Origin: Hemicentrotus pulcherrimus
Lineage: Eukaryota; Echinodermata; Echinoidea; Camarodonta; Strongylocentrotidae
NCBI GenBank assembly: GCA_003118195.1
Contig: BEXV01000975.1
Location: 69,911-133,910, forward strand
Direction of reading: 5' to 3'
Length of the DNA stretch: 64,000 nucleotides
A program made the position numbers and the translations under genes. This document shows positions 1 to 64,000 of the stretch, one piece after another. A model generated the notes under the pieces. The model ran no database searches. It saw nothing but the letters and a program-made list of their open reading frames with translations, and was not told where the DNA came from. Every line of letters starts with the position of its first letter. Position 1 is the stretch's first letter.

Positions 1-60
1 GGGTGACTATGAAGTAGATCCAGAGGGGTGCCCATTCACCATCAGGTTTAGTGAAAGAAA
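1..60 (+). CDS. TRAF7: TRAF7 exon 1 of window (TRAF zinc finger part)
   Basis: Reading frame starts at base 2 and gives [20 protein letters not shown], split over the donor gtaagt at 61. The Cys followed by a PFTI-type strand is the TRAF zinc-finger segment. The 5' boundary is cut by the window edge. Confidence 0.9.
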
Positions 61-3000
61 GTAAGTACAATTCTTTCCAGTGATGAAACATCTATGAAAC
101 AAAGAAAACCCAGGCAATAAAGTCACTTGTGTTCTAATTACTTGTTGGAAGTTCAAACATTTGTTCGCATATGTTTGGTTTTGATGTTGGTTTATTGTTG
201 TTTTTCCCTACATTTTTAGCGCTTTTATTTATTATTTTTATGTGGCTGACATTTATTTGACATTCATTTGTGGATCTTCTCTTGTTTCTTTCTTACCTCT
301 CCCTCACCTTTATCATCTAACACCTTTCTTTTCTCTCTATCCCCATTTGAAGATTTCATCCATTTAATAATCTTCATTTCATACTCCTCACGTCTTTTCC
401 CCACCTATAGTACATCCAGATTTTCTTGAGCTCCAGTGATATTCTCTCACTTTTATATCTCCCCGGAGTTTGGGTGATCCATACCACAGGATTTTCACCA
501 GCCAGTACATTCTGTTTCCCTGCCCTCTCTCTCCAACCTCCTATAACTCCCAGTTGTCACCAAACCCCCCTTTGAACATCTTGTTGAGTCAATAAGTTTT
601 CCCAACTCCCAGACTTTCAGGCCCGAATTCACAAAGGAGGTTTGTCAACAAACCTCCTTTGTGAATTCGGGCCTCAATGTTTCGCCAGCTAATACCCTCT
701 TCTCTCTCTCTCTCTCCTCCACATCATACTCCCAGACTACATGTATCACCTCACTCTTCCATCTTTCTCCCAAAGTCTGGAAAAGTCCATATATACTAGA
801 CTTAGGCCAACAAAGTCACTTTCTCTCCTTCCTATCCCGCACTTTCACCAACCAATAAGCTTANCCCCCCCACCATTTAAAAAGGTTCATGCCACTTTTT
901 TTTGAGCAACAGGAAATCGCTTCTCACACTCACTGAGAACCTCAGAGTTGGAGACATCTTAAACCCTGATTGATAGGGACTCCGTGCCTAGGAAATTGGT
1001 ATTACCAAATCCTTCTAGATCTATTCTTGATTTTTTTCTGAATTTGTTTTATCCTCTTCCATTGCTCAAATCGTCTCGCGTGGGATTTAGCTCAGATGAA
1101 GTAAATATAGATAGGCTTGCAGACAGAGCTTCACATCAGTGGGGGTGTATTAGAGAAGACAGGGATTAAGATTCATTTTGAGTTTTGAAAAGAGTCAAAT
1201 AAAAGTTTTTTTGGTTGAGAAATGTATGCTAATTAATCTTTCCACATTTAGTCTTGGGCTTTGGATGATTTTCTCTGTTTTTATGTGCAGTAGATATTCA
1301 TCCCATTTCGGATATCGAACCATATATTTCCTAATGTTTTTGTCTCTCACTCTCTCTCTCACTCTCTCTCCCTCCCTCTCTCTTTGCCCACCCCTCTCTC
1401 TTTCCATGCTTTGTCTTTTTCCCCCTCTTTATTTTTTTTTTATTTTTTTCTTTTTTAACAGATTTATACCTAGTTAAAGTTGTAATGTTGACAAGTACAT
1501 GTAAATCAATGAATTTGGAATCGACACGATTGCCAATGGATATTTCAATATAAAAATAATAATAATAATAATGGTGGCTTCTTATATAGCGCACATGTCC
1601 GTCACATTGTAACGCTCCTGAATTTGATGGGAATTAATAACTGTGGAAACACTGATATATACAAGTTTCTACAGCATACAAAGTGTGTGGGTAGTGTTAA
1701 AAGAAATATATGTTCTTTTTTATAAACCACTTTATCATAATATATTTCTTTACCCGGTGGGAGTCGAGAACAATTATCTTGATGATTGTTTTCCATCAAC
1801 TACATGACTACCAAAGACCCTTCTGTCTTCGTTACGAGATTGCATGCTTATGAATACAATACCGCCAACGCCCCTCCCTCTGACTTTGCTCGCTCAATCT
1901 AGGTGTGGTCCCACGCAAGCCCCTCCTAAGCTAAGCCCACATGTTCCCGCATGTGCTGTGCGTTGATTCCGGCCGTTATCTCCCCCTTATGAATGCCTCG
2001 TATATTTTGGGCTGAGTTTTGTTTTCATCGTGTTGCTGTTGTTTCCCCTTTCTCTTGTCCACAGAGAGCATGAGTCACAGTGTGGCTATGCCACCGTTCG
2101 CTGCCCCAATAATCCGGATTGTCCCCTCGTGCTAAAGATGGTAAGAAACTAAATGCCCCTACGGCCCCTCCCTCCTTGGTATTAGCCTAGTAGTCTATTG
2201 ACCCTGATATCAAAAGAGCACTGCTTGAAGCTGCCCCAGTAATTGATAGACATACACACTTCTAACCTCATCAAGAGTTGGTAGAGAGAGAGAGAGTTGT
2301 TAACAAGTCAATATCAGTCAATACTCAAGATGGATTACTTTTATTTTGTAAGTTCTTTATGGTTACCTTCTTCCTTTAATGTTTCATATGATGTGACTTT
2401 TTTGTAAACATTTTAAGAAAAGAATACTCTGCCATCTTGACAGAGGGGGGGGGGAGATAAGATGAGGAGGTAGAAAGAAGTAATGTTATTAATTATCTTA
2501 TAATGATTTAAAGAAGAGATGGAGAGATTGAGTCCATGTTTGATAACAGGAGGCAGGTGGTTGCCAGCCATTACCATTAAACATTGTACATATCATTTTT
2601 TTCAAAAAGAATAACCATTATGATGGTACATATTCGTACATACAGTATGTAGTCATTTATATCTGTACTTTTAATACTTATATATCTTTCTTGTCCTTTG
2701 TTTCTGCAGAACCTGGAGTCACACCTAGTGAATTGCAACCTCTGTAAATGTGATCATCAGCGGTATGGCTGCCACTTTGTAGGCACGCAGGAGCAGGTAA
2801 GCTATACAAGGATGGGACATTTGCTCCTTTGACATTTTTTCCAGGGCCCCGTTGCTCAAAATTTACCATTGATGTGACTATGCCATCAACGGTAACTACC
2901 ATGGAAACCTTGATTTTGGTTGGCTGTTGAGCCCTGTTACCGTGATAGTTGCCATTGATGGCAAAGCTACCATCAACGGTAAGTTTTATGCATAGAGCCA

Positions 3001-6000
3001 AGGCCTTATTCCATCAAAGATACAGGGTTGGGGTTAGGATTGGGATTTGATGTAGGCCTGAGGTACACTGCAAGTTCAGGGATAAGCTTAGGTTTAGCCA
3101 TATCGTTATATCCAGGGTTGAAATTGGCTTCAAGATTCAACGGCCATATAGGTTGATACCAAAACTGCCTAATGGTACATTTTCAAGAGTGTTAAAGAGA
3201 ATGGGATGAAGATATTTGCCATTTCATTTTCATAAGCCTATTAGTTAATTCCACTCCAATAAGTCATTCCTTACATTTCTCTATTTGAGTGATCAAGCAT
3301 TTGAGAACGAAAGCAATTAAGGATGCGCTTTCTTGTAATACAATAGTTGACATCATTTGGTGAAAAATGTTGACAGTTTACATTATGTGCATCTTTATAC
3401 ATCTTCATCTGATCTCTTTGGATGTAGAATTTGTTGAAGTTTGCATTACTCGACCTTCATCAATCACTCTCTGTACGTGTATCTTTCCTAGTATATTCCC
3501 ATTCAAATAATAACACAATTTGAATAAGGTGAAGACGGTAGAATACAGAGAATTGGCTGAAGGTTTTGCATGTTATGCAGTTCCTCCATCTTTCCTCTTT
3601 CATCATTCATTAATTCCTTCTGTCTATCCAATTGAATGACCCTTCAGGTGGAAGCACACCTATCCCAGGGTCAGTGCGCCTAAGACAGCATCAAGGACTT
3701 CCTCTCCGCGTCCGATGATAAGATCCGCGAGCTCCAGATGACCATCCACCAGAAGGACCAGGAGATTGGTTTCCTGCGCTCCATGTTGGGCAAGCTCTCC
3801 GAGAGGGTGGACCGGCTGGAGAAGTCCATGGAGATGAAAATAAGTAAGTGTGTGCATGTATGTATTCAGGCTAGGATGGGAAAGATTAGTTTCCTGTGCT
3901 CCACGGCACTAATGTCCTTAGGCAAGATATTAATCTACTCTGCCACGCTACACCCAGGTGTTAAATGGGTACCGGTAGGAAGGAATTACTTGAATGCTAT
4001 GAGCACCGAAATCGGCTGCCTAGCAGAGCTGGGGTAATAGTTGGAGCGTCTTGAGCACCATGCCTGGTGGATATATGTGTGCTATATAAATATCTGATAT
4101 TATTATTATGTTATCAAGCAAGCTCTTTGAGAGGGTGGATTGACTGGAGAAGTCCATTGAGATGATAATAAGTGAGTACATGTGTGCATGTATTCAGGCT
4201 AGAATGAGAGAGATAGGTTTCATGCGCTCGATGTTGGGCAACCTCTCCATCTTCAGTACAAGTGGGCAATCCAGATTTATTGGGACAGCAAAAAGGGGCT
4301 GCAAAGATTTTGCACCTGCCCAGCTGTGCAACTAGATTTATAGAGCACCTACCCAGAACACTCATTTCTTCTACCCAATTTTATAGATAAAAAGTTTTGG
4401 ACTGGGATATCCTCCTGGCTCCTTAAGGCAACTGGAATTTAATTCTGATTGCTTTGCAGTTCACTCTAGAAACATGTGGTTTGTCTTTGTTTTTCATTTA
4501 CATAAAAGGAGGATAGTATATAAAATTTTGTCTTAGTCAGATTTTATTCCTAATTTCTATTAAAAAGTGCAAATCATGATATTTGTTCACTCACTTTTTT
4601 CTCTCTCAAGGTCAGTTATCATGTTGCTAGTGACACATCATCAGTCCAGCAACCATCTTTCCAAAAACTGATAAAGAAAGCCAACCAATAATCCCTCCTA
4701 AGATTATCTTTGTTCTTCGTATGAATTATGAAGGAGGAGAAGAAAAAAAAAAGAGAGAATATTTTTGCATTGTCATGATTATTACAAGGTTTCTTCATAC
4801 ATGTAACTAAATGGCCAAGTCTTTCTTATAGCTTGTAATGTGAGTCATGATGATAATGGTAGGTCTGATTAAGGAGAATTATATAGGCTTCATTACAAAA
4901 GAAACCCTATTGTCTTTTCAAGGTGTTTAGTTTTTTCTTCTTCTCCAAAGTGTCAGTTTCTCACTTCAGTTGGCAGCCCATCTAAGCTCTGACAAGTTGA
5001 TCCCAAGATGGCACACAGTGAGAAGAGATAGTTTGTCCTCTTTCTACAGTTTTTCATTCTTAGAAAGGGAAACAAAATTGGAACAACTATCACTCCCAAT
5101 TGGAAAGTATTTCAGTGAGAAAGTTTATAATGGTTTATTTAAAGAGCAATAAATACTACACAATTCTAGGAACAAAAAATTACTCCCCCCCCACCCAAAG
5201 TATTTAATTTTGCATTCATTATTTGTTTCAATGTTGCAATTCCCTGTAAAATAGTCCAATGACTTTGATAATTTGGCCTCTATAAACTTGATTTGATTTG
5301 TGGTATCTCTGCAGAAAAGCAGTTGTATCAAAACCACTTTAGTTCTCACATGTAAAGACTATCTTCTGATTCCTGTGTTTTATTGTCAACATGGTTGTAA
5401 GATTTTATACATTAATAGGTTAAAGGACAAGTATCTCCCTCCTTGAAGTGTGGGGGTGGAGAAGAATGCGCACTCATATTTCTTTCCAGTTCACGAAAAG
5501 TCAACTCATTCACGTATGTCGAAATTTGCTTCTTCTGGATGTTTTTCACCTCACGGTGTGATATATTCTCACGATAAATACGTCAGCACTCGAAGCATCT
5601 CCCCGCTGTCAGTCATTGCACTTTCTGTGCCAAAGTTTCTCTCGGAGGGAGCGCAATTCAGGAAACGGGTTATCAACTCGCTAAATCGCCCATCAAGGTA
5701 GGATCCCCGATCCATGCCAAGTATCGTAGACCTAAGGCAGCGCTCCTGACAATGGCTTTCACCTGCGTGATCACGTCAGGGGTCGTTGGAAGTGGGACTG
5801 CTTTCGAGGCGAGAAGGTCGCTTCTCCTCTTTTTAAGGATGAAGGAGTTTGAGGCCAATGTTAGACCAGTTAGGAGGGCAGAGAGAAGAGAGAGACTGAT
5901 TGTGATTGAAACCATGAAGATGCAAGTCAATGTAATCAAAAATGGAAGAAAAAAAATTACACAAGAATATCTTTCAGGGGAATTTAACTTCTTGTACCTT

Positions 6001-9000
6001 AAATATGAATTGTTATAAACGAGAAAAAAATACTAGGGCAATGATTTAAAAGAATCCGTAATTTTGAATAGGAATTTTTTATTTTTCTATAGACAAGTAT
6101 TCAAACTACAATAACAGCAAAAAGAAAAACATATCTTAAAACCATTACAGACCGGAAGTATGGACATGAGATCTGATTGCACTGAACCCTTTTGAATTCT
6201 ATTAGCAATTTCCTTGCCACAATAGTCTCAATTGGAGTCCAGTTGGAGCCTTATAGAGCCATAGAGTCTAGTGACGTTGTTTGGATGTGTGGGAGGGGCG
6301 TACAGTGTATTTCTAATACCTGCTATTTCACGGAAATTGACAAAGGGAGAATTTTTCCCACAAGGATAATCTGTAATATAAATTAAATTTCATTTGATGG
6401 GACATTGTTGTCTTTTGAGTGATTGTCGTTTGAGTGATTGTCTTGTATGATAAAAAATATCACTTAGGAGCAGGTGGGATTGAGTCATGATGAGGAATGT
6501 TTTGTTCTGGAATTCAGAAGCTTCTACTATCGAAAAAGATAAATGGGTGATATTGTTCAAAATAATTTGTTGTCTTACTACTAGTCAAATATAAAGGTAT
6601 GGGGGTAGAATTAGGAGGAAATTTGACTTTATATTTTGTTGTAATCTGCTCCATGAATATGCTTCTTTTACAATCATTTTATTTCAAAGTCTGTAAAGAA
6701 AATTGGAAAGATGTTAATCTGTTAAAGGGGTCAGCACAATATCCTTGAAATGAAATCAAGTCAAGATCGCATTTAATAGGCCTTTGTCTTTTTCTTTGAA
6801 ACGCATGGTGATGTTTTAGCCATGAACACTCATGTGGTGGGTGAACGTCTTATGACGTTGTTTATGAGGAAAGACCAAGAAATGGAGATTATGTTGCATT
6901 AGAGGACGGATCTGAAAAAGTTGAGTAGGCGTGTATTTTAGTCAGAAATCAGGTGGCTTTACTTTGTTTTTGGAGCTAAGGTGTATCACTTTGTAACTCC
7001 ACGCAGGTAAGATTCTCGTCATTTCATTGTGAGCTTTTGATTTTTGCGTGGGTGTTTATCGTTAATTTCAGGGAACACCTGTCTCATCTTTTAGTTGTGA
7101 ACGCATCATAGATTGACCTCGTGGGGAGGGGGGGGGGTATGTTTGCCCCTATTTCACATAGTATGAGCATGACAGCTGCATTCTACGGTGAAAGTCCTCA
7201 AGCCAAACATCACACCCTGTACTATGAAGCCCCTGCTGGATATGCCTGTCAGATACTACAGAAAGGAAAAGACTGGCTTGCCTGTTCGACGTAGCAAAAT
7301 CTTTGTTGTAATTTTTTTAGTTCAGCCAAACAAAAGGATATTTCACAAGTGATGTAGCATGTGCCATATTTGAAGGTTACATTCTTTAAACAAATATCAT
7401 CTTTAGGATTGCCTTACAGTAGGGAAGAAAGAGTTGAATTGCATATTAATAAGTCTAGCAGCTTTTATATTTATTCATTTTTAATTTGTTTATTATTATT
7501 ATTNTTTGTTTTGTTTGGGGGGTGGGGGTGGGGGTAGGGGCTATTTTTGCTGGCCTGGTACATAAATCTGTATTTAAAAGTAGAAACCAATACGGTGTAT
7601 ATTCATTACACATACATAATCATTAATACACAAACCTACAAGAGATAATGATGCTCCATTCATGATGAAATTATTTTACAAATGTTTGCCCTCAAGGCTT
7701 TGTCAAGTAATGATATTGATTTGACTTTGAAAAATATTTATTGTTGTGCATCAAAATATTCATATGTATCCTACCGCCATAATCATTAATGCTGTTGTGA
7801 GCTATAAAATGTATGTATTGGGAGATGGAGGTATCACAAAAATGGTACAAAAAATTGCTTGGCAGATTCTCATATGCATGTTTTATACATGTACAAGGAC
7901 TACTCATACAGATCAACACATTACAGTGAATCACTTTGTAAGATAGGTGATTAGTATTTACTGGTACCGGTATGCTTAATTTTCCAGGAGACAAGGTTCA
8001 ACATTGATAATTAAATCTGGGATTCATCATGGAGGAAAACTTTTCCTTTATTTTTGTGAAAATTTGAAAAAAAAACTATATAATTTTAAGGTAATGTTAC
8101 CAGCCTGAAATACGACCCAGCTGAAGAGGAAACTTGCATTTACGAAACAGAGTCGCAGATTACACGTTTCAAATCCAGATTAGCACATGACAATCAATTC
8201 TGTCATGAATTGACTGCTTAATCACAAAAGCTTTGGAGTTTGAGACAATACCAACAATATGAGGTTCACTTTGTTTAATACTGAAACACTCCAAAAAAAT
8301 AGGATTAAGTGATGCAATTGTCACTAGGCTCGTCTTCCAATTCGGAGATTAATTGTCTGATTCTGCCTAATCGTGAGTGAGCACGACATGTAGAAGAATT
8401 AGGATGACGTGATACCATAGAGTATAATGCTCCCTGTCTGTCAGCTGGTATTCTCATACGTTGCTTACAATATTTCTTTTATACAATGGGCTTAAGGTTG
8501 CACCATGTGAGAGGGGGGAGGATATTCTTTTGTTCTCTTTTAGAAATGTTGAAATGATTCAGTGTGAGCAGATTCAGCTCATGATTCATGTAAATTTCTT
8601 TGTATTCTATGATAATCATTCCCTTACTGCTGTCTTTTTATCTTTATCTTATACCTTACATTTATAGTGATGGACTGATGGTATCATTGTTTCTCTGTTT
8701 CTCATGAGCTTTTAATAATTTTATGAGAATTAGAAATGTTACATTTTCACCCAGAGGGATTTTATTCTGTACCCCTCTAAAGTTACATGTAAGTCAATAT
8801 TATTTTCCTCCCATTTTCCTTGTATTCTCTCTCATTCTCTTATGTTCTTCTCACAGAGTTACACGATCTTCCCCACTTTCTCCATAGCTCTCCTTGCCCT
8901 CCCCATCTCCCTTTTCACCCTATCTTGCTCTTCCTCCCTTCATTCTTTCCTACTTCCTCCCTCTATCTCCCTGCCCCCTCTCCCTACACCCTCTCCCCCT

Positions 9001-12000
9001 CATTCTCTCTCTTTTTCTCTCTCTCCCCCTCCCTCTCCCTCCCTATCACCCTCCAATAAAAAAAAAAAATTAATAAACCCCAACCCCTCTCTCTTTCTTC
9101 TCCCCTTTTTCTCTTTCTTCCTTCCTCTCCTATCTCTCCGTTTCCTCCATTCCATTGCTCTCATCCTCTCCCTCTCTCTCCCTCTCTCTCCCTCTCTCTC
9201 CCTCTCTAACCATTCTCCCCTCTTAAGTTGGAATTTAGTGAGTATTTTTTGGATTTTTATTCTTGGCAGTCAAATAGAAATGGTAAAACATCAGGAAATC
9301 AGATATTATCACTTAATCCTTCAATCAAAGACAGTATCTTATGCTTTCATCCTCTACTGGCATCCCTGAATTTGAACCTTCTAGAAAATGAAGGTCATTT
9401 TACTTCAACTTTTGTTCATTTTTTTCTCCATTTCACGCTGATAATTTAATGATATAATTTTTTCTATAATATCTCTAATTTCATATAAATTTCTAAAATA
9501 TTTAACTGAATAGTTGTGCCAACAAAATTATACAAACATCCTTTTTAACTAAATTTCTCTCGTTAATTAGTGCTGTACAGTGCTATGGAAAATACCCTTC
9601 AGTTGCAAGGAAAATAAACATGAGGCTTTACTATAATTATATTCTGCCATTAGGATAGAAATAATCGCAAATTGTTCATTGGTGAACTATTTTAAATGGA
9701 CTTGAAGTACATATAAAGTCAAGATCACAAGAAAATTATATTTTTTTTCAGAAACGTAGGTATGCTTACCACTTTTCTATCAACTTATTGCATTGGATAG
9801 ATGGAAAACTATTAGCTGCATTGAAATTGATATTATTACATGAAAATGATGAAATCACATCCTAAAGACAAGTATGAACCTGTTACTTTTCCTCATCACT
9901 CGCTGGGTATATATATACACATAGCTCAACCTGTTTGGAGCGCCATCTTAATATAGACCCAAATGATAGACCTGGGGGTATTAATAGCATAGAGGGTCTT
10001 CATGACAGATCTATGAGACTATAAGTGCACGTTGATGAAGGGTTATTTAAGGCTACCCTTAAATTAATAGATTCCCCAAGCGTGAGAGAGAGACGAAGAT
10101 GGATATGCGGAAAATGGCAGAGAGTAGATTAAGCTTTCAATTAATAGTCTTACTGCAAATGTAGAACAGTTTCCCACTTGTGAATTTGAACTATACATGT
10201 ACATGTATATATGTAATTCAGCGTAGTGGTGTTAATACACACACATTTCATCTCTGTTATTACACTCCGGTATAGTCACAATTTGTTTGCTTTTTTACAA
10301 CTTTGATGTTGAAGGATTAAGAAAAGTTTCAACTAGTGTAAACCAGAAACTTTCACAACATGTCACTTTGTGGGCAAGTTTTCACATCAAGATACTTTTG
10401 TGAATTCTGAAATTTATTGTTGTATCAGTTTTATTTTGTTGTACGAAACTTTAATGAATCAGAACTTGCAAAACTAGTGAACATTTCATTTGTGTACAAG
10501 TTTCTGGTTTTGAAATAATACTTTCATTTTTTTAAACAAGAGATTAAGAAGAAAAAAAAACATGTACATGTTACATGTATAAAGCGACTCTCACTGAGGA
10601 ATGAAAAGAAAATTAAGTGGAAACAAATTCATACTGCATATTATACACTGCTTCTCCGCACTTTTAATACATGGTTGAGAGTTACAGGATAGGCCTGATT
10701 CAGAAGACCAAAATAAGGATTTTAGAAGCAGAGATGAATTACTGGTCCTCAATATTTGACCCAATTATGGACAATCATACAAAGCCTCAAGTCGGTGATT
10801 CACTCTCTCTCCCCTCTGGGTTTTAATTAGGTCTGATTTTAAACACATCTTCAGCCCCAGTGACACATTCACACATTCGTGTAGTCCCACCCATTGAATT
10901 AGCGAGAGGCGCAGCCACAAGCGAGGGAGTGAGTGAGCTAGGGCTGGACCTAAAGGGAGATGGGTTCCTAATTGGTTGTGCCCACATATTAGGTTTGCAG
11001 TTAAAAGTTTCATACTGTATGTGCCGTGCCATGTACTTTTGTCGTGTAATGGGCGTGTACACAGCCAAAGGGTAAAACAACTCTTTCAATTAGTGGTAGC
11101 TGGGTTTACAGGGAGTGAACCTACGATTTGAGTTCCGTCTCGGGTTCCCTAGGTGAATAGCCCGGCTGTACTTCATTACTTCTGTATGTATTGTATACAT
11201 GCGACTTAAGTCAATGTGAGGAAGAATAACCACGATGAACAGGGAGTACAATGTAGTGATGTTGGAAATAGGAATGTATCGGAAGGAAATTTGGATTGAA
11301 GTCGGAATGGTATCAAGAAATGGTTCTGGATCTGAAAAATCAGAACTGCTATTAAACACTTGAAATCTGTATGATAAGACTCTGCATAGAAAATGTGAAG
11401 ATGAGGATGCATGAATTATGGCAAAATAAGATATAAGAGTATTCTACAACTCATGCAAGTATATGAAAACAGACAATATAGTAGCCTGAAAAGTTGACAG
11501 AAAAATTGCAAGTTGTCCATAGGAACTACCCCTCACCTTCTATCAGATTAGCATTGATAGGCTAGCAACTCCCTGATTAAGATCACACACTTCAAAGAAG
11601 ATATAGTGTGGAAATAGAAATATATGGGAAAAAGTAAGAAAAAGAGCGATTTGCGACTCGTACATGAATCTGAGAACAGACAGACAGCAGAGTTACATGT
11701 AATATTGCCTGAAGAGCCTGAAAAGTGAGACAGAAATTGGAAAGTCGTCCACAAGACCCACCCCTCGTCTTCCACCGGATCCGTGTAAATAGGTTAGCAC
11801 CTCCCCGACACAGATCAGACAATTACCCTTCCTTCCTGCCCCCCTCTCAGGGGCCCGTACCTCAATCAACACCTCTAGTTCCAAGGGGGGCATTCCCAAT
11901 GAGCCGAGACGACTTCATTTATCTACTTCGCTCTAAAAGAAGCTTCTAAAATGACCATTAGCATGAGGAAGCAAGGCGTAGAGAAGGTCGGGTCAGTAGG

Positions 12001-13472
12001 AGGACCGGGGTTTATAGACCCCCAAGGTCTTTGGAGCGGTCAATTTAACATGGGCAGTTGGTCAGTTGAAAGCCAGAAGTGGGCAGAAGGCATGTAATTT
12101 TCATTTAATGAGGCTTAATTGTAAAACAATTTTTTCAATTAGCCATCCATAATTGTCCAGCAAAACTTCTATTTAAACCAATAATGTAAACAAAATATAT
12201 TTTTAAAAACTTAACATTAAAAAATGAGAGAATGTTTAAAATATTAACATTGTATCGTTCACATTGATGAAACTTCTAATTCAGGATTCTAATTCAAAGA
12301 CTTTGCCACTATCTCATTCTTTCTGTAACTAAACAAGCATATCCACTTTGAAAAACAGAGAAGGTGTGTTCATATTTATCCCAGCACATACATGTAGTTA
12401 GTTATCATGACTTTATGATTTAAGCAGTGTGAACATGAGGCATAAGACATCAATTGTCACTAGACCAATTCTCTATGAATCACAGCTTATGATTCATGAC
12501 CAGGTTTACATAGGAAATTGTTTGTCATAATTTGATACACTTTAATTTTTTAGATAAAATTTATTGCTCTGTTCATTCCCATGCCAATAACCTTTCATTT
12601 TTTACATATAAATGTGGATTAGGGGATTTTAAACCATTTTTTTTTTTTTTTATGAAATCCTTTACAATTTTTTTTTTTATAGACATCAACAAATTCTTTG
12701 TTACAGACTAACAATGATTTGTTTACAGTTAAATTTGAAATATTATTCTCAGTCTGATAATTTTGATGATGAAAGTATTCATTTTACTTTTAAGAAAAAA
12801 TTAGTCTGAATTAATATTAACTTCAAATTAAATTTTCACTTTGATAGTTTTATGATGATAATATTTGTTTAATATTAATAGTAATTTAAAAAACAATGCT
12901 TATTAAGCGTTTTCAACAGAATTCTCTAAGCACTATTTTACCATTCTCAGTCATGATCCCATGCTACTGTTGTACCTACATGTACAAAAAATTGCAAATA
13001 ATCTTGTTTCAACCAGTTTGAAATATTTTCAAAGTAATGCCAGTTAGAGCTTATACAAAATGACATTGTAATTATCTTTAAGTGGAAAAGAGGATGTGAA
13101 AATGATGAAATATGTTTTCCCTGGAAAAAGAGTTTCAGAGATTTGATTGGCGTTCTAATCCAAAATTGAATTATTTCTCATTAAAGAAATCAAAAGTGAG
13201 ATTAAGAGTGAAAAATGTGTGTTAGGGAGCAGTATGGCAAGAGTGGGGTGGAGATTTAGGTTATGAGAGGTAGAGAGAACAAGGAGGAGGGGGAGAAGGG
13301 GAGATTACCGTTCTAATTCAATGCCAAGTTTAAAGTCAACGCTCAATCTCTCGTGCAATTGAGTGACCGTTTTTTGGCATAGCCCAAGACCCAAGTACTC
13401 ATAGATTTCCATTTCCAATTAAACAAATCCTGTCTTTCCGCTTTCCAACACCTCGATTTGTTCTTCAGCCAA

Positions 13473-13530
<58 letters not shown>

Positions 13531-14089
13531 TCCTCTTTTTATTGTTTTTCTATTCTTTGTTTTAGTTTTAGTTTAGTTTTGTTTTGTTTTGTTTTTACTC
13601 AAGTGTTGATTCTCACAACCAATATTAATATCTTTCCTCGTTCTATTCTTGTTACAAATGATTTCTTCTAAATCCAACTCTTATTGTTCTTTTTTTCATT
13701 TATCTCTTTCATTTGGCTTTATCTCCTCTTTCCTTTTTTTTTTTTATTTTTTTCATTCTTAGTATAGCTGTCTCAAATGGAGCAGTTTTAACCCTATCTT
13801 CCTTCAGGAAGTGACCTTAATAAATGCACTGAAATAAATTTCTGTTTCTCAAATATAAGTGCTATGTTTTTAAGCGGCGCTCCACTATGTCTTTTTGTTT
13901 AAAGGCGTCCAGATTTCACTTTTTAGGGTCAGTATGCTTGAGCCCTATGTTAAAATGTAAAAATTGTAGGGGTCCTGACTTAGATTTTGGGGGCCCATGT
14001 GCCCTTGTCACCTGTTACTGTCAAGCCTTATTTAAAGTACGTACTTTTATCTACCTAGATTTGTGCTGGACTCGTCTCTACATGTCCCC

Positions 14090-14137
<48 letters not shown>

Positions 14138-17100
14138 TCTCTCACCTATATTCTGTCACCTCTCCTTACCTATTTCCGGAGTTGTTTTGCAATTAGAGGC
14201 AGTAATCAATTAGTGATCAATTCCTGTTGGGGGATCCTTGATAGTGATTAAAGGAACGATATCCTTTCAGGACGCATAGGATTTCTGTCATTTTATTTTG
14301 ACCTCACTCCGATACAACAAGACCTAATGAATCTGCATCTAACAAATCTATCTTACTTTCTATGAAAGTATCATGCAAGGAACAAACATGCAAGTTCAGA
14401 TATGCCAATATTCTCTGCATTTTACCTTTTAAGAAAATTCCTTTAACACATGGAATCCATGTGTACTGTCTTCTTGTTGTTTTTTAGTTTTCTGTTTTGT
14501 ATTAATCAAATTATTTTTTTCATGGAATCTGTGTTTTTGTTTCTTGTGCAATAGCTTATGAAATGTGTAGTTGTTATGCATGAATATTGTTTAATTAAAG
14601 AAATTGATACCAATGCATTTTATTCTAGAATTCAAATCTACATTCCTAATACCATGTGGAACAAATGTTTCATAAAATGAAGGAAAAAAAAATGTTTTGA
14701 CTATATAAATTCATCCACTTTGTGTTATGAACTTACATCATGTAGTTTACATTGTATATTTCGAACACTTTGTGATGAGCCTTACTTACAAAGTTTGCAC
14801 ATGATCTTGTTGGGTTTTACCAGAACCATGTGATGATGAGTTGTGATTCGTCCACTTCTGAGAAATCAAACGTGAATGTGATTAATCATGAATGTGTTTA
14901 ATCACATCATTTAATTAAGTAGGAGAGGTAGTTAGCTCATAGGAAGTTATTGATACTGACAGAGTTGGCTTGGGTTCAAATTTTTTCATCAGCTTATATT
15001 GAAGTTTTCTCAACCAATAGAAGCCAATGAAATTGTGTAGTACATTTAATAGGGACACGCTTTATACAAAGATGTCGGTCTTTGGGGTTTTTCAAATAAC
15101 TTGAGAAAAGTTGATGAGGAAAAATGAACATCAGAAAATATATTATTGAAACGTCTTGAAAATCTGACAAAAAATTCATTTAAAGTACTTTAAAAGTAGG
15201 TTATGAATACTTTCCAATTCCTTGCGCTTAGTAAGCTCAGTTTTTTTAGTATTTGAACGTCTGTTCAGGATTTTGTTAACATCCTTTTGGCGTCTCTGTT
15301 TATAATAAACTGCAGGCCTGCCTTTTTGCTACATGTTTGTCAGTTTGTTTTGTTTTGTTGCATGTAATTTTTAAGACCAGATACAAATAGATTTAGTTTG
15401 TTTTTTTTTTCATCTAAAATCTTGTTTAGCAGACAACCATGTGATTGAATTTTTGTTGTTACTATTAGTACTGTTTGACCAAGATGTTAGCCCTTATTTG
15501 AGAGCTGGGGTTAACGGTTTAAGGTTTTCATTTTTGACTGCTATTTCTCTCCTTGAACTGAATTTCAATATCATGTTAACAGAAGTTTTATCTAAAAGTG
15601 GATATTCATCAATTTGGTGGATCTTTTCTTACATGAGGGGAGCTATTTGCCTTTTGCCTGCATATCCTTTGTTATAAAAGGGTGTGTTTCCCGAAATGTT
15701 TAACGTTTTTGTAGGTACATCTGTGTTAGATGAAAACTGATTATTATTTTTATTGATTAAAACAATAGTGAAATTTGTCATCTGAACATTGGATAAAGCA
15801 TTAGTGTCTGGTCAAATAAATAGATCAAGTACTTTGGCCAATTAAAAAAAACTTATCTTCTGTATTCCAGTGGTTTGTCGCTGAGTATCTTTCGATAAAA
15901 ATAACCAATTCAGATCACAAATGGATTAACACGGAGCTTTGTTAGAATGGCCTCATGTGACAATAAGACTTAGAGAAATGGGTGTAGACCAAATCAGTGT
16001 TGAGCAAATGATCAGTGATGAGTCTTAAGCGAGCTCATCAAGTATTATTACAAAGATTTAGTCAAGGCCCCGGGTAGCGTTACGAAGAGATGTGCAGCGT
16101 AATGCAGCCGGGCGCATGCTGCCAATCAGCGTGCGTTACCGATTATCAAATGAATTGAATAAGGTGAGAAGCATGAGTCAATGGGTATTGTCATCTTAAA
16201 CAATGCCCAAAGCCCTGGGCTGCATGATCTCATTCGGAGTGGGGCAAATTTACCAGACATTAATGACGAGTATCATCGCATGCCTACCCTCGTTGGTGAA
16301 TTACTCCTCTCATTAACTAATTTAGCCATGTTTTAAGAGGGTTTAGCCATATTGGGATTCGGGAGGAGAGGATTGCTTGGGAGTAAACAATACACAATAG
16401 GAGAAACTAGAACCTGCGTGAGTCATGCTGTCAAGGAAAGGGGCTCGCTGGCCAATTTGAGGAACACCCAGACAAGCTCATGTATCCACTCTCGCACTGG
16501 TAGGCAGTCGACCGTTGCCCTCCTCTTATTTCGTTAGGGAGATCGTTAGAGAGGTACGTTGTCGAGAGGAAATAATGTCCACACCCATTATTGTTCATGC
16601 CAAATCCCTCGAGCTCAAATCAAGACCACCTCCTTGATTAAAGACTAATCTATCACTTCCTTTCTCTATTATCCCCTACGCTTGTCTACGCCCTTCAATC
16701 GTAAGCCCTATTTAAACAAAATACATTTGGCATTTTTTCGACAACGATATTCCTCTGATTTTTTTACTTCTCCCTCACTCACTGGCTCTCTATCACTCTC
16801 TCTTTCTGAACTTGTGAAGTGCATTTCTCTTCAGACGTTGTTCGCGATTTGGGAGGGGGCGAGAAAAGGGGCTGTGACCGTAATACTTTCCTTTTTGGAA
16901 GGCGGCGGCTCACTGGGGATTACACAAGGGCGCAGGACACCAGGACATGCAGGCACTATTAATTCCAATGTAACTGACATCCATGTTCCATTTCAAGTCA
17001 GATGCTATACAACTCAGATCGGCAGTGGGAAACTAGGGCAGCAACCAATTATCCAAGTCCCCTCCTCTCAATCAGTGAAGCCATGAAACATAGCAATAGG

Positions 17101-20100
17101 AGGACTTGATTATATTTTGATTGCCTTTTATTTTTGGTCTCGGCCTTTGTCACACTCCCTTCCCTCGCCTTCTCTGATTGGCAGTGCCATTTTCTTTGCT
17201 GTCTGTCACACGCAAGTTCATCTACACGTAAGGACACCACTCACACGTGCGCTGCTGCTTCACTCGACCGTTGCTAAGGTGGTGTTCTTGTTGCTAAGGA
17301 CTGGCTCTTGCTGGCATTCTGGCCACTTTTGAATACAAAAGACAAGGTGGAGAACATTGAACAACAGTTGTTAGAATCCATCTTCTCGACTATCTCACTT
17401 CGCTGTTGCATCATCAGCCGATATTTCTCCAGCAACAAATTTTAAGGTCGCTCTCTGTGTTTGCTGAATTTGCCTTTTCTCCTCTTCTGGATATATTTAT
17501 ATTTCTCTTCTAAGTTTTGAATAACTAACTGGTAAGTTCCAATGGAGAAGATGGAGAGCTCTGTTTACATTCTGATTTCCATTTTTGAAATTAGTTTGTA
17601 TAACCCAGTAATAAACAGTGTATTTCTTCCAGAATTATCTTTTCTGTAAAGTGATTGTGCATGACGTATAATCGTATTAATGTTCTGTTTTCTTGTTATA
17701 ATTGTATGGTACATGTACGTGTATTAACATCGTGGATAATTGTTTAAATCTTGTCTTCTTTATTTTTGATTAATTAAATAAATGTGGTATATGCAATAAA
17801 TTTCATCTCAGGGGAATAACACATTCTTGAGGTATTTAACACCAGGCAATATTTTAACCATGCTCCTCAATGCAGTCAACTTTTTATACTGAACTTCTCA
17901 ATAAATTCCACCCAATTATGCATGCAATTACATGTAGGTATGCACTGGTAGTTAATGAGTGTATTGTGTATACCCTATACGGTATGCAGGTTATAGAGGA
18001 TCTCCAGGTATCTACCCTTAGTAATTAATGGCGTAACATCTCTCCTTTTTTTTTCAATCAAGAAAATGCCATGAGATGTCTGTTTATTGTAATTGAAGAA
18101 AAAAATGACATTATCCCGACCTTTTGTTTTGCCTGCTTGGATGAATCACAACAATTTATGTCTGTCTTCTTATTTCTCTCTCTACAGACTACATGGACGA
18201 TAACATCAACCGAGTGGAGAAGACGATTGGTAAGTTTACTGGATTGGCTTCACCTTTATAAAGACTGTATGTAGGAGCAAATAATGGATGCATCATTTAT
18301 AATAGTTTATTCCCTAGTCCTCGTTTGCACAGTGCAACTTAACAATCTGTTCTTTGGAAATCGTTTTATATGTCAAAATATAAAGGGAACTGCATGCATG
18401 TCTTTTGTAAGAGGGCTAAACTTCTTGTTCTGTATGTTTAATACCAATGGTGTGACACAATTAAAAAGAACAACCTTGCCTGACATACATGTATTTTCAT
18501 GACCTCTCTACAATTTGAAAAAAATGCTGTAAAGAGTTTTAGATGATGACACAACCACCCATCTAGTATATCATTGACTACTGATTATTCTCCTTAATGT
18601 AGGCTGCATACATTGTACATGAACCACCTCGCTCCTGTACATGTAGGTGATAGGTTCATGCAAAACCTGAGTAAATGAAACCAGGTGGAAATATATGTAT
18701 CAGGGATGCCAGTTTTCAGGCAATAGCCTCAATTCAGGCCCTGGCGAGTTATTTCCATACCATAGTTTAGGCTTTGTTTGTGTACAAACTAGCTCATTCT
18801 AGGTGATTTTCAGGCCCTCTGATCAATTCAAACTGACATCACTGAATGTGTGTGTTTTATGAAGATCAATTTATCTCCATTGGTTAAATAAACCTTCATG
18901 ATTCACTTTCCTGATCCTCCATCCACAGTCGACCTGGATGAGAACCAGAGGACGATCTCGGAGGAGATCATCGACCACGAGAGAAATTACACCATGGTCA
19001 ACAGAGAGCTCTCCGTCATCAACGCCAGGCTCAACTCAGGAGCGGCTGGAGGTAAGATTAGTCTCTTTGCTCTTACACTGTAGCTTGCTCTAATAGTTGG
19101 TACTTTCTGCCACCTAGCTGGTACGGCAAAACAATCACCAGAAGATCTTTCCAAAATAACGACAAAGCAATAATTTCTATTTCCATTTCGTAAGCCTATC
19201 TGCATTGTGTCAAAATAAAAATGAAGTAAATATTTGTGTATGAATGGACTTGCATTTAAAATGGAAAGAAAAAGAGTATAGCTTTTTGTAATGAAGATCT
19301 GTAAGCTCACATAGACCACCTTTTTTAATGGCAGTCAATCAGTTAAGCTAGGAACAGGAAAGTGATTTGGGCATATCATATGTTTAGATCCAGAAGGGCG
19401 TTGACCCTATGTTGAAGGATATGACTTAAAGCCCTCTAGGGCTCCAAATAGACCATGTGATCTATGATTCAAAGCTGTTCATAGATCTAGGTAGTGTTCA
19501 GTTCACTGTGGAGAAATGATAATCTAAATGAAAAGCTAGATTCATTGATATGCTAATTTTTACTAATCATCAGGCTAAAATTTGACTGAAGTTTGAAGAA
19601 AGAGGATGAAAATGCAAACTCTTGTCACTTAGACCTGTAGGATAAATGATATTAAACACACATTATTTCCTAATTCATTTCTTGTGAGGCTTTCATCTAC
19701 TGCTATTCGATTATACACACGTGATTAGCTGATTTAATGAAATATACATTTTATACAAAATTAGGCATGTTTTTCACCACCAAAATAGCATAACTTCCGC
19801 CATGGTTACACCCATAATCCAGACATATTAAGAAGAAATGAATTTAAATGAGCATTTAAATCTGTGAGAGGGGAAAAAAAATAATTTAATGGCTGGTGTG
19901 TGCATGTACCTGTAATCTGATGTAAATGAAATGTTTCCCATGGACGTGAGCTACATTGAAAAGGACCACACCCATGCAATATCTGCGCAATCAGAGAAAC
20001 GTGGCGATGGACGTGGGCAGCCATTATCCCTAATCATGTGGACGCTTTGAATGTGGGCAGCCATTGCATGTATCTCTATCACAGGGACACAAGGGGAAAT

Positions 20101-23100
20101 CAACCTGAAAACAGTTAATGTAATATTTGTGTTCGTGTATGAAAGCTACATTGTAGGTTAAGCTAGTACCGTGGTAGTACTTACATGTATGACGGTAATT
20201 CCCAGTAATTATTAATCATATGAATNNNNNNNNNNNNNNNNNNNNNNNNNNNNNNNNNNNNNNNNNNNNNNNNNNNNNNNNNNNNNNNNNNNNNNNNNNN
20301 NNNNNNNNNNNNNNNNNNTACCTTACCTTTCATTTCAAATTAGTTCTAAACCAAGAAAGTGTAATGTATTTCACCCTCATACCCTTGATGTGTTCACATC
20401 TATTTTAGATCTATTCCATCGCGGGCAGTATACATAACTTTGTCTTGTTGTGTGAATGACCCCAAATTAATATCCCAATGTTGAGATGTAATTATAATGC
20501 CTATTAGCACTCCACTCAAGCCTTACATGTAAGTACGTAGAGGATGGCCGCCAAATCAAAAGGAATGGGGAATTTTCTAGAGAAAATATCGACATGATGT
20601 TATATTTTCAGAAAGTCCCTTGAGAGACATACAAGTACGTTTTGTACTATTCAAATCTATTAAAGTTGAGTGCTGCTAGTAGTAATATATTTCAGACTGG
20701 GAGGACCGAGAAACGCCCTCTTACCCTTGAGATGTTCACATCTATTCTGGATCTATTCCATAACAGGCAGTATAACTAACTTTGTTTTGTTGTGTCAATG
20801 ACCCCAAAAATTGTGCCTGTCCCAACATTAAGATATGATAGCAGTTCTCATAATTCTTCCAAGCAAGATATCTGTAACCTTAAAATGCAGTGAATAAAGA
20901 GTTCCAGAGAATGAAATGATATTTAAAGCATAAAAAGAATTCTACTTTTTGGAAAGACCCTTTTGTATATTTACAGACAAACAGTTCATTAGACCTTTCA
21001 AAGCCATTTACTTGTAATATATTTAGGACTGGGAGGAGATAGTAACGCCCTCTTAACCTTGATATTTTCACTTCTATTCAAGATCCATTCCATTACAATC
21101 TATGGGGGCAAAAAAGCGGCCTACATTGTCTGTACTGATTGGAAACATTATTGCAATGTGAAACATTTTATTATTTTCAGTCGTTTTTATAATCAGTTTT
21201 ATTATTTGTTAAATTTAGAAATGTCAAACTTGCTCTTTTTTTGATAATGTTTAATGCTCCACAAACATGTTCTGAATATCAAGAATTGAAGGGATTTCAC
21301 CTAAAACAACTGAACATGGTTTAAAATTTGGAACAAGGTACTGATGATAACACAACACTTATGTTATAATCCCTCATTCCATCCTCATATGTGAAATTGC
21401 TCTTGGCGTTAGTTTCTTGTTTGAGGGTTTTCAATCAATCAAATGTAAACTGATAGGAGTTTCATTTTATTTCCCTTCCTCGTGCCAAATCTCAACATTA
21501 GCTGCCTTTGATTTCAATTTGTCACTCAATTTTGCATTAAAAAAGTGTGAACATCCATGTACATGCAGAGGGCATTGAATGAGAAATCTTTTTTGAATAT
21601 CAATTTCTCCCTGATAGATTCTTTTTTTTTAACATGGACATAAAATTAATCTCCTTAGGTTAATATGGATATTTATTAAAAGTGTTTTTGAAAATCAGAT
21701 ATCATTAATTCTATCCTCTCCTCCATATGGCTTTGAGCCAATGTACAACTTTCTTTCATGATGTGCTGAGTGCCAGAAGGGTGTTAACTCTGTCTAAAGT
21801 GGTGATGAGTTTATGCCCTTCTGACGTTCAACAGAAGATATGTAGGTTTATAAGTTGCTACATGGAAGATGTTAAAAAGAAATGTAAATACTCTTTAGAT
21901 AGATGTACTCTTCTAGTGCTTATTAAATTGTTAGAGGATGAAGGAGAAGGGGAAGAAGAAGAGGAAGAAGAAGAAGGAAAGGAAGAGGAGGAAAGGGAGA
22001 AGGATTAGAAAATATAATACTCAGACTGCGTGAAATGATGAAATAATTACCCCCGATCTACCTCTCCATACCTGGCGTTTATCAAGATAGACAGCAAGCT
22101 TAGGGTCCAAGCCCCTGGACAATTGATCCCCAGATTCAGCAAACTACGACAGAGGGGCACACCCACACCTTTCCAAATCCAATTGAGACCCAAGGACACC
22201 GGGCATTAACCAAGATTAGGTAACTCGCTACCTGAAAGAAAAGAAAAAGTAGGAAAGAAAGGCTGAAAGAGTTAAGATAGGGGTGGAGGCAAGAGGGTGA
22301 ATGGGAGAGAAAGAGAAAGAGAAAGATGGATAGATAGAGGGAGAGAATACAGCAACCTTTACCAGACCCTTGGAATATTATATCTACATCTACCTTTTAT
22401 TATACATGTACATGTCTTGTTCTATTTGATTATCTCGTTTGGACACAATGGAAGGCATTTTTCGAAAGTGTGAGATGAGATGACATAACAGTGCCTAGAG
22501 GAAGAAAATGTTCTTCAAGGTGGACCTTTACTGGGCAGACTAAATAAGGTGGGTCTCAAGAGCCATCAGAGTTTGACAGTTCATTCTTGACAAGATGAAA
22601 TTAGAAACACCAATCTGCCCCTCCAAAAAGTTGACAAATTCCCCCAAATTGCCATCACATGGGCGCGATGGCGCACTTTAAAGTCAAGAATCAGATTCTT
22701 ATTATCCAATTTAACGACCAATCAAATCCTGAGATTATATCTCGTATTCTTGGCCATATGGTCACACCTCCAATGATTAAGAGTGGCAGTGTTGAATTAT
22801 GAGGCGTTAGGAAGGGTGATTGCGCTTTATGAAAGCTGTACGTTTTGACAGCTAAAGTTGCTGACTCAAATGATGCGTCCTGTTTTCATGTACACCCAGA
22901 CAAATTCAATTTATAAGCTGATAAATGTTCAACTCGTAGATTTAGAAGTAAGAATTTCATTGAATCTCAGCCCATAAAAATCAATTGATAGGATGATGTA
23001 GTAATTCAGATCAGCTAGTTTTAATGATTTTGATGGACATGAAATTCAAAAGACAAACCGGTACCCATCTGTTAAAACAGAACTTGACATATATAATGTC

Positions 23101-26100
23101 AGATTTGTCTTCTTTCAATATCTAGATTCTAATTCTGCAGTAACCTTTCTGTACAAGTTATGAAAGTTCTTGTACGGTTTACATAAGTTATGGATGGGGA
23201 GGGCAAGGAGTTTTTACAATATGCTAGCCTTATATTAAGTTGTTGAAGCAGGCATTAAATATGGATTTATTTTCAACTTTTAAAAGGATTTCATGTTGAT
23301 GAACATTCCCACACACCAATCAGCTGGTCACTCTTTGTCGTCCTGTGGTCATTTCCCCAAAACTAGTCCAGAGATTGGTCACTATTTACTCATCTCAGGA
23401 GGAGGGACGATTACGGTCAATTTCTCAAAAGTGGGGACCAGGAAATTTGAGCTTGTGTTTGAAAGTTGCTGATAATCAACGCACATTTACACAAATGAGA
23501 CTTCAGCTGACCAACGCTAGCTAAATCTTAATGTGAGCCTGTCTATGCATGAGCTTCATTACAGTTGTATGTCCTTCACTTCAAAACAAAGACTTTAGAA
23601 AAGCAACATGTCAAAGGTTAACCACAGTGCTGGTCAACAGATACACGATACATTCACAATTTATCTTGATATTAACATGGCGATACCCGTTATATCCTCA
23701 TCGAAAAGTACTCCTATTTTGAAACTTTCTGTCAATGGTTTGCTCTGAAATGCCTGATATTTGTGAGGAAATATCACATTTGATATTTATTTCTGAAAAG
23801 GATTCAAGACTTTTGTTGATTTGTACATGGAGAATATCATTTAATCCATTTCCTGCGTGCTAAGATAACTTCTTTTTCTAAGAAGAATGACTGCATCAGA
23901 CAAAACAGAGTTATTCAATTAGGAAAAGACTCTACTGGGCCCTGTCAATGTTGCCTTACATGTAGTGTAGTGTTTCACTGCTAATAATGATTTATACCCC
24001 TTGTGGTATCAGATTGAGGTCTCCTAATGAGTTCAAGTTCTCCATGGATACATAAAATGAAAAATACTTTATTTTCAACGATATATCTTCATGTAAAATG
24101 AGCACTTATTTTCAGCAAACCATGTAACTTTAGCTCCTCTGTTATCAGCTGAAAATATATTAAACAATTAAGGTAGACCACATAAATTGTTCGAAATTAA
24201 TATTTTCCTTTAAATGGGCATCTGTTTTTAGAAACCATGTAATTTTTATTGCTCTGTTGTTAGAGTTGAAAACATATTTTGCACAGTTTTTATGACCGTT
24301 GTATAATTGACACTGATTTCCTGATGTGACCAATGTGTGTGTAGAGTTACGGTGATTAAGGATGATTGCGGGAGAATCTGATAGCTTTGTGAAACAAGAT
24401 TATATGTACATGTAGGGACACTAGTAACTTGTACATTAATTTGTGGCTTTATAATCAGAATATCTATAAGTGAAAAATATTGTCCTTCTTTATGAGAAAG
24501 AGCAGGAGCAAGAGAGAGAGTGTGAGGGGGGAGGGGAGGGAGAGAGAGAGTGGGAGAGGGGGGGATTTTATTATAGTTTTCAGGTTTTTTAATTTTTAAT
24601 TGTTACATTTTTTTGTTATGATTTCTTGTGTAACATTGGCTTAACCTAATATGTTCTTCAAAAAATCTCCATAGATCATAAATAGTCTGTTGAAGTGTTT
24701 TGCCCTTTTCTTACCCAACATAGGTATATGTGAAGCATGACTTCTAATTCTGAAACTGGTTTTATCATTTATGAAACATGACATATATGAGAGGTATTGA
24801 AAGTGTTTCATATTTCTGTCTTATTTCTTTCATTCATCTATGAAAAGCCATAGAGGTCAAACAAACGTGTCACTGCTGATTTCAGGGGTCAATAAACAGA
24901 ATGAGCCAAAGTGGAATGACATCACTGTGATGCGTACGTTATGTGCGGGGGAACGTCAGGGACAGAGGATTAAATGGGATTTACCGCTAGTTCAAAACTT
25001 CACAAACATGTTCCGTTTGAGAAATCTAAATTATTTTTGAAAAGGGGATTTGCGGGGTAAAGCTCCCACGTTACCTGATACTCATACAGTCTTCAAGCTA
25101 GGCCGATTTCCGCTGGATGGTAATGAAAATATTGATTTTAGGGATTAGTTTCTGTTTCCAGTTAATAGCCGACAATGAAAAGGATAGGTCTTTAGTGTGT
25201 CAGAAAAAATTAATATTTGTAATAGGTTGATGACTTTATTACCTAGGCATGCAACCATGTGTGAATGTTGAGGCTTTCCTATTAGTTGAATGCTATTGGC
25301 TCTTTGCCATGAAGCATGATTCCTTTTCTTATATACATGTATGATGTCTAAGGCTTTCACCCTGAAGGTTGTGTGTTCACACAGGATGAGATAAACCATT
25401 TTATTTCTTTCCATTTTTGTTTATGATGACGAAAGTGAAATACATGTACACTGTTAGTGTCACATTTCTTTATCTTATATAACACACATATATTCTTCTT
25501 TTTCTACATGAGAATGTAAACAGAAAGATAATTAAAACATGAATTTCAACATTTATTTAGTACATGAAGGACCTTTGTTGCGTGCAGATAAATTTTTATC
25601 CTCCCTATTTGCAGTACAGAATGAAAACAAAGCCCTGGGGTTTCCCCTCTCTACCTGCGAACAAGCCAACACATCGCCCTGACCGTACAACAGATCATTG
25701 AATATCATGCAAAGTTTTTGTCTGCCTGCTGTAAATGAGTGGGTTGTTTAATTACCGGTAGCAATTTTGTAGGTAAAACAGACCATAAGTGGACACTTGA
25801 CTGTACTTGCGTTTCATTTTATCTTGAGACCTATTTACGAAGGGAATAATTGTTTTCGCACTTCCCTCCTTCATGCAATCTTAATATTCAGATTTCAAAC
25901 AAGAAAAAGGTTTTTTTTTTATAGAAATATAATTGCAAGGTACTTGCTGGTACATGTATGAATTGTTGTGAAACAGAGAAATAGGAAATGTATACTGGTA
26001 TAATGTATAAAAAGGTTGAAAAGTATATCTTCTCCTTTGAATATATCTAGGGATATTTATCTCTATTCCAAAAAAGCTACTCCTCCATGTCATTTAAACA

Positions 26101-29100
26101 GATTACAATGTTTTATTATCTCAGTCCAACCAGCTTCCTCCACCGCTAGCTTTCCCCCGTACGTTCAAGCACCTCAACTGTTTATAGATCCTGCCGTGAT
26201 AGTTCGGTAGCCTTCATGACCCCCCGATACATTTCAGTCTTCCACCTCACGCACCCCACGTCAACCCCCCTGGCGTTCCCCTCTCAAGCATGGGGCATTC
26301 CCCTTGTATACCAACACAGACCAACCGTTGACTCTTCAAGCATCTAATTCATTACGTCCTCTAGCAAACTCGCACGGTTTCCCCTTCTGAGTATGAAATG
26401 TTTGAAACGCAAACACTCAGCCTCCTGTTAGTTGGGAAGTGCATGTATTAGGTTGGTGCGTATTGAAAAGCGTGTGGAGGGTGCCGGGCAGGTATCCGTG
26501 TGAGGTTTGCGCTTGAAAGAGGAAGGTATCATAAAATGTGCCTGCTGATTGATGCAGTGAATGTGAGTGCATGACATCATCGATTGTATGTGAGGTTGCA
26601 AGGTCAGTAACCTCAGGTAACGGGGCATCCTGTTGAAGAATGTTAATAAAAGAAAATTGTGTACCGACTAACTCTTGAATTATCATACACCCTACCGATG
26701 TCTGAATCTGAAAAATATATTACATCCAGATTAATTTATATGAAAAGTGAATTATTCTCAAAACTTGAGGAAAAAACTACTGAACAGTTAGAGGAGTATA
26801 TGAAACTGTTCTGTGTGAGTAAACCTTTTTTGTATAGCTGTAGGCTGTGGCTTGATCGATGTTTGCCAGGTTCAACAAACCATTGCTACTCATGTACCTG
26901 AACATGTACATGTAGCTGCATCCAGGGCCAGAGGTTCATACATTTATATTCACAATTTATTCCCACAGTCATATTTCAGCAAATTAAGATCTGGGGGGTG
27001 TTTCACAAAGATCCTAACTTGAACTTATCTCTAAGTTGGACTTAAAAACTATGGAAGGCAGTTAGCATCTTTGAAAATATTAGTAATAGTAATTTCAAAA
27101 GGCATAAAATGTTGATAAAAATCATTCATATTTGTCTATTATCAAGGAGATTTCATGTTCTTGATGTGGAATTTATAAAAAATCTAAAATACTTGATATT
27201 TCGTTTTTTGACATATTTTATTTTAAGGCTACAAATGGCTCTCCATAATTTTTAAGTCCAACTTAGAATTAAGTTCAACTTTAAGATCTTTGTGAAACAC
27301 CCCCCTGGATTAAAATGGCAAGTCATCCTTAAACATTGTACATTGTACTTCCCTTTTTTCTCTCCATCTCTCTCTAGCCTACGACCCTCAGCAGGTCTAC
27401 AAGTGCAAGGGAACCTTTGTAGGACACCAGGGTCCCGTCTGGTGTCTTTGTGTCTACGGAGACCTCCTCTTCAGTGGTTCCTCAGACAAGACCATCAAGG
27501 CCTGGGATACCTGCACCAACTACACGTGTCAGAAGACGCTAGAAGGTCACAACGGCATCGTCCTGGCTCTATGCACCCATGGGTAGGTCTTGACTACGGC
27601 TTTTGGATTGTCCCGGGTAGTTTTTCACAAAGACTAAGATCGACTTTAAGTTGGACTTAACTATGGCAGGCCATTCATGCCAGTAGTTGCTCTCAACATT
27701 GGTCTCTAAATTATGATCTTCGGATAACATTTTTTCCTTCAATAATTAACCATCAAGAATTATAAATCTGTAGATTTATGACCATGATTTGTGTGTTCCT
27801 TGAGAGACCAATGTCAGTAAATGGTGAGAGAAAACAATGGCATGAACGGCCTGCCATAGTTAAGTCCAATTTAAAGTAGATCTTAGTCTTTGTGAAACAC
27901 CCCCTGGTCCTATCTTTTCTTACAGTACCTCGTAGAAATGAGTAGAATTGGTGTGTGTTACAATTCAGTGTAATTTTACTCTGCTTGGTGGAAGTATTTG
28001 GATATGAGGACAATTTATTGATGCCAAGAACCATGTATTATCACCATTTACAAAAGATTAGAAAGATTTCCAAATGATGTGATGACCAGCTATAAAAGCG
28101 ATGCTATAAATGTATAATCAGTAAATTACATTTCATAGTAACTTTGCAAGCTAACCAAAATTTCCACTTTGATTTTTCTTTCCTTACGCAAACAGAAACC
28201 GTCTGTACAGTGGATCTGCAGATTGTACCATTATGGTAAGTTCAACTTATTTCAGGGTTTCAGTCATCATGGTTTTTAAAAATTGGTAGCTGTTTATTTA
28301 AATTTAATTTGAGTTCATGTCTGAGGTCTAATGTAGGTTCCTGCTTTAGGTACCACCTGTCTACAAAGACCAGATTTTTTGTTTCCCTTGAATTGATTTC
28401 TCATTGAAACATGTTCTAAAAGAACACATCTACAAAGACCACCTGTCCACCACAACCACTTTTTTTTGTTCCCGTTGGGCGGTTGCTATAGACAGGTTTG
28501 ATTGTATATTAATAATATGATTTAAAAAAGGAGAGAGGGAGAGAGAAACGTGAATCAATTGAGACCAAAAGAGAGAGGGAGAGATAGAGAGAGAAGGTAG
28601 AACAGCAGGAAAGAGTTATCACCCTCAAAAAGCAGTAAAGATTTGCTGAGAATGTTTCATTTGTAATCAGGCCTAAATATATAAGTCCTATCTTTTCTTC
28701 AATGTGTAATGCCATATCGCATACTTGTATGCACATAAGCAGTCATACCAGAGGTAGATATGAGAATAACATGCGCAATAAATTCAGAGTTGTATGCATT
28801 GTAATTCCGTAAACATCTGTGTTTCTGATTTAGGTTTGGAACATTGATACCCTTGAAATCGAGAAGACCATCCCCGCTCATGACAACCCCGTCTGCACGT
28901 TGGTGGCAGCAAACAACATGCTCTTCAGCGGCTCGCTGAAGGTGATCAAGGTCTGGGACCTGCACACGCATCAACTCAAGAGGGAGCTCACCGGACTCAA
29001 CCACTGGGTCAGGGCGCTGGTCGCTAACGGCAACTATCTATACAGTGGCTCGTATCAGACGATAAAGGTAAGGGAAAATTCTTGCTAAGAAAATCCAGGA

Positions 29101-32100
29101 CACTGTCCAGTGAATAGATGTATAAACCACATTTTACTTCTGTGTACTAATTCTTCTATGCACATTTGAAATTTAAGATTCATGAAATTCCCTATATAAA
29201 TCAGATAAACATCGCCTGTTGAGAGCCAGAAGGGTGTTGGCTGTATGCAAAATGATACAAGTGCATGTATGCCCTACTGGCTCTTACATAGAGTTTTAGA
29301 TGGTGAATAAACTTCAGGACATTCCATAATACTTGTTGGGAAATAAAATCATGTATTCTTTTTAATGTATGTCGTGGTTTTACCAGAAGTCGCAAGTCTT
29401 TGTAAAGGGGAGAAGACACTAGTCTTGCTAGAGTTATACTTCATTTGTAATAATATTTCATTTCTCTCTGCTGTATCATCCATTGTAGGTGTGGGATCTG
29501 AACACACTCGAGATCGTACACAGTCTGCAGACAAGTGGGGGCAGTGTCTACTCCATCGCTATCACCAATCACCACATCATCGCTGGAACGTACGAGAATT
29601 GCATACACGTGAGTCAAGACAATCTTTAAAAATATGCCACTATACTAAATGTGCCAAGGATCACACAGTCACCTACCTGAGCCTTAGATCATGTGTGACA
29701 AAGCAAAGGAATCTCATATTAGCCATTTGATCAAGCACAGTATTAAAATATGCATTTTTTAAAATTGTTAATGTAAACTCCAAAATTGAGGCATATTTTG
29801 AGTGCAATAATAACTTGAGAATCCCATTTTCCTAGTGGGGAAAGAACTTTTTATTATCGTACATGTAATCAGTGATAATATGCTCCTTGAAAGTCTGTGC
29901 GTGACACTTGTGATTTCATTGATTTCGACATTTTGACATAATACATCAATTTTAATACTTTTTAGATCACATGATGACCTTTAAAGTCAAGATGTTATTT
30001 TAAACCTGTGTGGAAAATTAGTCTTGCTATTGTCCACTAGATAGGTTATTGTCATGTTTAATTAGGTTTATGAATGGGTCATGGCTAGATAGAGCTTGGG
30101 TTATTGTCATTTTAAAATCTTTCTTGATAAGATCAAATAACCAGAAGGAATTATGTGAGACTGATGCTTGACGTCAAGTGACTCTCGACTTCTTTGTTAA
30201 ATGAAGGGGGAAGGTATCTTAATAATTGTTTTGAACTTACGAGTATATTGAACTTTAAGTGAGATCTAGGTTTATCTTACATTCACTCCGGTCTTTGCTA
30301 TATCACTGTTGTAGAGTTATAGCTTTAGTTGCAAGCTTAGGTACGGTTTAGAATTCAAATGAATCCAGAGTTGAAGTTAAGAACTTGAGTAGTGTTACTA
30401 ATTAACAGCAGAACAGCTGTCCCCCGTTATTACATTTTAACCCTACATGTATATGTATGTTATGTAATGAAAAAAAAGTGATCATGCAATATTTGTATTG
30501 ACAATGTATCACCCTAATCTTGAGATATTCTGTGACTCATGCTTATGTTTGTTCTTTTCTGATGTTTTATTCTACATGAAGGTATGGGATAAGAATGAAT
30601 ACAGCCAAGTAGAGACCCTAACTGGACACGTTGGTACAGTCTATGCTCTAGCAGTCATCAGCGCACCGGGCATGACTAAGGTCTTCAGTGCTTCATATGA
30701 TCGATCATTAAGGGTAAGTAATGATTGTAGATGAGCTGATTGGTGAAAATAAATCCATTTGCAGGCCATATTTCATGAGAATTATTCTCTGTAACAAGTT
30801 ACAATGTTTGATAGGAACTACTGCTTTCGTAAAATTTTAGAAGGTATGATATTATCAGAGATCTATGGCAGTTGTAACTGATAACATGTTTCATCATACG
30901 TGTTGTACATACACTGTTTTGATGGATGAGCATACAAGTTTGGAACCCAACTCTTCTCTAAGTCACCCTTTGAAAATGTATGATGACTGTTTCCAGTAAA
31001 ATGCTTTACCTTTTATGCAAGCAAATCTTTTAAGGTATGATTATTACATTGGTCTCTCAGGATTCAATTACAATTCTGCACTTTACAGTGTACATTCTCC
31101 GCTCCACTGGATGGGGGAGCATTCCAGCCAATCACCTTTTTTTAAGAATACGCATATGCTAATCCAATTACACGGACTATTGCATCTTATCGGGTACACC
31201 CATTTAACTCCAGGGGCGTGTTTCACAAAGATTCTAAGTAGAACTTAACTCTAAGTTGGACTGAAATATTATGGAGAGCCATTTGTAGCCTCATAATGAA
31301 ATATACTAAAAAGCAAAGATCCATGTATTATAGACTTTTCATAAATTCCACATCAAGAACATGAAATCTCCCATGGTAATAGAAAATATGAATAATTTAA
31401 ATCAACGTTTTATGCCTCTTAAACAACTTTTACTAAATATTTCCAAGGATGCTAATGGCTTTCCATAATTTTTAAGTCCAACTTAGAGATAAGTTCAAGT
31501 TAGATTCTTTGTGAAACACCCCCCTGGGTTAAGAGGGGGCAATGTAGATAACATGCCTTGCTCAAGGAACCAAGTATTAAATAATCTTTTACCAATAATA
31601 TTTGTTAATTCCAATTTTAGGTATGGAACATGGAGAATATGATCTGCACCCAGACGCTGATCAGACATCAGGGTAGAGTGGCCTGTCTGGCCGTCTCGAG
31701 AGGGCGCTTGTTTTCAGGAGCCGTGGACAGCTCAGTAAAGGTGGAGTAGAAACCGTGTACATTTGAATGTCTTCATCTTGTTCATGCATGCTGTTTAGAC
31801 CAGGGACCATAATGGAGTGTTTAGAGACTGAAGATTCCCTTATCTGTCTGATATTTTGATTAAAAAAGGCTGGACAAAATATTTTTCTTTAAAACTTTGA
31901 GACACAGATAAAATGAGTCAGTAGCTGGGTGAGCCCACTGCACATTCAGGCATGACAGCTTTGTATTTCATATTAAGCAATTACAACAAAAAAGTCTACA
32001 GGAAAATGCATGCATTTTCAAGGTGAACATCATTTGAAAAGAAAACTCAGTTTTTCCAGAATTTTGGAATAGGAAATGAGAAATGTTGATCACAGTCTAT

Positions 32101-32840
32101 AAGTGATGATTTTACTAAATAATTTCATATGGTGCAAACATGAGCTAGTGCTTCCATTCTGTTGTATACTTTTGGGGAAGAGGGGGGGGGGAGNGTAATG
32201 TAGATGTATACATATATCATTTCACTGTAGTTGTGTATGAAGTTATGTACATTGTGTAGATTGCACTTAGCCACCTGAAAAAGACTCTTCACCATATGTT
32301 TTGTAATAGGGGTCTTGTAAACTCTTTTAGCCCAATTTTTTTGTTACCCATTATTGGAATTTATATCTATTGTTAATGTCCTGCATTATTCTTGAATGTG
32401 TATTCTAATTTTGCTAACTTACCATTCTACCAATTTTGAGACATCCATTAACAATGCCACAAATATGGATAAAAACTTGTATGATGGAATTTTTAAGATG
32501 CTTCCCAGAATGGCATTGTGCAAAAAGAAATTTTATTGGAATCATGGAAAGAAAAAATGACACAAGTTTAATAGAGACGTAACAAATGACTAAATGACCA
32601 AAGATTCCGAAACCTATCCATTGCAATGTAAAGGATTTGGCATTGTTGACTTCATATTCTTTTAATACTTTTTGAGTCATTTGTTGAGAACCACTAGGAC
32701 ATTGTCCAATATGGTAGTTCTTTTGAATTTATTGGTAACGGACTTCAGGCTCTCAGGCAGACAATCTATCTCTTTCATTATAATTTATAATTTACTTTTT
32801 ACTTTGATTCTTGTCTTTATTTTGCTAGGTTTGGCAGTGA
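1..32840 (+). CDS. TRAF7: TRAF7 (E3 ubiquitin ligase with WD40 repeats), 5'-partial, 13 exons seen
   Basis: Joined exons: 1-60, 2065-2140, 2710-2796, 3648-3843, 18188-18229, 18929-19051, 27378-27582, 28196-28235, 28834-29067, 29489-29608, 30582-30713, 31621-31740, 32829-32840, about 482 codons. All junctions are GT..AG with matching phase. In order they encode part of the TRAF-type zinc finger (Cys/His in exons 1-3), a coiled coil (exons 4-6; motif [20 protein letters not shown]) and seven WD40 repeats ending VKVWQ. The order and wording match vertebrate TRAF7, which has N-terminal RING, TRAF zinc finger, coiled coil and WD40 and acts with MEKK3 in JNK/p38 and NF-kB signalling. RING exons lie left of the window. 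Exons 9-13 each begin with Val-Trp, so introns cut at the same spot of successive WD blades. Odd: in-frame TAA at 3681 in exon 4, and Ala replaces the usual Val before Trp in WD1 (IKAWD). The family call is very sure; intactness of this allele is not. Confidence 0.95.
619..674. repeat. Perfect 27-bp inverted repeat, 2-base loop
   Basis: Left arm 619-645 and right arm 648-674 are exact reverse complements around CA at 646-647. The outer end is AGGCCCGAATTC, the inner part AAAGGAGGTTTGT. This is the form of a minimal foldback MITE. Confidence 0.85.
1343..1420. repeat. CT-rich simple repeat
   Basis: Irregular tctc/cctc run in TRAF7 intron 1; it creates spurious open frames on both strands. Confidence 0.85.
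2065..2140 (+). CDS. TRAF7: TRAF7 exon 2 of window (TRAF zinc finger)
   Basis: Acceptor tgtccacag at 2064, donor gtaaga at 2141. The first base completes a Lys codon. It reads [19 protein letters not shown] and on to LKM, with the Cys spacing of a TRAF-type zinc finger, and ends in phase 0. Confidence 0.93.
2141..2709 (+). other. TRAF7 intron (window intron 2)
   Basis: Short GA run near 2285-2297 and a G9 run near 2446. Nothing else recognised. Confidence 0.85.
2710..2796 (+). CDS. TRAF7: TRAF7 exon 3 of window (TRAF zinc finger)
   Basis: Acceptor tttctgcag ends at 2709, donor gtaagc at 2797; 29 codons, phase 0 at both ends. Contains [16 protein letters not shown] and HFVGTQEQ, the Cys/His-rich continuation of the TRAF finger. 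Confidence 0.93.
2844..3004. mobile_element. Foldback MITE-like element
   Basis: Starts GGGCCCCGTTGCTCAAAATT and ends with an imperfect complement (ATGCATAGAGCCAAGGCC). Inside, ACCATTGATG and CATCAACGGT alternate in both orientations, so the whole can fold on itself. No coding capacity; lies in TRAF7 intron 3 (2797-3647), whose remainder holds nothing recognised. Confidence 0.65.
3648..3843 (+). CDS. TRAF7: TRAF7 exon 4 of window (coiled-coil start) with in-frame stop
   Basis: Acceptor cttcag ends at 3647; donor gtaagt at 3844. Reads [11 protein letters not shown], then TAA at 3681-3683, then [18 protein letters not shown], the [12 protein letters not shown] segment and the Ser-Met-Leu-Gly coiled coil. 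Frame on both sides of the stop is the TRAF7 frame. Aligned with the vertebrate protein (CRFEGLK against CA-stop-DSIK) the stop sits where an aromatic residue is expected, so one change from TAC (Tyr) would explain it. The first in-frame Met after it is at 3738. It is either an assembly error or a nonsense allele. Confidence 0.88.
3883..4250 (+). pseudogene. Decayed tandem copies of the 3' part of TRAF7 exon 4, interrupted by a SINE
   Basis: Exon 4 bases from 3763 (AGATTGGTTTCCTGCGCTCC) plus the donor and following intron recur at 3883 (AGATTAGTTTCCTGTGCTCC), a spacing of 120. That second copy breaks off at about 3903 and resumes at about 4118 (GCAAGCTCTTTGAGAGGGTG), after a SINE body. It then reads on through a degraded donor region to a third partial start at 4211 (AGATAGGTTTCATGCGCTCG), ending near 4250. 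The second copy carries TGA in the exon frame (GAT TGA CTG), so it is non-coding. This is visible by direct comparison with exon 4. Confidence 0.85.
3904..4110 (+). mobile_element. tRNA-derived SINE, 5'-truncated
   Basis: Body CACTAATGTCCTTAGGCAAG through TACACCCAGG and GGTACC matches the body of the SINE at 33.7 kb. It ends GTGCTATATAAATATC, then ATTATTATT. The tRNA-like head is missing. It sits inside the decayed second copy of TRAF7 exon 4. Confidence 0.65.
8815..9215 (+). repeat. Polypyrimidine tract
   Basis: About 400 bases almost only C and T, broken by an A-rich patch near 9056-9075, ending in repeated CTCTCTCCCT units. It yields spurious Ser/Pro/Leu-rich open frames. Confidence 0.85.
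13475..13530 (+). repeat. (CT)n microsatellite
   Basis: Near-pure CT dinucleotide run with a few T interruptions. Confidence 0.9.
14095..14140 (+). repeat. (CT)n microsatellite
   Basis: CT run preceded by a short TGTC repeat. Confidence 0.9.
18188..18229 (+). CDS. TRAF7: TRAF7 exon 5 of window (coiled coil)
   Basis: Acceptor tctctctacag ends at 18187; donor gtaagt at 18230. With the single base carried from exon 4 it reads [14 protein letters not shown] and leaves one base. It is a 42-base exon between introns of 14.3 kb and 0.7 kb. The Met codon at 18193 is in frame. Confidence 0.88.
18929..19051 (+). CDS. TRAF7: TRAF7 exon 6 of window (coiled coil end)
   Basis: Acceptor atccacag ends at 18928; donor gtaaga at 19052. 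Reads [14 protein letters not shown], then [16 protein letters not shown]. The INARLN motif before the WD40 domain is characteristic of TRAF7. Enters and leaves in phase 1. Confidence 0.93.
20226..20318. other. Assembly gap (93 N)
   Basis: Unbroken run of N. It truncates the first unit of the local repeat array. Confidence 0.99.
20319..21120. repeat. Diverged tandem array, about 340-bp unit, three copies
   Basis: The phrase CCCTTGATGTGTTCACATCT at about 20378 recurs as CCCTTGAGATGTTCACATCT at about 20731 and more weakly near 21055. Each is followed by GATCTATTCCAT-like sequence, and the first two then by CAGTATA..TAACTTTGT. Spacing is about 353 and 327. Confidence 0.7.
24505..24565. repeat. 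GA-rich simple repeat
   Basis: Purine-only run of gaga/ggga, ending in a G7 stretch. Confidence 0.85.
26993..27305. mobile_element. Palindromic MITE, copy 1
   Basis: GGGGGGTGTTTCACAAAGAT at the left end is answered by ATCTTTGTGAAACACCCCCC at the right end. Next inward, CTAAGTTGGACTTAAAA pairs with TTTTTAAGTCCAACTTAG. About 310 bp with no coding frame, about 70 bp before TRAF7 exon 7. Confidence 0.85.
27378..27582 (+). CDS. TRAF7: TRAF7 exon 7 of window (WD40 repeats 1-2)
   Basis: Acceptor ctctctag ends at 27377; donor gtaggt at 27583. Reads [44 protein letters not shown], and [16 protein letters not shown]. These are two GH-started WD40 blades. The first WD dipeptide is preceded by Ala instead of the usual Val. 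Confidence 0.96.
27614..27905. mobile_element. Palindromic MITE, copy 2
   Basis: Same family: GTTTTTCACAAAGACTAAGA at the left and TCTTAGTCTTTGTGAAACAC at the right. Arms continue with GGACTTAACTATGGCAGGCC pairing with GGCCTGCCATAGTTAAGTCC. The arms are longer and better matched than in copy 1. It lies in the intron after exon 7. Confidence 0.85.
28196..28235 (+). CDS. TRAF7: TRAF7 exon 8 of window (WD40 repeat 2 end)
   Basis: Acceptor cgcaaacag ends at 28195; donor gtaagt at 28236. Reads [14 protein letters not shown] and ends in phase 0, so the blade's closing VW lies in the next exon. Confidence 0.94.
28346..28503. repeat. Dispersed repeat with CCTGTCTA ends
   Basis: CCACCTGTCTACAAAGACC at one end and GCTATAGACAGGT at the other, with an internal second CTACAAAGACCACCTGTCC. 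A related sequence is at 47264-47338. Lies in the TRAF7 intron 28236-28833, otherwise plain apart from a GA run near 28530-28595. Confidence 0.6.
28834..29067 (+). CDS. TRAF7: TRAF7 exon 9 of window (WD40 repeats 3-4)
   Basis: Acceptor gatttag ends at 28833; donor gtaagg at 29068; 78 codons, phase 0. Reads [54 protein letters not shown] and SGSYQTIK. Confidence 0.96.
29222..29288. repeat. Small foldback repeat with GAGCCAGAAGGG ends
   Basis: GAGCCAGAAGGGTGTT at the left and ATGCCCTACTGGCTC at the right. Related copies lie at about 19389-19440 and 21770-21832. About 65 bp, in the TRAF7 intron 29068-29488. Confidence 0.55.
29489..29608 (+). CDS. TRAF7: TRAF7 exon 10 of window (WD40 repeat 5)
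   Basis: Acceptor cattgtag ends at 29488; donor gtgagt at 29609; 40 codons, phase 0. Reads [20 protein letters not shown], then [16 protein letters not shown]. Confidence 0.96.
29609..30581 (+). other. TRAF7 intron 29609-30581
   Basis: AT-rich intron; no repeat or exon recognised. Confidence 0.8.
30582..30713 (+). CDS. TRAF7: TRAF7 exon 11 of window (WD40 repeat 6)
   Basis: Acceptor acatgaag ends at 30581; donor gtaagt at 30714; 44 codons, phase 0. Reads [20 protein letters not shown], then [13 protein letters not shown]. Confidence 0.96.
31212..31526. mobile_element. Palindromic MITE, copy 3
   Basis: GGGGCGTGTTTCACAAAGAT at the left and TCTTTGTGAAACACCCCCC at the right, with CTAAGTTGGACT answered by AGTCCAACTTAGA. 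Very close to copy 1, including the internal Ile-free core. Lies in the TRAF7 intron 30714-31620, about 95 bp before exon 12. Confidence 0.85.
31621..31740 (+). CDS. TRAF7: TRAF7 exon 12 of window (WD40 repeat 7)
   Basis: Acceptor ccaattttag ends at 31620; 40 codons reading [20 protein letters not shown], then [13 protein letters not shown]. The donor at 31741 is gtggag, weaker than the others. If it is not spliced the frame reads Val-Glu-stop at once (tag 31747-31749). Confidence 0.92.
31741..32828 (+). other. TRAF7 last intron
   Basis: Starts with the weak donor gtggag. A G-rich run with an unresolved base stands near 32180-32196. No repeat recognised. Confidence 0.75.
32829..32840 (+). 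CDS. TRAF7: TRAF7 last coding exon (Val-Trp-Gln-stop)
   Basis: Acceptor tttgctag ends at 32828; then gtt tgg cag tga. It restores the VKVW ending seen in other TRAF7 proteins, which favours this splice over read-through of exon 12. Only three residues and the stop are coding; the rest is 3' UTR. Confidence 0.8.
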   Translation, partial: VWQ

Positions 32841-35800
32841 GATGATGACACTAGGATATGTTTGAGATGTCAGACGTCATTCCGAGCCGGAAAGAGAACA
32901 AGAGGTCAAAGGTCATACCTGCTGACCTTGTAGTGCATTGGACATTGGAGTTGTGTATACAAGGGATGCTTGAAAGAAGGAATTTTTCTTCTTTCCTGTG
33001 CCCCCTTTTTGGTATGAGAGAGTTTTTAGTGTTTTTTTGGTAGAATTTTATAGATGTTTAAGGAGGTAATTGCTGGTATTCTTCACAATACTGAAAATGT
33101 GGAAAACCAGTGATTCTTTTTATATATTTGTGAGGTAAAACAAAAATGAATGAAGATTTGTTATTTCAAGGATTGTTCTACACATGCAAAATTTGGCAAT
33201 TGAATGAGAGCAAAGAATTAAGGATGAAATAAAGGAAAAGACATACATGTGTGTTGTGAGTCTCAGTATTTCTGTACACAAGTTGAAATGCCCTTTGTAT
33301 TGTCATTAAGAAACCCCAATAAAACACTGCTCTTTGTGAAGAGCACAGCATTCCGAAGCCGGATCTGAATATATCAAGAAAGAAAAGGTCCAATGGATAC
33401 TAAGTCGAAAGAATTGTAGATAGAAACTGAATGTTGGCCACGAGAAGGTTGACATCTCTAAGACATGTCCACTGTTACTCAGTCGTTCCCTGCCTACCAC
33501 TGATGCTGTACACAACTGTCCTTTTTTTCCCCTTTAATAAATCTATATTTTAGCCCTTTAAGGATGTAATTCCGCAGTTATGTTCATGTGAACCTTAGCT
33601 ATGCAGGACTAGCTGAGCTGGGTATTTATTTTCCAGGCACAGTGAATGGAGTCCCTGTCCTTTAAAACGATGGACATACATTTATGCAATGGTTAGTCAA
33701 TAAAGGTGTGGTGGTCTGGTGGATATGTCACCTAACTGTAGATCACAAGGTTCTAGGTTCAAATCCCAGCCTGTCACTAATGCCCTTTGGCATGACGTTA
33801 ATCTACATTTTCCACTCCCCACCCAAGTCCTAATGGTACCCGATATGCTTGAGCGCTACTTACTTTGGCAGCTTCCGTACTTCAGCTATAACCAGGGTAA
33901 TAATGTCTTACTGTCATGAGCGTCATTGCATGACTGTTACGAGTGCTATATAAGTGGCCATAGTTAGTATTAATAATCATGTTGACAGCAGTGTTCATTT
34001 ATGATAAAAAAAAATGTAAATTTGAAGTTTTACAAGAAGTAAAGAACTTACGTATTGTTGGTGTTGAATCAAAGTCTACATGATGAATCCCTCCAAACAT
34101 TTATTTATAGGACAGCTAATGGAACAGAACAATGTTGCTCGGTAATCAAAAGGATGCAATTATAAAAAATATAAAACATTTAATAAGATTCCTCTATTAC
34201 AAGGAGAAATGTAATATATAGACTAAACTTATTCTCTGTGTAGGACTCGGTCTAATGACTTACCAGGGCATTATAATAGTGTGCCATTTACTTGAAGCAA
34301 ACTCCCACCTGTTTGATGAGTTCTGTTGTTGTTTTTTAAAGCAACTCATACATCAGACATATTTCCTGTATATTTCCTGTATTAGAATTCCATTATAGTA
34401 GATATAAAGCTATTTATTCTTGTATAGTAATTTCTTTATCTTTTAAGATGTTGATCATTTTTATTTCAGCATTTATGTTAATTTATGTACATTTCAAATA
34501 CTCAAATGAGGGCAAAACCCAATTGGTGAGATGTGCAAATAAGGATTTATGTTTACATTTGCCAATTTGATATTTATTGACTATTAAATAAACATTTAAC
34601 AACATTACAATGATAATAACTTATGGTATCTAACAACAATTACAGTTACAAAAGCATTTCTTTCTGGAGGGGGGGGGGGGAGAATTGCATTATAGTGGGT
34701 ATCTTTGTTCAAGTGGAAGAATTCAAGTTTATAATGCACTCTCCTGTGCAAGAGTTTCTGATGAACATTTTTGAACAAACATACTCATGGATCTTTTTCC
34801 TTTTCCCCATATATTTACAGTAATGTATAAGAAATTTATAACCATATTCTTAACTTATATATTAAAACCGATGTATACAACTTCATATCCATGTATTTGT
34901 TTGTTTTTGGATGGGGGCTTCGTATGTACCGATATTCATATTTGTGTATGTACAGTAGATGAAAGTTCACCCCCCCCCCCAGCCCAACAATACAAAACAA
35001 AATGGGGATAACACAGATGTGGGACATTTTTTGTAAATGTTCAACTGTGACAATGGTATCATTGTACTGATATATCCAATAATGATGAACTGAATTGCTT
35101 TTTTTTTTTCATTGATGGTTATTTTTGTATATTTGGATCATGATTTGCAATCTATAAAAAAAAAAATAGTCGCAAAGTGAACACAAAAAGAGAGCATTAT
35201 CTTTCATGTATTTGAATGCAGTTGAATTGTAGATGATATCTCAGAAGAAATTTGTTAGAAAACAGTGAAATAGAAAGGATATACTTACATGAGAAACAAT
35301 GAAGTCTTTAATTTCTAATTTAGATATGGCTAATAATGTTTTTAAGATATTGGAAGGAAGATGTATTATTTAATATATTTGTACAGGTGAATATTAAGAT
35401 GAAAATTATGTGTATATAGATTATGATCCTTAACAAATACATTTTTATGTCAACTATAAAAATATCTTTTGCTAGTGAGGACAATATTTTGAATTACATG
35501 TATTTGAAAGAGGAATTTCTTGAACTTTCTCTCCAACATCGTTTTCTGCTATTTTGTTTAACTTGAAATTTTTTGTTTTATATTTGCCTTATGGACTTTA
35601 ACCCCATTCTGGAAAAAACACTTATTCATTCTTGCAAATATAAACATAAATACATTGTGATTTTTCAATTATCATTGCTCAAGATTATTTTTAATTTTTG
35701 GAGAGTGTCACAGACATTGTATTGATATTTAGTTGTACAAAAGTATAAATTCATCATTTTCTTACATTTTACAAACGATCATAACATTAATGGTGCATGA

Positions 35801-36830
35801 TAGATTAAATAATTTTTGTATCTGGTGCTGTAGTAAACAAGAATTTTAATGCAAGTCGTATCATCAACATTTTTCAACCATAGTATGTATTTTGATTTAT
35901 ACTTGTCCCATCAAGTCAATGATATTAATTCAATTCGGGTACATACATGAATATCATTTTGCTACTAATAGCGATATAGGTATAAAAGTCAAGCCGGAAA
36001 CTTGGTAATTGTAGTTACACATATTAGACATTGCAAGTGACACAAGAGAGTAGTTTGAATGAATTTGGTCTTCCTCAGTTATCTATGCTTTCATTCTGGC
36101 ATCTAATTTTGTGGTCCTTGGTGCCTTACTTTCATATAGGTACATAATATTCTAGTCTCTCTCACATGATATACATTTGCATACATGAACAATTGTTCAT
36201 GTACATTTATGAAAACATATATTTACATTTTCCAGAAGTTTTTGTTTTGCTTACCAGAATTTTGTTTATTACTAACCAACAAATTCCTGAAGAAAACAGT
36301 TTCCATTAAAGTAATAAATATGCATATTATATTTCACATGCATTTAAAATCATGAACTAAAATTCAACCATATTAAGAAAGCATTATGGTCACAGTTAAA
36401 TGTAAAACATTCAAATGAAATCAGGACCACTACATTAAATTTAGGTCAGCGATTTAGATGACCGAGTATCGTTTCATTCAGTCAATACACCAACGGTTTA
36501 TTAATCAATATTTTCTGTGTGCCTTTGATATCATTTGTAAAAACATTTTTAAACAAAAGATGTTAGTGTCCTTCAATATGTCATAAATGGTATTACAGAA
36601 TGAAATCATCAAATGTTTTCAATCGTGTCAATATGATTGCAGGGCCCTCTGGAAAAAAAAATTATTTATACTGATGAGGCTACCCTGGGTAAACAAGACA
36701 TTACTTTTTTGTATTGTCACCATCCACAAGAAATGTTAGGTGTAATAGGATTTGTATGTATTGATATGTATTGTATTTCTAGTAAAAGTACTATGCAATA
36801 AAAGTTTTTGATTAGGTTGGATAGTATGAA
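32841..36830 (+). other. TRAF7 3' UTR and downstream flank
   Basis: Follows the TRAF7 stop. AATAAA hexamers are at 33536-33541, 36797-36802 and 36945-36950, so the UTR may end near 33.56 kb or run to about 36.8 kb. It holds a tRNA-derived SINE near 33.7-33.98 kb, and from about 35.38 kb it overlaps repeat block A, which recurs beyond TLR-a. Otherwise AT-rich with no coding signal. Confidence 0.45.
33704..33977 (+). mobile_element. tRNA-derived SINE with intact B box
   Basis: Head GTGGTGGTCTGGTGGATATG resembles a tRNA A-box region, and GGTTCAAATCC at 33756-33766 is a perfect pol III B box. The body contains CACTAATGCCCTTTGGCA, CACCCAAG and GGTACC. The tail has GTGCTATATAAGTGG then TTAATAAT. 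It lies in the TRAF7 3' UTR or flank. Lack of a clean cloverleaf and its other copies argue for a SINE, not a tRNA gene. Confidence 0.8.
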
Positions 36831-37765
36831 TTAAGCTGAGCAACTAATATGTAGGTATTTCAAGTTATTAAAGTCATTTAAATTTTTTCGAAATACTTCT
36901 GAAATGCATGTATGCAACTGGTGTATTTTTTGTACAAAGAACACAATAAAAGAAGATAATGGAAATCATCACACGCTCGACTTTTCTGCTCATTATTTCA
37001 AAATTCTACTTCTATTATTTTCATCATTATAGGCAAGTTAGAATCACTTCATGTCATGCACATAGTTGAATAATCAGTACAAAACAAAACATGATATATT
37101 TTCAAGAAAATTACATTTGACTCAAGTATATGAGTCAAGCACCTCGTTACATGTAGGTGAAGTGTGACATTCATACAAATTATAACAGACAACAACAGCT
37201 TCACATTATTGATTTCCATAACTCTTGCTTTTAAGTCTATATTAAAAATTATCAAAATTGTATTCATTTTTTTGAAAGGATGAGGGTATCTTGAATTGAG
37301 GGGAATATCTAAATAACAGAGAAGAACAGGTTCAGATTACTTATTTTCCATAAATCTACCTTTTAAAATCTATATTAAAAATCATTACACAAAATATATT
37401 TTGACAGCATGAGGATATCTTAATTTGAGGGGAATATCTAAATTCCTTTTCAGTCACTGGACTTTTAAAAGCAAGACAGGTCCTCCTATCATAACTGTTC
37501 ACATGTACATGGCTTTTGTGACTTTTAAAGAGTATGCTATAAATAATGATAATCTTTAGAATACAACAAAGAAAAGTAGACATTAAATATACACAAAGGC
37601 ATTGATGAAACACAAAACACTTGTTTCATACAAATCTGCATACATAAAATCACTCTTATTTTAAAAGATGTTGGAAAATGAAAAATAAAACATACAGAAT
37701 ATTTTGGATTCCACCTGAATTTTGGAGTAACTAATCAATTGAAAGAAAAACATCCCTGGCAGTTT
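35380..37765 (+). repeat. Direct repeat block A
   Basis: Readably homologous over its length to 42550-44820 in the same order and orientation. Anchors include AGCGATTTAGATGACCGAGT with CGTTTCATTCAGTCAATACA (about 36450 and 43530), ATTAATCAATATTTTCTGTG, GGCTACCCTGGGTAAACAAG and TTCCTTTTCAGTCACTGGAC (about 37442 and 44520). Carries an AATAAA at 36797 conserved in the copy (43870). No coding frame. Confidence 0.85.
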
Positions 37766-38115
37766 CAAGAGTGAATATCAACACTAAGCCTACATGTAAA
37801 AAAAAATGTCTCTGGTCTCTTTCCATAAGAACAAAGTTTGAATGGCCTTAAAATCAATTAATTGCAAGTTTTCCGCATCTAAGTTTCACTCAGGATGAGC
37901 TACAAACTTCCTGTTTAGATAAGATTACAGATGTGAAAATGTAGGATAAATTTCAAACAACTTTAAAGCAAGCATGCGTTTTTGGCAAGGTTTTATGTAC
38001 AATTTTTCTTGTTACAATTGGAAGAAAAATACACTTTTAAACAACATTAAAACTTTGAATGACATTTGACTATGCATGAATAGTAGATATGGACAGGGAT
38101 CTGTATATTGGTTTC
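37766..38115 (+). other. Distal 5' flank of TLR-a (block B), shared with TLR-b
   Basis: AGAACAAAGTTTGAATGGCC, then CATCTAAGTTTCACTCAGGA and GAGCTACAAACTTCCTGTTT, recur at 57823-57925 upstream of TLR-b. The TATGCATGAATA and GGGATCTGTATAT pieces near 38073-38108 recur near 58073-58115. Confidence 0.8.
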
Positions 38116-38640
38116 ATGTATATATAATAGTAATAATAATAATAATAATAATAATAGCCTAATAGTCCACTCCAAATTTTATTAAACCGAAACAGAATTT
38201 TTGTTTGCCCAATTGATCGTGAGCCCGGCAGCCACTGAGCAGCGCCAGATCGACGTTGCTTTATTTTGTTGAACGCCAAGCAAGGTAGCAACAACTCCCA
38301 TCTTTTAACGTCTTTTGGTATCTGCATATGTGACCCGGCACCACAAAACCAACAAAAAGTCGCAACCAGCGATTCTCCGTAATCAGCTAAAATGTCAACT
38401 TAGGTGAAAAAATAGATTTTTTTTTTTTTTGCATTTTCTGAAAGAGTGGTCTTTTTTGTACCTAGTATCAAAATTTGGAAGTCTAAAACATAGTAGAAGA
38501 TGTGTTTTAAACGGTTTTTCTAGACCAGTTTTTTCGCACAGCCTTCGGTCTCTTCCAAAATTTGATCACTTTTCCCGAGCGAAATTATCGTAGTCCGGAA
38601 ATGGTCGGTCGTTGCTAACGGCTATTCTTGTTAAGACATA
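38116..38640. repeat. TLR-a-specific insertion with (AAT)n run
   Basis: The stretch between the shared distal flank and the shared proximal flank of TLR-a is absent at TLR-b. It begins with a TAA/AAT microsatellite (about 38126-38156) and has a GC-richer core with TGTGACCCGGCACCAC. It looks like a repeat insertion, but no known family or terminal repeats are recognised. Confidence 0.5.
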
Positions 38641-38856
38641 GAAGTATTTCTTCTACATATCAAACAGAAGTAGTTTCTCTTTCTGTCATGATGAACCAGA
38701 ATTTATGAGAGGACTAATATTTCCTGGTAACAATATTTTGAGGAAGCTATAGAATTTCCCTCGCTGAAATCTGATGAACGCTGCTGTCATTTCTGATCTA
38801 GTTTGTAATGGCAGTATCATCAACTCTCATTCATTGAGGTCTGTGAATGAAACAAT
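38641..38856 (+). promoter_or_regulatory. Proximal 5' flank of TLR-a
   Basis: Shared with the TLR-b flank at 58410-58681: TATTTCCTG, AGGAAGCT, TTTCCCTC, CTGATCTAGTTT, GTATCATCAACTCTCATT and GGTCTGTGAATGAAACAA before the ATG. TLR-b has about 90-100 extra bases within it (about 58507-58600). Conservation between paralogues suggests promoter or 5' UTR; no TATA box or named site is claimed. Confidence 0.55.
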
Positions 38857-41655
38857 ATGGCTGCCATGATATCTGTTCATTTGGTGCCGGTTGCATTAGG
38901 AATCATGTTCCTGCTCCTGCCTCATTCGGATGGTACTGCAGAAGATGTAACTCCACACAAGAATCTTCCGAAGTGCCACTTCACGAACTCAAGTCATGGA
39001 CTTGTCGCCAATTGCAATAATCTTGGGCTAAGATCAGTACCTCAAGACTTGCCAATAGAAGTGAATACCCTGGACCTGACCTACAACAACATAACAGCCC
39101 TGCATGACGAGTCCTTCAAACACCTGCCAAATCTTATTACACTGGCTGCATCTAGAAACCCACTTTCTGTCATCAAAATCAAGGCCCTGTGGCCTCTGAC
39201 AATGCTTAGATCGGTCATATTATCTCATTGTAATCTACAAACTTTGTCTCCTCTGCTCTTTGTCAAAAACAAGCTACTCACCGTACTACAGTTGGGTTAT
39301 AATCAACTGGAAACTCTTCCTTGTGAAACTCTTGGAGCCATACCAAGACTTTCACGAATAGACCTAGATTACAACAAAGTAAAAAGTCTCAATTTCAAGG
39401 GATGTTCCCGATGGTCTCATTTGACGGAAATAATTCTTCAAGGGAATGAGGTGCAAGAAGTCCATCAGAGTGACTTTCTGCCCCTGCAAAATACTACTGT
39501 TGGTACTTTTTCACTGTTTGGAAATAGTATACAGAAATTGTCACCAAAAGCCTTCTCTCATCTGACTTTCATAGACAGTTTTACACTTCAAGGAAATCTT
39601 CTCAAATCATTTGATATTCGACCATTTTTAGGGATGACTCATATAAACAAATTAGCAATATCTTCATGTAAAATCCATCAACTTCTCCCACCTGACAATG
39701 CCAGTGTTTATCATACCCCTTACCAGTCTATTTTGAAACTTGACATGAGGAGAAATTTCATTGAGAATGTACCTCCTGGATCATTTTGGGGTTTCATATG
39801 GCTCAAGATGCTGCTTTTATCTTATAACAAGGTAACTTCTCTCTCCAACGAGTCCTTCTGCCTGTTGACATCGCTAATAGAACTTGACATATCCTATAAC
39901 AAACTAGTTGCCCTACCACCTGAAACTTTTGCTTGCTTGCCAAATTTAACAACATTGGATGTATCCAACAATTTACTACCAAATATCTCACCCCAATCCT
40001 TTGACGGAATGCCATTAATACGGTCAATCTCGCTATCCGGTAATAGAATCACCGATCTTAACATTGTTAGACGACTTTGGACACTTGGGTCTCTCAGAGT
40101 GCTTGACATATCTAATAACGATATACCATTCATTTCCAATGGGAGATTTACAGGGCTCACCAATCTGCAGGTACTCGATGTATCTAACAGCCAACTTACC
40201 AGTTACGGTGAATATGCATTTACGGATCTTGTACTCTTGAGGGAACTGCATTTGTCAAAAGAGAAAGTAGTACTCTTGAAAGACACCTTCAAGCAACTTC
40301 GGACCTTGCTCTATTTGGATCTGTCATATACAGATATTCAGGTGTCTCAAAGTTCTATTGAACAATTTTATAATATGACATGTTTAAAAGAGCTAAACTT
40401 AGAAAGTGCCACGCTGAGAGATACCGATTTATACAATGGGATTAATAATCAGTCGCTTTTCTCTGGCCTTTTTTCACTACACAAACTACGACTCACAGAC
40501 AATTATTTATTGAGCCTGGATCAGAGAGTATTTCAAAACCTTTCAAAGGTTTACTTTCTTGATATGAGCAAATCAAGAATACAAGTGCTGAGACCGGGAG
40601 TCTTCAGACCCCTCTCTTCTCTCAGGATTCTGGATCTCCGTGAAAACAAGCTGGTGGAGATGGAGGGAGACATTTTTTATGGTCTCTATCTACTGAGTGA
40701 TGTGTACATCTCTGATAACATGCTTAGTGGTCTGGAACCGGCGACATTTGACCAGGCTGCTCGAATGACCGTGCTCTCTTTATCGGGAAATCAAATCAGC
40801 ACCATTGGACGTGGGACAGTTCTGCCAGCGAATACTTCACTAAGGTTGGACATTTCTAGAAACCCTTTCACATGCACATGCTCACTGACATGGTTCAGGC
40901 AATGGCTGCAGTCAGCTGACATAGATCTCCAACATCCAGAAAAGACACTGTGCTCCAAGACATCCTTAAATGGAGCGGTGAATCAGCCAATCATGGCATT
41001 CCATCCAGAGGATCACTGTGGAGAGAACATTGTTCTCATAACGATTCTAACATTCACAGGCGTAGTGCTTGTGATGATATCAATGCTTGCCTACAGCAAA
41101 CGATGGTGGTTGAATCACAAACTTTTTCTCCTCAAACTAGCTGTCATTGGATACGAGGAAATAGCAGAAGATTTCAATGCAGATAATTATCGTCATCATC
41201 TTAACCTCATGTTCGATGAAGCAGAACAGGAATGGGTTGACCGGGTCATGAGACCTGCACTAGAGGAGAGGATGCCACATCTACAGAATATTATCTATGG
41301 AGACGAAGACCTACACCTTGGGATGTACTACATCCCTGCACTCTATGATGCAATCGACAACAGTTTCAAGACCGTCTTGTTGCTAAGCAACCAGTCTGTC
41401 AATGATGCCTGGACCATGACCAAGCTTCGTATGGCTCTGGAGCATCTCAACGATTCAGGACAAGACAAAGTCATCTTAATCTTTGTTGAGGACATCGAGG
41501 ATGAGAACATGCCGTACCTTGTCAGGCTGTTCTTGAGTAGGAACAAACCTTACATGTTGTGGACAGATGATGTAGATGGACAGGAATTATTCTGGGCTCA
41601 GTTTGGGAAAAGCATGAGAGCTAATAAGGCTATCAACAATGCCATTCCTCTCTAA
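38857..41655 (+). CDS. Toll-like receptor, single exon (TLR-a)
   Basis: 932 codons, no intron. Signal peptide about residues 1-27 (hydrophobic VALGIMFLLL). An LRRNT-like Cys pair follows. About 24 leucine-rich repeats (LDLTYNNI near residue 72 to LSLSGNQI) lead to a single LRRCT (669-721, NPFTCTC..C..C), a transmembrane helix (about 725-747) and a 185-residue cytoplasmic part ending AIPL. This is the vertebrate-like single-cysteine-cluster TLR form typical of the echinoid expansion. The TIR is strongly divergent: box 1, normally YDAFISY, reads YRHHLNLMF at 778, although EWV after it is kept. The BB loop has Pro-Ala (YYIPA, Pro 827) where Pro-Gly is usual. Box 3 FW is kept (912-913). Start chosen at the conserved MAAMI, identical in context in TLR-b. 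Expected role: membrane sensing of microbial ligands; ligand and adaptor unknown. Confidence 0.96.
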   Translation: MAAMISVHLVPVALGIMFLLLPHSDGTAEDVTPHKNLPKCHFTNSSHGLVANCNNLGLRSVPQDLPIEVNTLDLTYNNITALHDESFKHLPNLITLAASRNPLSVIKIKALWPLTMLRSVILSHCNLQTLSPLLFVKNKLLTVLQLGYNQLETLPCETLGAIPRLSRIDLDYNKVKSLNFKGCSRWSHLTEIILQGNEVQEVHQSDFLPLQNTTVGTFSLFGNSIQKLSPKAFSHLTFIDSFTLQGNLLKSFDIRPFLGMTHINKLAISSCKIHQLLPPDNASVYHTPYQSILKLDMRRNFIENVPPGSFWGFIWLKMLLLSYNKVTSLSNESFCLLTSLIELDISYNKLVALPPETFACLPNLTTLDVSNNLLPNISPQSFDGMPLIRSISLSGNRITDLNIVRRLWTLGSLRVLDISNNDIPFISNGRFTGLTNLQVLDVSNSQLTSYGEYAFTDLVLLRELHLSKEKVVLLKDTFKQLRTLLYLDLSYTDIQVSQSSIEQFYNMTCLKELNLESATLRDTDLYNGINNQSLFSGLFSLHKLRLTDNYLLSLDQRVFQNLSKVYFLDMSKSRIQVLRPGVFRPLSSLRILDLRENKLVEMEGDIFYGLYLLSDVYISDNMLSGLEPATFDQAARMTVLSLSGNQISTIGRGTVLPANTSLRLDISRNPFTCTCSLTWFRQWLQSADIDLQHPEKTLCSKTSLNGAVNQPIMAFHPEDHCGENIVLITILTFTGVVLVMISMLAYSKRWWLNHKLFLLKLAVIGYEEIAEDFNADNYRHHLNLMFDEAEQEWVDRVMRPALEERMPHLQNIIYGDEDLHLGMYYIPALYDAIDNSFKTVLLLSNQSVNDAWTMTKLRMALEHLNDSGQDKVILIFVEDIEDENMPYLVRLFLSRNKPYMLWTDDVDGQELFWAQFGKSMRANKAINNAIPL

Positions 41656-41880
41656 ATTGTAATGGTGACAAGCCCAATATGAAGGTTTGCAGTGGAAAAT
41701 GTGTTTCACAGAGCACGAGTCAAGTCATCACAACGGCAAGTCCAGTGCATTTCCCCCAATGTTAGAACATTGTCACCAATTTTAGTTCACCTTTAGATTC
41801 CAATACACTGAAGATTGACAGCCGACCAGAGCTTCATGAGACCAAATAACATGAAAAATAAACACTTTAATTGTTGATTA
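41656..41880 (+). terminator. 3' UTR of TLR-a with poly(A) signal
   Basis: Homologous to the TLR-b 3' flank at 61481-61700. AATAAA at 41857-41862 is the first clear hexamer after the stop. The matching TLR-b position reads GAATTTTAAG, so the hexamer is missing there. Confidence 0.65.
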
Positions 41881-42029
41881 CTTTTTATTGAGGCCGCAAT
41901 TGAAATCAAACAACACTTTAATGACGGTCTTCTCCTGCATTCACAAATTCTGTTAATTTCCCATATGTGTATTTTCTATATGTGTTTAAAAGTAATTTGT
42001 CATTTCTGAAAATGTGGTAATCATAGCTA

Positions 42030-42420
42030 AAATTCCTAACCATAATCATCATGATCAAAATCATAATTATATTTGCATTATCATTTTTATCATAGTCATA
42101 TTCAAAATCATAACCGTGATTATTACAAAAAGAATGATCAATTATTATCATAATAAAGATTTAATTGTGCGGTGATCATAATCATAATCGTAATCAGCTA
42201 GGGTTATAATTGCCAAAGCTCTTTTGAGGCGCATAGTCACTAAATATTATGCGCTATACAAGGATGGACGATTATCATTATCATCATAATCATTGTAATC
42301 ATAATCATATTCATAATCATATTCATAATCATATCCATCACCATAATCCAGATCCGGCAAGCTGATAATCATCAAAATCAATGTAATCGTAATCGTAATC
42401 ATAATCATAATCTCTTTTGT
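42030..42420. repeat. ATAATC-type degenerate array downstream of TLR-a
   Basis: Runs of cataat, ataatc and gtaatc, interrupted at about 42190-42275 by a SINE/LINE-like tail (GCGCTATACAAGG then ATTATCATTATC). A related array (62940-63275) lies at the same place after TLR-b. Confidence 0.8.
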
Positions 42421-42549
42421 ATGATGCGTCATTGGCACTATAACAAAAGAACATGTTCAAAATGTATTTTACACCTCCGAAAATGCGAGGTTATGATTTA
42501 AATGGATTAAATGTATGATTCCTGACAATATGGTAACATAGTAGGATAT

Positions 42550-44820
42550 AGTAATTTTGCTAATAATAATATGTACAGATGCAAATTAAGTGTATATAGA
42601 TTACGATTTTTAACAAATAACATTGTATGTGAAATGTAAATTCCTTTTTCTAATGAGAACAATGCATTACGAAAGAGCAATTTCAACAACTTTTTCTCCA
42701 ACATAATTATCTTCTATTTTGTTAACCTGAAATTCTCTTCGATTTATTTCTGCCTTATGGAATTTTCCCCACTTTTGAAAAACAATTATTGATTCTTGCA
42801 ACTATGAACAAAAACAAATGTTGATGTATCGGTTGTCCTAGCTCAAAAAAAAGTTTATAATTGTTTTGGAGAATGTCATAAACATCGTATTGATTTTTAA
42901 TGAGTAGTACAAAAATATATATTCACACCATTTTCCTACATTTTACAAACGAGAATAGCAGTGATGGTGCATGATAGATTTAATACTTTTCGTCTCAGGT
43001 GCTATAGTATACAAGAATTTTGATGCAAGTCATATTGTTTCGAACATTGCAAAATTCTTCAACCATAGGAATTTTGTTATATAACTTTTCCATCGAGTTT
43101 AATCGAATTTAATTCAATTTGGTTACGTAGATGAATATGGTTTTGCTATTAAATACGTGAACGTGTAGATATGTTGGCTTATGTATAGGTTTCAAAGTCA
43201 AGTAGTTTGAATGAATTTTGTCTTCCTCGTTGATATATGCTTTCATTCTGGCATCTAATTGTGTGGCCCTTGGTTGTTTTAGTTTCATATACGTACATAG
43301 ATACTTTAGCGTCTTTACCTATCAGTTTGCACACATGAGCGATTGTTAATGTACATTTATGAATACATCTACATTTGCCAGAATTGTTCTATTAGAAACC
43401 AACCAATTTCTCAAGTAAACAGTTTCCACTGAATTAATAAATATGCTGAAAACATTATGGTCACCGTTGAAAGTGAGAATGTAAAACATTCAAATGAAAT
43501 CATGCCTATTATGTTAAATTTAATTTAGCGATTTAGATGACCGAGTATCGTTTCATTCAGTCAATACACCAACGAATTATTAATCAATATTTTCTGTGTG
43601 CGTTTGATCTCATTTTAAAACCTTTCAAAACAAACGATGCTGGTGTCCTACAATGTTTCATAAATATTACAGAATTAATTAAGCACACGTTTTCAATCGT
43701 GTCAATATGATTGCAGGGCACTAGAGAAGACAATTATAATACTGATTAGGCTACCCTGGGTAAACAAGACATTTACATTTTATGTATTATCATTATCCAC
43801 AAGAAATGTTAGGTGTATTAGGATATGCACGTATCAATATGTATTGTAAATGTAGTAAAAGTACTTTACAATAAAAGTTGTTTAAATTAAGTTGGATAGT
43901 AAGAATTAAGTTGCGTAACTAATGTTTAGGTATTTCAAGTTATATAAGTCATATGAATTAGTTGAAAAATCTTAATTCGTAAATGTATTACACTTCTGAA
44001 ATGCAAGTATTTAACTGGTTTATTTTGTACAAAGAACACATTAATACAAAAAAAGTGGAAACACATCTGCGCATTATTTCAGAGTTCTACTTTTATTATT
44101 TTCATAATTATAGGCAAGTTAGAATCCCTTCATGTCATGCATAGAGTTGAATAATCAGTACAAAACAAAACATGATATATTTTCTAGAAAATTACATTTG
44201 ACTCAAGTATATGAGTCAAGCACCTCGTTACATGTAGACGAAGTGTTGACATTCATACACATTATAACGGAAAACAACAGCTTCACATTATTGATTTCCA
44301 TAACTCTAGCTTTTAAATCTATATTAAAAATTATGAAAATTGTAATCATTTTTTGAAAGGATGAGGATATCTGAAATTGATGGGAATATTCAAAAACAGA
44401 AAACAGGTTCAGATTAATGATTTTTCCATAACTCTACTTTTTAAAATCTATGTTAAAAATCATTACAGAAAATATATTTTGACAGGATGAGTATATCTTA
44501 ATTTGAGGGGAATATCTTAATTCCTTTTCAGTCACTGGACTTTTAAAAGCGAGACAGGTCCTCCAATCATAACTGTTCACATCTACATGTTTTAGTGACT
44601 TTTAGGAGTATGCTATAAATAATGTTAATCTTTAGAATACAACAAAGAAAAGTAGACATTAAATATACATAGATGAAACAGAAAATACTTGATGACTGCA
44701 TACATAAAATCTTCCTCTTCTTTTAAAAGATGTTAAAAATGAAAAATAAAACATTCTGAATAATTTGAATTCCACTTGAATTGTGGAAAAGCAAATCAAT
44801 TGAAAGCCGATAAAGATCCC
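42550..44820 (+). repeat. Direct repeat block A' (copy of block A)
   Basis: Copy of 35380-37765 in direct orientation, offset about 7.08 kb. Small indels are scattered through it. Homology fades near 44820, just where the segment shared with the TLR-b upstream flank would begin. Confidence 0.85.
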
Positions 44821-45934
44821 TGTCATCCATTATTTTCTCATAAAGGGCCTCACTTCCAAAAGTTTTACTGTGTATCAACTTGTTACAGTTGGAGAATTCT
44901 AACTACAATTTGCCTACTTATACACTTTACTTGTACATAAAGCATTTCAATATATTTTTACATGTGTACATATAAATAAGAGACTAAATAACTACCACAC
45001 AATGAACCAAATTTCAAGGCCGTCGTACACAGCAAAGAAGGCAACAGAGACAGAAATGGAAAACTTAAGACAATGCCATGTGTAATTAAGTAGCATACCT
45101 GTATATAAATTAGTTGTGAATATACAATGTTGCCCAGGAAGTAGGAATGATTTATTTTTTTGGAGGTTTACCCTTTTTAAAGACATGATTGGGACAATAT
45201 GGGTTATTCTTGATCAGTTTTTGATTCTTCTTCTCAGAATTTTATTGTTTGATCTATAGAAGAGTCACAGAGATTTGACCAATAAATTTCTGAGGAGAGA
45301 TGAAATTTATCTATAAAGAGTAAACAATATTGTCACAAAAGATTTACGAGAAAAGGTAAAGAAAAATAAGTCCCACTTAAATAACCGAGAACCGACACAC
45401 TACAACAACTCAAAATCTCACTAATTGCAAATCACGACAGCATAATCAAACTTTTACTGGAATAATCCCAAGTCATGGACAACAAGCACATACAAACTAG
45501 TATACATAACAATAATCATTGAATATACAGTAATTTAGTTGAACAATCATTTTAAATACTTATAACTATGGAAATAAGGGACACATTTCATTCACACCAA
45601 GAGATACGCATGAAATAACATTCATTATTGCACTTTCTTATTGGTTGGAATATAAATCAACTCTTTAAAGTGGCAAATATATACGGTAATCTTATAAGTA
45701 TTTCATCACATGATGTCATCATTTATCATAACACAATCTATTATTCATCATAAAAATGTGATACTTTTAAAGTTTTATGTACATAATTTATGAAGTCCCA
45801 GCATGAAACTATTTCTCTTTAATTTACATGTGTCAATTAATATGTAATTTCTAGCATTTACCTTATTTTCAAAATAATTAACGGTACATGCAATTGTATT
45901 TTTCAAATCTTTCTTTACATCTTTCTTTAATCAT

Positions 45935-45967
45935 TTCAAGATTCAAGATTCAAGATTCAAGATTCAA
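45935..45967. repeat. TTCAAGA short tandem repeat
   Basis: Four to five direct 7-base units (TTCAAGA), followed by AATAAGGTTTTATTCATG. This pattern is often seen at the 3' end of inserted retroelements, here on the minus strand; that reading is inference. Confidence 0.7.
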
Positions 45968-46189
45968 ATAAGGTTTTATTCATGACTTGTCAAAAAGTCC
46001 AAAGACTAAAAATGCAAGTTTACATCATAATACAATCATATAAAAAGCATTACAAAACATATGCACATATATATAAAAGATAACATAGCAAATAAGAACA
46101 AATATATAACAATGAATTAATGTTTAAATCAAAACATTAAAGTAGTAACAAACAACAAAAAAAGATTTAAAACTAGATGGAACTTCGAC

Positions 46190-46985
46190 TGCGCGCAGTC
46201 GAAAATGATGCCTCTGCCAAAGAGCAATTTTACAAACCAAAACAGAAACAATTTTTGAAATTCAAGTTTGATTGTAATCCATCTTAGGGTTTTAATGATA
46301 ATGCATGCACAAGCTATTTATAGGCATACATAATGAGCCACATGACCTTTAACCCGATGATCCGTAAATCTAATCAGTTCATTACCTGTGTAAGATACAT
46401 ACATGACGTAAGTTTGGCAGGAATCCATCAATCGGTTCTTGAGATAACACGATCACGAGCCATTTTTGCAAACATAATGAGCCCTGGGACCTTTGACCTT
46501 TGACCTTGTGAACCCAAAATCTATTCAGTTCATTGGCTCTGTAAGATACATACATGACCCAAGTTCGGCAGGAATCCATCAATCGGTTCTTGAGATAACG
46601 TAATCACGAGCCATTTTTGCATACATATAATGAGCCCTGGGACCTTCGACCTTTGACCTCGTGACCTCAAAATCTAATCAGTTCATTGGCACTGTGAGAT
46701 ACATACATGACCCAAGTTTGGCGGGAATCCATCAATCGGTTCTTGAGATAACGCGATCACGAGCCATTTTAGCATACATAATGAGCCCTGGGACCTTTGA
46801 CCTTTGAACTCGTGACCTCAAAATCTAATCAGTTCATTGGCACTGTGAGATACATACATGACCCAAGTTTGGCGGGAATTCATCAATCGGTCCTTGAGAT
46901 AACGCGATCACAAGAACGGGACGTACGGACGGACGGACAACCCCAAAACATAATGCCTCTGGCTACTTTGTAGCAGAGGCATAAA
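46190..46985. mobile_element. Non-autonomous element with four ~150-bp tandem units
   Basis: Units start TAATGAGCC at 46331, 46475, 46628 and 46779. They share TGACCTTTGACCT, CTAATCAGTTCATT, AGATACATACATGAC, GGAATCCATCAATCGGTTC and TTGAGATAAC. The outer ends are ATGATGCCTCTGCCAAAG (left) and GTAGCAGAGGCATAA (right), a short inverted match, with ACGGACGGACGGACAA just inside the right end. The ORF on the minus strand here is a by-product. Confidence 0.75.
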
Positions 46986-47263
46986 AATACAAGATATAGA
47001 ATATTGCTAGCAAAAATGAATAAATGTTTATATCAAAACAAATAAAATGTATACAGATACTTGAGTTCAAGAAACTGTAATATTGGAAAATTGTGATAAA
47101 AATCATTATAAATTCCATTCAGAGGGTATAGTAAGTATTAATAAGTATTAAAAAGTATTAAAATTGGAGTCTGTGCAGTGTGCAAACAAAAACTACAGAA
47201 CTACATGTACACATACAAGTACAGTAGTTCAAAACTAATGTAACTATATACATAATAAAGTCA

Positions 47264-47338
47264 AACCTGTCTATAAAGGCCACCCAATGCAAACAAGAAA
47301 ACATGCCACTATAGACAGGTGGCCATTAAGACAGGTTA
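47264..47338. repeat. Dispersed repeat with CCTGTCTA ends, second copy
   Basis: ACCTGTCTATAAAGGCCACC at the left and CACTATAGACAGGTGGCC inside, with a further AAGACAGGTTA. Related to 28346-28503. Confidence 0.6.
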
Positions 47339-49883
47339 TACTCTAAAGGTATACATTTGTACAAATAATAATAAAAGACTGAACATGTGTATAGATATTT
47401 CTGTATTTTCTACAAACTTATAAATACAATACAGTGAGACATGAATAGTAGATGTTTGGTGTATGAATACAAGGAAAGTAAGAATCTTTCCAATTTTGTT
47501 TAGTATAGAAAATACCCACAAACTTTTGATTGTTTTCAAAGTGATGGAAGACAGCGTGAAAAAGTAGCACCAATGAAGTAGAATCTAGTTACCTAAAATC
47601 TATATATATATCTGCTTCATTCAAGTATACTGAAGTTTAATTTGTTGTCAATTATTTAAGTCAGGTATTCATCACGATAATTACTGCAACAGGGGTTTAA
47701 AATGCTTAAAGGGAAAATACAATGACTAAATTCAACAATATTTTTTAATGTTTCTTCTGAATTCATTTTTTTTTTTTAATTGTACTTTCATTTAGACTAC
47801 ATTTTGAAGTAGACATAGACATCGAATCACGACAGAGCATTTGACACCTATCTCTAGTGCTAGATTTTCCTTCAATAACTATATATTTAACTTCTGCATG
47901 AGTGTTATCAAAATGTATCTTAAGTGCGAAGTCAATTGAGTAGTAATATTTTAGAAATTCCCTCTGAAAGTGTCTAAAATCTTATTCAAAAGTAATCAAA
48001 TGAAACACTCTTCCCATAATTTTCTTTTAAAGACGTTGATATAATGGTATGCACTGTACTTCCCTCACTATTTCAAAAGTATTTGAAAGATTTGAGAGTA
48101 TAAAATATGCTAATTTTTAAAAAAATGTACGATTACACCTGCACTTCACATACTATGCATACTATGTAGCCGAAGTGATATGTGACATGATCCTATTTTC
48201 TACTAGTCATATACATGTAATAAACAAATATTATTATAATAAGCATTTTTCTTAAATTAAGAATAATTGGCAAGCAGTTTATTGTCTTTGGTTGATAGTG
48301 ACTATTTTCTTCATTGGTCGTAAAATAAACAATAAAATCAGCATCATTAAATCATATCTATATTCTTCACGTGTAAAATTCGTTCACATATAATCATTTA
48401 TTCATATCTATTTGTCACATATTAACTTTACGATTGACTTGCATAGTTTAATTTATTGTGTTAGATAATATTATATTATCTATTTGACATTGATATCACC
48501 GTAATGGTTCCGGTATGTTTCTTAATAAGTTACTTTCTACAATAAACATTACTGTGACCCTGCCTGTGTAAAAAACTGGGACATGTACATGTACTTGTGC
48601 TTACTACAGGTAATTTTTCATAACTGATAACACATTCAAATTCATTTCAAAAGGAACATTTTGTGACTATAATGTTGTTCATGAAGATAAAAATATACTC
48701 TTTTTTATTGTTTACTATAACGGCAGGAAAGACCTTTTGTAAACTATTGCAAACTCAGTGAAATTTGGCAAGTGTTAAAAATATATCCTTCAGGTATCGT
48801 AGGTATAATTTAAGTCATAGGTTCTGAAACTTCTTTGTAAGAAAAGAAAATGTAGAGCTGTTTTCATAATGTCAAAGAGCGAGATATTCTCAGATCAACA
48901 CATATAATGATCAAATTAATTTTGAATTACGTAAAAATATTTTTTTAACAAGTCTAGAAAATGAATATATCTGGAATTGAAATTTAAAATTCATTTATTA
49001 AAAGCCATTTTTTCTCTCCATTTTCTACATCTGGTGGTAGGTTCCTAAAACTAGACCATACCACTGGAATCATGGAACTTTCGGTTTTTAGGTCTGCATA
49101 AGGGACAAACCATCTTCAATATTGCATCTTTAAAAAAGTATCACAAGCTCCACAGGTACATGGAGCCTTGAATGTATTCTGCCTCTCATTTCCAAAATGG
49201 ATTTACATGAAAGAAATATATACGTACCTTAAAAATAAGATTTACAGGACCTCTTGCAGCTTAACTTTATTTCTAGTCATGTCACAGTTTTAAGGTAGTC
49301 ACATCATGAACAAATTCTGATCATATTCTACCACAGGTGCCAAGATGATGTCTTCTTCAGAATTAATCTGACATATTGCAATTGATGCTTGACTGTGGTA
49401 AGTTGCTTCTAGGAAGAATGCAACTGATTGCACCTTACTGATCATCCAATCAGAATCTATCTCCAAGATTAAAGATGGACTTTGAATATGATCGGTTCAT
49501 TCTAAGAGTGCAACCGACTATACCTTACTGATAAACCAATCAGGAGCAGTCTACTGACAGGTTACTGCAGAAAGAAAGGTTGCGATTGGATGATCCTTGG
49601 AGGACTGCCATTGATTAACCAATAACAAACAATCTGACAGATTATGCTGGATACCTTGCTTAGACCTGGTTGATTTTTAGAGGGGTGCAATTGCCTGCAC
49701 TCACTGATTAGTCACTCAGTTTAAATTAAATCAACAAGTTATCATGTGAAGGTGGATCAAATGTTGTGATTGTCTGAATCAAAGATGGTCTAAAATGTCT
49801 GCATCTTACAGATCAACCAGTGGAGCTCCTTCTTTGAACTGGCAGACTTTACTTTAAATCACATGTTTCCTAGATAATCATGT

Positions 49884-50051
49884 TTAGCAGAGAGCATTTC
49901 CATCAGAGCTGGTGTATGGCCTGACAGGGTCCTCCTTCTTCTTGGTGTCCAGAGCACTTCCTTGAATGGTTGCCATGGCAATATCCTCTACCGACGGAGC
50001 CCTCTCTAGTTCTTTGGTGCAGCCTCGTATACACAGATGCATGATTCCTCC
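49884..50051 (-). CDS. TECPR1: TECPR1 last exon and stop
   Basis: Acceptor ctcttacag. Reads GGIMHLCIRGCTKELERAPS and a polar tail ending SDGNALC, stop TAA at 49886-49884. GGIMHLCIRGC fits the GGW-HISVRG ending of the family's last blade. Confidence 0.85.
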   Translation of the reverse strand, partial: GGIMHLCIRGCTKELERAPSVEDIAMATIQGSALDTKKKEDPVRPYTSSDGNALC

Positions 50052-53000
50052 CTGTAAGAGAGAGGGGGAGTGGAGGATTAGAAGGAGAGGTTAGAAAGAG
50101 GATGACAAAAAATTTAGAGAGGGAAGAGAGAAGGGAAGCAAGAGAGAGGAAGGAGATAGAGAGGAGAGAGAATGGGAAAGGGGGTAGGGAGAGAGAAATA
50201 GAGGATGAAAAGAAGAAGACCATCAAATATTGCACCTGCCAACATTTTGCTATGCAGTATAACTAATAATTAATGACTCTGGGTTAAAAGAGGTGGTCAG
50301 GTATTTTGTCTGGAATTTCAGCTGGCATGTACAATGGTCATTGTTGTGTTTTGTCCAAATCATTGGATTCACTCAGATTTTGCGCCCTTGATTTTTCAAG
50401 AGTGAAAATTTAATGTTTACTAATGTATTTCAATCTGGGCATGTCTCTTTCACGAACCCTTAGTTACCAGCCATTTTATTAACCTGGCGATGAATATTTA
50501 TAAATAGAATCTTTGCCTATATTAATTATTGCCTCATGACATATTCTGGTACTTCCACAAATCTTTTTACCGAAACCTTTGCACCATACATTAATTTTGC
50601 CCTCTAACCATTTCATTGATTTCTCACTTTATTACCTGCGTAAGAAATCAACAGAATAGAGCAATTTTTGAACTGATCCATCTTGTGCATAATCATCTCA
50701 ATCTTGTGAATCATGGGAACCGCGTAACTATTGGGGTCTGCGTTATTCTCTATTGCAATACAGTGGTCAGTTTTTCTTCACAGACAATGCAATGGCACCA
50801 CCACAGACCATGCCTTACCTAGGCTAAAGTGAGTTTAACCATGATGGAAAAAATGAGTGTGGGTAGGTGGGAGTGAGTGAGTAGGTGGTGGATGAGCGAG
50901 TGAGGGAGTGACAAAGTGAGTGAGTGGCTAAGTGAGTTGCTGAGGGAGGGATTGGGGGAGTAAATCAGTGAGTAAGTGGATGGGTGAGTGAGGGAGTAAC
51001 TGAATGAGGGAGGGAAGGAGTGTTGGGTGAGGGAGGGAAGGAGTGAGTGGGTGAGGGAGGAAGGGAAGAAGTGAGTAAGGGAGCAAGTGGGTGAGTGAGC
51101 GGATGAGTGAAGGAGGGAGTGAGTGAGTGGGTGAGTGAAGAGGGAGTGGCTCAGTAACCTGAGTGAGTGGGTGGGTGAGGGAGGGAGTGAGTGGGTGAAT
51201 AAGTGGCTGACGGAGGGAATTGAGGGAGGGAGTAAGTGGATGGGTGAGTGAGGGAGGGAGTGACTGAATGAGCGAGGGAGTAAGTGGGTGGGTGAGGGAA
51301 GGAGTGAGTGAATGTGTAAGGGAGGGAGGGAGTGAGTGGGCTGGTAAGGGAGGGAGGGAGTGAGTGGGGTGGTAAGGGAGGGAAGGAGTGAGTAAGGAAG
51401 CAAGTGAGTGAGTAGGCGGGTGAGTGGAGGGAGTGTGTGTGTGTAAGTGGGTGAGTGAAGAGGGAAGGAGTGGCTCAGTAAACTGAGTGAGTGGAAGAGG
51501 GAGTTGGTGAGTTAAGGAGGGAGGTAGTGTGTGAGTTGTTGAGTGAGTGGATGGAATATGACTTACCCCTGCTCCTTTATCCCATGCTTTACCCATGGGT
51601 TTCGCCGATGAAATTCCGTCTCGTCGACATACCACGCCACGAGCGCCATCTACCTGATCAGCTATCACCCATACCTTATGAAACAAAATAGTGAAATCTG
51701 TTTATAAAGACTGTTCAAGGAAAGAAAGAAATGTTGTCTACATAAGCACTTGGTCTTTGTGCAAGCTCCTTTAGGATAGGTTTCTATGTTTAACAATGTC
51801 TTATTTTACACAAACCTACATGTGCATGTACTTATATTTCAAACATTATCTGATGATCTTTTTCCACTTGACATTTCAAAAGCTAGAAGTAAATTTGTTA
51901 AAATTCAAAACAAACATTCAAAGACCGTTTGAACAAGACTTGTATTCCTTCTTCAATACATGATATTGCCTTTAGCATTAACAAGAACAATAATTCAACC
52001 CTTCATCTGCTTTAATTGAACAATGTTACAAAAAGGGAACCGCCGCAGTTGACTTTTGTCACACATATCGTTTAAACCTATCAATGTGGATGTCTACACT
52101 TATGATGCATGGCAAATAGAGAGTTAAGTGAAGCGATGACGGAGGATTAATACCTGATCTTGGGGGCCGAGAGATACTTTACGGACCCTAGAACTAACAT
52201 GGATCCACTTAGTGCCTTCTGGGAAGGTCGGAGTGATGTCATGACGATACCATAGGTTCACTGCAAATACAGACATAATGGTAAAGATTTGTAGCACCTG
52301 TAATTTCCATAATCAACGGTTATAATGTGAAACTGATTTAGGCTAGTGTGCTGTTTTGTTCCCTCAATTTACAATTTCAATTCATCATATTCTATAAGGC
52401 ATACAAAAAAGGAAAACAATTACGACACCATTTATTCACCCTTTCCACCCTTGGACAATCGCATGCACAAGTGTTAAAAATGATATGAAATTACTCTACA
52501 AATCAACTTGCTCTTTGCCTTTCATGTAACGCTGTAGCGAACCCTACAGTAGTTTATATCATTTAAAATATATAAATGTAAGTTTTCTTTTTCTATGAAA
52601 AATAATAACTTACAATAACAGTATTCGACATTTATTTTGCACCCATATAAACCATGCAAGGTATGTGAGGCATGGACCATTGAAATAAAATTTTTCCTAA
52701 GGTATATCTTTTTCTTTTAATAATATTGATTTGAGCAGTGTGTTTTCAACTTACTTTGTGCATCAATAGCCCATACAGAGCACTTGCCAGCTGAAATCTG
52801 TTTCAAAGGGGCGACTGATGGTGGAGCAATATGAAACCATGTATCTCCTGCGATAATAATAATTGTAATAGATCCATTTATATATTACATCTACTATATG
52901 AATACAGGTATTTTTAATGTGCTAAATACAAAGTATCATATTATTACCCCAGTTGTAACTAAGCCACAATTATAAGGCATTTAAAGCATTCAAGAGGTAC

Positions 53001-56000
53001 CATTTACTTCACCTGGGTGGAGTGTGGAAAATCTAGATTACTATCTTGCCAAAGGACATAAGTGCCGCAGCGGGACTTGATCTGATATCCATGTGATCCA
53101 AAGTCTGTTGACATATCCACTACACCACGATATGTCAATATAGTATACTATAGGAATTGTAGAATTGTAGAATCTAGTTTGTAGCAGGTAAAATAATATG
53201 TTTCAATGTTCAACAAAACAAAGTGCTATGAATGCTATTAAGGTGTATTACATACCTGTACGATTGTAATCACTGACTCTGTTACGATAAAACGCTGAGC
53301 CATCCCGAGCCACAGCCCAGACTCTGAACTTTCCTCCGACCGAGATGGATTGGAATGGTTGGTCTGTAGGTACATGCATCCATGCTGTACCCTGATACAG
53401 TAAAATAATTCAAGATTGAAAGCTCAATTCTCATCTAATTTTTGTTTTTCTTCTTCAATTGCAACAATCCTTGTCATGTCATTTTTAATGCAATGCCCAC
53501 AAATATAGAACTTGCACTAAGAAAATTTAAAGGATGAATACAATTTTTTTTAAATTCTGTCTAAACCAATCAGTTTCAAGTTTTTAAATTTTACATGCAC
53601 TTTAAAGTAGAGTAGGATTAACAATTTTTTATTGTGAAAATGCCTTCTTTTACAGAAATTCTTGGTTATTTTTGCATCATATTCCAAACAAGACAAATGT
53701 AATCCAGTAAATACTGTATATGCCTATGAATGTATAAAGCAATAACAATATTTCCTTCGTAAACTTGAGTAGTTTCGAAAGTCCAAAGTATTTTAATAAA
53801 TTGCAGATCTGATGGTATTTTCAATCTGCCACACATACCGTTCATGTTACTTCATCATAATTACTTAGAATATTACCTAATGCAGTACACCATACATGAA
53901 CCACTGTGCTTTGTTGTACAGTGTGGCATACACAAATATATATTAAAATATGATGGCCTTCTTGTTCTAATCCTCCTTGAGAAATAAAAACCTTTCTCAC
54001 CTCGGGACACTCCCTTGTCACCCCTAGCCTTGTCACGACATCACCGTTGGTTCCGATGGCCCACAATGCAATGGGTCCATCCCATTCTTCGTCCGTATCC
54101 ACCTGCAGAGAAACATCTTTGAGTCCAAGGTTCGGCATCTGTTTCCATGGACCTGACGTCTTTATTTGACATCTCCTGCAATTATAAAGATGGTCATCAA
54201 ATAAAGAAAAACACACAAAAAATTATGCATTCAAGAAATGCCTTCCACCAGGTAACCATTTACTACACCTGGGTGGAGAGTGGCAAGTGTAGATTAATGT
54301 CTTGTGACACGAATCGATCCACAAACAATGTGATCCGAAGTCGAATGACATATCCACTAGACCAAGACACCTCTATAAAGCCTCGTCCAGATGACTGTAT
54401 GAGGCAAAACCGCGGCAGTTTGTATAAATGATAACGTAAAAAATGCTATACAGTTCACATTTCTCTATCTAATAACACATAGCCAAGTTAATATATGTCA
54501 AGAGAAACGTAGCCATTTTTTGTGCAGTGGATTACCCCATCGCATCTGACCAAGGGCGTAATGTGAATAAAAAGATTTCTAACCTGACCCATCGCCTTCT
54601 TCTCACATAGTCGTTCCATCTTCTATCCTTATGAAATGCCTTGGTGCTGTAAACAAAGAAACATAAAAAGAAAAAAATAAACATTGTACTTGTTAATTCA
54701 TCATTATTCCCATTCCTACTCCTTATTCTTTTTCTTGTAAAGTACATGTACAGTCCAAAATCCGATGTATTGTCATACTATTTGGCGGGTCTTCAATTTT
54801 GGGGGATCAGTGTCCGGCTCTTTAATAAAGAAGCTCCATATGTTGATTTCGTCACCAAAAGATGTCTCATGTTTCGTTTAATGCGAGAGTAACCACCAGC
54901 TGAGAACAAACTGGATTAACACCAAATATAAATGTTTTTAAAAAAATTTTAACATATTTTTGAAAATATTTATATATATATATATATATTCAAAAAGCTC
55001 TATGGTGCTCATTTAGTGAAATAAAAATATTCTTCAATTTTTCATAACATTATAATCAATTAAAAAAACTTGATAATATCACATTGATATAATAAAAGAT
55101 AGACGGTCTGCATGTGCCCTGTTAACTGATAAGAAGTGCTTTTGTGAGTGGACAACAAAATCATCTTTAGCTTTTATTTAGCATTCAAGCCGAAGTGCAA
55201 TCCATGTGTTTGGTTTGTACATGTAACAAGGATATGCATAAAGGGAAACTACCTGTGCAAGGTCACCATTTACTAGTGATTAGGGTGCAATAGTGCAGCC
55301 TTACATGTACATTCACAACTAAGACAAAGCGCACAAGATTATAACTAAAACTATAGGTGATCTAAATTTCATTGTCACTTTGACAGATGGTCATGTAATG
55401 AATGAAATCTATCATCCTACCCAAACACCTACAAAATAAAAACAAAATGTTAATCCCATACACATTATTAAACAGTAATAATAATTAAAGCAGTAGTTTA
55501 ACAAACCATTAAGAAAATTCTCTTTACAAAAAAAAAAACCCAAAACACCAAATTGATTTTGAATACACTTGGAATTTTTCAAAATATTGTGAACCAACAA
55601 GTCGCTACTAGTGGTTTAAAAAACAAACCCAAATAAGAATGAAAATGGTTTATGTAAAACAGATTTCTCAAAATAATCAATAGCTTAAGAGTCCCTTGAC
55701 AACATATCCTAAGATATCTTATGTACCAACTAAAGAGAGGAAAAGAAAAAAAAAAACATTGCCATGTAAATCAGGATGAAATAATGTAAATATTTAAACT
55801 TCCTATGCATCTATTTGTTCAAAAGTAGCGTACAATCCAAATTGGCAACTTTAACTGTGAATGTTTAATTCCAGGATTCAATGGTATCCTCCTTCACCAT
55901 ATTACAAATACAAATTTTGTTGATAGGTTCAAATAATTAGGGAAATGCATGATAAAGGTGAAATAAATTGTGTGTGTCTGTGAGGGGGAGGGGCAGGGTC

Positions 56001-59000
56001 AAAATGAAGTGATGAAATCAAACAGTATGTAAATTATACAAATATGATTATCTTCAACATAACTCAAGAGCTGTATGAATTGGGCTACGTACAAAGAGAA
56101 AAAGCTTTGACTAAAAGGAAGGTAAAATAATAGACAGTGTAAAGCTACTACCATATATAAAAAATTCAGAACCAAAAATTAAAAAATGATAAATGACTTG
56201 TACCAGGCAATTCTTCTAACCCTATAGTAACCAGTGTCATGCAATATCAAAGCCAAGGGGTATCCTAGACCTTTAGGTATCACATCTCATTAGTGTTACA
56301 TATGTTTTTCTTCCTGTTCTCCAAAACTTAATTGGGGGGTTGTTGTTTTAAAAGAGAATTAATGACATTTACTGTTTATGTATTGTCCTCAGAAATTGTA
56401 TCGAATTCACTATCATGCACATGGAGAAATAATTGGGGGGAAAATGATACATAAAACCACAAAAAAAAGTCAGGATTCAAATTCAAAATAAACAGTGATA
56501 TTACCCAAGGACAAGGACAAATCACCTGGCTTAAAGAAGAGGTTACATGAAAACATAGGAGTGGGACTGTACATCAATATTGTTAACAGAAGGTACCTTG
56601 CCTCATCCTGTATTATGCCTGGCATTTTCATGGGAATAGGAAAGAGAGCTAAACCCAGAGGGATTAGACTGCTAGGGGTATCACTGGGAAGCGAGAAAAG
56701 AATTACAGAAGAAATGAGACACACATCATATTTAATATAGCATTGTTAGCAACTATTCAACTAAATTATCAATGAAATTGAAATGAAAAGACATGTACAC
56801 TATTGTTAATGGTGCTGTCGGTGTATGCAACAATTTCTTTTGTATAAGACAATTAGAAAATGTATAAATATGGGCCATTCAAGATCATCACATTAGATAA
56901 CGATTTTTTTCTTTCTTTGTGATAAGGAAGGCGACATACATTTGACCTACATGTATTTACACTGTATGCAGTGAGGAATATTTCTAAATTGACTGTTCTA
57001 TTTCCTTGTTTACTTTTGTTACATAGTTTTTGTTATATTTATATATATATGTGATATAGTAAAGTACCAACAGTTCTTGCCAAAGACAGGGAACTAGACT
57101 CGACTAGCACTTATGCTAACTTCTGGTACCCCCTATAACAACAAAAGTGTACATTTAATGTTTCTTTCAATTGTATATGACATAATTTGTAAAACAATGT
57201 TTTTGTTGTTCATTTGTAATGTTATTATACTTTATGTAATCACGATTGATACATTTTGTTTTACTCATTTTTATTGTTGTTGTTAAAAAACTTAAACTCA
57301 CACTCAAACTTTATGTACAGAGCAAATGGGAAGGGGAGCTCACAAGACATGTCACAGACTTGCCTATTTGTGTTTGATTGATCGCAACTTCAATTAACTT
57401 CTTAATTGCAACTTCTTATAATCAAAATTCGCTCAGACTTTAGCAGACCTGTTCTTCATATTTGTCTGTTTCTATCAAAGCCAAATTAATATCAGGGTGG
57501 ACTTCCCCTTAGAGAGCACTTAATATATTATCACTGTATTATAAATATAGTTTTAAATAGGGCTGAATTCAGATCTTACTGTTTGAACTCTTTTGCATAC
57601 TGCCATCCTTCCTTGTCTGTGCTACCAGAGATTGTAAAATCAATCTTCCAGTCAGATATCTAAAGAAGAGAAAAAATATGAACATTAAACAAAGATTTTT
57701 TAATGCTATTTTACATTTTGACATGGTCATGGAAAAGGTGAAACTTTTACATTGCTCTTCACCTTGGCCTTAAATGAAAGCAGAAACATCCCTGATCCTT
57801 GAATAATCAACAATTTTCAATAAGAACAAAGTTTGAATGCCCATTTAATTTATTATCTGCAATTTTTCCTCATCTAAGTTTCATTCAGGATGAGCTACAA
57901 ACTTCCTGTTTAGATCAGATTTCAGACGTGAAAATGAAAAAGAAAAGTATGCATTTTGGGTATTAAGGTTTCATATTTAAAACTTCCTGTTAAAATTGCA
58001 AAGAAAATACACTTTTTAACCACTTCAATGAAAAAAAAAATTAAAAACCTGCACAAGAAAATATTTTACTATGCATGAATAAATAATATGGATTATTCAA
58101 CAGGGATCTGTATATGTGTTGGATGTACAGTTAACAACTACATTGTTCATACCCCTTGTAATTTTGATGATTTGGGGGTTTTTGAAATGAAAGAAATGAA
58201 AGAATGAAAGGTCGACATTAGGGTACTCTTTTAATACTTTTAGGTGTAGGTTTTAATACATCAAATCCTCAATAAACATAAATCAATACAAGTCAATTTT
58301 TAAACACTACAAAAGACAAAAAATGGTTTGATTAATTTAGTTGTTATTTGTATATATTTACTTTTTTTATGGCATAGAGGATTTGCTTTAATATTCATAT
58401 CGTACAAAAGTTGTTATTCTTCCTGTCATTATAATGAACCAGGATTTACGAGAGGCCTGGTATTTCCTGTTTTCAATATTTTCAGGAAGCTCTATGATTT
58501 CCCTCACAATTTCATTTCAGGTTTTGCATAAATAGATGTACAAGATTTACACTGTAATTCTACAGAAAAGTTATGCTGATGAGCATTGATGAAAGCTCAC
58601 GCACGCTGCCGCTATTCCTGATCTAGTTTCTAAAGGCTGTATCATCAACTCTCATTAATTAAGGTCTGTGAATGAAACAAAATGGCTGCCATGATATGTG
58701 TTCATTTGGTTCTGGTTGCATCAGGAATCGTCTTCCTGCTCCTGCCTCAGTCAGAGGGTACTGCAGAAGATGTGGCTTCAAACAAGAATCCTCGGAAGTG
58801 CCATTTAACAAACTCAAGTCATGGACTTGTCGCCAACTGCAGGAATCTTGGGCTAAGAGCAGTACCTCAGGACTTACCAATAGAAGTGAATACCCTTGAC
58901 CTGTCCTCAAACAACTTAACAACCCTGCATGATGACTCCTTCAAACACCTGCCAAATCTTGTTACACTTGTTGCATATGATAACCCACTTTCTGTCATCG

Positions 59001-62000
59001 AAAGCAAAGCTCTGTGGCCCCTATCAATAGTTAGGTCGGTCATATTATCTAATTGCAATCTACAGATTATGTCTCCTCTGCTCTTTGTCAAAAACACACT
59101 ACTCACCAATTTAGAGTTGGGTTATAATCAACTGGATTCTCTTCCTTGTGAATCTCTTGCAGCCATACCAAGACTTTCAGGAATTGAGCTAGTTCACAAC
59201 AAAATAAAAAGTCTTAACTTCAAGGGATGTTCCCGATGGTCACATTTGAAGGATATAACGCTGCGGATAAATGAGGTGCATGAAGTTCATCAGAGTGACT
59301 TTCTGCCCCTGCAAAATACTACTGTTGGTACTTTTTCACTGTTTGGAAATAAGATACATCATTTATCAACAAAGGCCTTCACGCATCTGACTTCCATAGA
59401 CAGTTTTATACTTCAAGGAAATCCCCTCAAATCATTTGATATTCAACCATTTTTAGGAATGACTTATATTAAAAAACTATCACTATGGGGATGTGGAATC
59501 CATCAACTTCCCCCACCTGACAATGCCAGTGATTATCATACCCCTTATCCATCTATTTTGACACTGGACATGAGGAGAAATTCCATTGAGAATGTACCTC
59601 CTGGGTCATTTTGGGGTTTCATATGGCTCAAGAAGCTGCTTTTATCTGACAACAAGATAAGTTCTCTCTCCAACGAGTCCTTCTGCCAGTTGACATCGCT
59701 CATAGAACTTGACATATCCTCTAACAAACTAGTTTCCTTACCACCTGAAACTTTTGCTTGCTTGCCTAATTTAACAACATTGAATGTATCCTACAATCTA
59801 CTGCAAAATATCTCACCCCAATCCTTTGACGGAATGCCATTAATACGGTCAATCTTCCTATCCGGTAATAGAATCACTGATCTTAACAGTGGTAAACGAC
59901 TTTGGACACTTGAGACTCTCAGTTTACTTGACATATCTTATAACAATATACCATTCATCTTAAAAGGGACGTTTACAGGGCTCACCAATCTGCAGGTACT
60001 CAATATATCGTACAACCATGTATCCAGTTACAGTGAAAATGCATTTACGGACCTTGTACTCTTGAGGGAACTGCGTTTGTCAAACGAGATGGTAGTACTC
60101 TTGGAAAACACCTTTAAGCAACTTAGCACCTTGCTCTACTTGGATCTTTCATATACAGATATTCAAGTGTCTAAAAGTTCTATTGAACAATTTTATAATA
60201 TGACATGTTTAAAAGATCTTCACTTAGAAAGAACCAGGCTGAAAGATACCGATTTGTTCAACGGGATCAATAATCGGACCCTTTTCTCTGGTCTCTTTTC
60301 ACTACAAAAACTACGCCTCAGAGGCAATTATTTAGTGAGCCTGGATGAGAGAGTATTTAACAACCTTTCAAATGTTTACTATCTTGATTTGAGCGAATCA
60401 AGGATACAGGTGCTGAGGTCGGGAGTCTTCAGTCCCCTCACTTCTCTGAGGTTTCTTTATCTCCGTGAAAACAAGCTGGTGGAGATGGCAGGAGATATTT
60501 TCCATGGTCTCTATCAACTGAGAGTGGTGTACATCCCTGACAACATTCTTCGTGGTCTGGAACCGAAAACATTTGCTCAGGCTCCTCGACTGACTGATCT
60601 CGCTTTATCTGGAAATCAAATCAGCACCATTGAACGTGGGACAGTTCTACCAGCGAATACTTCACTTAGGTTGGACATTTCTAGAAACCCTTTCACATGC
60701 ACATGCACACTGACATGGTTCAGGCAATGGCTGCAGTCAGCTGATATTGATCTCAAACGACCAGAAAAGACACTGTGCTCGAAGACATCATTCAAGGGAG
60801 TGGTGAATCAGCCAATCATGGCATTAAAACCAGAAGATCACTGTGGTGCAGACAATGTTCTAATAACGGTTCTTACATTCACAGGTGTAGTGGTTGTAAT
60901 GATATCCATGCTTGCCTACAACAAACGATGGTGGTTGAATCACAAACTCTTTCTCCTCAAACTAGCTGTCATTGGATACGAGGAAATGGCAGAAGATTTC
61001 AATGCAGATAACTATCGTCATCATCTCAACCTCATGTTCGAGGAAGCAGAACAGGAATGGGTTGACCGGGTCATGAGACCTGCCCTGGAGGAGAGGATGC
61101 CACATTTACAGAATAACATCTACGGAGACGAAGACCTTCACCTTGGTATGTACTACATCCCTGCACTCTATGATGCCATCGACAACAGCTTCAAGACTGT
61201 CTTGTTGCTAAGCAACCAGTCTGTCAATGATGCCTGGACCATGACCAAGCTTCGTATGGCTCTGGAGCATCTCAACGATTCGGGACTGGACAAAGTCATC
61301 TTGATCTTTGTTGAGGACATCGAGGATGAGAACCTGCCGTACCTTGTCAGGTTGTTCCTGAGTAGGAACAAACCTTACATGTTGTGGACGGATGACCAAG
61401 ATGGACAGGAACTATTCTGGGCTCAGTTTGAGAAAAGCATGAGAGCTAATAAGGCCATCAACAATGCCATTCCTCTCTAAATTGTGATGCTGACAAGCCC
61501 AACATGAAGGTTTGCATTGGAAAATGAGACCCACAGAGCAAAAGTCAAGTCATGACAACGGCAAGTCCGAGGCATTTTGCCCCATACATAAGAACATTGT
61601 TATCAATTTTGATTCACCTTTAGATTACAATACCATGCAGGATGACAGCCCTACCAGAGGTTAATTGTAACATGAATTTTAAGACTTTAATTGTTGTGTT
61701 TCAATTAATGGTCCAATTTAAGATTGAAATTTTCTGAAATATGGTATTCCACAAGGTACTGTCCTGGGACCCGTGTCATTCAAGTTGTACGTTAAGCCAC
61801 TAAAAGAAAAAATAATTAGGCGACATGCTGATGATACCAAGCTGTATTGAAGTTCCGATTCTAAAAGACCTAGTAGTCTTATGGAAGTAATGGGTGTTCT
61901 TCATGATTGTATTGCTGAACTTCGTGGATGGATGTCACACAATAGATTAAAACTTAATGAAAATAAGACAGAGATGATGGTTATTGTATCTCCAAAACTC

Positions 62001-63362
62001 AGACATCATCTTCATGAAAATATTTCTCTATGTGTATGTAATTCCCAAGTCGACACATCAGATCATGTTTGTAACTTAGGGGTGATATTGATTCTTCGTC
62101 CACATGCAAAACAAGTTATTGCATTGAGCCAATCTCTGAATTTTCACCTTCACAACATATCAAGGGTGAGGAGATTTTTGACAGAGGAAGTGTGTCATCA
62201 TTTTGTCCATTCGCTAGTCCTTAGTCTGCTGGACTATTCCAGTTCTCTCCTCATTAATGCCCCAGTAATAGAAATTCAAAGACTTCAGCGCATTCAAAAC
62301 CGTGCTGCTCATGTTTTTCCTCGAGCTAGGAGACAGGATGACACATCACCCTACTTTGACATCTTCATTAGCTACATGTACCAGTCGAAAAAAGAATAAT
62401 GTACAAAACAACACTATTGTTTTATAAAATGTACATATAATGTTGCCCCTGAATATTTGTCTTCCTTGTTACAATCTCTGTCACTCCACATATACATGTA
62501 ATCTCTGCTCAACTACAAACACAACAGCTCTCCATTTGCATAGAATATAATCGAAGATAGGTGAGCGAAGTTTTTATTACACTGGTCCGGTTACATGGAA
62601 TAGGTTACCTTGTGAATTATTCTGTAGTATGTCTATTGAATTATTGCAGAAGCATCTTGAAACACACCTATTTACATTGTTATTAACTGCATGACATTTC
62701 TATCATATATTTTGTTGAGTTAATTCATTGATATATTTATTTTGTAAAGCGCTCTGATTAGTTTTAAATTGGATATAGCGCTATAAAAGAAACAATTTAT
62801 TATTATTATTATTGAGGTTGCAATCAACAATAAGCAACCCGCTCACTAGAGCCATCTCCTGCATTCACTAACAGTGTAAATTTCCCATATGTGTATTTTT
62901 TTCATGTGTTTAAAAGTAATACGTCATTTCTGAAAATGTGGTAATTATCAGAATTAGAATGATAATCATCAAAATCAGAAACATGATTTTATATTTATAG
63001 TCATTACAATCATAATCACAATTGTAATCGTAATCTTAACCATCATCATATTCATAATCATAGCCATGATCAAAATCATCATTAAAATCAAAATTATAAG
63101 CATAATCATCATAATTAATGTAATCACAATTAATGTAATCATAATCACTGTAATCATAATCACTGTAATCATAATCAAATTCATAATCATAACCATAACG
63201 ATAACAATCTTAATCATAATGACTAATCATAATCATGATCACAATCACAATCATACTCCCAATCACGCTCATGATAAACTCACCCACTGCCAGAGTGATG
63301 AGGGCATCTGCACGTTGTCTCTCGATTCAATAATCTTCCCAGAATCATTTGTCCATAACCCT
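49884..63362 (-). CDS. TECPR1: TECPR1 (tectonin beta-propeller repeat protein 1), 3' nine exons
   Basis: Minus-strand join: 63284-63362, 57580-57659, 54584-54646, 54001-54175, 53256-53391, 52755-52847, 52154-52260, 51567-51674, 49884-50051 (1009 bases, about 335 residues). All splice phases match. The start reads LWTNDSGK..LPSSLWQW, ISDWKIDF, DKEGWQYAKEF and the Arg-rich YVRRRRW, a dysferlin-type (DysF) domain. Tectonin repeats follow (FRVWAVARDGSAFYRN, KCSVWAIDAQMNLWYR, VWVIADQV). The protein ends GNALC-stop. In vertebrates TECPR1 binds ATG5-ATG12 and phosphoinositide, tethers autophagosomes to lysosomes and takes part in selective autophagy of bacteria. The N-terminal half with the first repeats and PH domain lies right of the window. 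Convergent with TRAF7; one intron hosts a TLR gene on the other strand. Confidence 0.88.
50052..51566 (-). other. TECPR1 intron holding a minisatellite
   Basis: A purine-rich stretch near 50055-50220 and a long GAGTGAGTGGGTGAGG array (50849-51553) fill much of it. The part at 50220-50830 shows nothing recognisable. Confidence 0.85.
50849..51553. repeat. G-rich GTGAGTGAGG minisatellite (about 700 bp)
   Basis: Irregular tandem units of 4-12 bases (gagtgagt, gggtgagg, gagggagg). A higher-order pattern is visible, e.g. GTGGATGGGTGAGTGAGGGA at two sites about 280 bases apart. On the minus strand it reads SLTHPLTP-like repeats without a stop in the TECPR1 frame for about 200 codons. Confidence 0.9.
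51567..51674 (-). CDS. TECPR1: TECPR1 exon (last tectonin repeat)
   Basis: Acceptor ttcataag, donor gtaagt at 51566-51561. Reads VWVIADQVDGARGVVCRRDG, then KAWDKGAG: 36 codons, phase 0. The frame stays open beyond the donor into the intron minisatellite. Confidence 0.9.
51675..52153 (-). other. TECPR1 intron
   Basis: AT-rich; a weak CTGTTTATAAAGACTG piece near 51700 recalls the CCTGTCTA repeat. Nothing else seen. Confidence 0.7.
52154..52260 (-). CDS. TECPR1: TECPR1 exon (tectonin repeats)
   Basis: Acceptor tatttgcag, donor gtatta. Reads MNLWYRHDITPTFPEGTKWI, then HVSSRVRKVSLGPQDQ, ending in phase 0. Confidence 0.92.
52261..52754 (-). other. TECPR1 intron
   Basis: Plain AT-rich intron, nothing recognised. 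Confidence 0.8.
52755..52847 (-). CDS. TECPR1: TECPR1 exon (tectonin repeats)
   Basis: Acceptor atcgcag, donor gtaagt. Reads DTWFHIAPPSVAPLKQISAG and KCSVWAIDAQ; enters and leaves in phase 1. Confidence 0.93.
52985..53135 (-). mobile_element. tRNA-derived SINE, minus strand
   Basis: On the minus strand the head is CGTGGTGTAGTGGATATGTC, then a degraded B box (AGATCAAGTCC). The body contains CTTTGGCAAGATAGTAATCT, CACTCCACCCAGGTGAAGTA and GGTACC. Same family as 33704-33977; inserted in a TECPR1 intron (52848-53255) in the sense of that gene. Confidence 0.75.
53256..53391 (-). CDS. TECPR1: TECPR1 exon (tectonin repeats)
   Basis: Acceptor gtatcag, donor gtatgt. Reads GTAWMHVPTDQPFQSISVGG, KFRVWAVARDGSAFYRNRV and SDYNRT; one base carried over. 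Confidence 0.93.
53392..54000 (-). other. TECPR1 intron
   Basis: AT-rich, no repeat recognised. Confidence 0.8.
54001..54175 (-). CDS. TECPR1: TECPR1 exon (tectonin repeats)
   Basis: Acceptor aattgcag, donor gtgaga. Reads RCQIKTSGPWKQMPNLGLKD, WDGPIALWAIGTNGDVVTRL and GVTRECPE. The GPIALWAIGTNGDV segment is a tectonin blade. Confidence 0.92.
54245..54378 (-). mobile_element. tRNA-derived SINE, minus strand, second copy
   Basis: Minus-strand head GAGGTGTCTTGGTCTAGTGG, then ATATGTCATTC; degraded B-box region GGATCGATTCG; body with CATTAATCTACACTTGCCAC and CACCCAGGTGTAGTAAATGG. Lies in the TECPR1 intron 54176-54583 in the sense of that gene. Confidence 0.75.
54584..54646 (-). CDS. TECPR1: TECPR1 exon (DysF domain, end)
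   Basis: Acceptor tttacag, donor gttaga. Reads TKAFHKDRRWNDYVRRRRWV; the Arg-rich WxxYVRRRRW end is typical of DysF. 63 bases, phases match on both sides. Confidence 0.9.
54647..57579 (-). other. TECPR1 2.9 kb intron
   Basis: AT-rich, with a TA run near 54971-54990 and A-rich tracts. No exon is missing, since the DysF coding sequence and phases join across it. No mobile element recognised. Confidence 0.75.
57580..57659 (-). CDS. TECPR1: TECPR1 exon (DysF domain, middle)
   Basis: Acceptor ttctttag, donor gtaaga. Reads ISDWKIDFTISGSTDKEGWQ, then YAKEFK; enters in phase 0 and leaves two bases. It continues directly from WQW of the exon 5.6 kb upstream on this strand, which fixes the large intron. 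Confidence 0.9.
57775..58681 (+). promoter_or_regulatory. 5' flank of TLR-b, shared with TLR-a
   Basis: Distal part (57775-58115) matches 37752-38110; proximal part (58410-58681) matches 38660-38856. The middle (58116-58400) differs from TLR-a. About 90-100 bases near 58507-58600 are extra to TLR-b. Confidence 0.55.
58682..61480 (+). CDS. Toll-like receptor, single exon (TLR-b), nested in a TECPR1 intron
   Basis: 932 codons, same length and frame as TLR-a with no stop or indel. Layout is identical: signal peptide (1-27), LRRNT-like Cys, about 24 LRRs, LRRCT 669-721, transmembrane helix about 725-747, TIR to residue 932. The cytoplasmic 185 residues differ from TLR-a at only seven places by eye (for example Ile/Met and Asp/Glu near residues 769 and 787). 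The first 189 residues differ at about 43. The same divergent TIR features occur: YRHHLNLMF at box 1, YYIPA at the BB loop, FW kept. An open frame with length kept to the codon and a frozen TIR argues for a working gene. It is transcribed against TECPR1, so antisense overlap of primary transcripts is expected. Confidence 0.96.
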   Translation: MAAMICVHLVLVASGIVFLLLPQSEGTAEDVASNKNPRKCHLTNSSHGLVANCRNLGLRAVPQDLPIEVNTLDLSSNNLTTLHDDSFKHLPNLVTLVAYDNPLSVIESKALWPLSIVRSVILSNCNLQIMSPLLFVKNTLLTNLELGYNQLDSLPCESLAAIPRLSGIELVHNKIKSLNFKGCSRWSHLKDITLRINEVHEVHQSDFLPLQNTTVGTFSLFGNKIHHLSTKAFTHLTSIDSFILQGNPLKSFDIQPFLGMTYIKKLSLWGCGIHQLPPPDNASDYHTPYPSILTLDMRRNSIENVPPGSFWGFIWLKKLLLSDNKISSLSNESFCQLTSLIELDISSNKLVSLPPETFACLPNLTTLNVSYNLLQNISPQSFDGMPLIRSIFLSGNRITDLNSGKRLWTLETLSLLDISYNNIPFILKGTFTGLTNLQVLNISYNHVSSYSENAFTDLVLLRELRLSNEMVVLLENTFKQLSTLLYLDLSYTDIQVSKSSIEQFYNMTCLKDLHLERTRLKDTDLFNGINNRTLFSGLFSLQKLRLRGNYLVSLDERVFNNLSNVYYLDLSESRIQVLRSGVFSPLTSLRFLYLRENKLVEMAGDIFHGLYQLRVVYIPDNILRGLEPKTFAQAPRLTDLALSGNQISTIERGTVLPANTSLRLDISRNPFTCTCTLTWFRQWLQSADIDLKRPEKTLCSKTSFKGVVNQPIMALKPEDHCGADNVLITVLTFTGVVVVMISMLAYNKRWWLNHKLFLLKLAVIGYEEMAEDFNADNYRHHLNLMFEEAEQEWVDRVMRPALEERMPHLQNNIYGDEDLHLGMYYIPALYDAIDNSFKTVLLLSNQSVNDAWTMTKLRMALEHLNDSGLDKVILIFVEDIEDENLPYLVRLFLSRNKPYMLWTDDQDGQELFWAQFEKSMRANKAINNAIPL
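61481..61734 (+). other. 3' flank of TLR-b
   Basis: Matches the TLR-a 3' flank up to TTTAATTGTTG (about 61685-61696). The AATAAA seen in TLR-a is replaced (GAATTTTAAG). Homology then stops at the retrotransposon and resumes at about 62812. Confidence 0.75.
61735..62812 (+). mobile_element. 5'-truncated non-LTR retrotransposon (CR1/L2/Jockey-like 3' end)
   Basis: Reads GIPQGTVLGPVSFKLY at 61744, then HADDTKLY and a stop; these are the reverse transcriptase GxPQGSxLGP and (Y/F)ADD motifs, with Tyr changed to His. A frame of 172 codons (61881-62399) continues the RT thumb (LRGWMSHNRLKLNENKTEMM, RRFLTEEVCHHFVHSLVLSL, LQRIQNRAAHVF). The 3' end is GCGCTATAAAAG, then (TTA)n at 62798-62812. It is dead: truncated at the 5' end, with stops. 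It splits the segment shared by the two TLR 3' flanks, so it inserted after the TLR duplication. Confidence 0.88.
62813..63275. repeat. TLR-b distal 3' flank and ATAATC-type array
   Basis: TTGAGGTTGCAATCAACAAT at 62813, then CATATGTGTATTTTTTTCATG and ATTTCTGAAAATGTGGTAAT, match 41889-42020 after TLR-a. An ataatc/gtaatc/cataat array follows at 62940-63275, reaching almost to the TECPR1 donor at 63283. Confidence 0.85.
63284..63362 (-). CDS. TECPR1: TECPR1 exon (DysF domain, start)
   Basis: Acceptor attctgtag-type (ctgtag) before 63362, donor gtgagt at 63283-63278. After one carried base it reads GLWTNDSGKIIESRDNVQ, then MPSSLWQW: 26 codons, ending in phase 0. The WxD-SGK and WQW pattern is DysF. 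Confidence 0.85.
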
Positions 63363-64000
63363 CTACAGAAATATTCAAAACATTTACAGCACAGAAACAA
63401 AAATTAGAAAATTTACATGGAATAATTAATCCTCTTTGACCGAAGGGAGTTCAAAGGGATTTTCATGTAAATAAAAGATTAAATTGCTACATTCCAAATA
63501 ACAAGGTACATGTTACATAGTGCGTCCCAGAAAAAAACAAAACCAAGAATTATCAATGTTTTATCATAACTTAATCACAATTATAAATAATAAATGAAAC
63601 ATATTTGTAAAGCTTAGATCCTCCTCTTTCATTTGATACAACTCATATGATGAATATTTCATGCATGAGTGATTAAAGTGATTGGCTAGCTTTGCGAATA
63701 GCCGATCTAAAAAATAATCAAACTAAATGAAACATGTGTATGGGTACATGTATTAGTACTCAAAAACCCTGAAAACTACCATTGTTTAGACTGAAAAGCT
63801 GTTTTCAACGCAAACCACGATTTTGTATAATATCGCGTCTCTGAGACCTTTTAAATAGAGACCGTTACTCGAATTTTCAAATACTTCCCAAAGGTTTTAT
63901 GACTTGAGACTCTCAGAGCCATATTCTAAAATTATACCTTGCATGTTTATACCATTTTCAAGTAACAGAATTAGATATTTTAAAATTCCTAACAATGTTA
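63363..64000 (-). other. TECPR1 intron, continues beyond window
   Basis: No exon or repeat recognised to the window edge. Confidence 0.6.

Follow-up and report, generated by a model that had tools for sequence, protein, structure and literature searches.

A Toll-like receptor gene nested antisense in a TECPR1 intron of the sea urchin Hemicentrotus pulcherrimus: a probably old arrangement that appears to stem from DNA-level duplication

Genes for LRR transmembrane receptors that lie antisense in the introns of host genes are a described class. In vertebrates, LRRTM1-3 occupy alpha-catenin introns, a long-conserved nesting, and many genes nested in such hosts encode LRR proteins (PMC3933685). 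In Drosophila, 2mit lies antisense in intron 11 of timeless2 (tim2), and this nesting is kept across Drosophila species; the study reports no functional relationship of nested and host gene (PMC3786989). The Toll-like receptor (TLR) gene described here, TLR-b, which lies in an intron of TECPR1, adds a case to this class. LRRTM1-3 are neuronal adhesion proteins of presumed retrotransposition origin with hosts unrelated to immunity (PMC3933685), and 2mit has two exons and a role in behaviour (PMC3786989), whereas TLR-b is a single-exon TLR that appears to have been copied at the DNA level. Three features thus distinguish this locus from LRRTM and 2mit: the TLR cargo; the immune-related host; and good evidence for DNA-level copying. 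TLR families have expanded in echinoderms (PMC8609888), and no report of a TLR nested in TECPR1 was found among titles and abstract openings of the open-licence literature.

The window analysed here is a stretch of 64,000 nucleotides of H. pulcherrimus contig BEXV01000975.1. Its TECPR1 gene lies on the minus strand, extends past the right window end and terminates in a coding exon recognised by homology (50051-49887), with the stop codon just past 49887. Mapping with the S. purpuratus protein P0123 and the Lytechinus pictus protein P0121 yielded 22 exon pieces with approximate ends; the gene shares 91% identity with P0123 across 64% of the query length. In the 414-Mb assembly, P0123, which is without the C-terminal exons, has at least 16 matches, all on the window's contig.

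Human TECPR1 has two DysF regions and, like the urchin host protein, tectonin propellers, and it binds sphingomyelin through the N-terminal DysF alone (PMC10476172). The urchin intron that holds TLR-b, by contrast, appears from alignment to interrupt the second, C-terminal DysF region. In alignments, TECPR1 exons here match the two DysF regions of annotated TECPR1 proteins, which carry PF06398. The short DysF exon piece itself has no Pfam match, and its label comes from this homology. Hyd_WA is above the Pfam cut-off in two of the three propeller exon pieces; the third has no family match, and homology to TECPR1 proteins at full length agrees with the propeller assignment.

The intron in question (57660-63283, minus strand) measures 5,624 bp and is the longest of 21 mapped TECPR1 introns (median 735 bp), the other 20 spanning 405-2934 bp, with exon ends approximate throughout. 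It is a GT...AG intron with the donor CAGTGG/GTGAGT and the acceptor TTCTTTAG/ATATCT. The exon before it (63284-63362), which by homology appears to encode the beginning of the second DysF region, and the exon after it (57580-57659) were both identified by homology and splice sites, and both carry AG/GT and GT/AG sites. Joined, 63362-63284 and 57659-57580 give a single open frame, GLWTNDSGK...SSLWQW/ISDWKIDF...KEFK. The junction residues are identical in the protein alignment with P0123 and are kept with small changes in the Lytechinus proteins P0121 and P0122. The original prediction that the DysF coding sequence is in phase across this intron therefore stands. No N run lies between 57580 and 63362; all four in the window are at or below 32194.

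Downstream in the host, 56473-56683 (minus strand) is the counterpart of the alternative last exon in which S. purpuratus TECPR1 isoform X3 (P0123) terminates. It starts at 56683, 0.9 kb past the TLR-bearing intron, with a good acceptor, and continues the reading frame of the exon at 57580. Over 54 aa it shows 87% identity to the isoform X3 end, and it has one match in the assembly. It has no Pfam family, and no AATAAA occurs within the 760 bp scanned.

Between the two coding exons of this one host gene lies TLR-b (58682-61480, plus strand), an intact open frame of 932 codons. Pfam recognises LRR_8 together with TIR_2 (31.4 bits; cut-off 28) and TIR (27; cut-off 21.3), and hydrophobic stretches, candidates for a signal peptide and a transmembrane segment, are visible by eye. 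A full-length TLR on the other strand, as originally predicted, is thus present, and its nesting antisense within the TECPR1 intron is confirmed. TLR-b is 85% identical to S. purpuratus P0001 over the full query span; for TLR-b as for TECPR1, the closest named protein comes from S. purpuratus. An intact sister gene, TLR-a (38857-41655, plus strand; open frame and Pfam domains), lies outside TECPR1, 8.2 kb past its stop codon and in the same orientation as TLR-b. The two are 89% identical in coding DNA and 82% in protein. Both belong to the sea urchin single-exon TLR family (S. purpuratus P0001, P0003), with 82-89% identity to S. purpuratus proteins; TLR-b departs from that family by its nesting in TECPR1.

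The comparison of TLR-a with TLR-b gives a dN/dS of 0.43 (NG86) or 0.52 (YN00) over the whole coding sequence, 0.56 or 0.68 over residues 1-720, and 0.07 or 0.10 over TIR residues 780-932. The low TIR value beside the higher one for residues 1-720 suggests that the signalling domain is under constraint while the recognition domain is freer to change. The tree path from the a/b node is 0.074 to TLR-b against 0.161 to TLR-a. Canonical TIR domains carry RDxxPG at the BB loop. Here, DLHLG occurs in all eight of TLR-a, TLR-b, P0001, P0003, P0004, P0005, P0006 and P0008, and the usual BB-loop proline is missing from these eight sea urchin TIR domains; the P0002 sequence stops before this position.

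The flanks of TLR-b match those of TLR-a, in agreement with the original prediction, in five shared blocks with K2P of 0.16-0.23. Upstream, these pair 37820-38045 with 57815-58023, 38656-38762 with 58396-58505, and 38765-38855 with 58590-58680 (TLR-a and TLR-b, respectively). The shared 5' flank of TLR-b (57815-58681, plus strand) thus reaches 867 bp before the ATG and is the probable promoter side of the gene. Downstream, a proximal block (61481-61696, plus strand) matches 41656-41876 and a distal block (62785-63018, plus strand) matches 41855-42098, from which simple-repeat matches run on to about 63258. The cassette so defined extends over 5,204 of the 5,624 bp of the intron by solid matches, or 5,444 bp with the right-end simple-repeat matches. 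That the intron is nearly all TLR cassette is accordingly right as to extent. Within it, 1,088 bp (61697-62784, plus strand) that were initially overlooked are absent beside TLR-a. This insert has an ATT-rich end and a reverse-transcriptase-like piece (RVT_1, E 0.0035, below the Pfam cut-off). It appears to be a decayed reverse-transcriptase-like fragment gained after the a/b duplication, because it interrupts the 3' flank common to both genes.

Local BLAST at 37 of 40 loci (without L008-L010), a partial test that covered about 1.5 kb or less beside each match, placed both cassette flanks at TLR-a and TLR-b only. The exceptions were short R pieces near L029 and, beside the TLR-like locus L028, 186 bp from the 5' flank of TLR-b. 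The latter (58123-58308, 73% alike) is perhaps a dispersed repeat.

TLR-a is flanked by direct repeats of about 2.3 kb found by self-comparison, R1 to the left (35397-37761) and R2 to the right (42577-44825), which are 78% alike with a K2P of 0.134. Less diverged than the TLR pair, they would be the younger under equal rates; a single event giving rise to both repeats and pair (0.134 against 0.16-0.23) is unlikely on that assumption. The repeats are perhaps the trace of a further, since lost TLR copy. A minisatellite at 46366-46911 (151-bp unit, 3.6 copies, 92% matches) lies some 3 kb beyond the stop codon of TECPR1. On the other side, WD-repeat exons at 27380-31743 (plus strand) are 64-86% like human TRAF7 and presumably belong to a TRAF7-like gene, which would place TLR-a between that gene and TECPR1. 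These exons reach 31743, and the final exon of the TRAF7-like gene was not found; TLR-a may itself be nested in that gene. A second TECPR1 copy carrying TLR-a was considered and rejected, since TLR-a lies beyond the TECPR1 stop codon and the P0123 matches are confined to one contig.

The structure of the cassette bears on how the pair arose. Fourfold-site divergence between TLR-a and TLR-b (51 of 343 sites differ, 0.166) is close to that of the flanks, which argues that flanks and coding sequence were copied together; by the same resemblance, there is no sign of recent gene conversion between the two. A retrogene inserted through an RNA intermediate would agree with the single exon of TLR-b and with the reverse-transcriptase-like fragment that adjoins it. 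The lack of introns is uninformative, however, because at least 12 other TLR-like frames in the genome are likewise single open frames of near-whole query length, and the fragment breaks the shared 3' flank and is hence a later arrival. Moreover, homology is not confined to the transcribed region: it takes in 241 bp beyond the TLR-a AATAAA as well as the 867 bp that precede the ATG, which argues against RNA mediation. Retroposition was therefore rejected and has next to no probability left, and good evidence points to a DNA-level duplication carrying both flanks. That the unit was copied with its flanks, as the original prediction held, is thus retained, and what does not follow is the direction "into" TECPR1. 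If TLR-a is the original and a short TECPR1 intron received its cassette, this would account for a match of some 25 bp between the left edge (57772-57798) and the ends of the R repeats that adjoin TLR-a, which holds in register for both repeat copies. This match is weak, in that 0, 10 and 10 of 300 shuffles equalled its score in three comparisons, and the intron minus the cassette would measure 180 bp, or 420 bp with the simple-repeat edge left out of the cassette, close to or under the shortest lengths among the other 20 introns. If instead the intronic TLR-b is the original and TLR-a arose by duplication of a segment that extended beyond the intron, the short leftover intron is mildly favourable, and the common flanks end 155 bp from one splice site and 25-265 bp from the other, as expected for a copy of an intron interior. 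Against this, window self-comparisons revealed no recognisable TECPR1 exon remnant beside TLR-a, and the R-end match favours the opposite direction. Copying out is as possible as copying in, each standing at slightly below even odds.

Two further readings concern the reality and the consequence of the nesting. A misassembly, with TLR-b belonging at another place, might be suspected from a close relative 20 kb off and from the simple repeat at the right cassette edge. The absence of a nearby N run speaks against it; the 11% difference in coding DNA argues that TLR-b is no collapsed or doubled copy of TLR-a; and S. purpuratus records link the same genes, with equal contig size as a proxy. A misassembly is accordingly very improbable. 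Little more probable is that the nested TLR tunes its host, as a switch between the sensing of outside microbes and of ruptured vacuoles. Transcription from the TLR-b side would then run head-on against TECPR1 and may end late, because the AATAAA found 202 bp beyond the TLR-a stop codon has no counterpart at TLR-b when read by eye and the first AATAAA downstream (63470) lies past a TECPR1 exon. A caveat is that ATTAAA occurs earlier, at 61946 within the insert and at 63081. Immune challenge would shift TECPR1 to the conserved alternative last exon at 56683; the shifted protein would retain the N-terminal half, the sphingomyelin sensor in human, and lose most of the C-terminal propeller. In human cells, nested genes in tandem orientation lead to host exonization, intron retention and cryptic polyadenylation (PMC3192792), whereas TLR-b and TECPR1 are head-on.

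The age of the arrangement can be approached through the S. purpuratus relatives. A protein tree of 19 rows unites TLR-a, TLR-b and P0001-P0004 in a single clade (100/100) to which none of its four Lytechinus rows belongs; the Lytechinus row closest to it, P0006, falls with the S. purpuratus proteins P0010 and P0012 and the own-genome L015 (100/99). Within the clade, TLR-a clusters with P0003 and P0004 of S. purpuratus (100/100), P0001 of that species attaches to the TLR-a side (98/96), and TLR-b pairs with the ENA protein P0002 alone (87/86); none of the S. purpuratus proteins is a firm partner of TLR-b in this tree. An earlier 25-row tree, from which six rows were left out here and in which one row (L013) was misread, gives the same grouping of the six clade members. 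By this phylogeny, the a/b split is older than the split from S. purpuratus, which makes a recent insertion in this species unlikely.

Linkage in S. purpuratus points the same way. P0001, P0003 and TECPR1 P0123 are all recorded on contigs of 37,767,046 in size; that is, both S. purpuratus rows of the TLR-a/b clade with contig data (2/2) share the TECPR1 contig size, against none of the remaining three TLR rows of that species with such data (P0005, P0010 and P0012). Among the best 120 rows, none of the five Lytechinus TLR rows for which contig data exist shares the size of the Lytechinus TECPR1 contig. Equal contig size serves as a proxy for a common scaffold; it supports linkage in S. purpuratus, and not nesting. 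The nesting of TLR-b in TECPR1 is probably old, not new.

Taken as a whole, the locus is best explained, with a probability of about 0.8, as a real and long-standing nested gene from DNA duplication, in which an ordinary TLR resides in a normally spliced host. The two single-exon TLRs make up a small cluster at the 3' end of TECPR1, with TLR-b intronic and antisense and TLR-a just past the stop codon; a DNA duplication with both flanks, prior to separation from S. purpuratus, would have given rise to the pair. TLR-b is most likely an ordinary TLR, presumably transcribed from its own copied 5' flank; TECPR1 would splice out the whole TLR-b stretch; and strong interference between the two is not expected.

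This pairing of two innate-immunity genes, apparently old, ties TLR-b to the fate of a conserved TECPR1 that is seen once in the assembly. A large rearrangement that removed or relocated TLR-b would be likely to damage TECPR1 as well, and the locus offers a natural test of whether nesting slows immune-receptor turnover. Cross-regulation is likewise testable, as the locus allows one to ask whether overlapping transcription couples a microbe receptor to a ruptured-vacuole sensor. If the two are uncoupled, TLR-b would still be a relatively dated nested gene from DNA duplication rather than retroposition.
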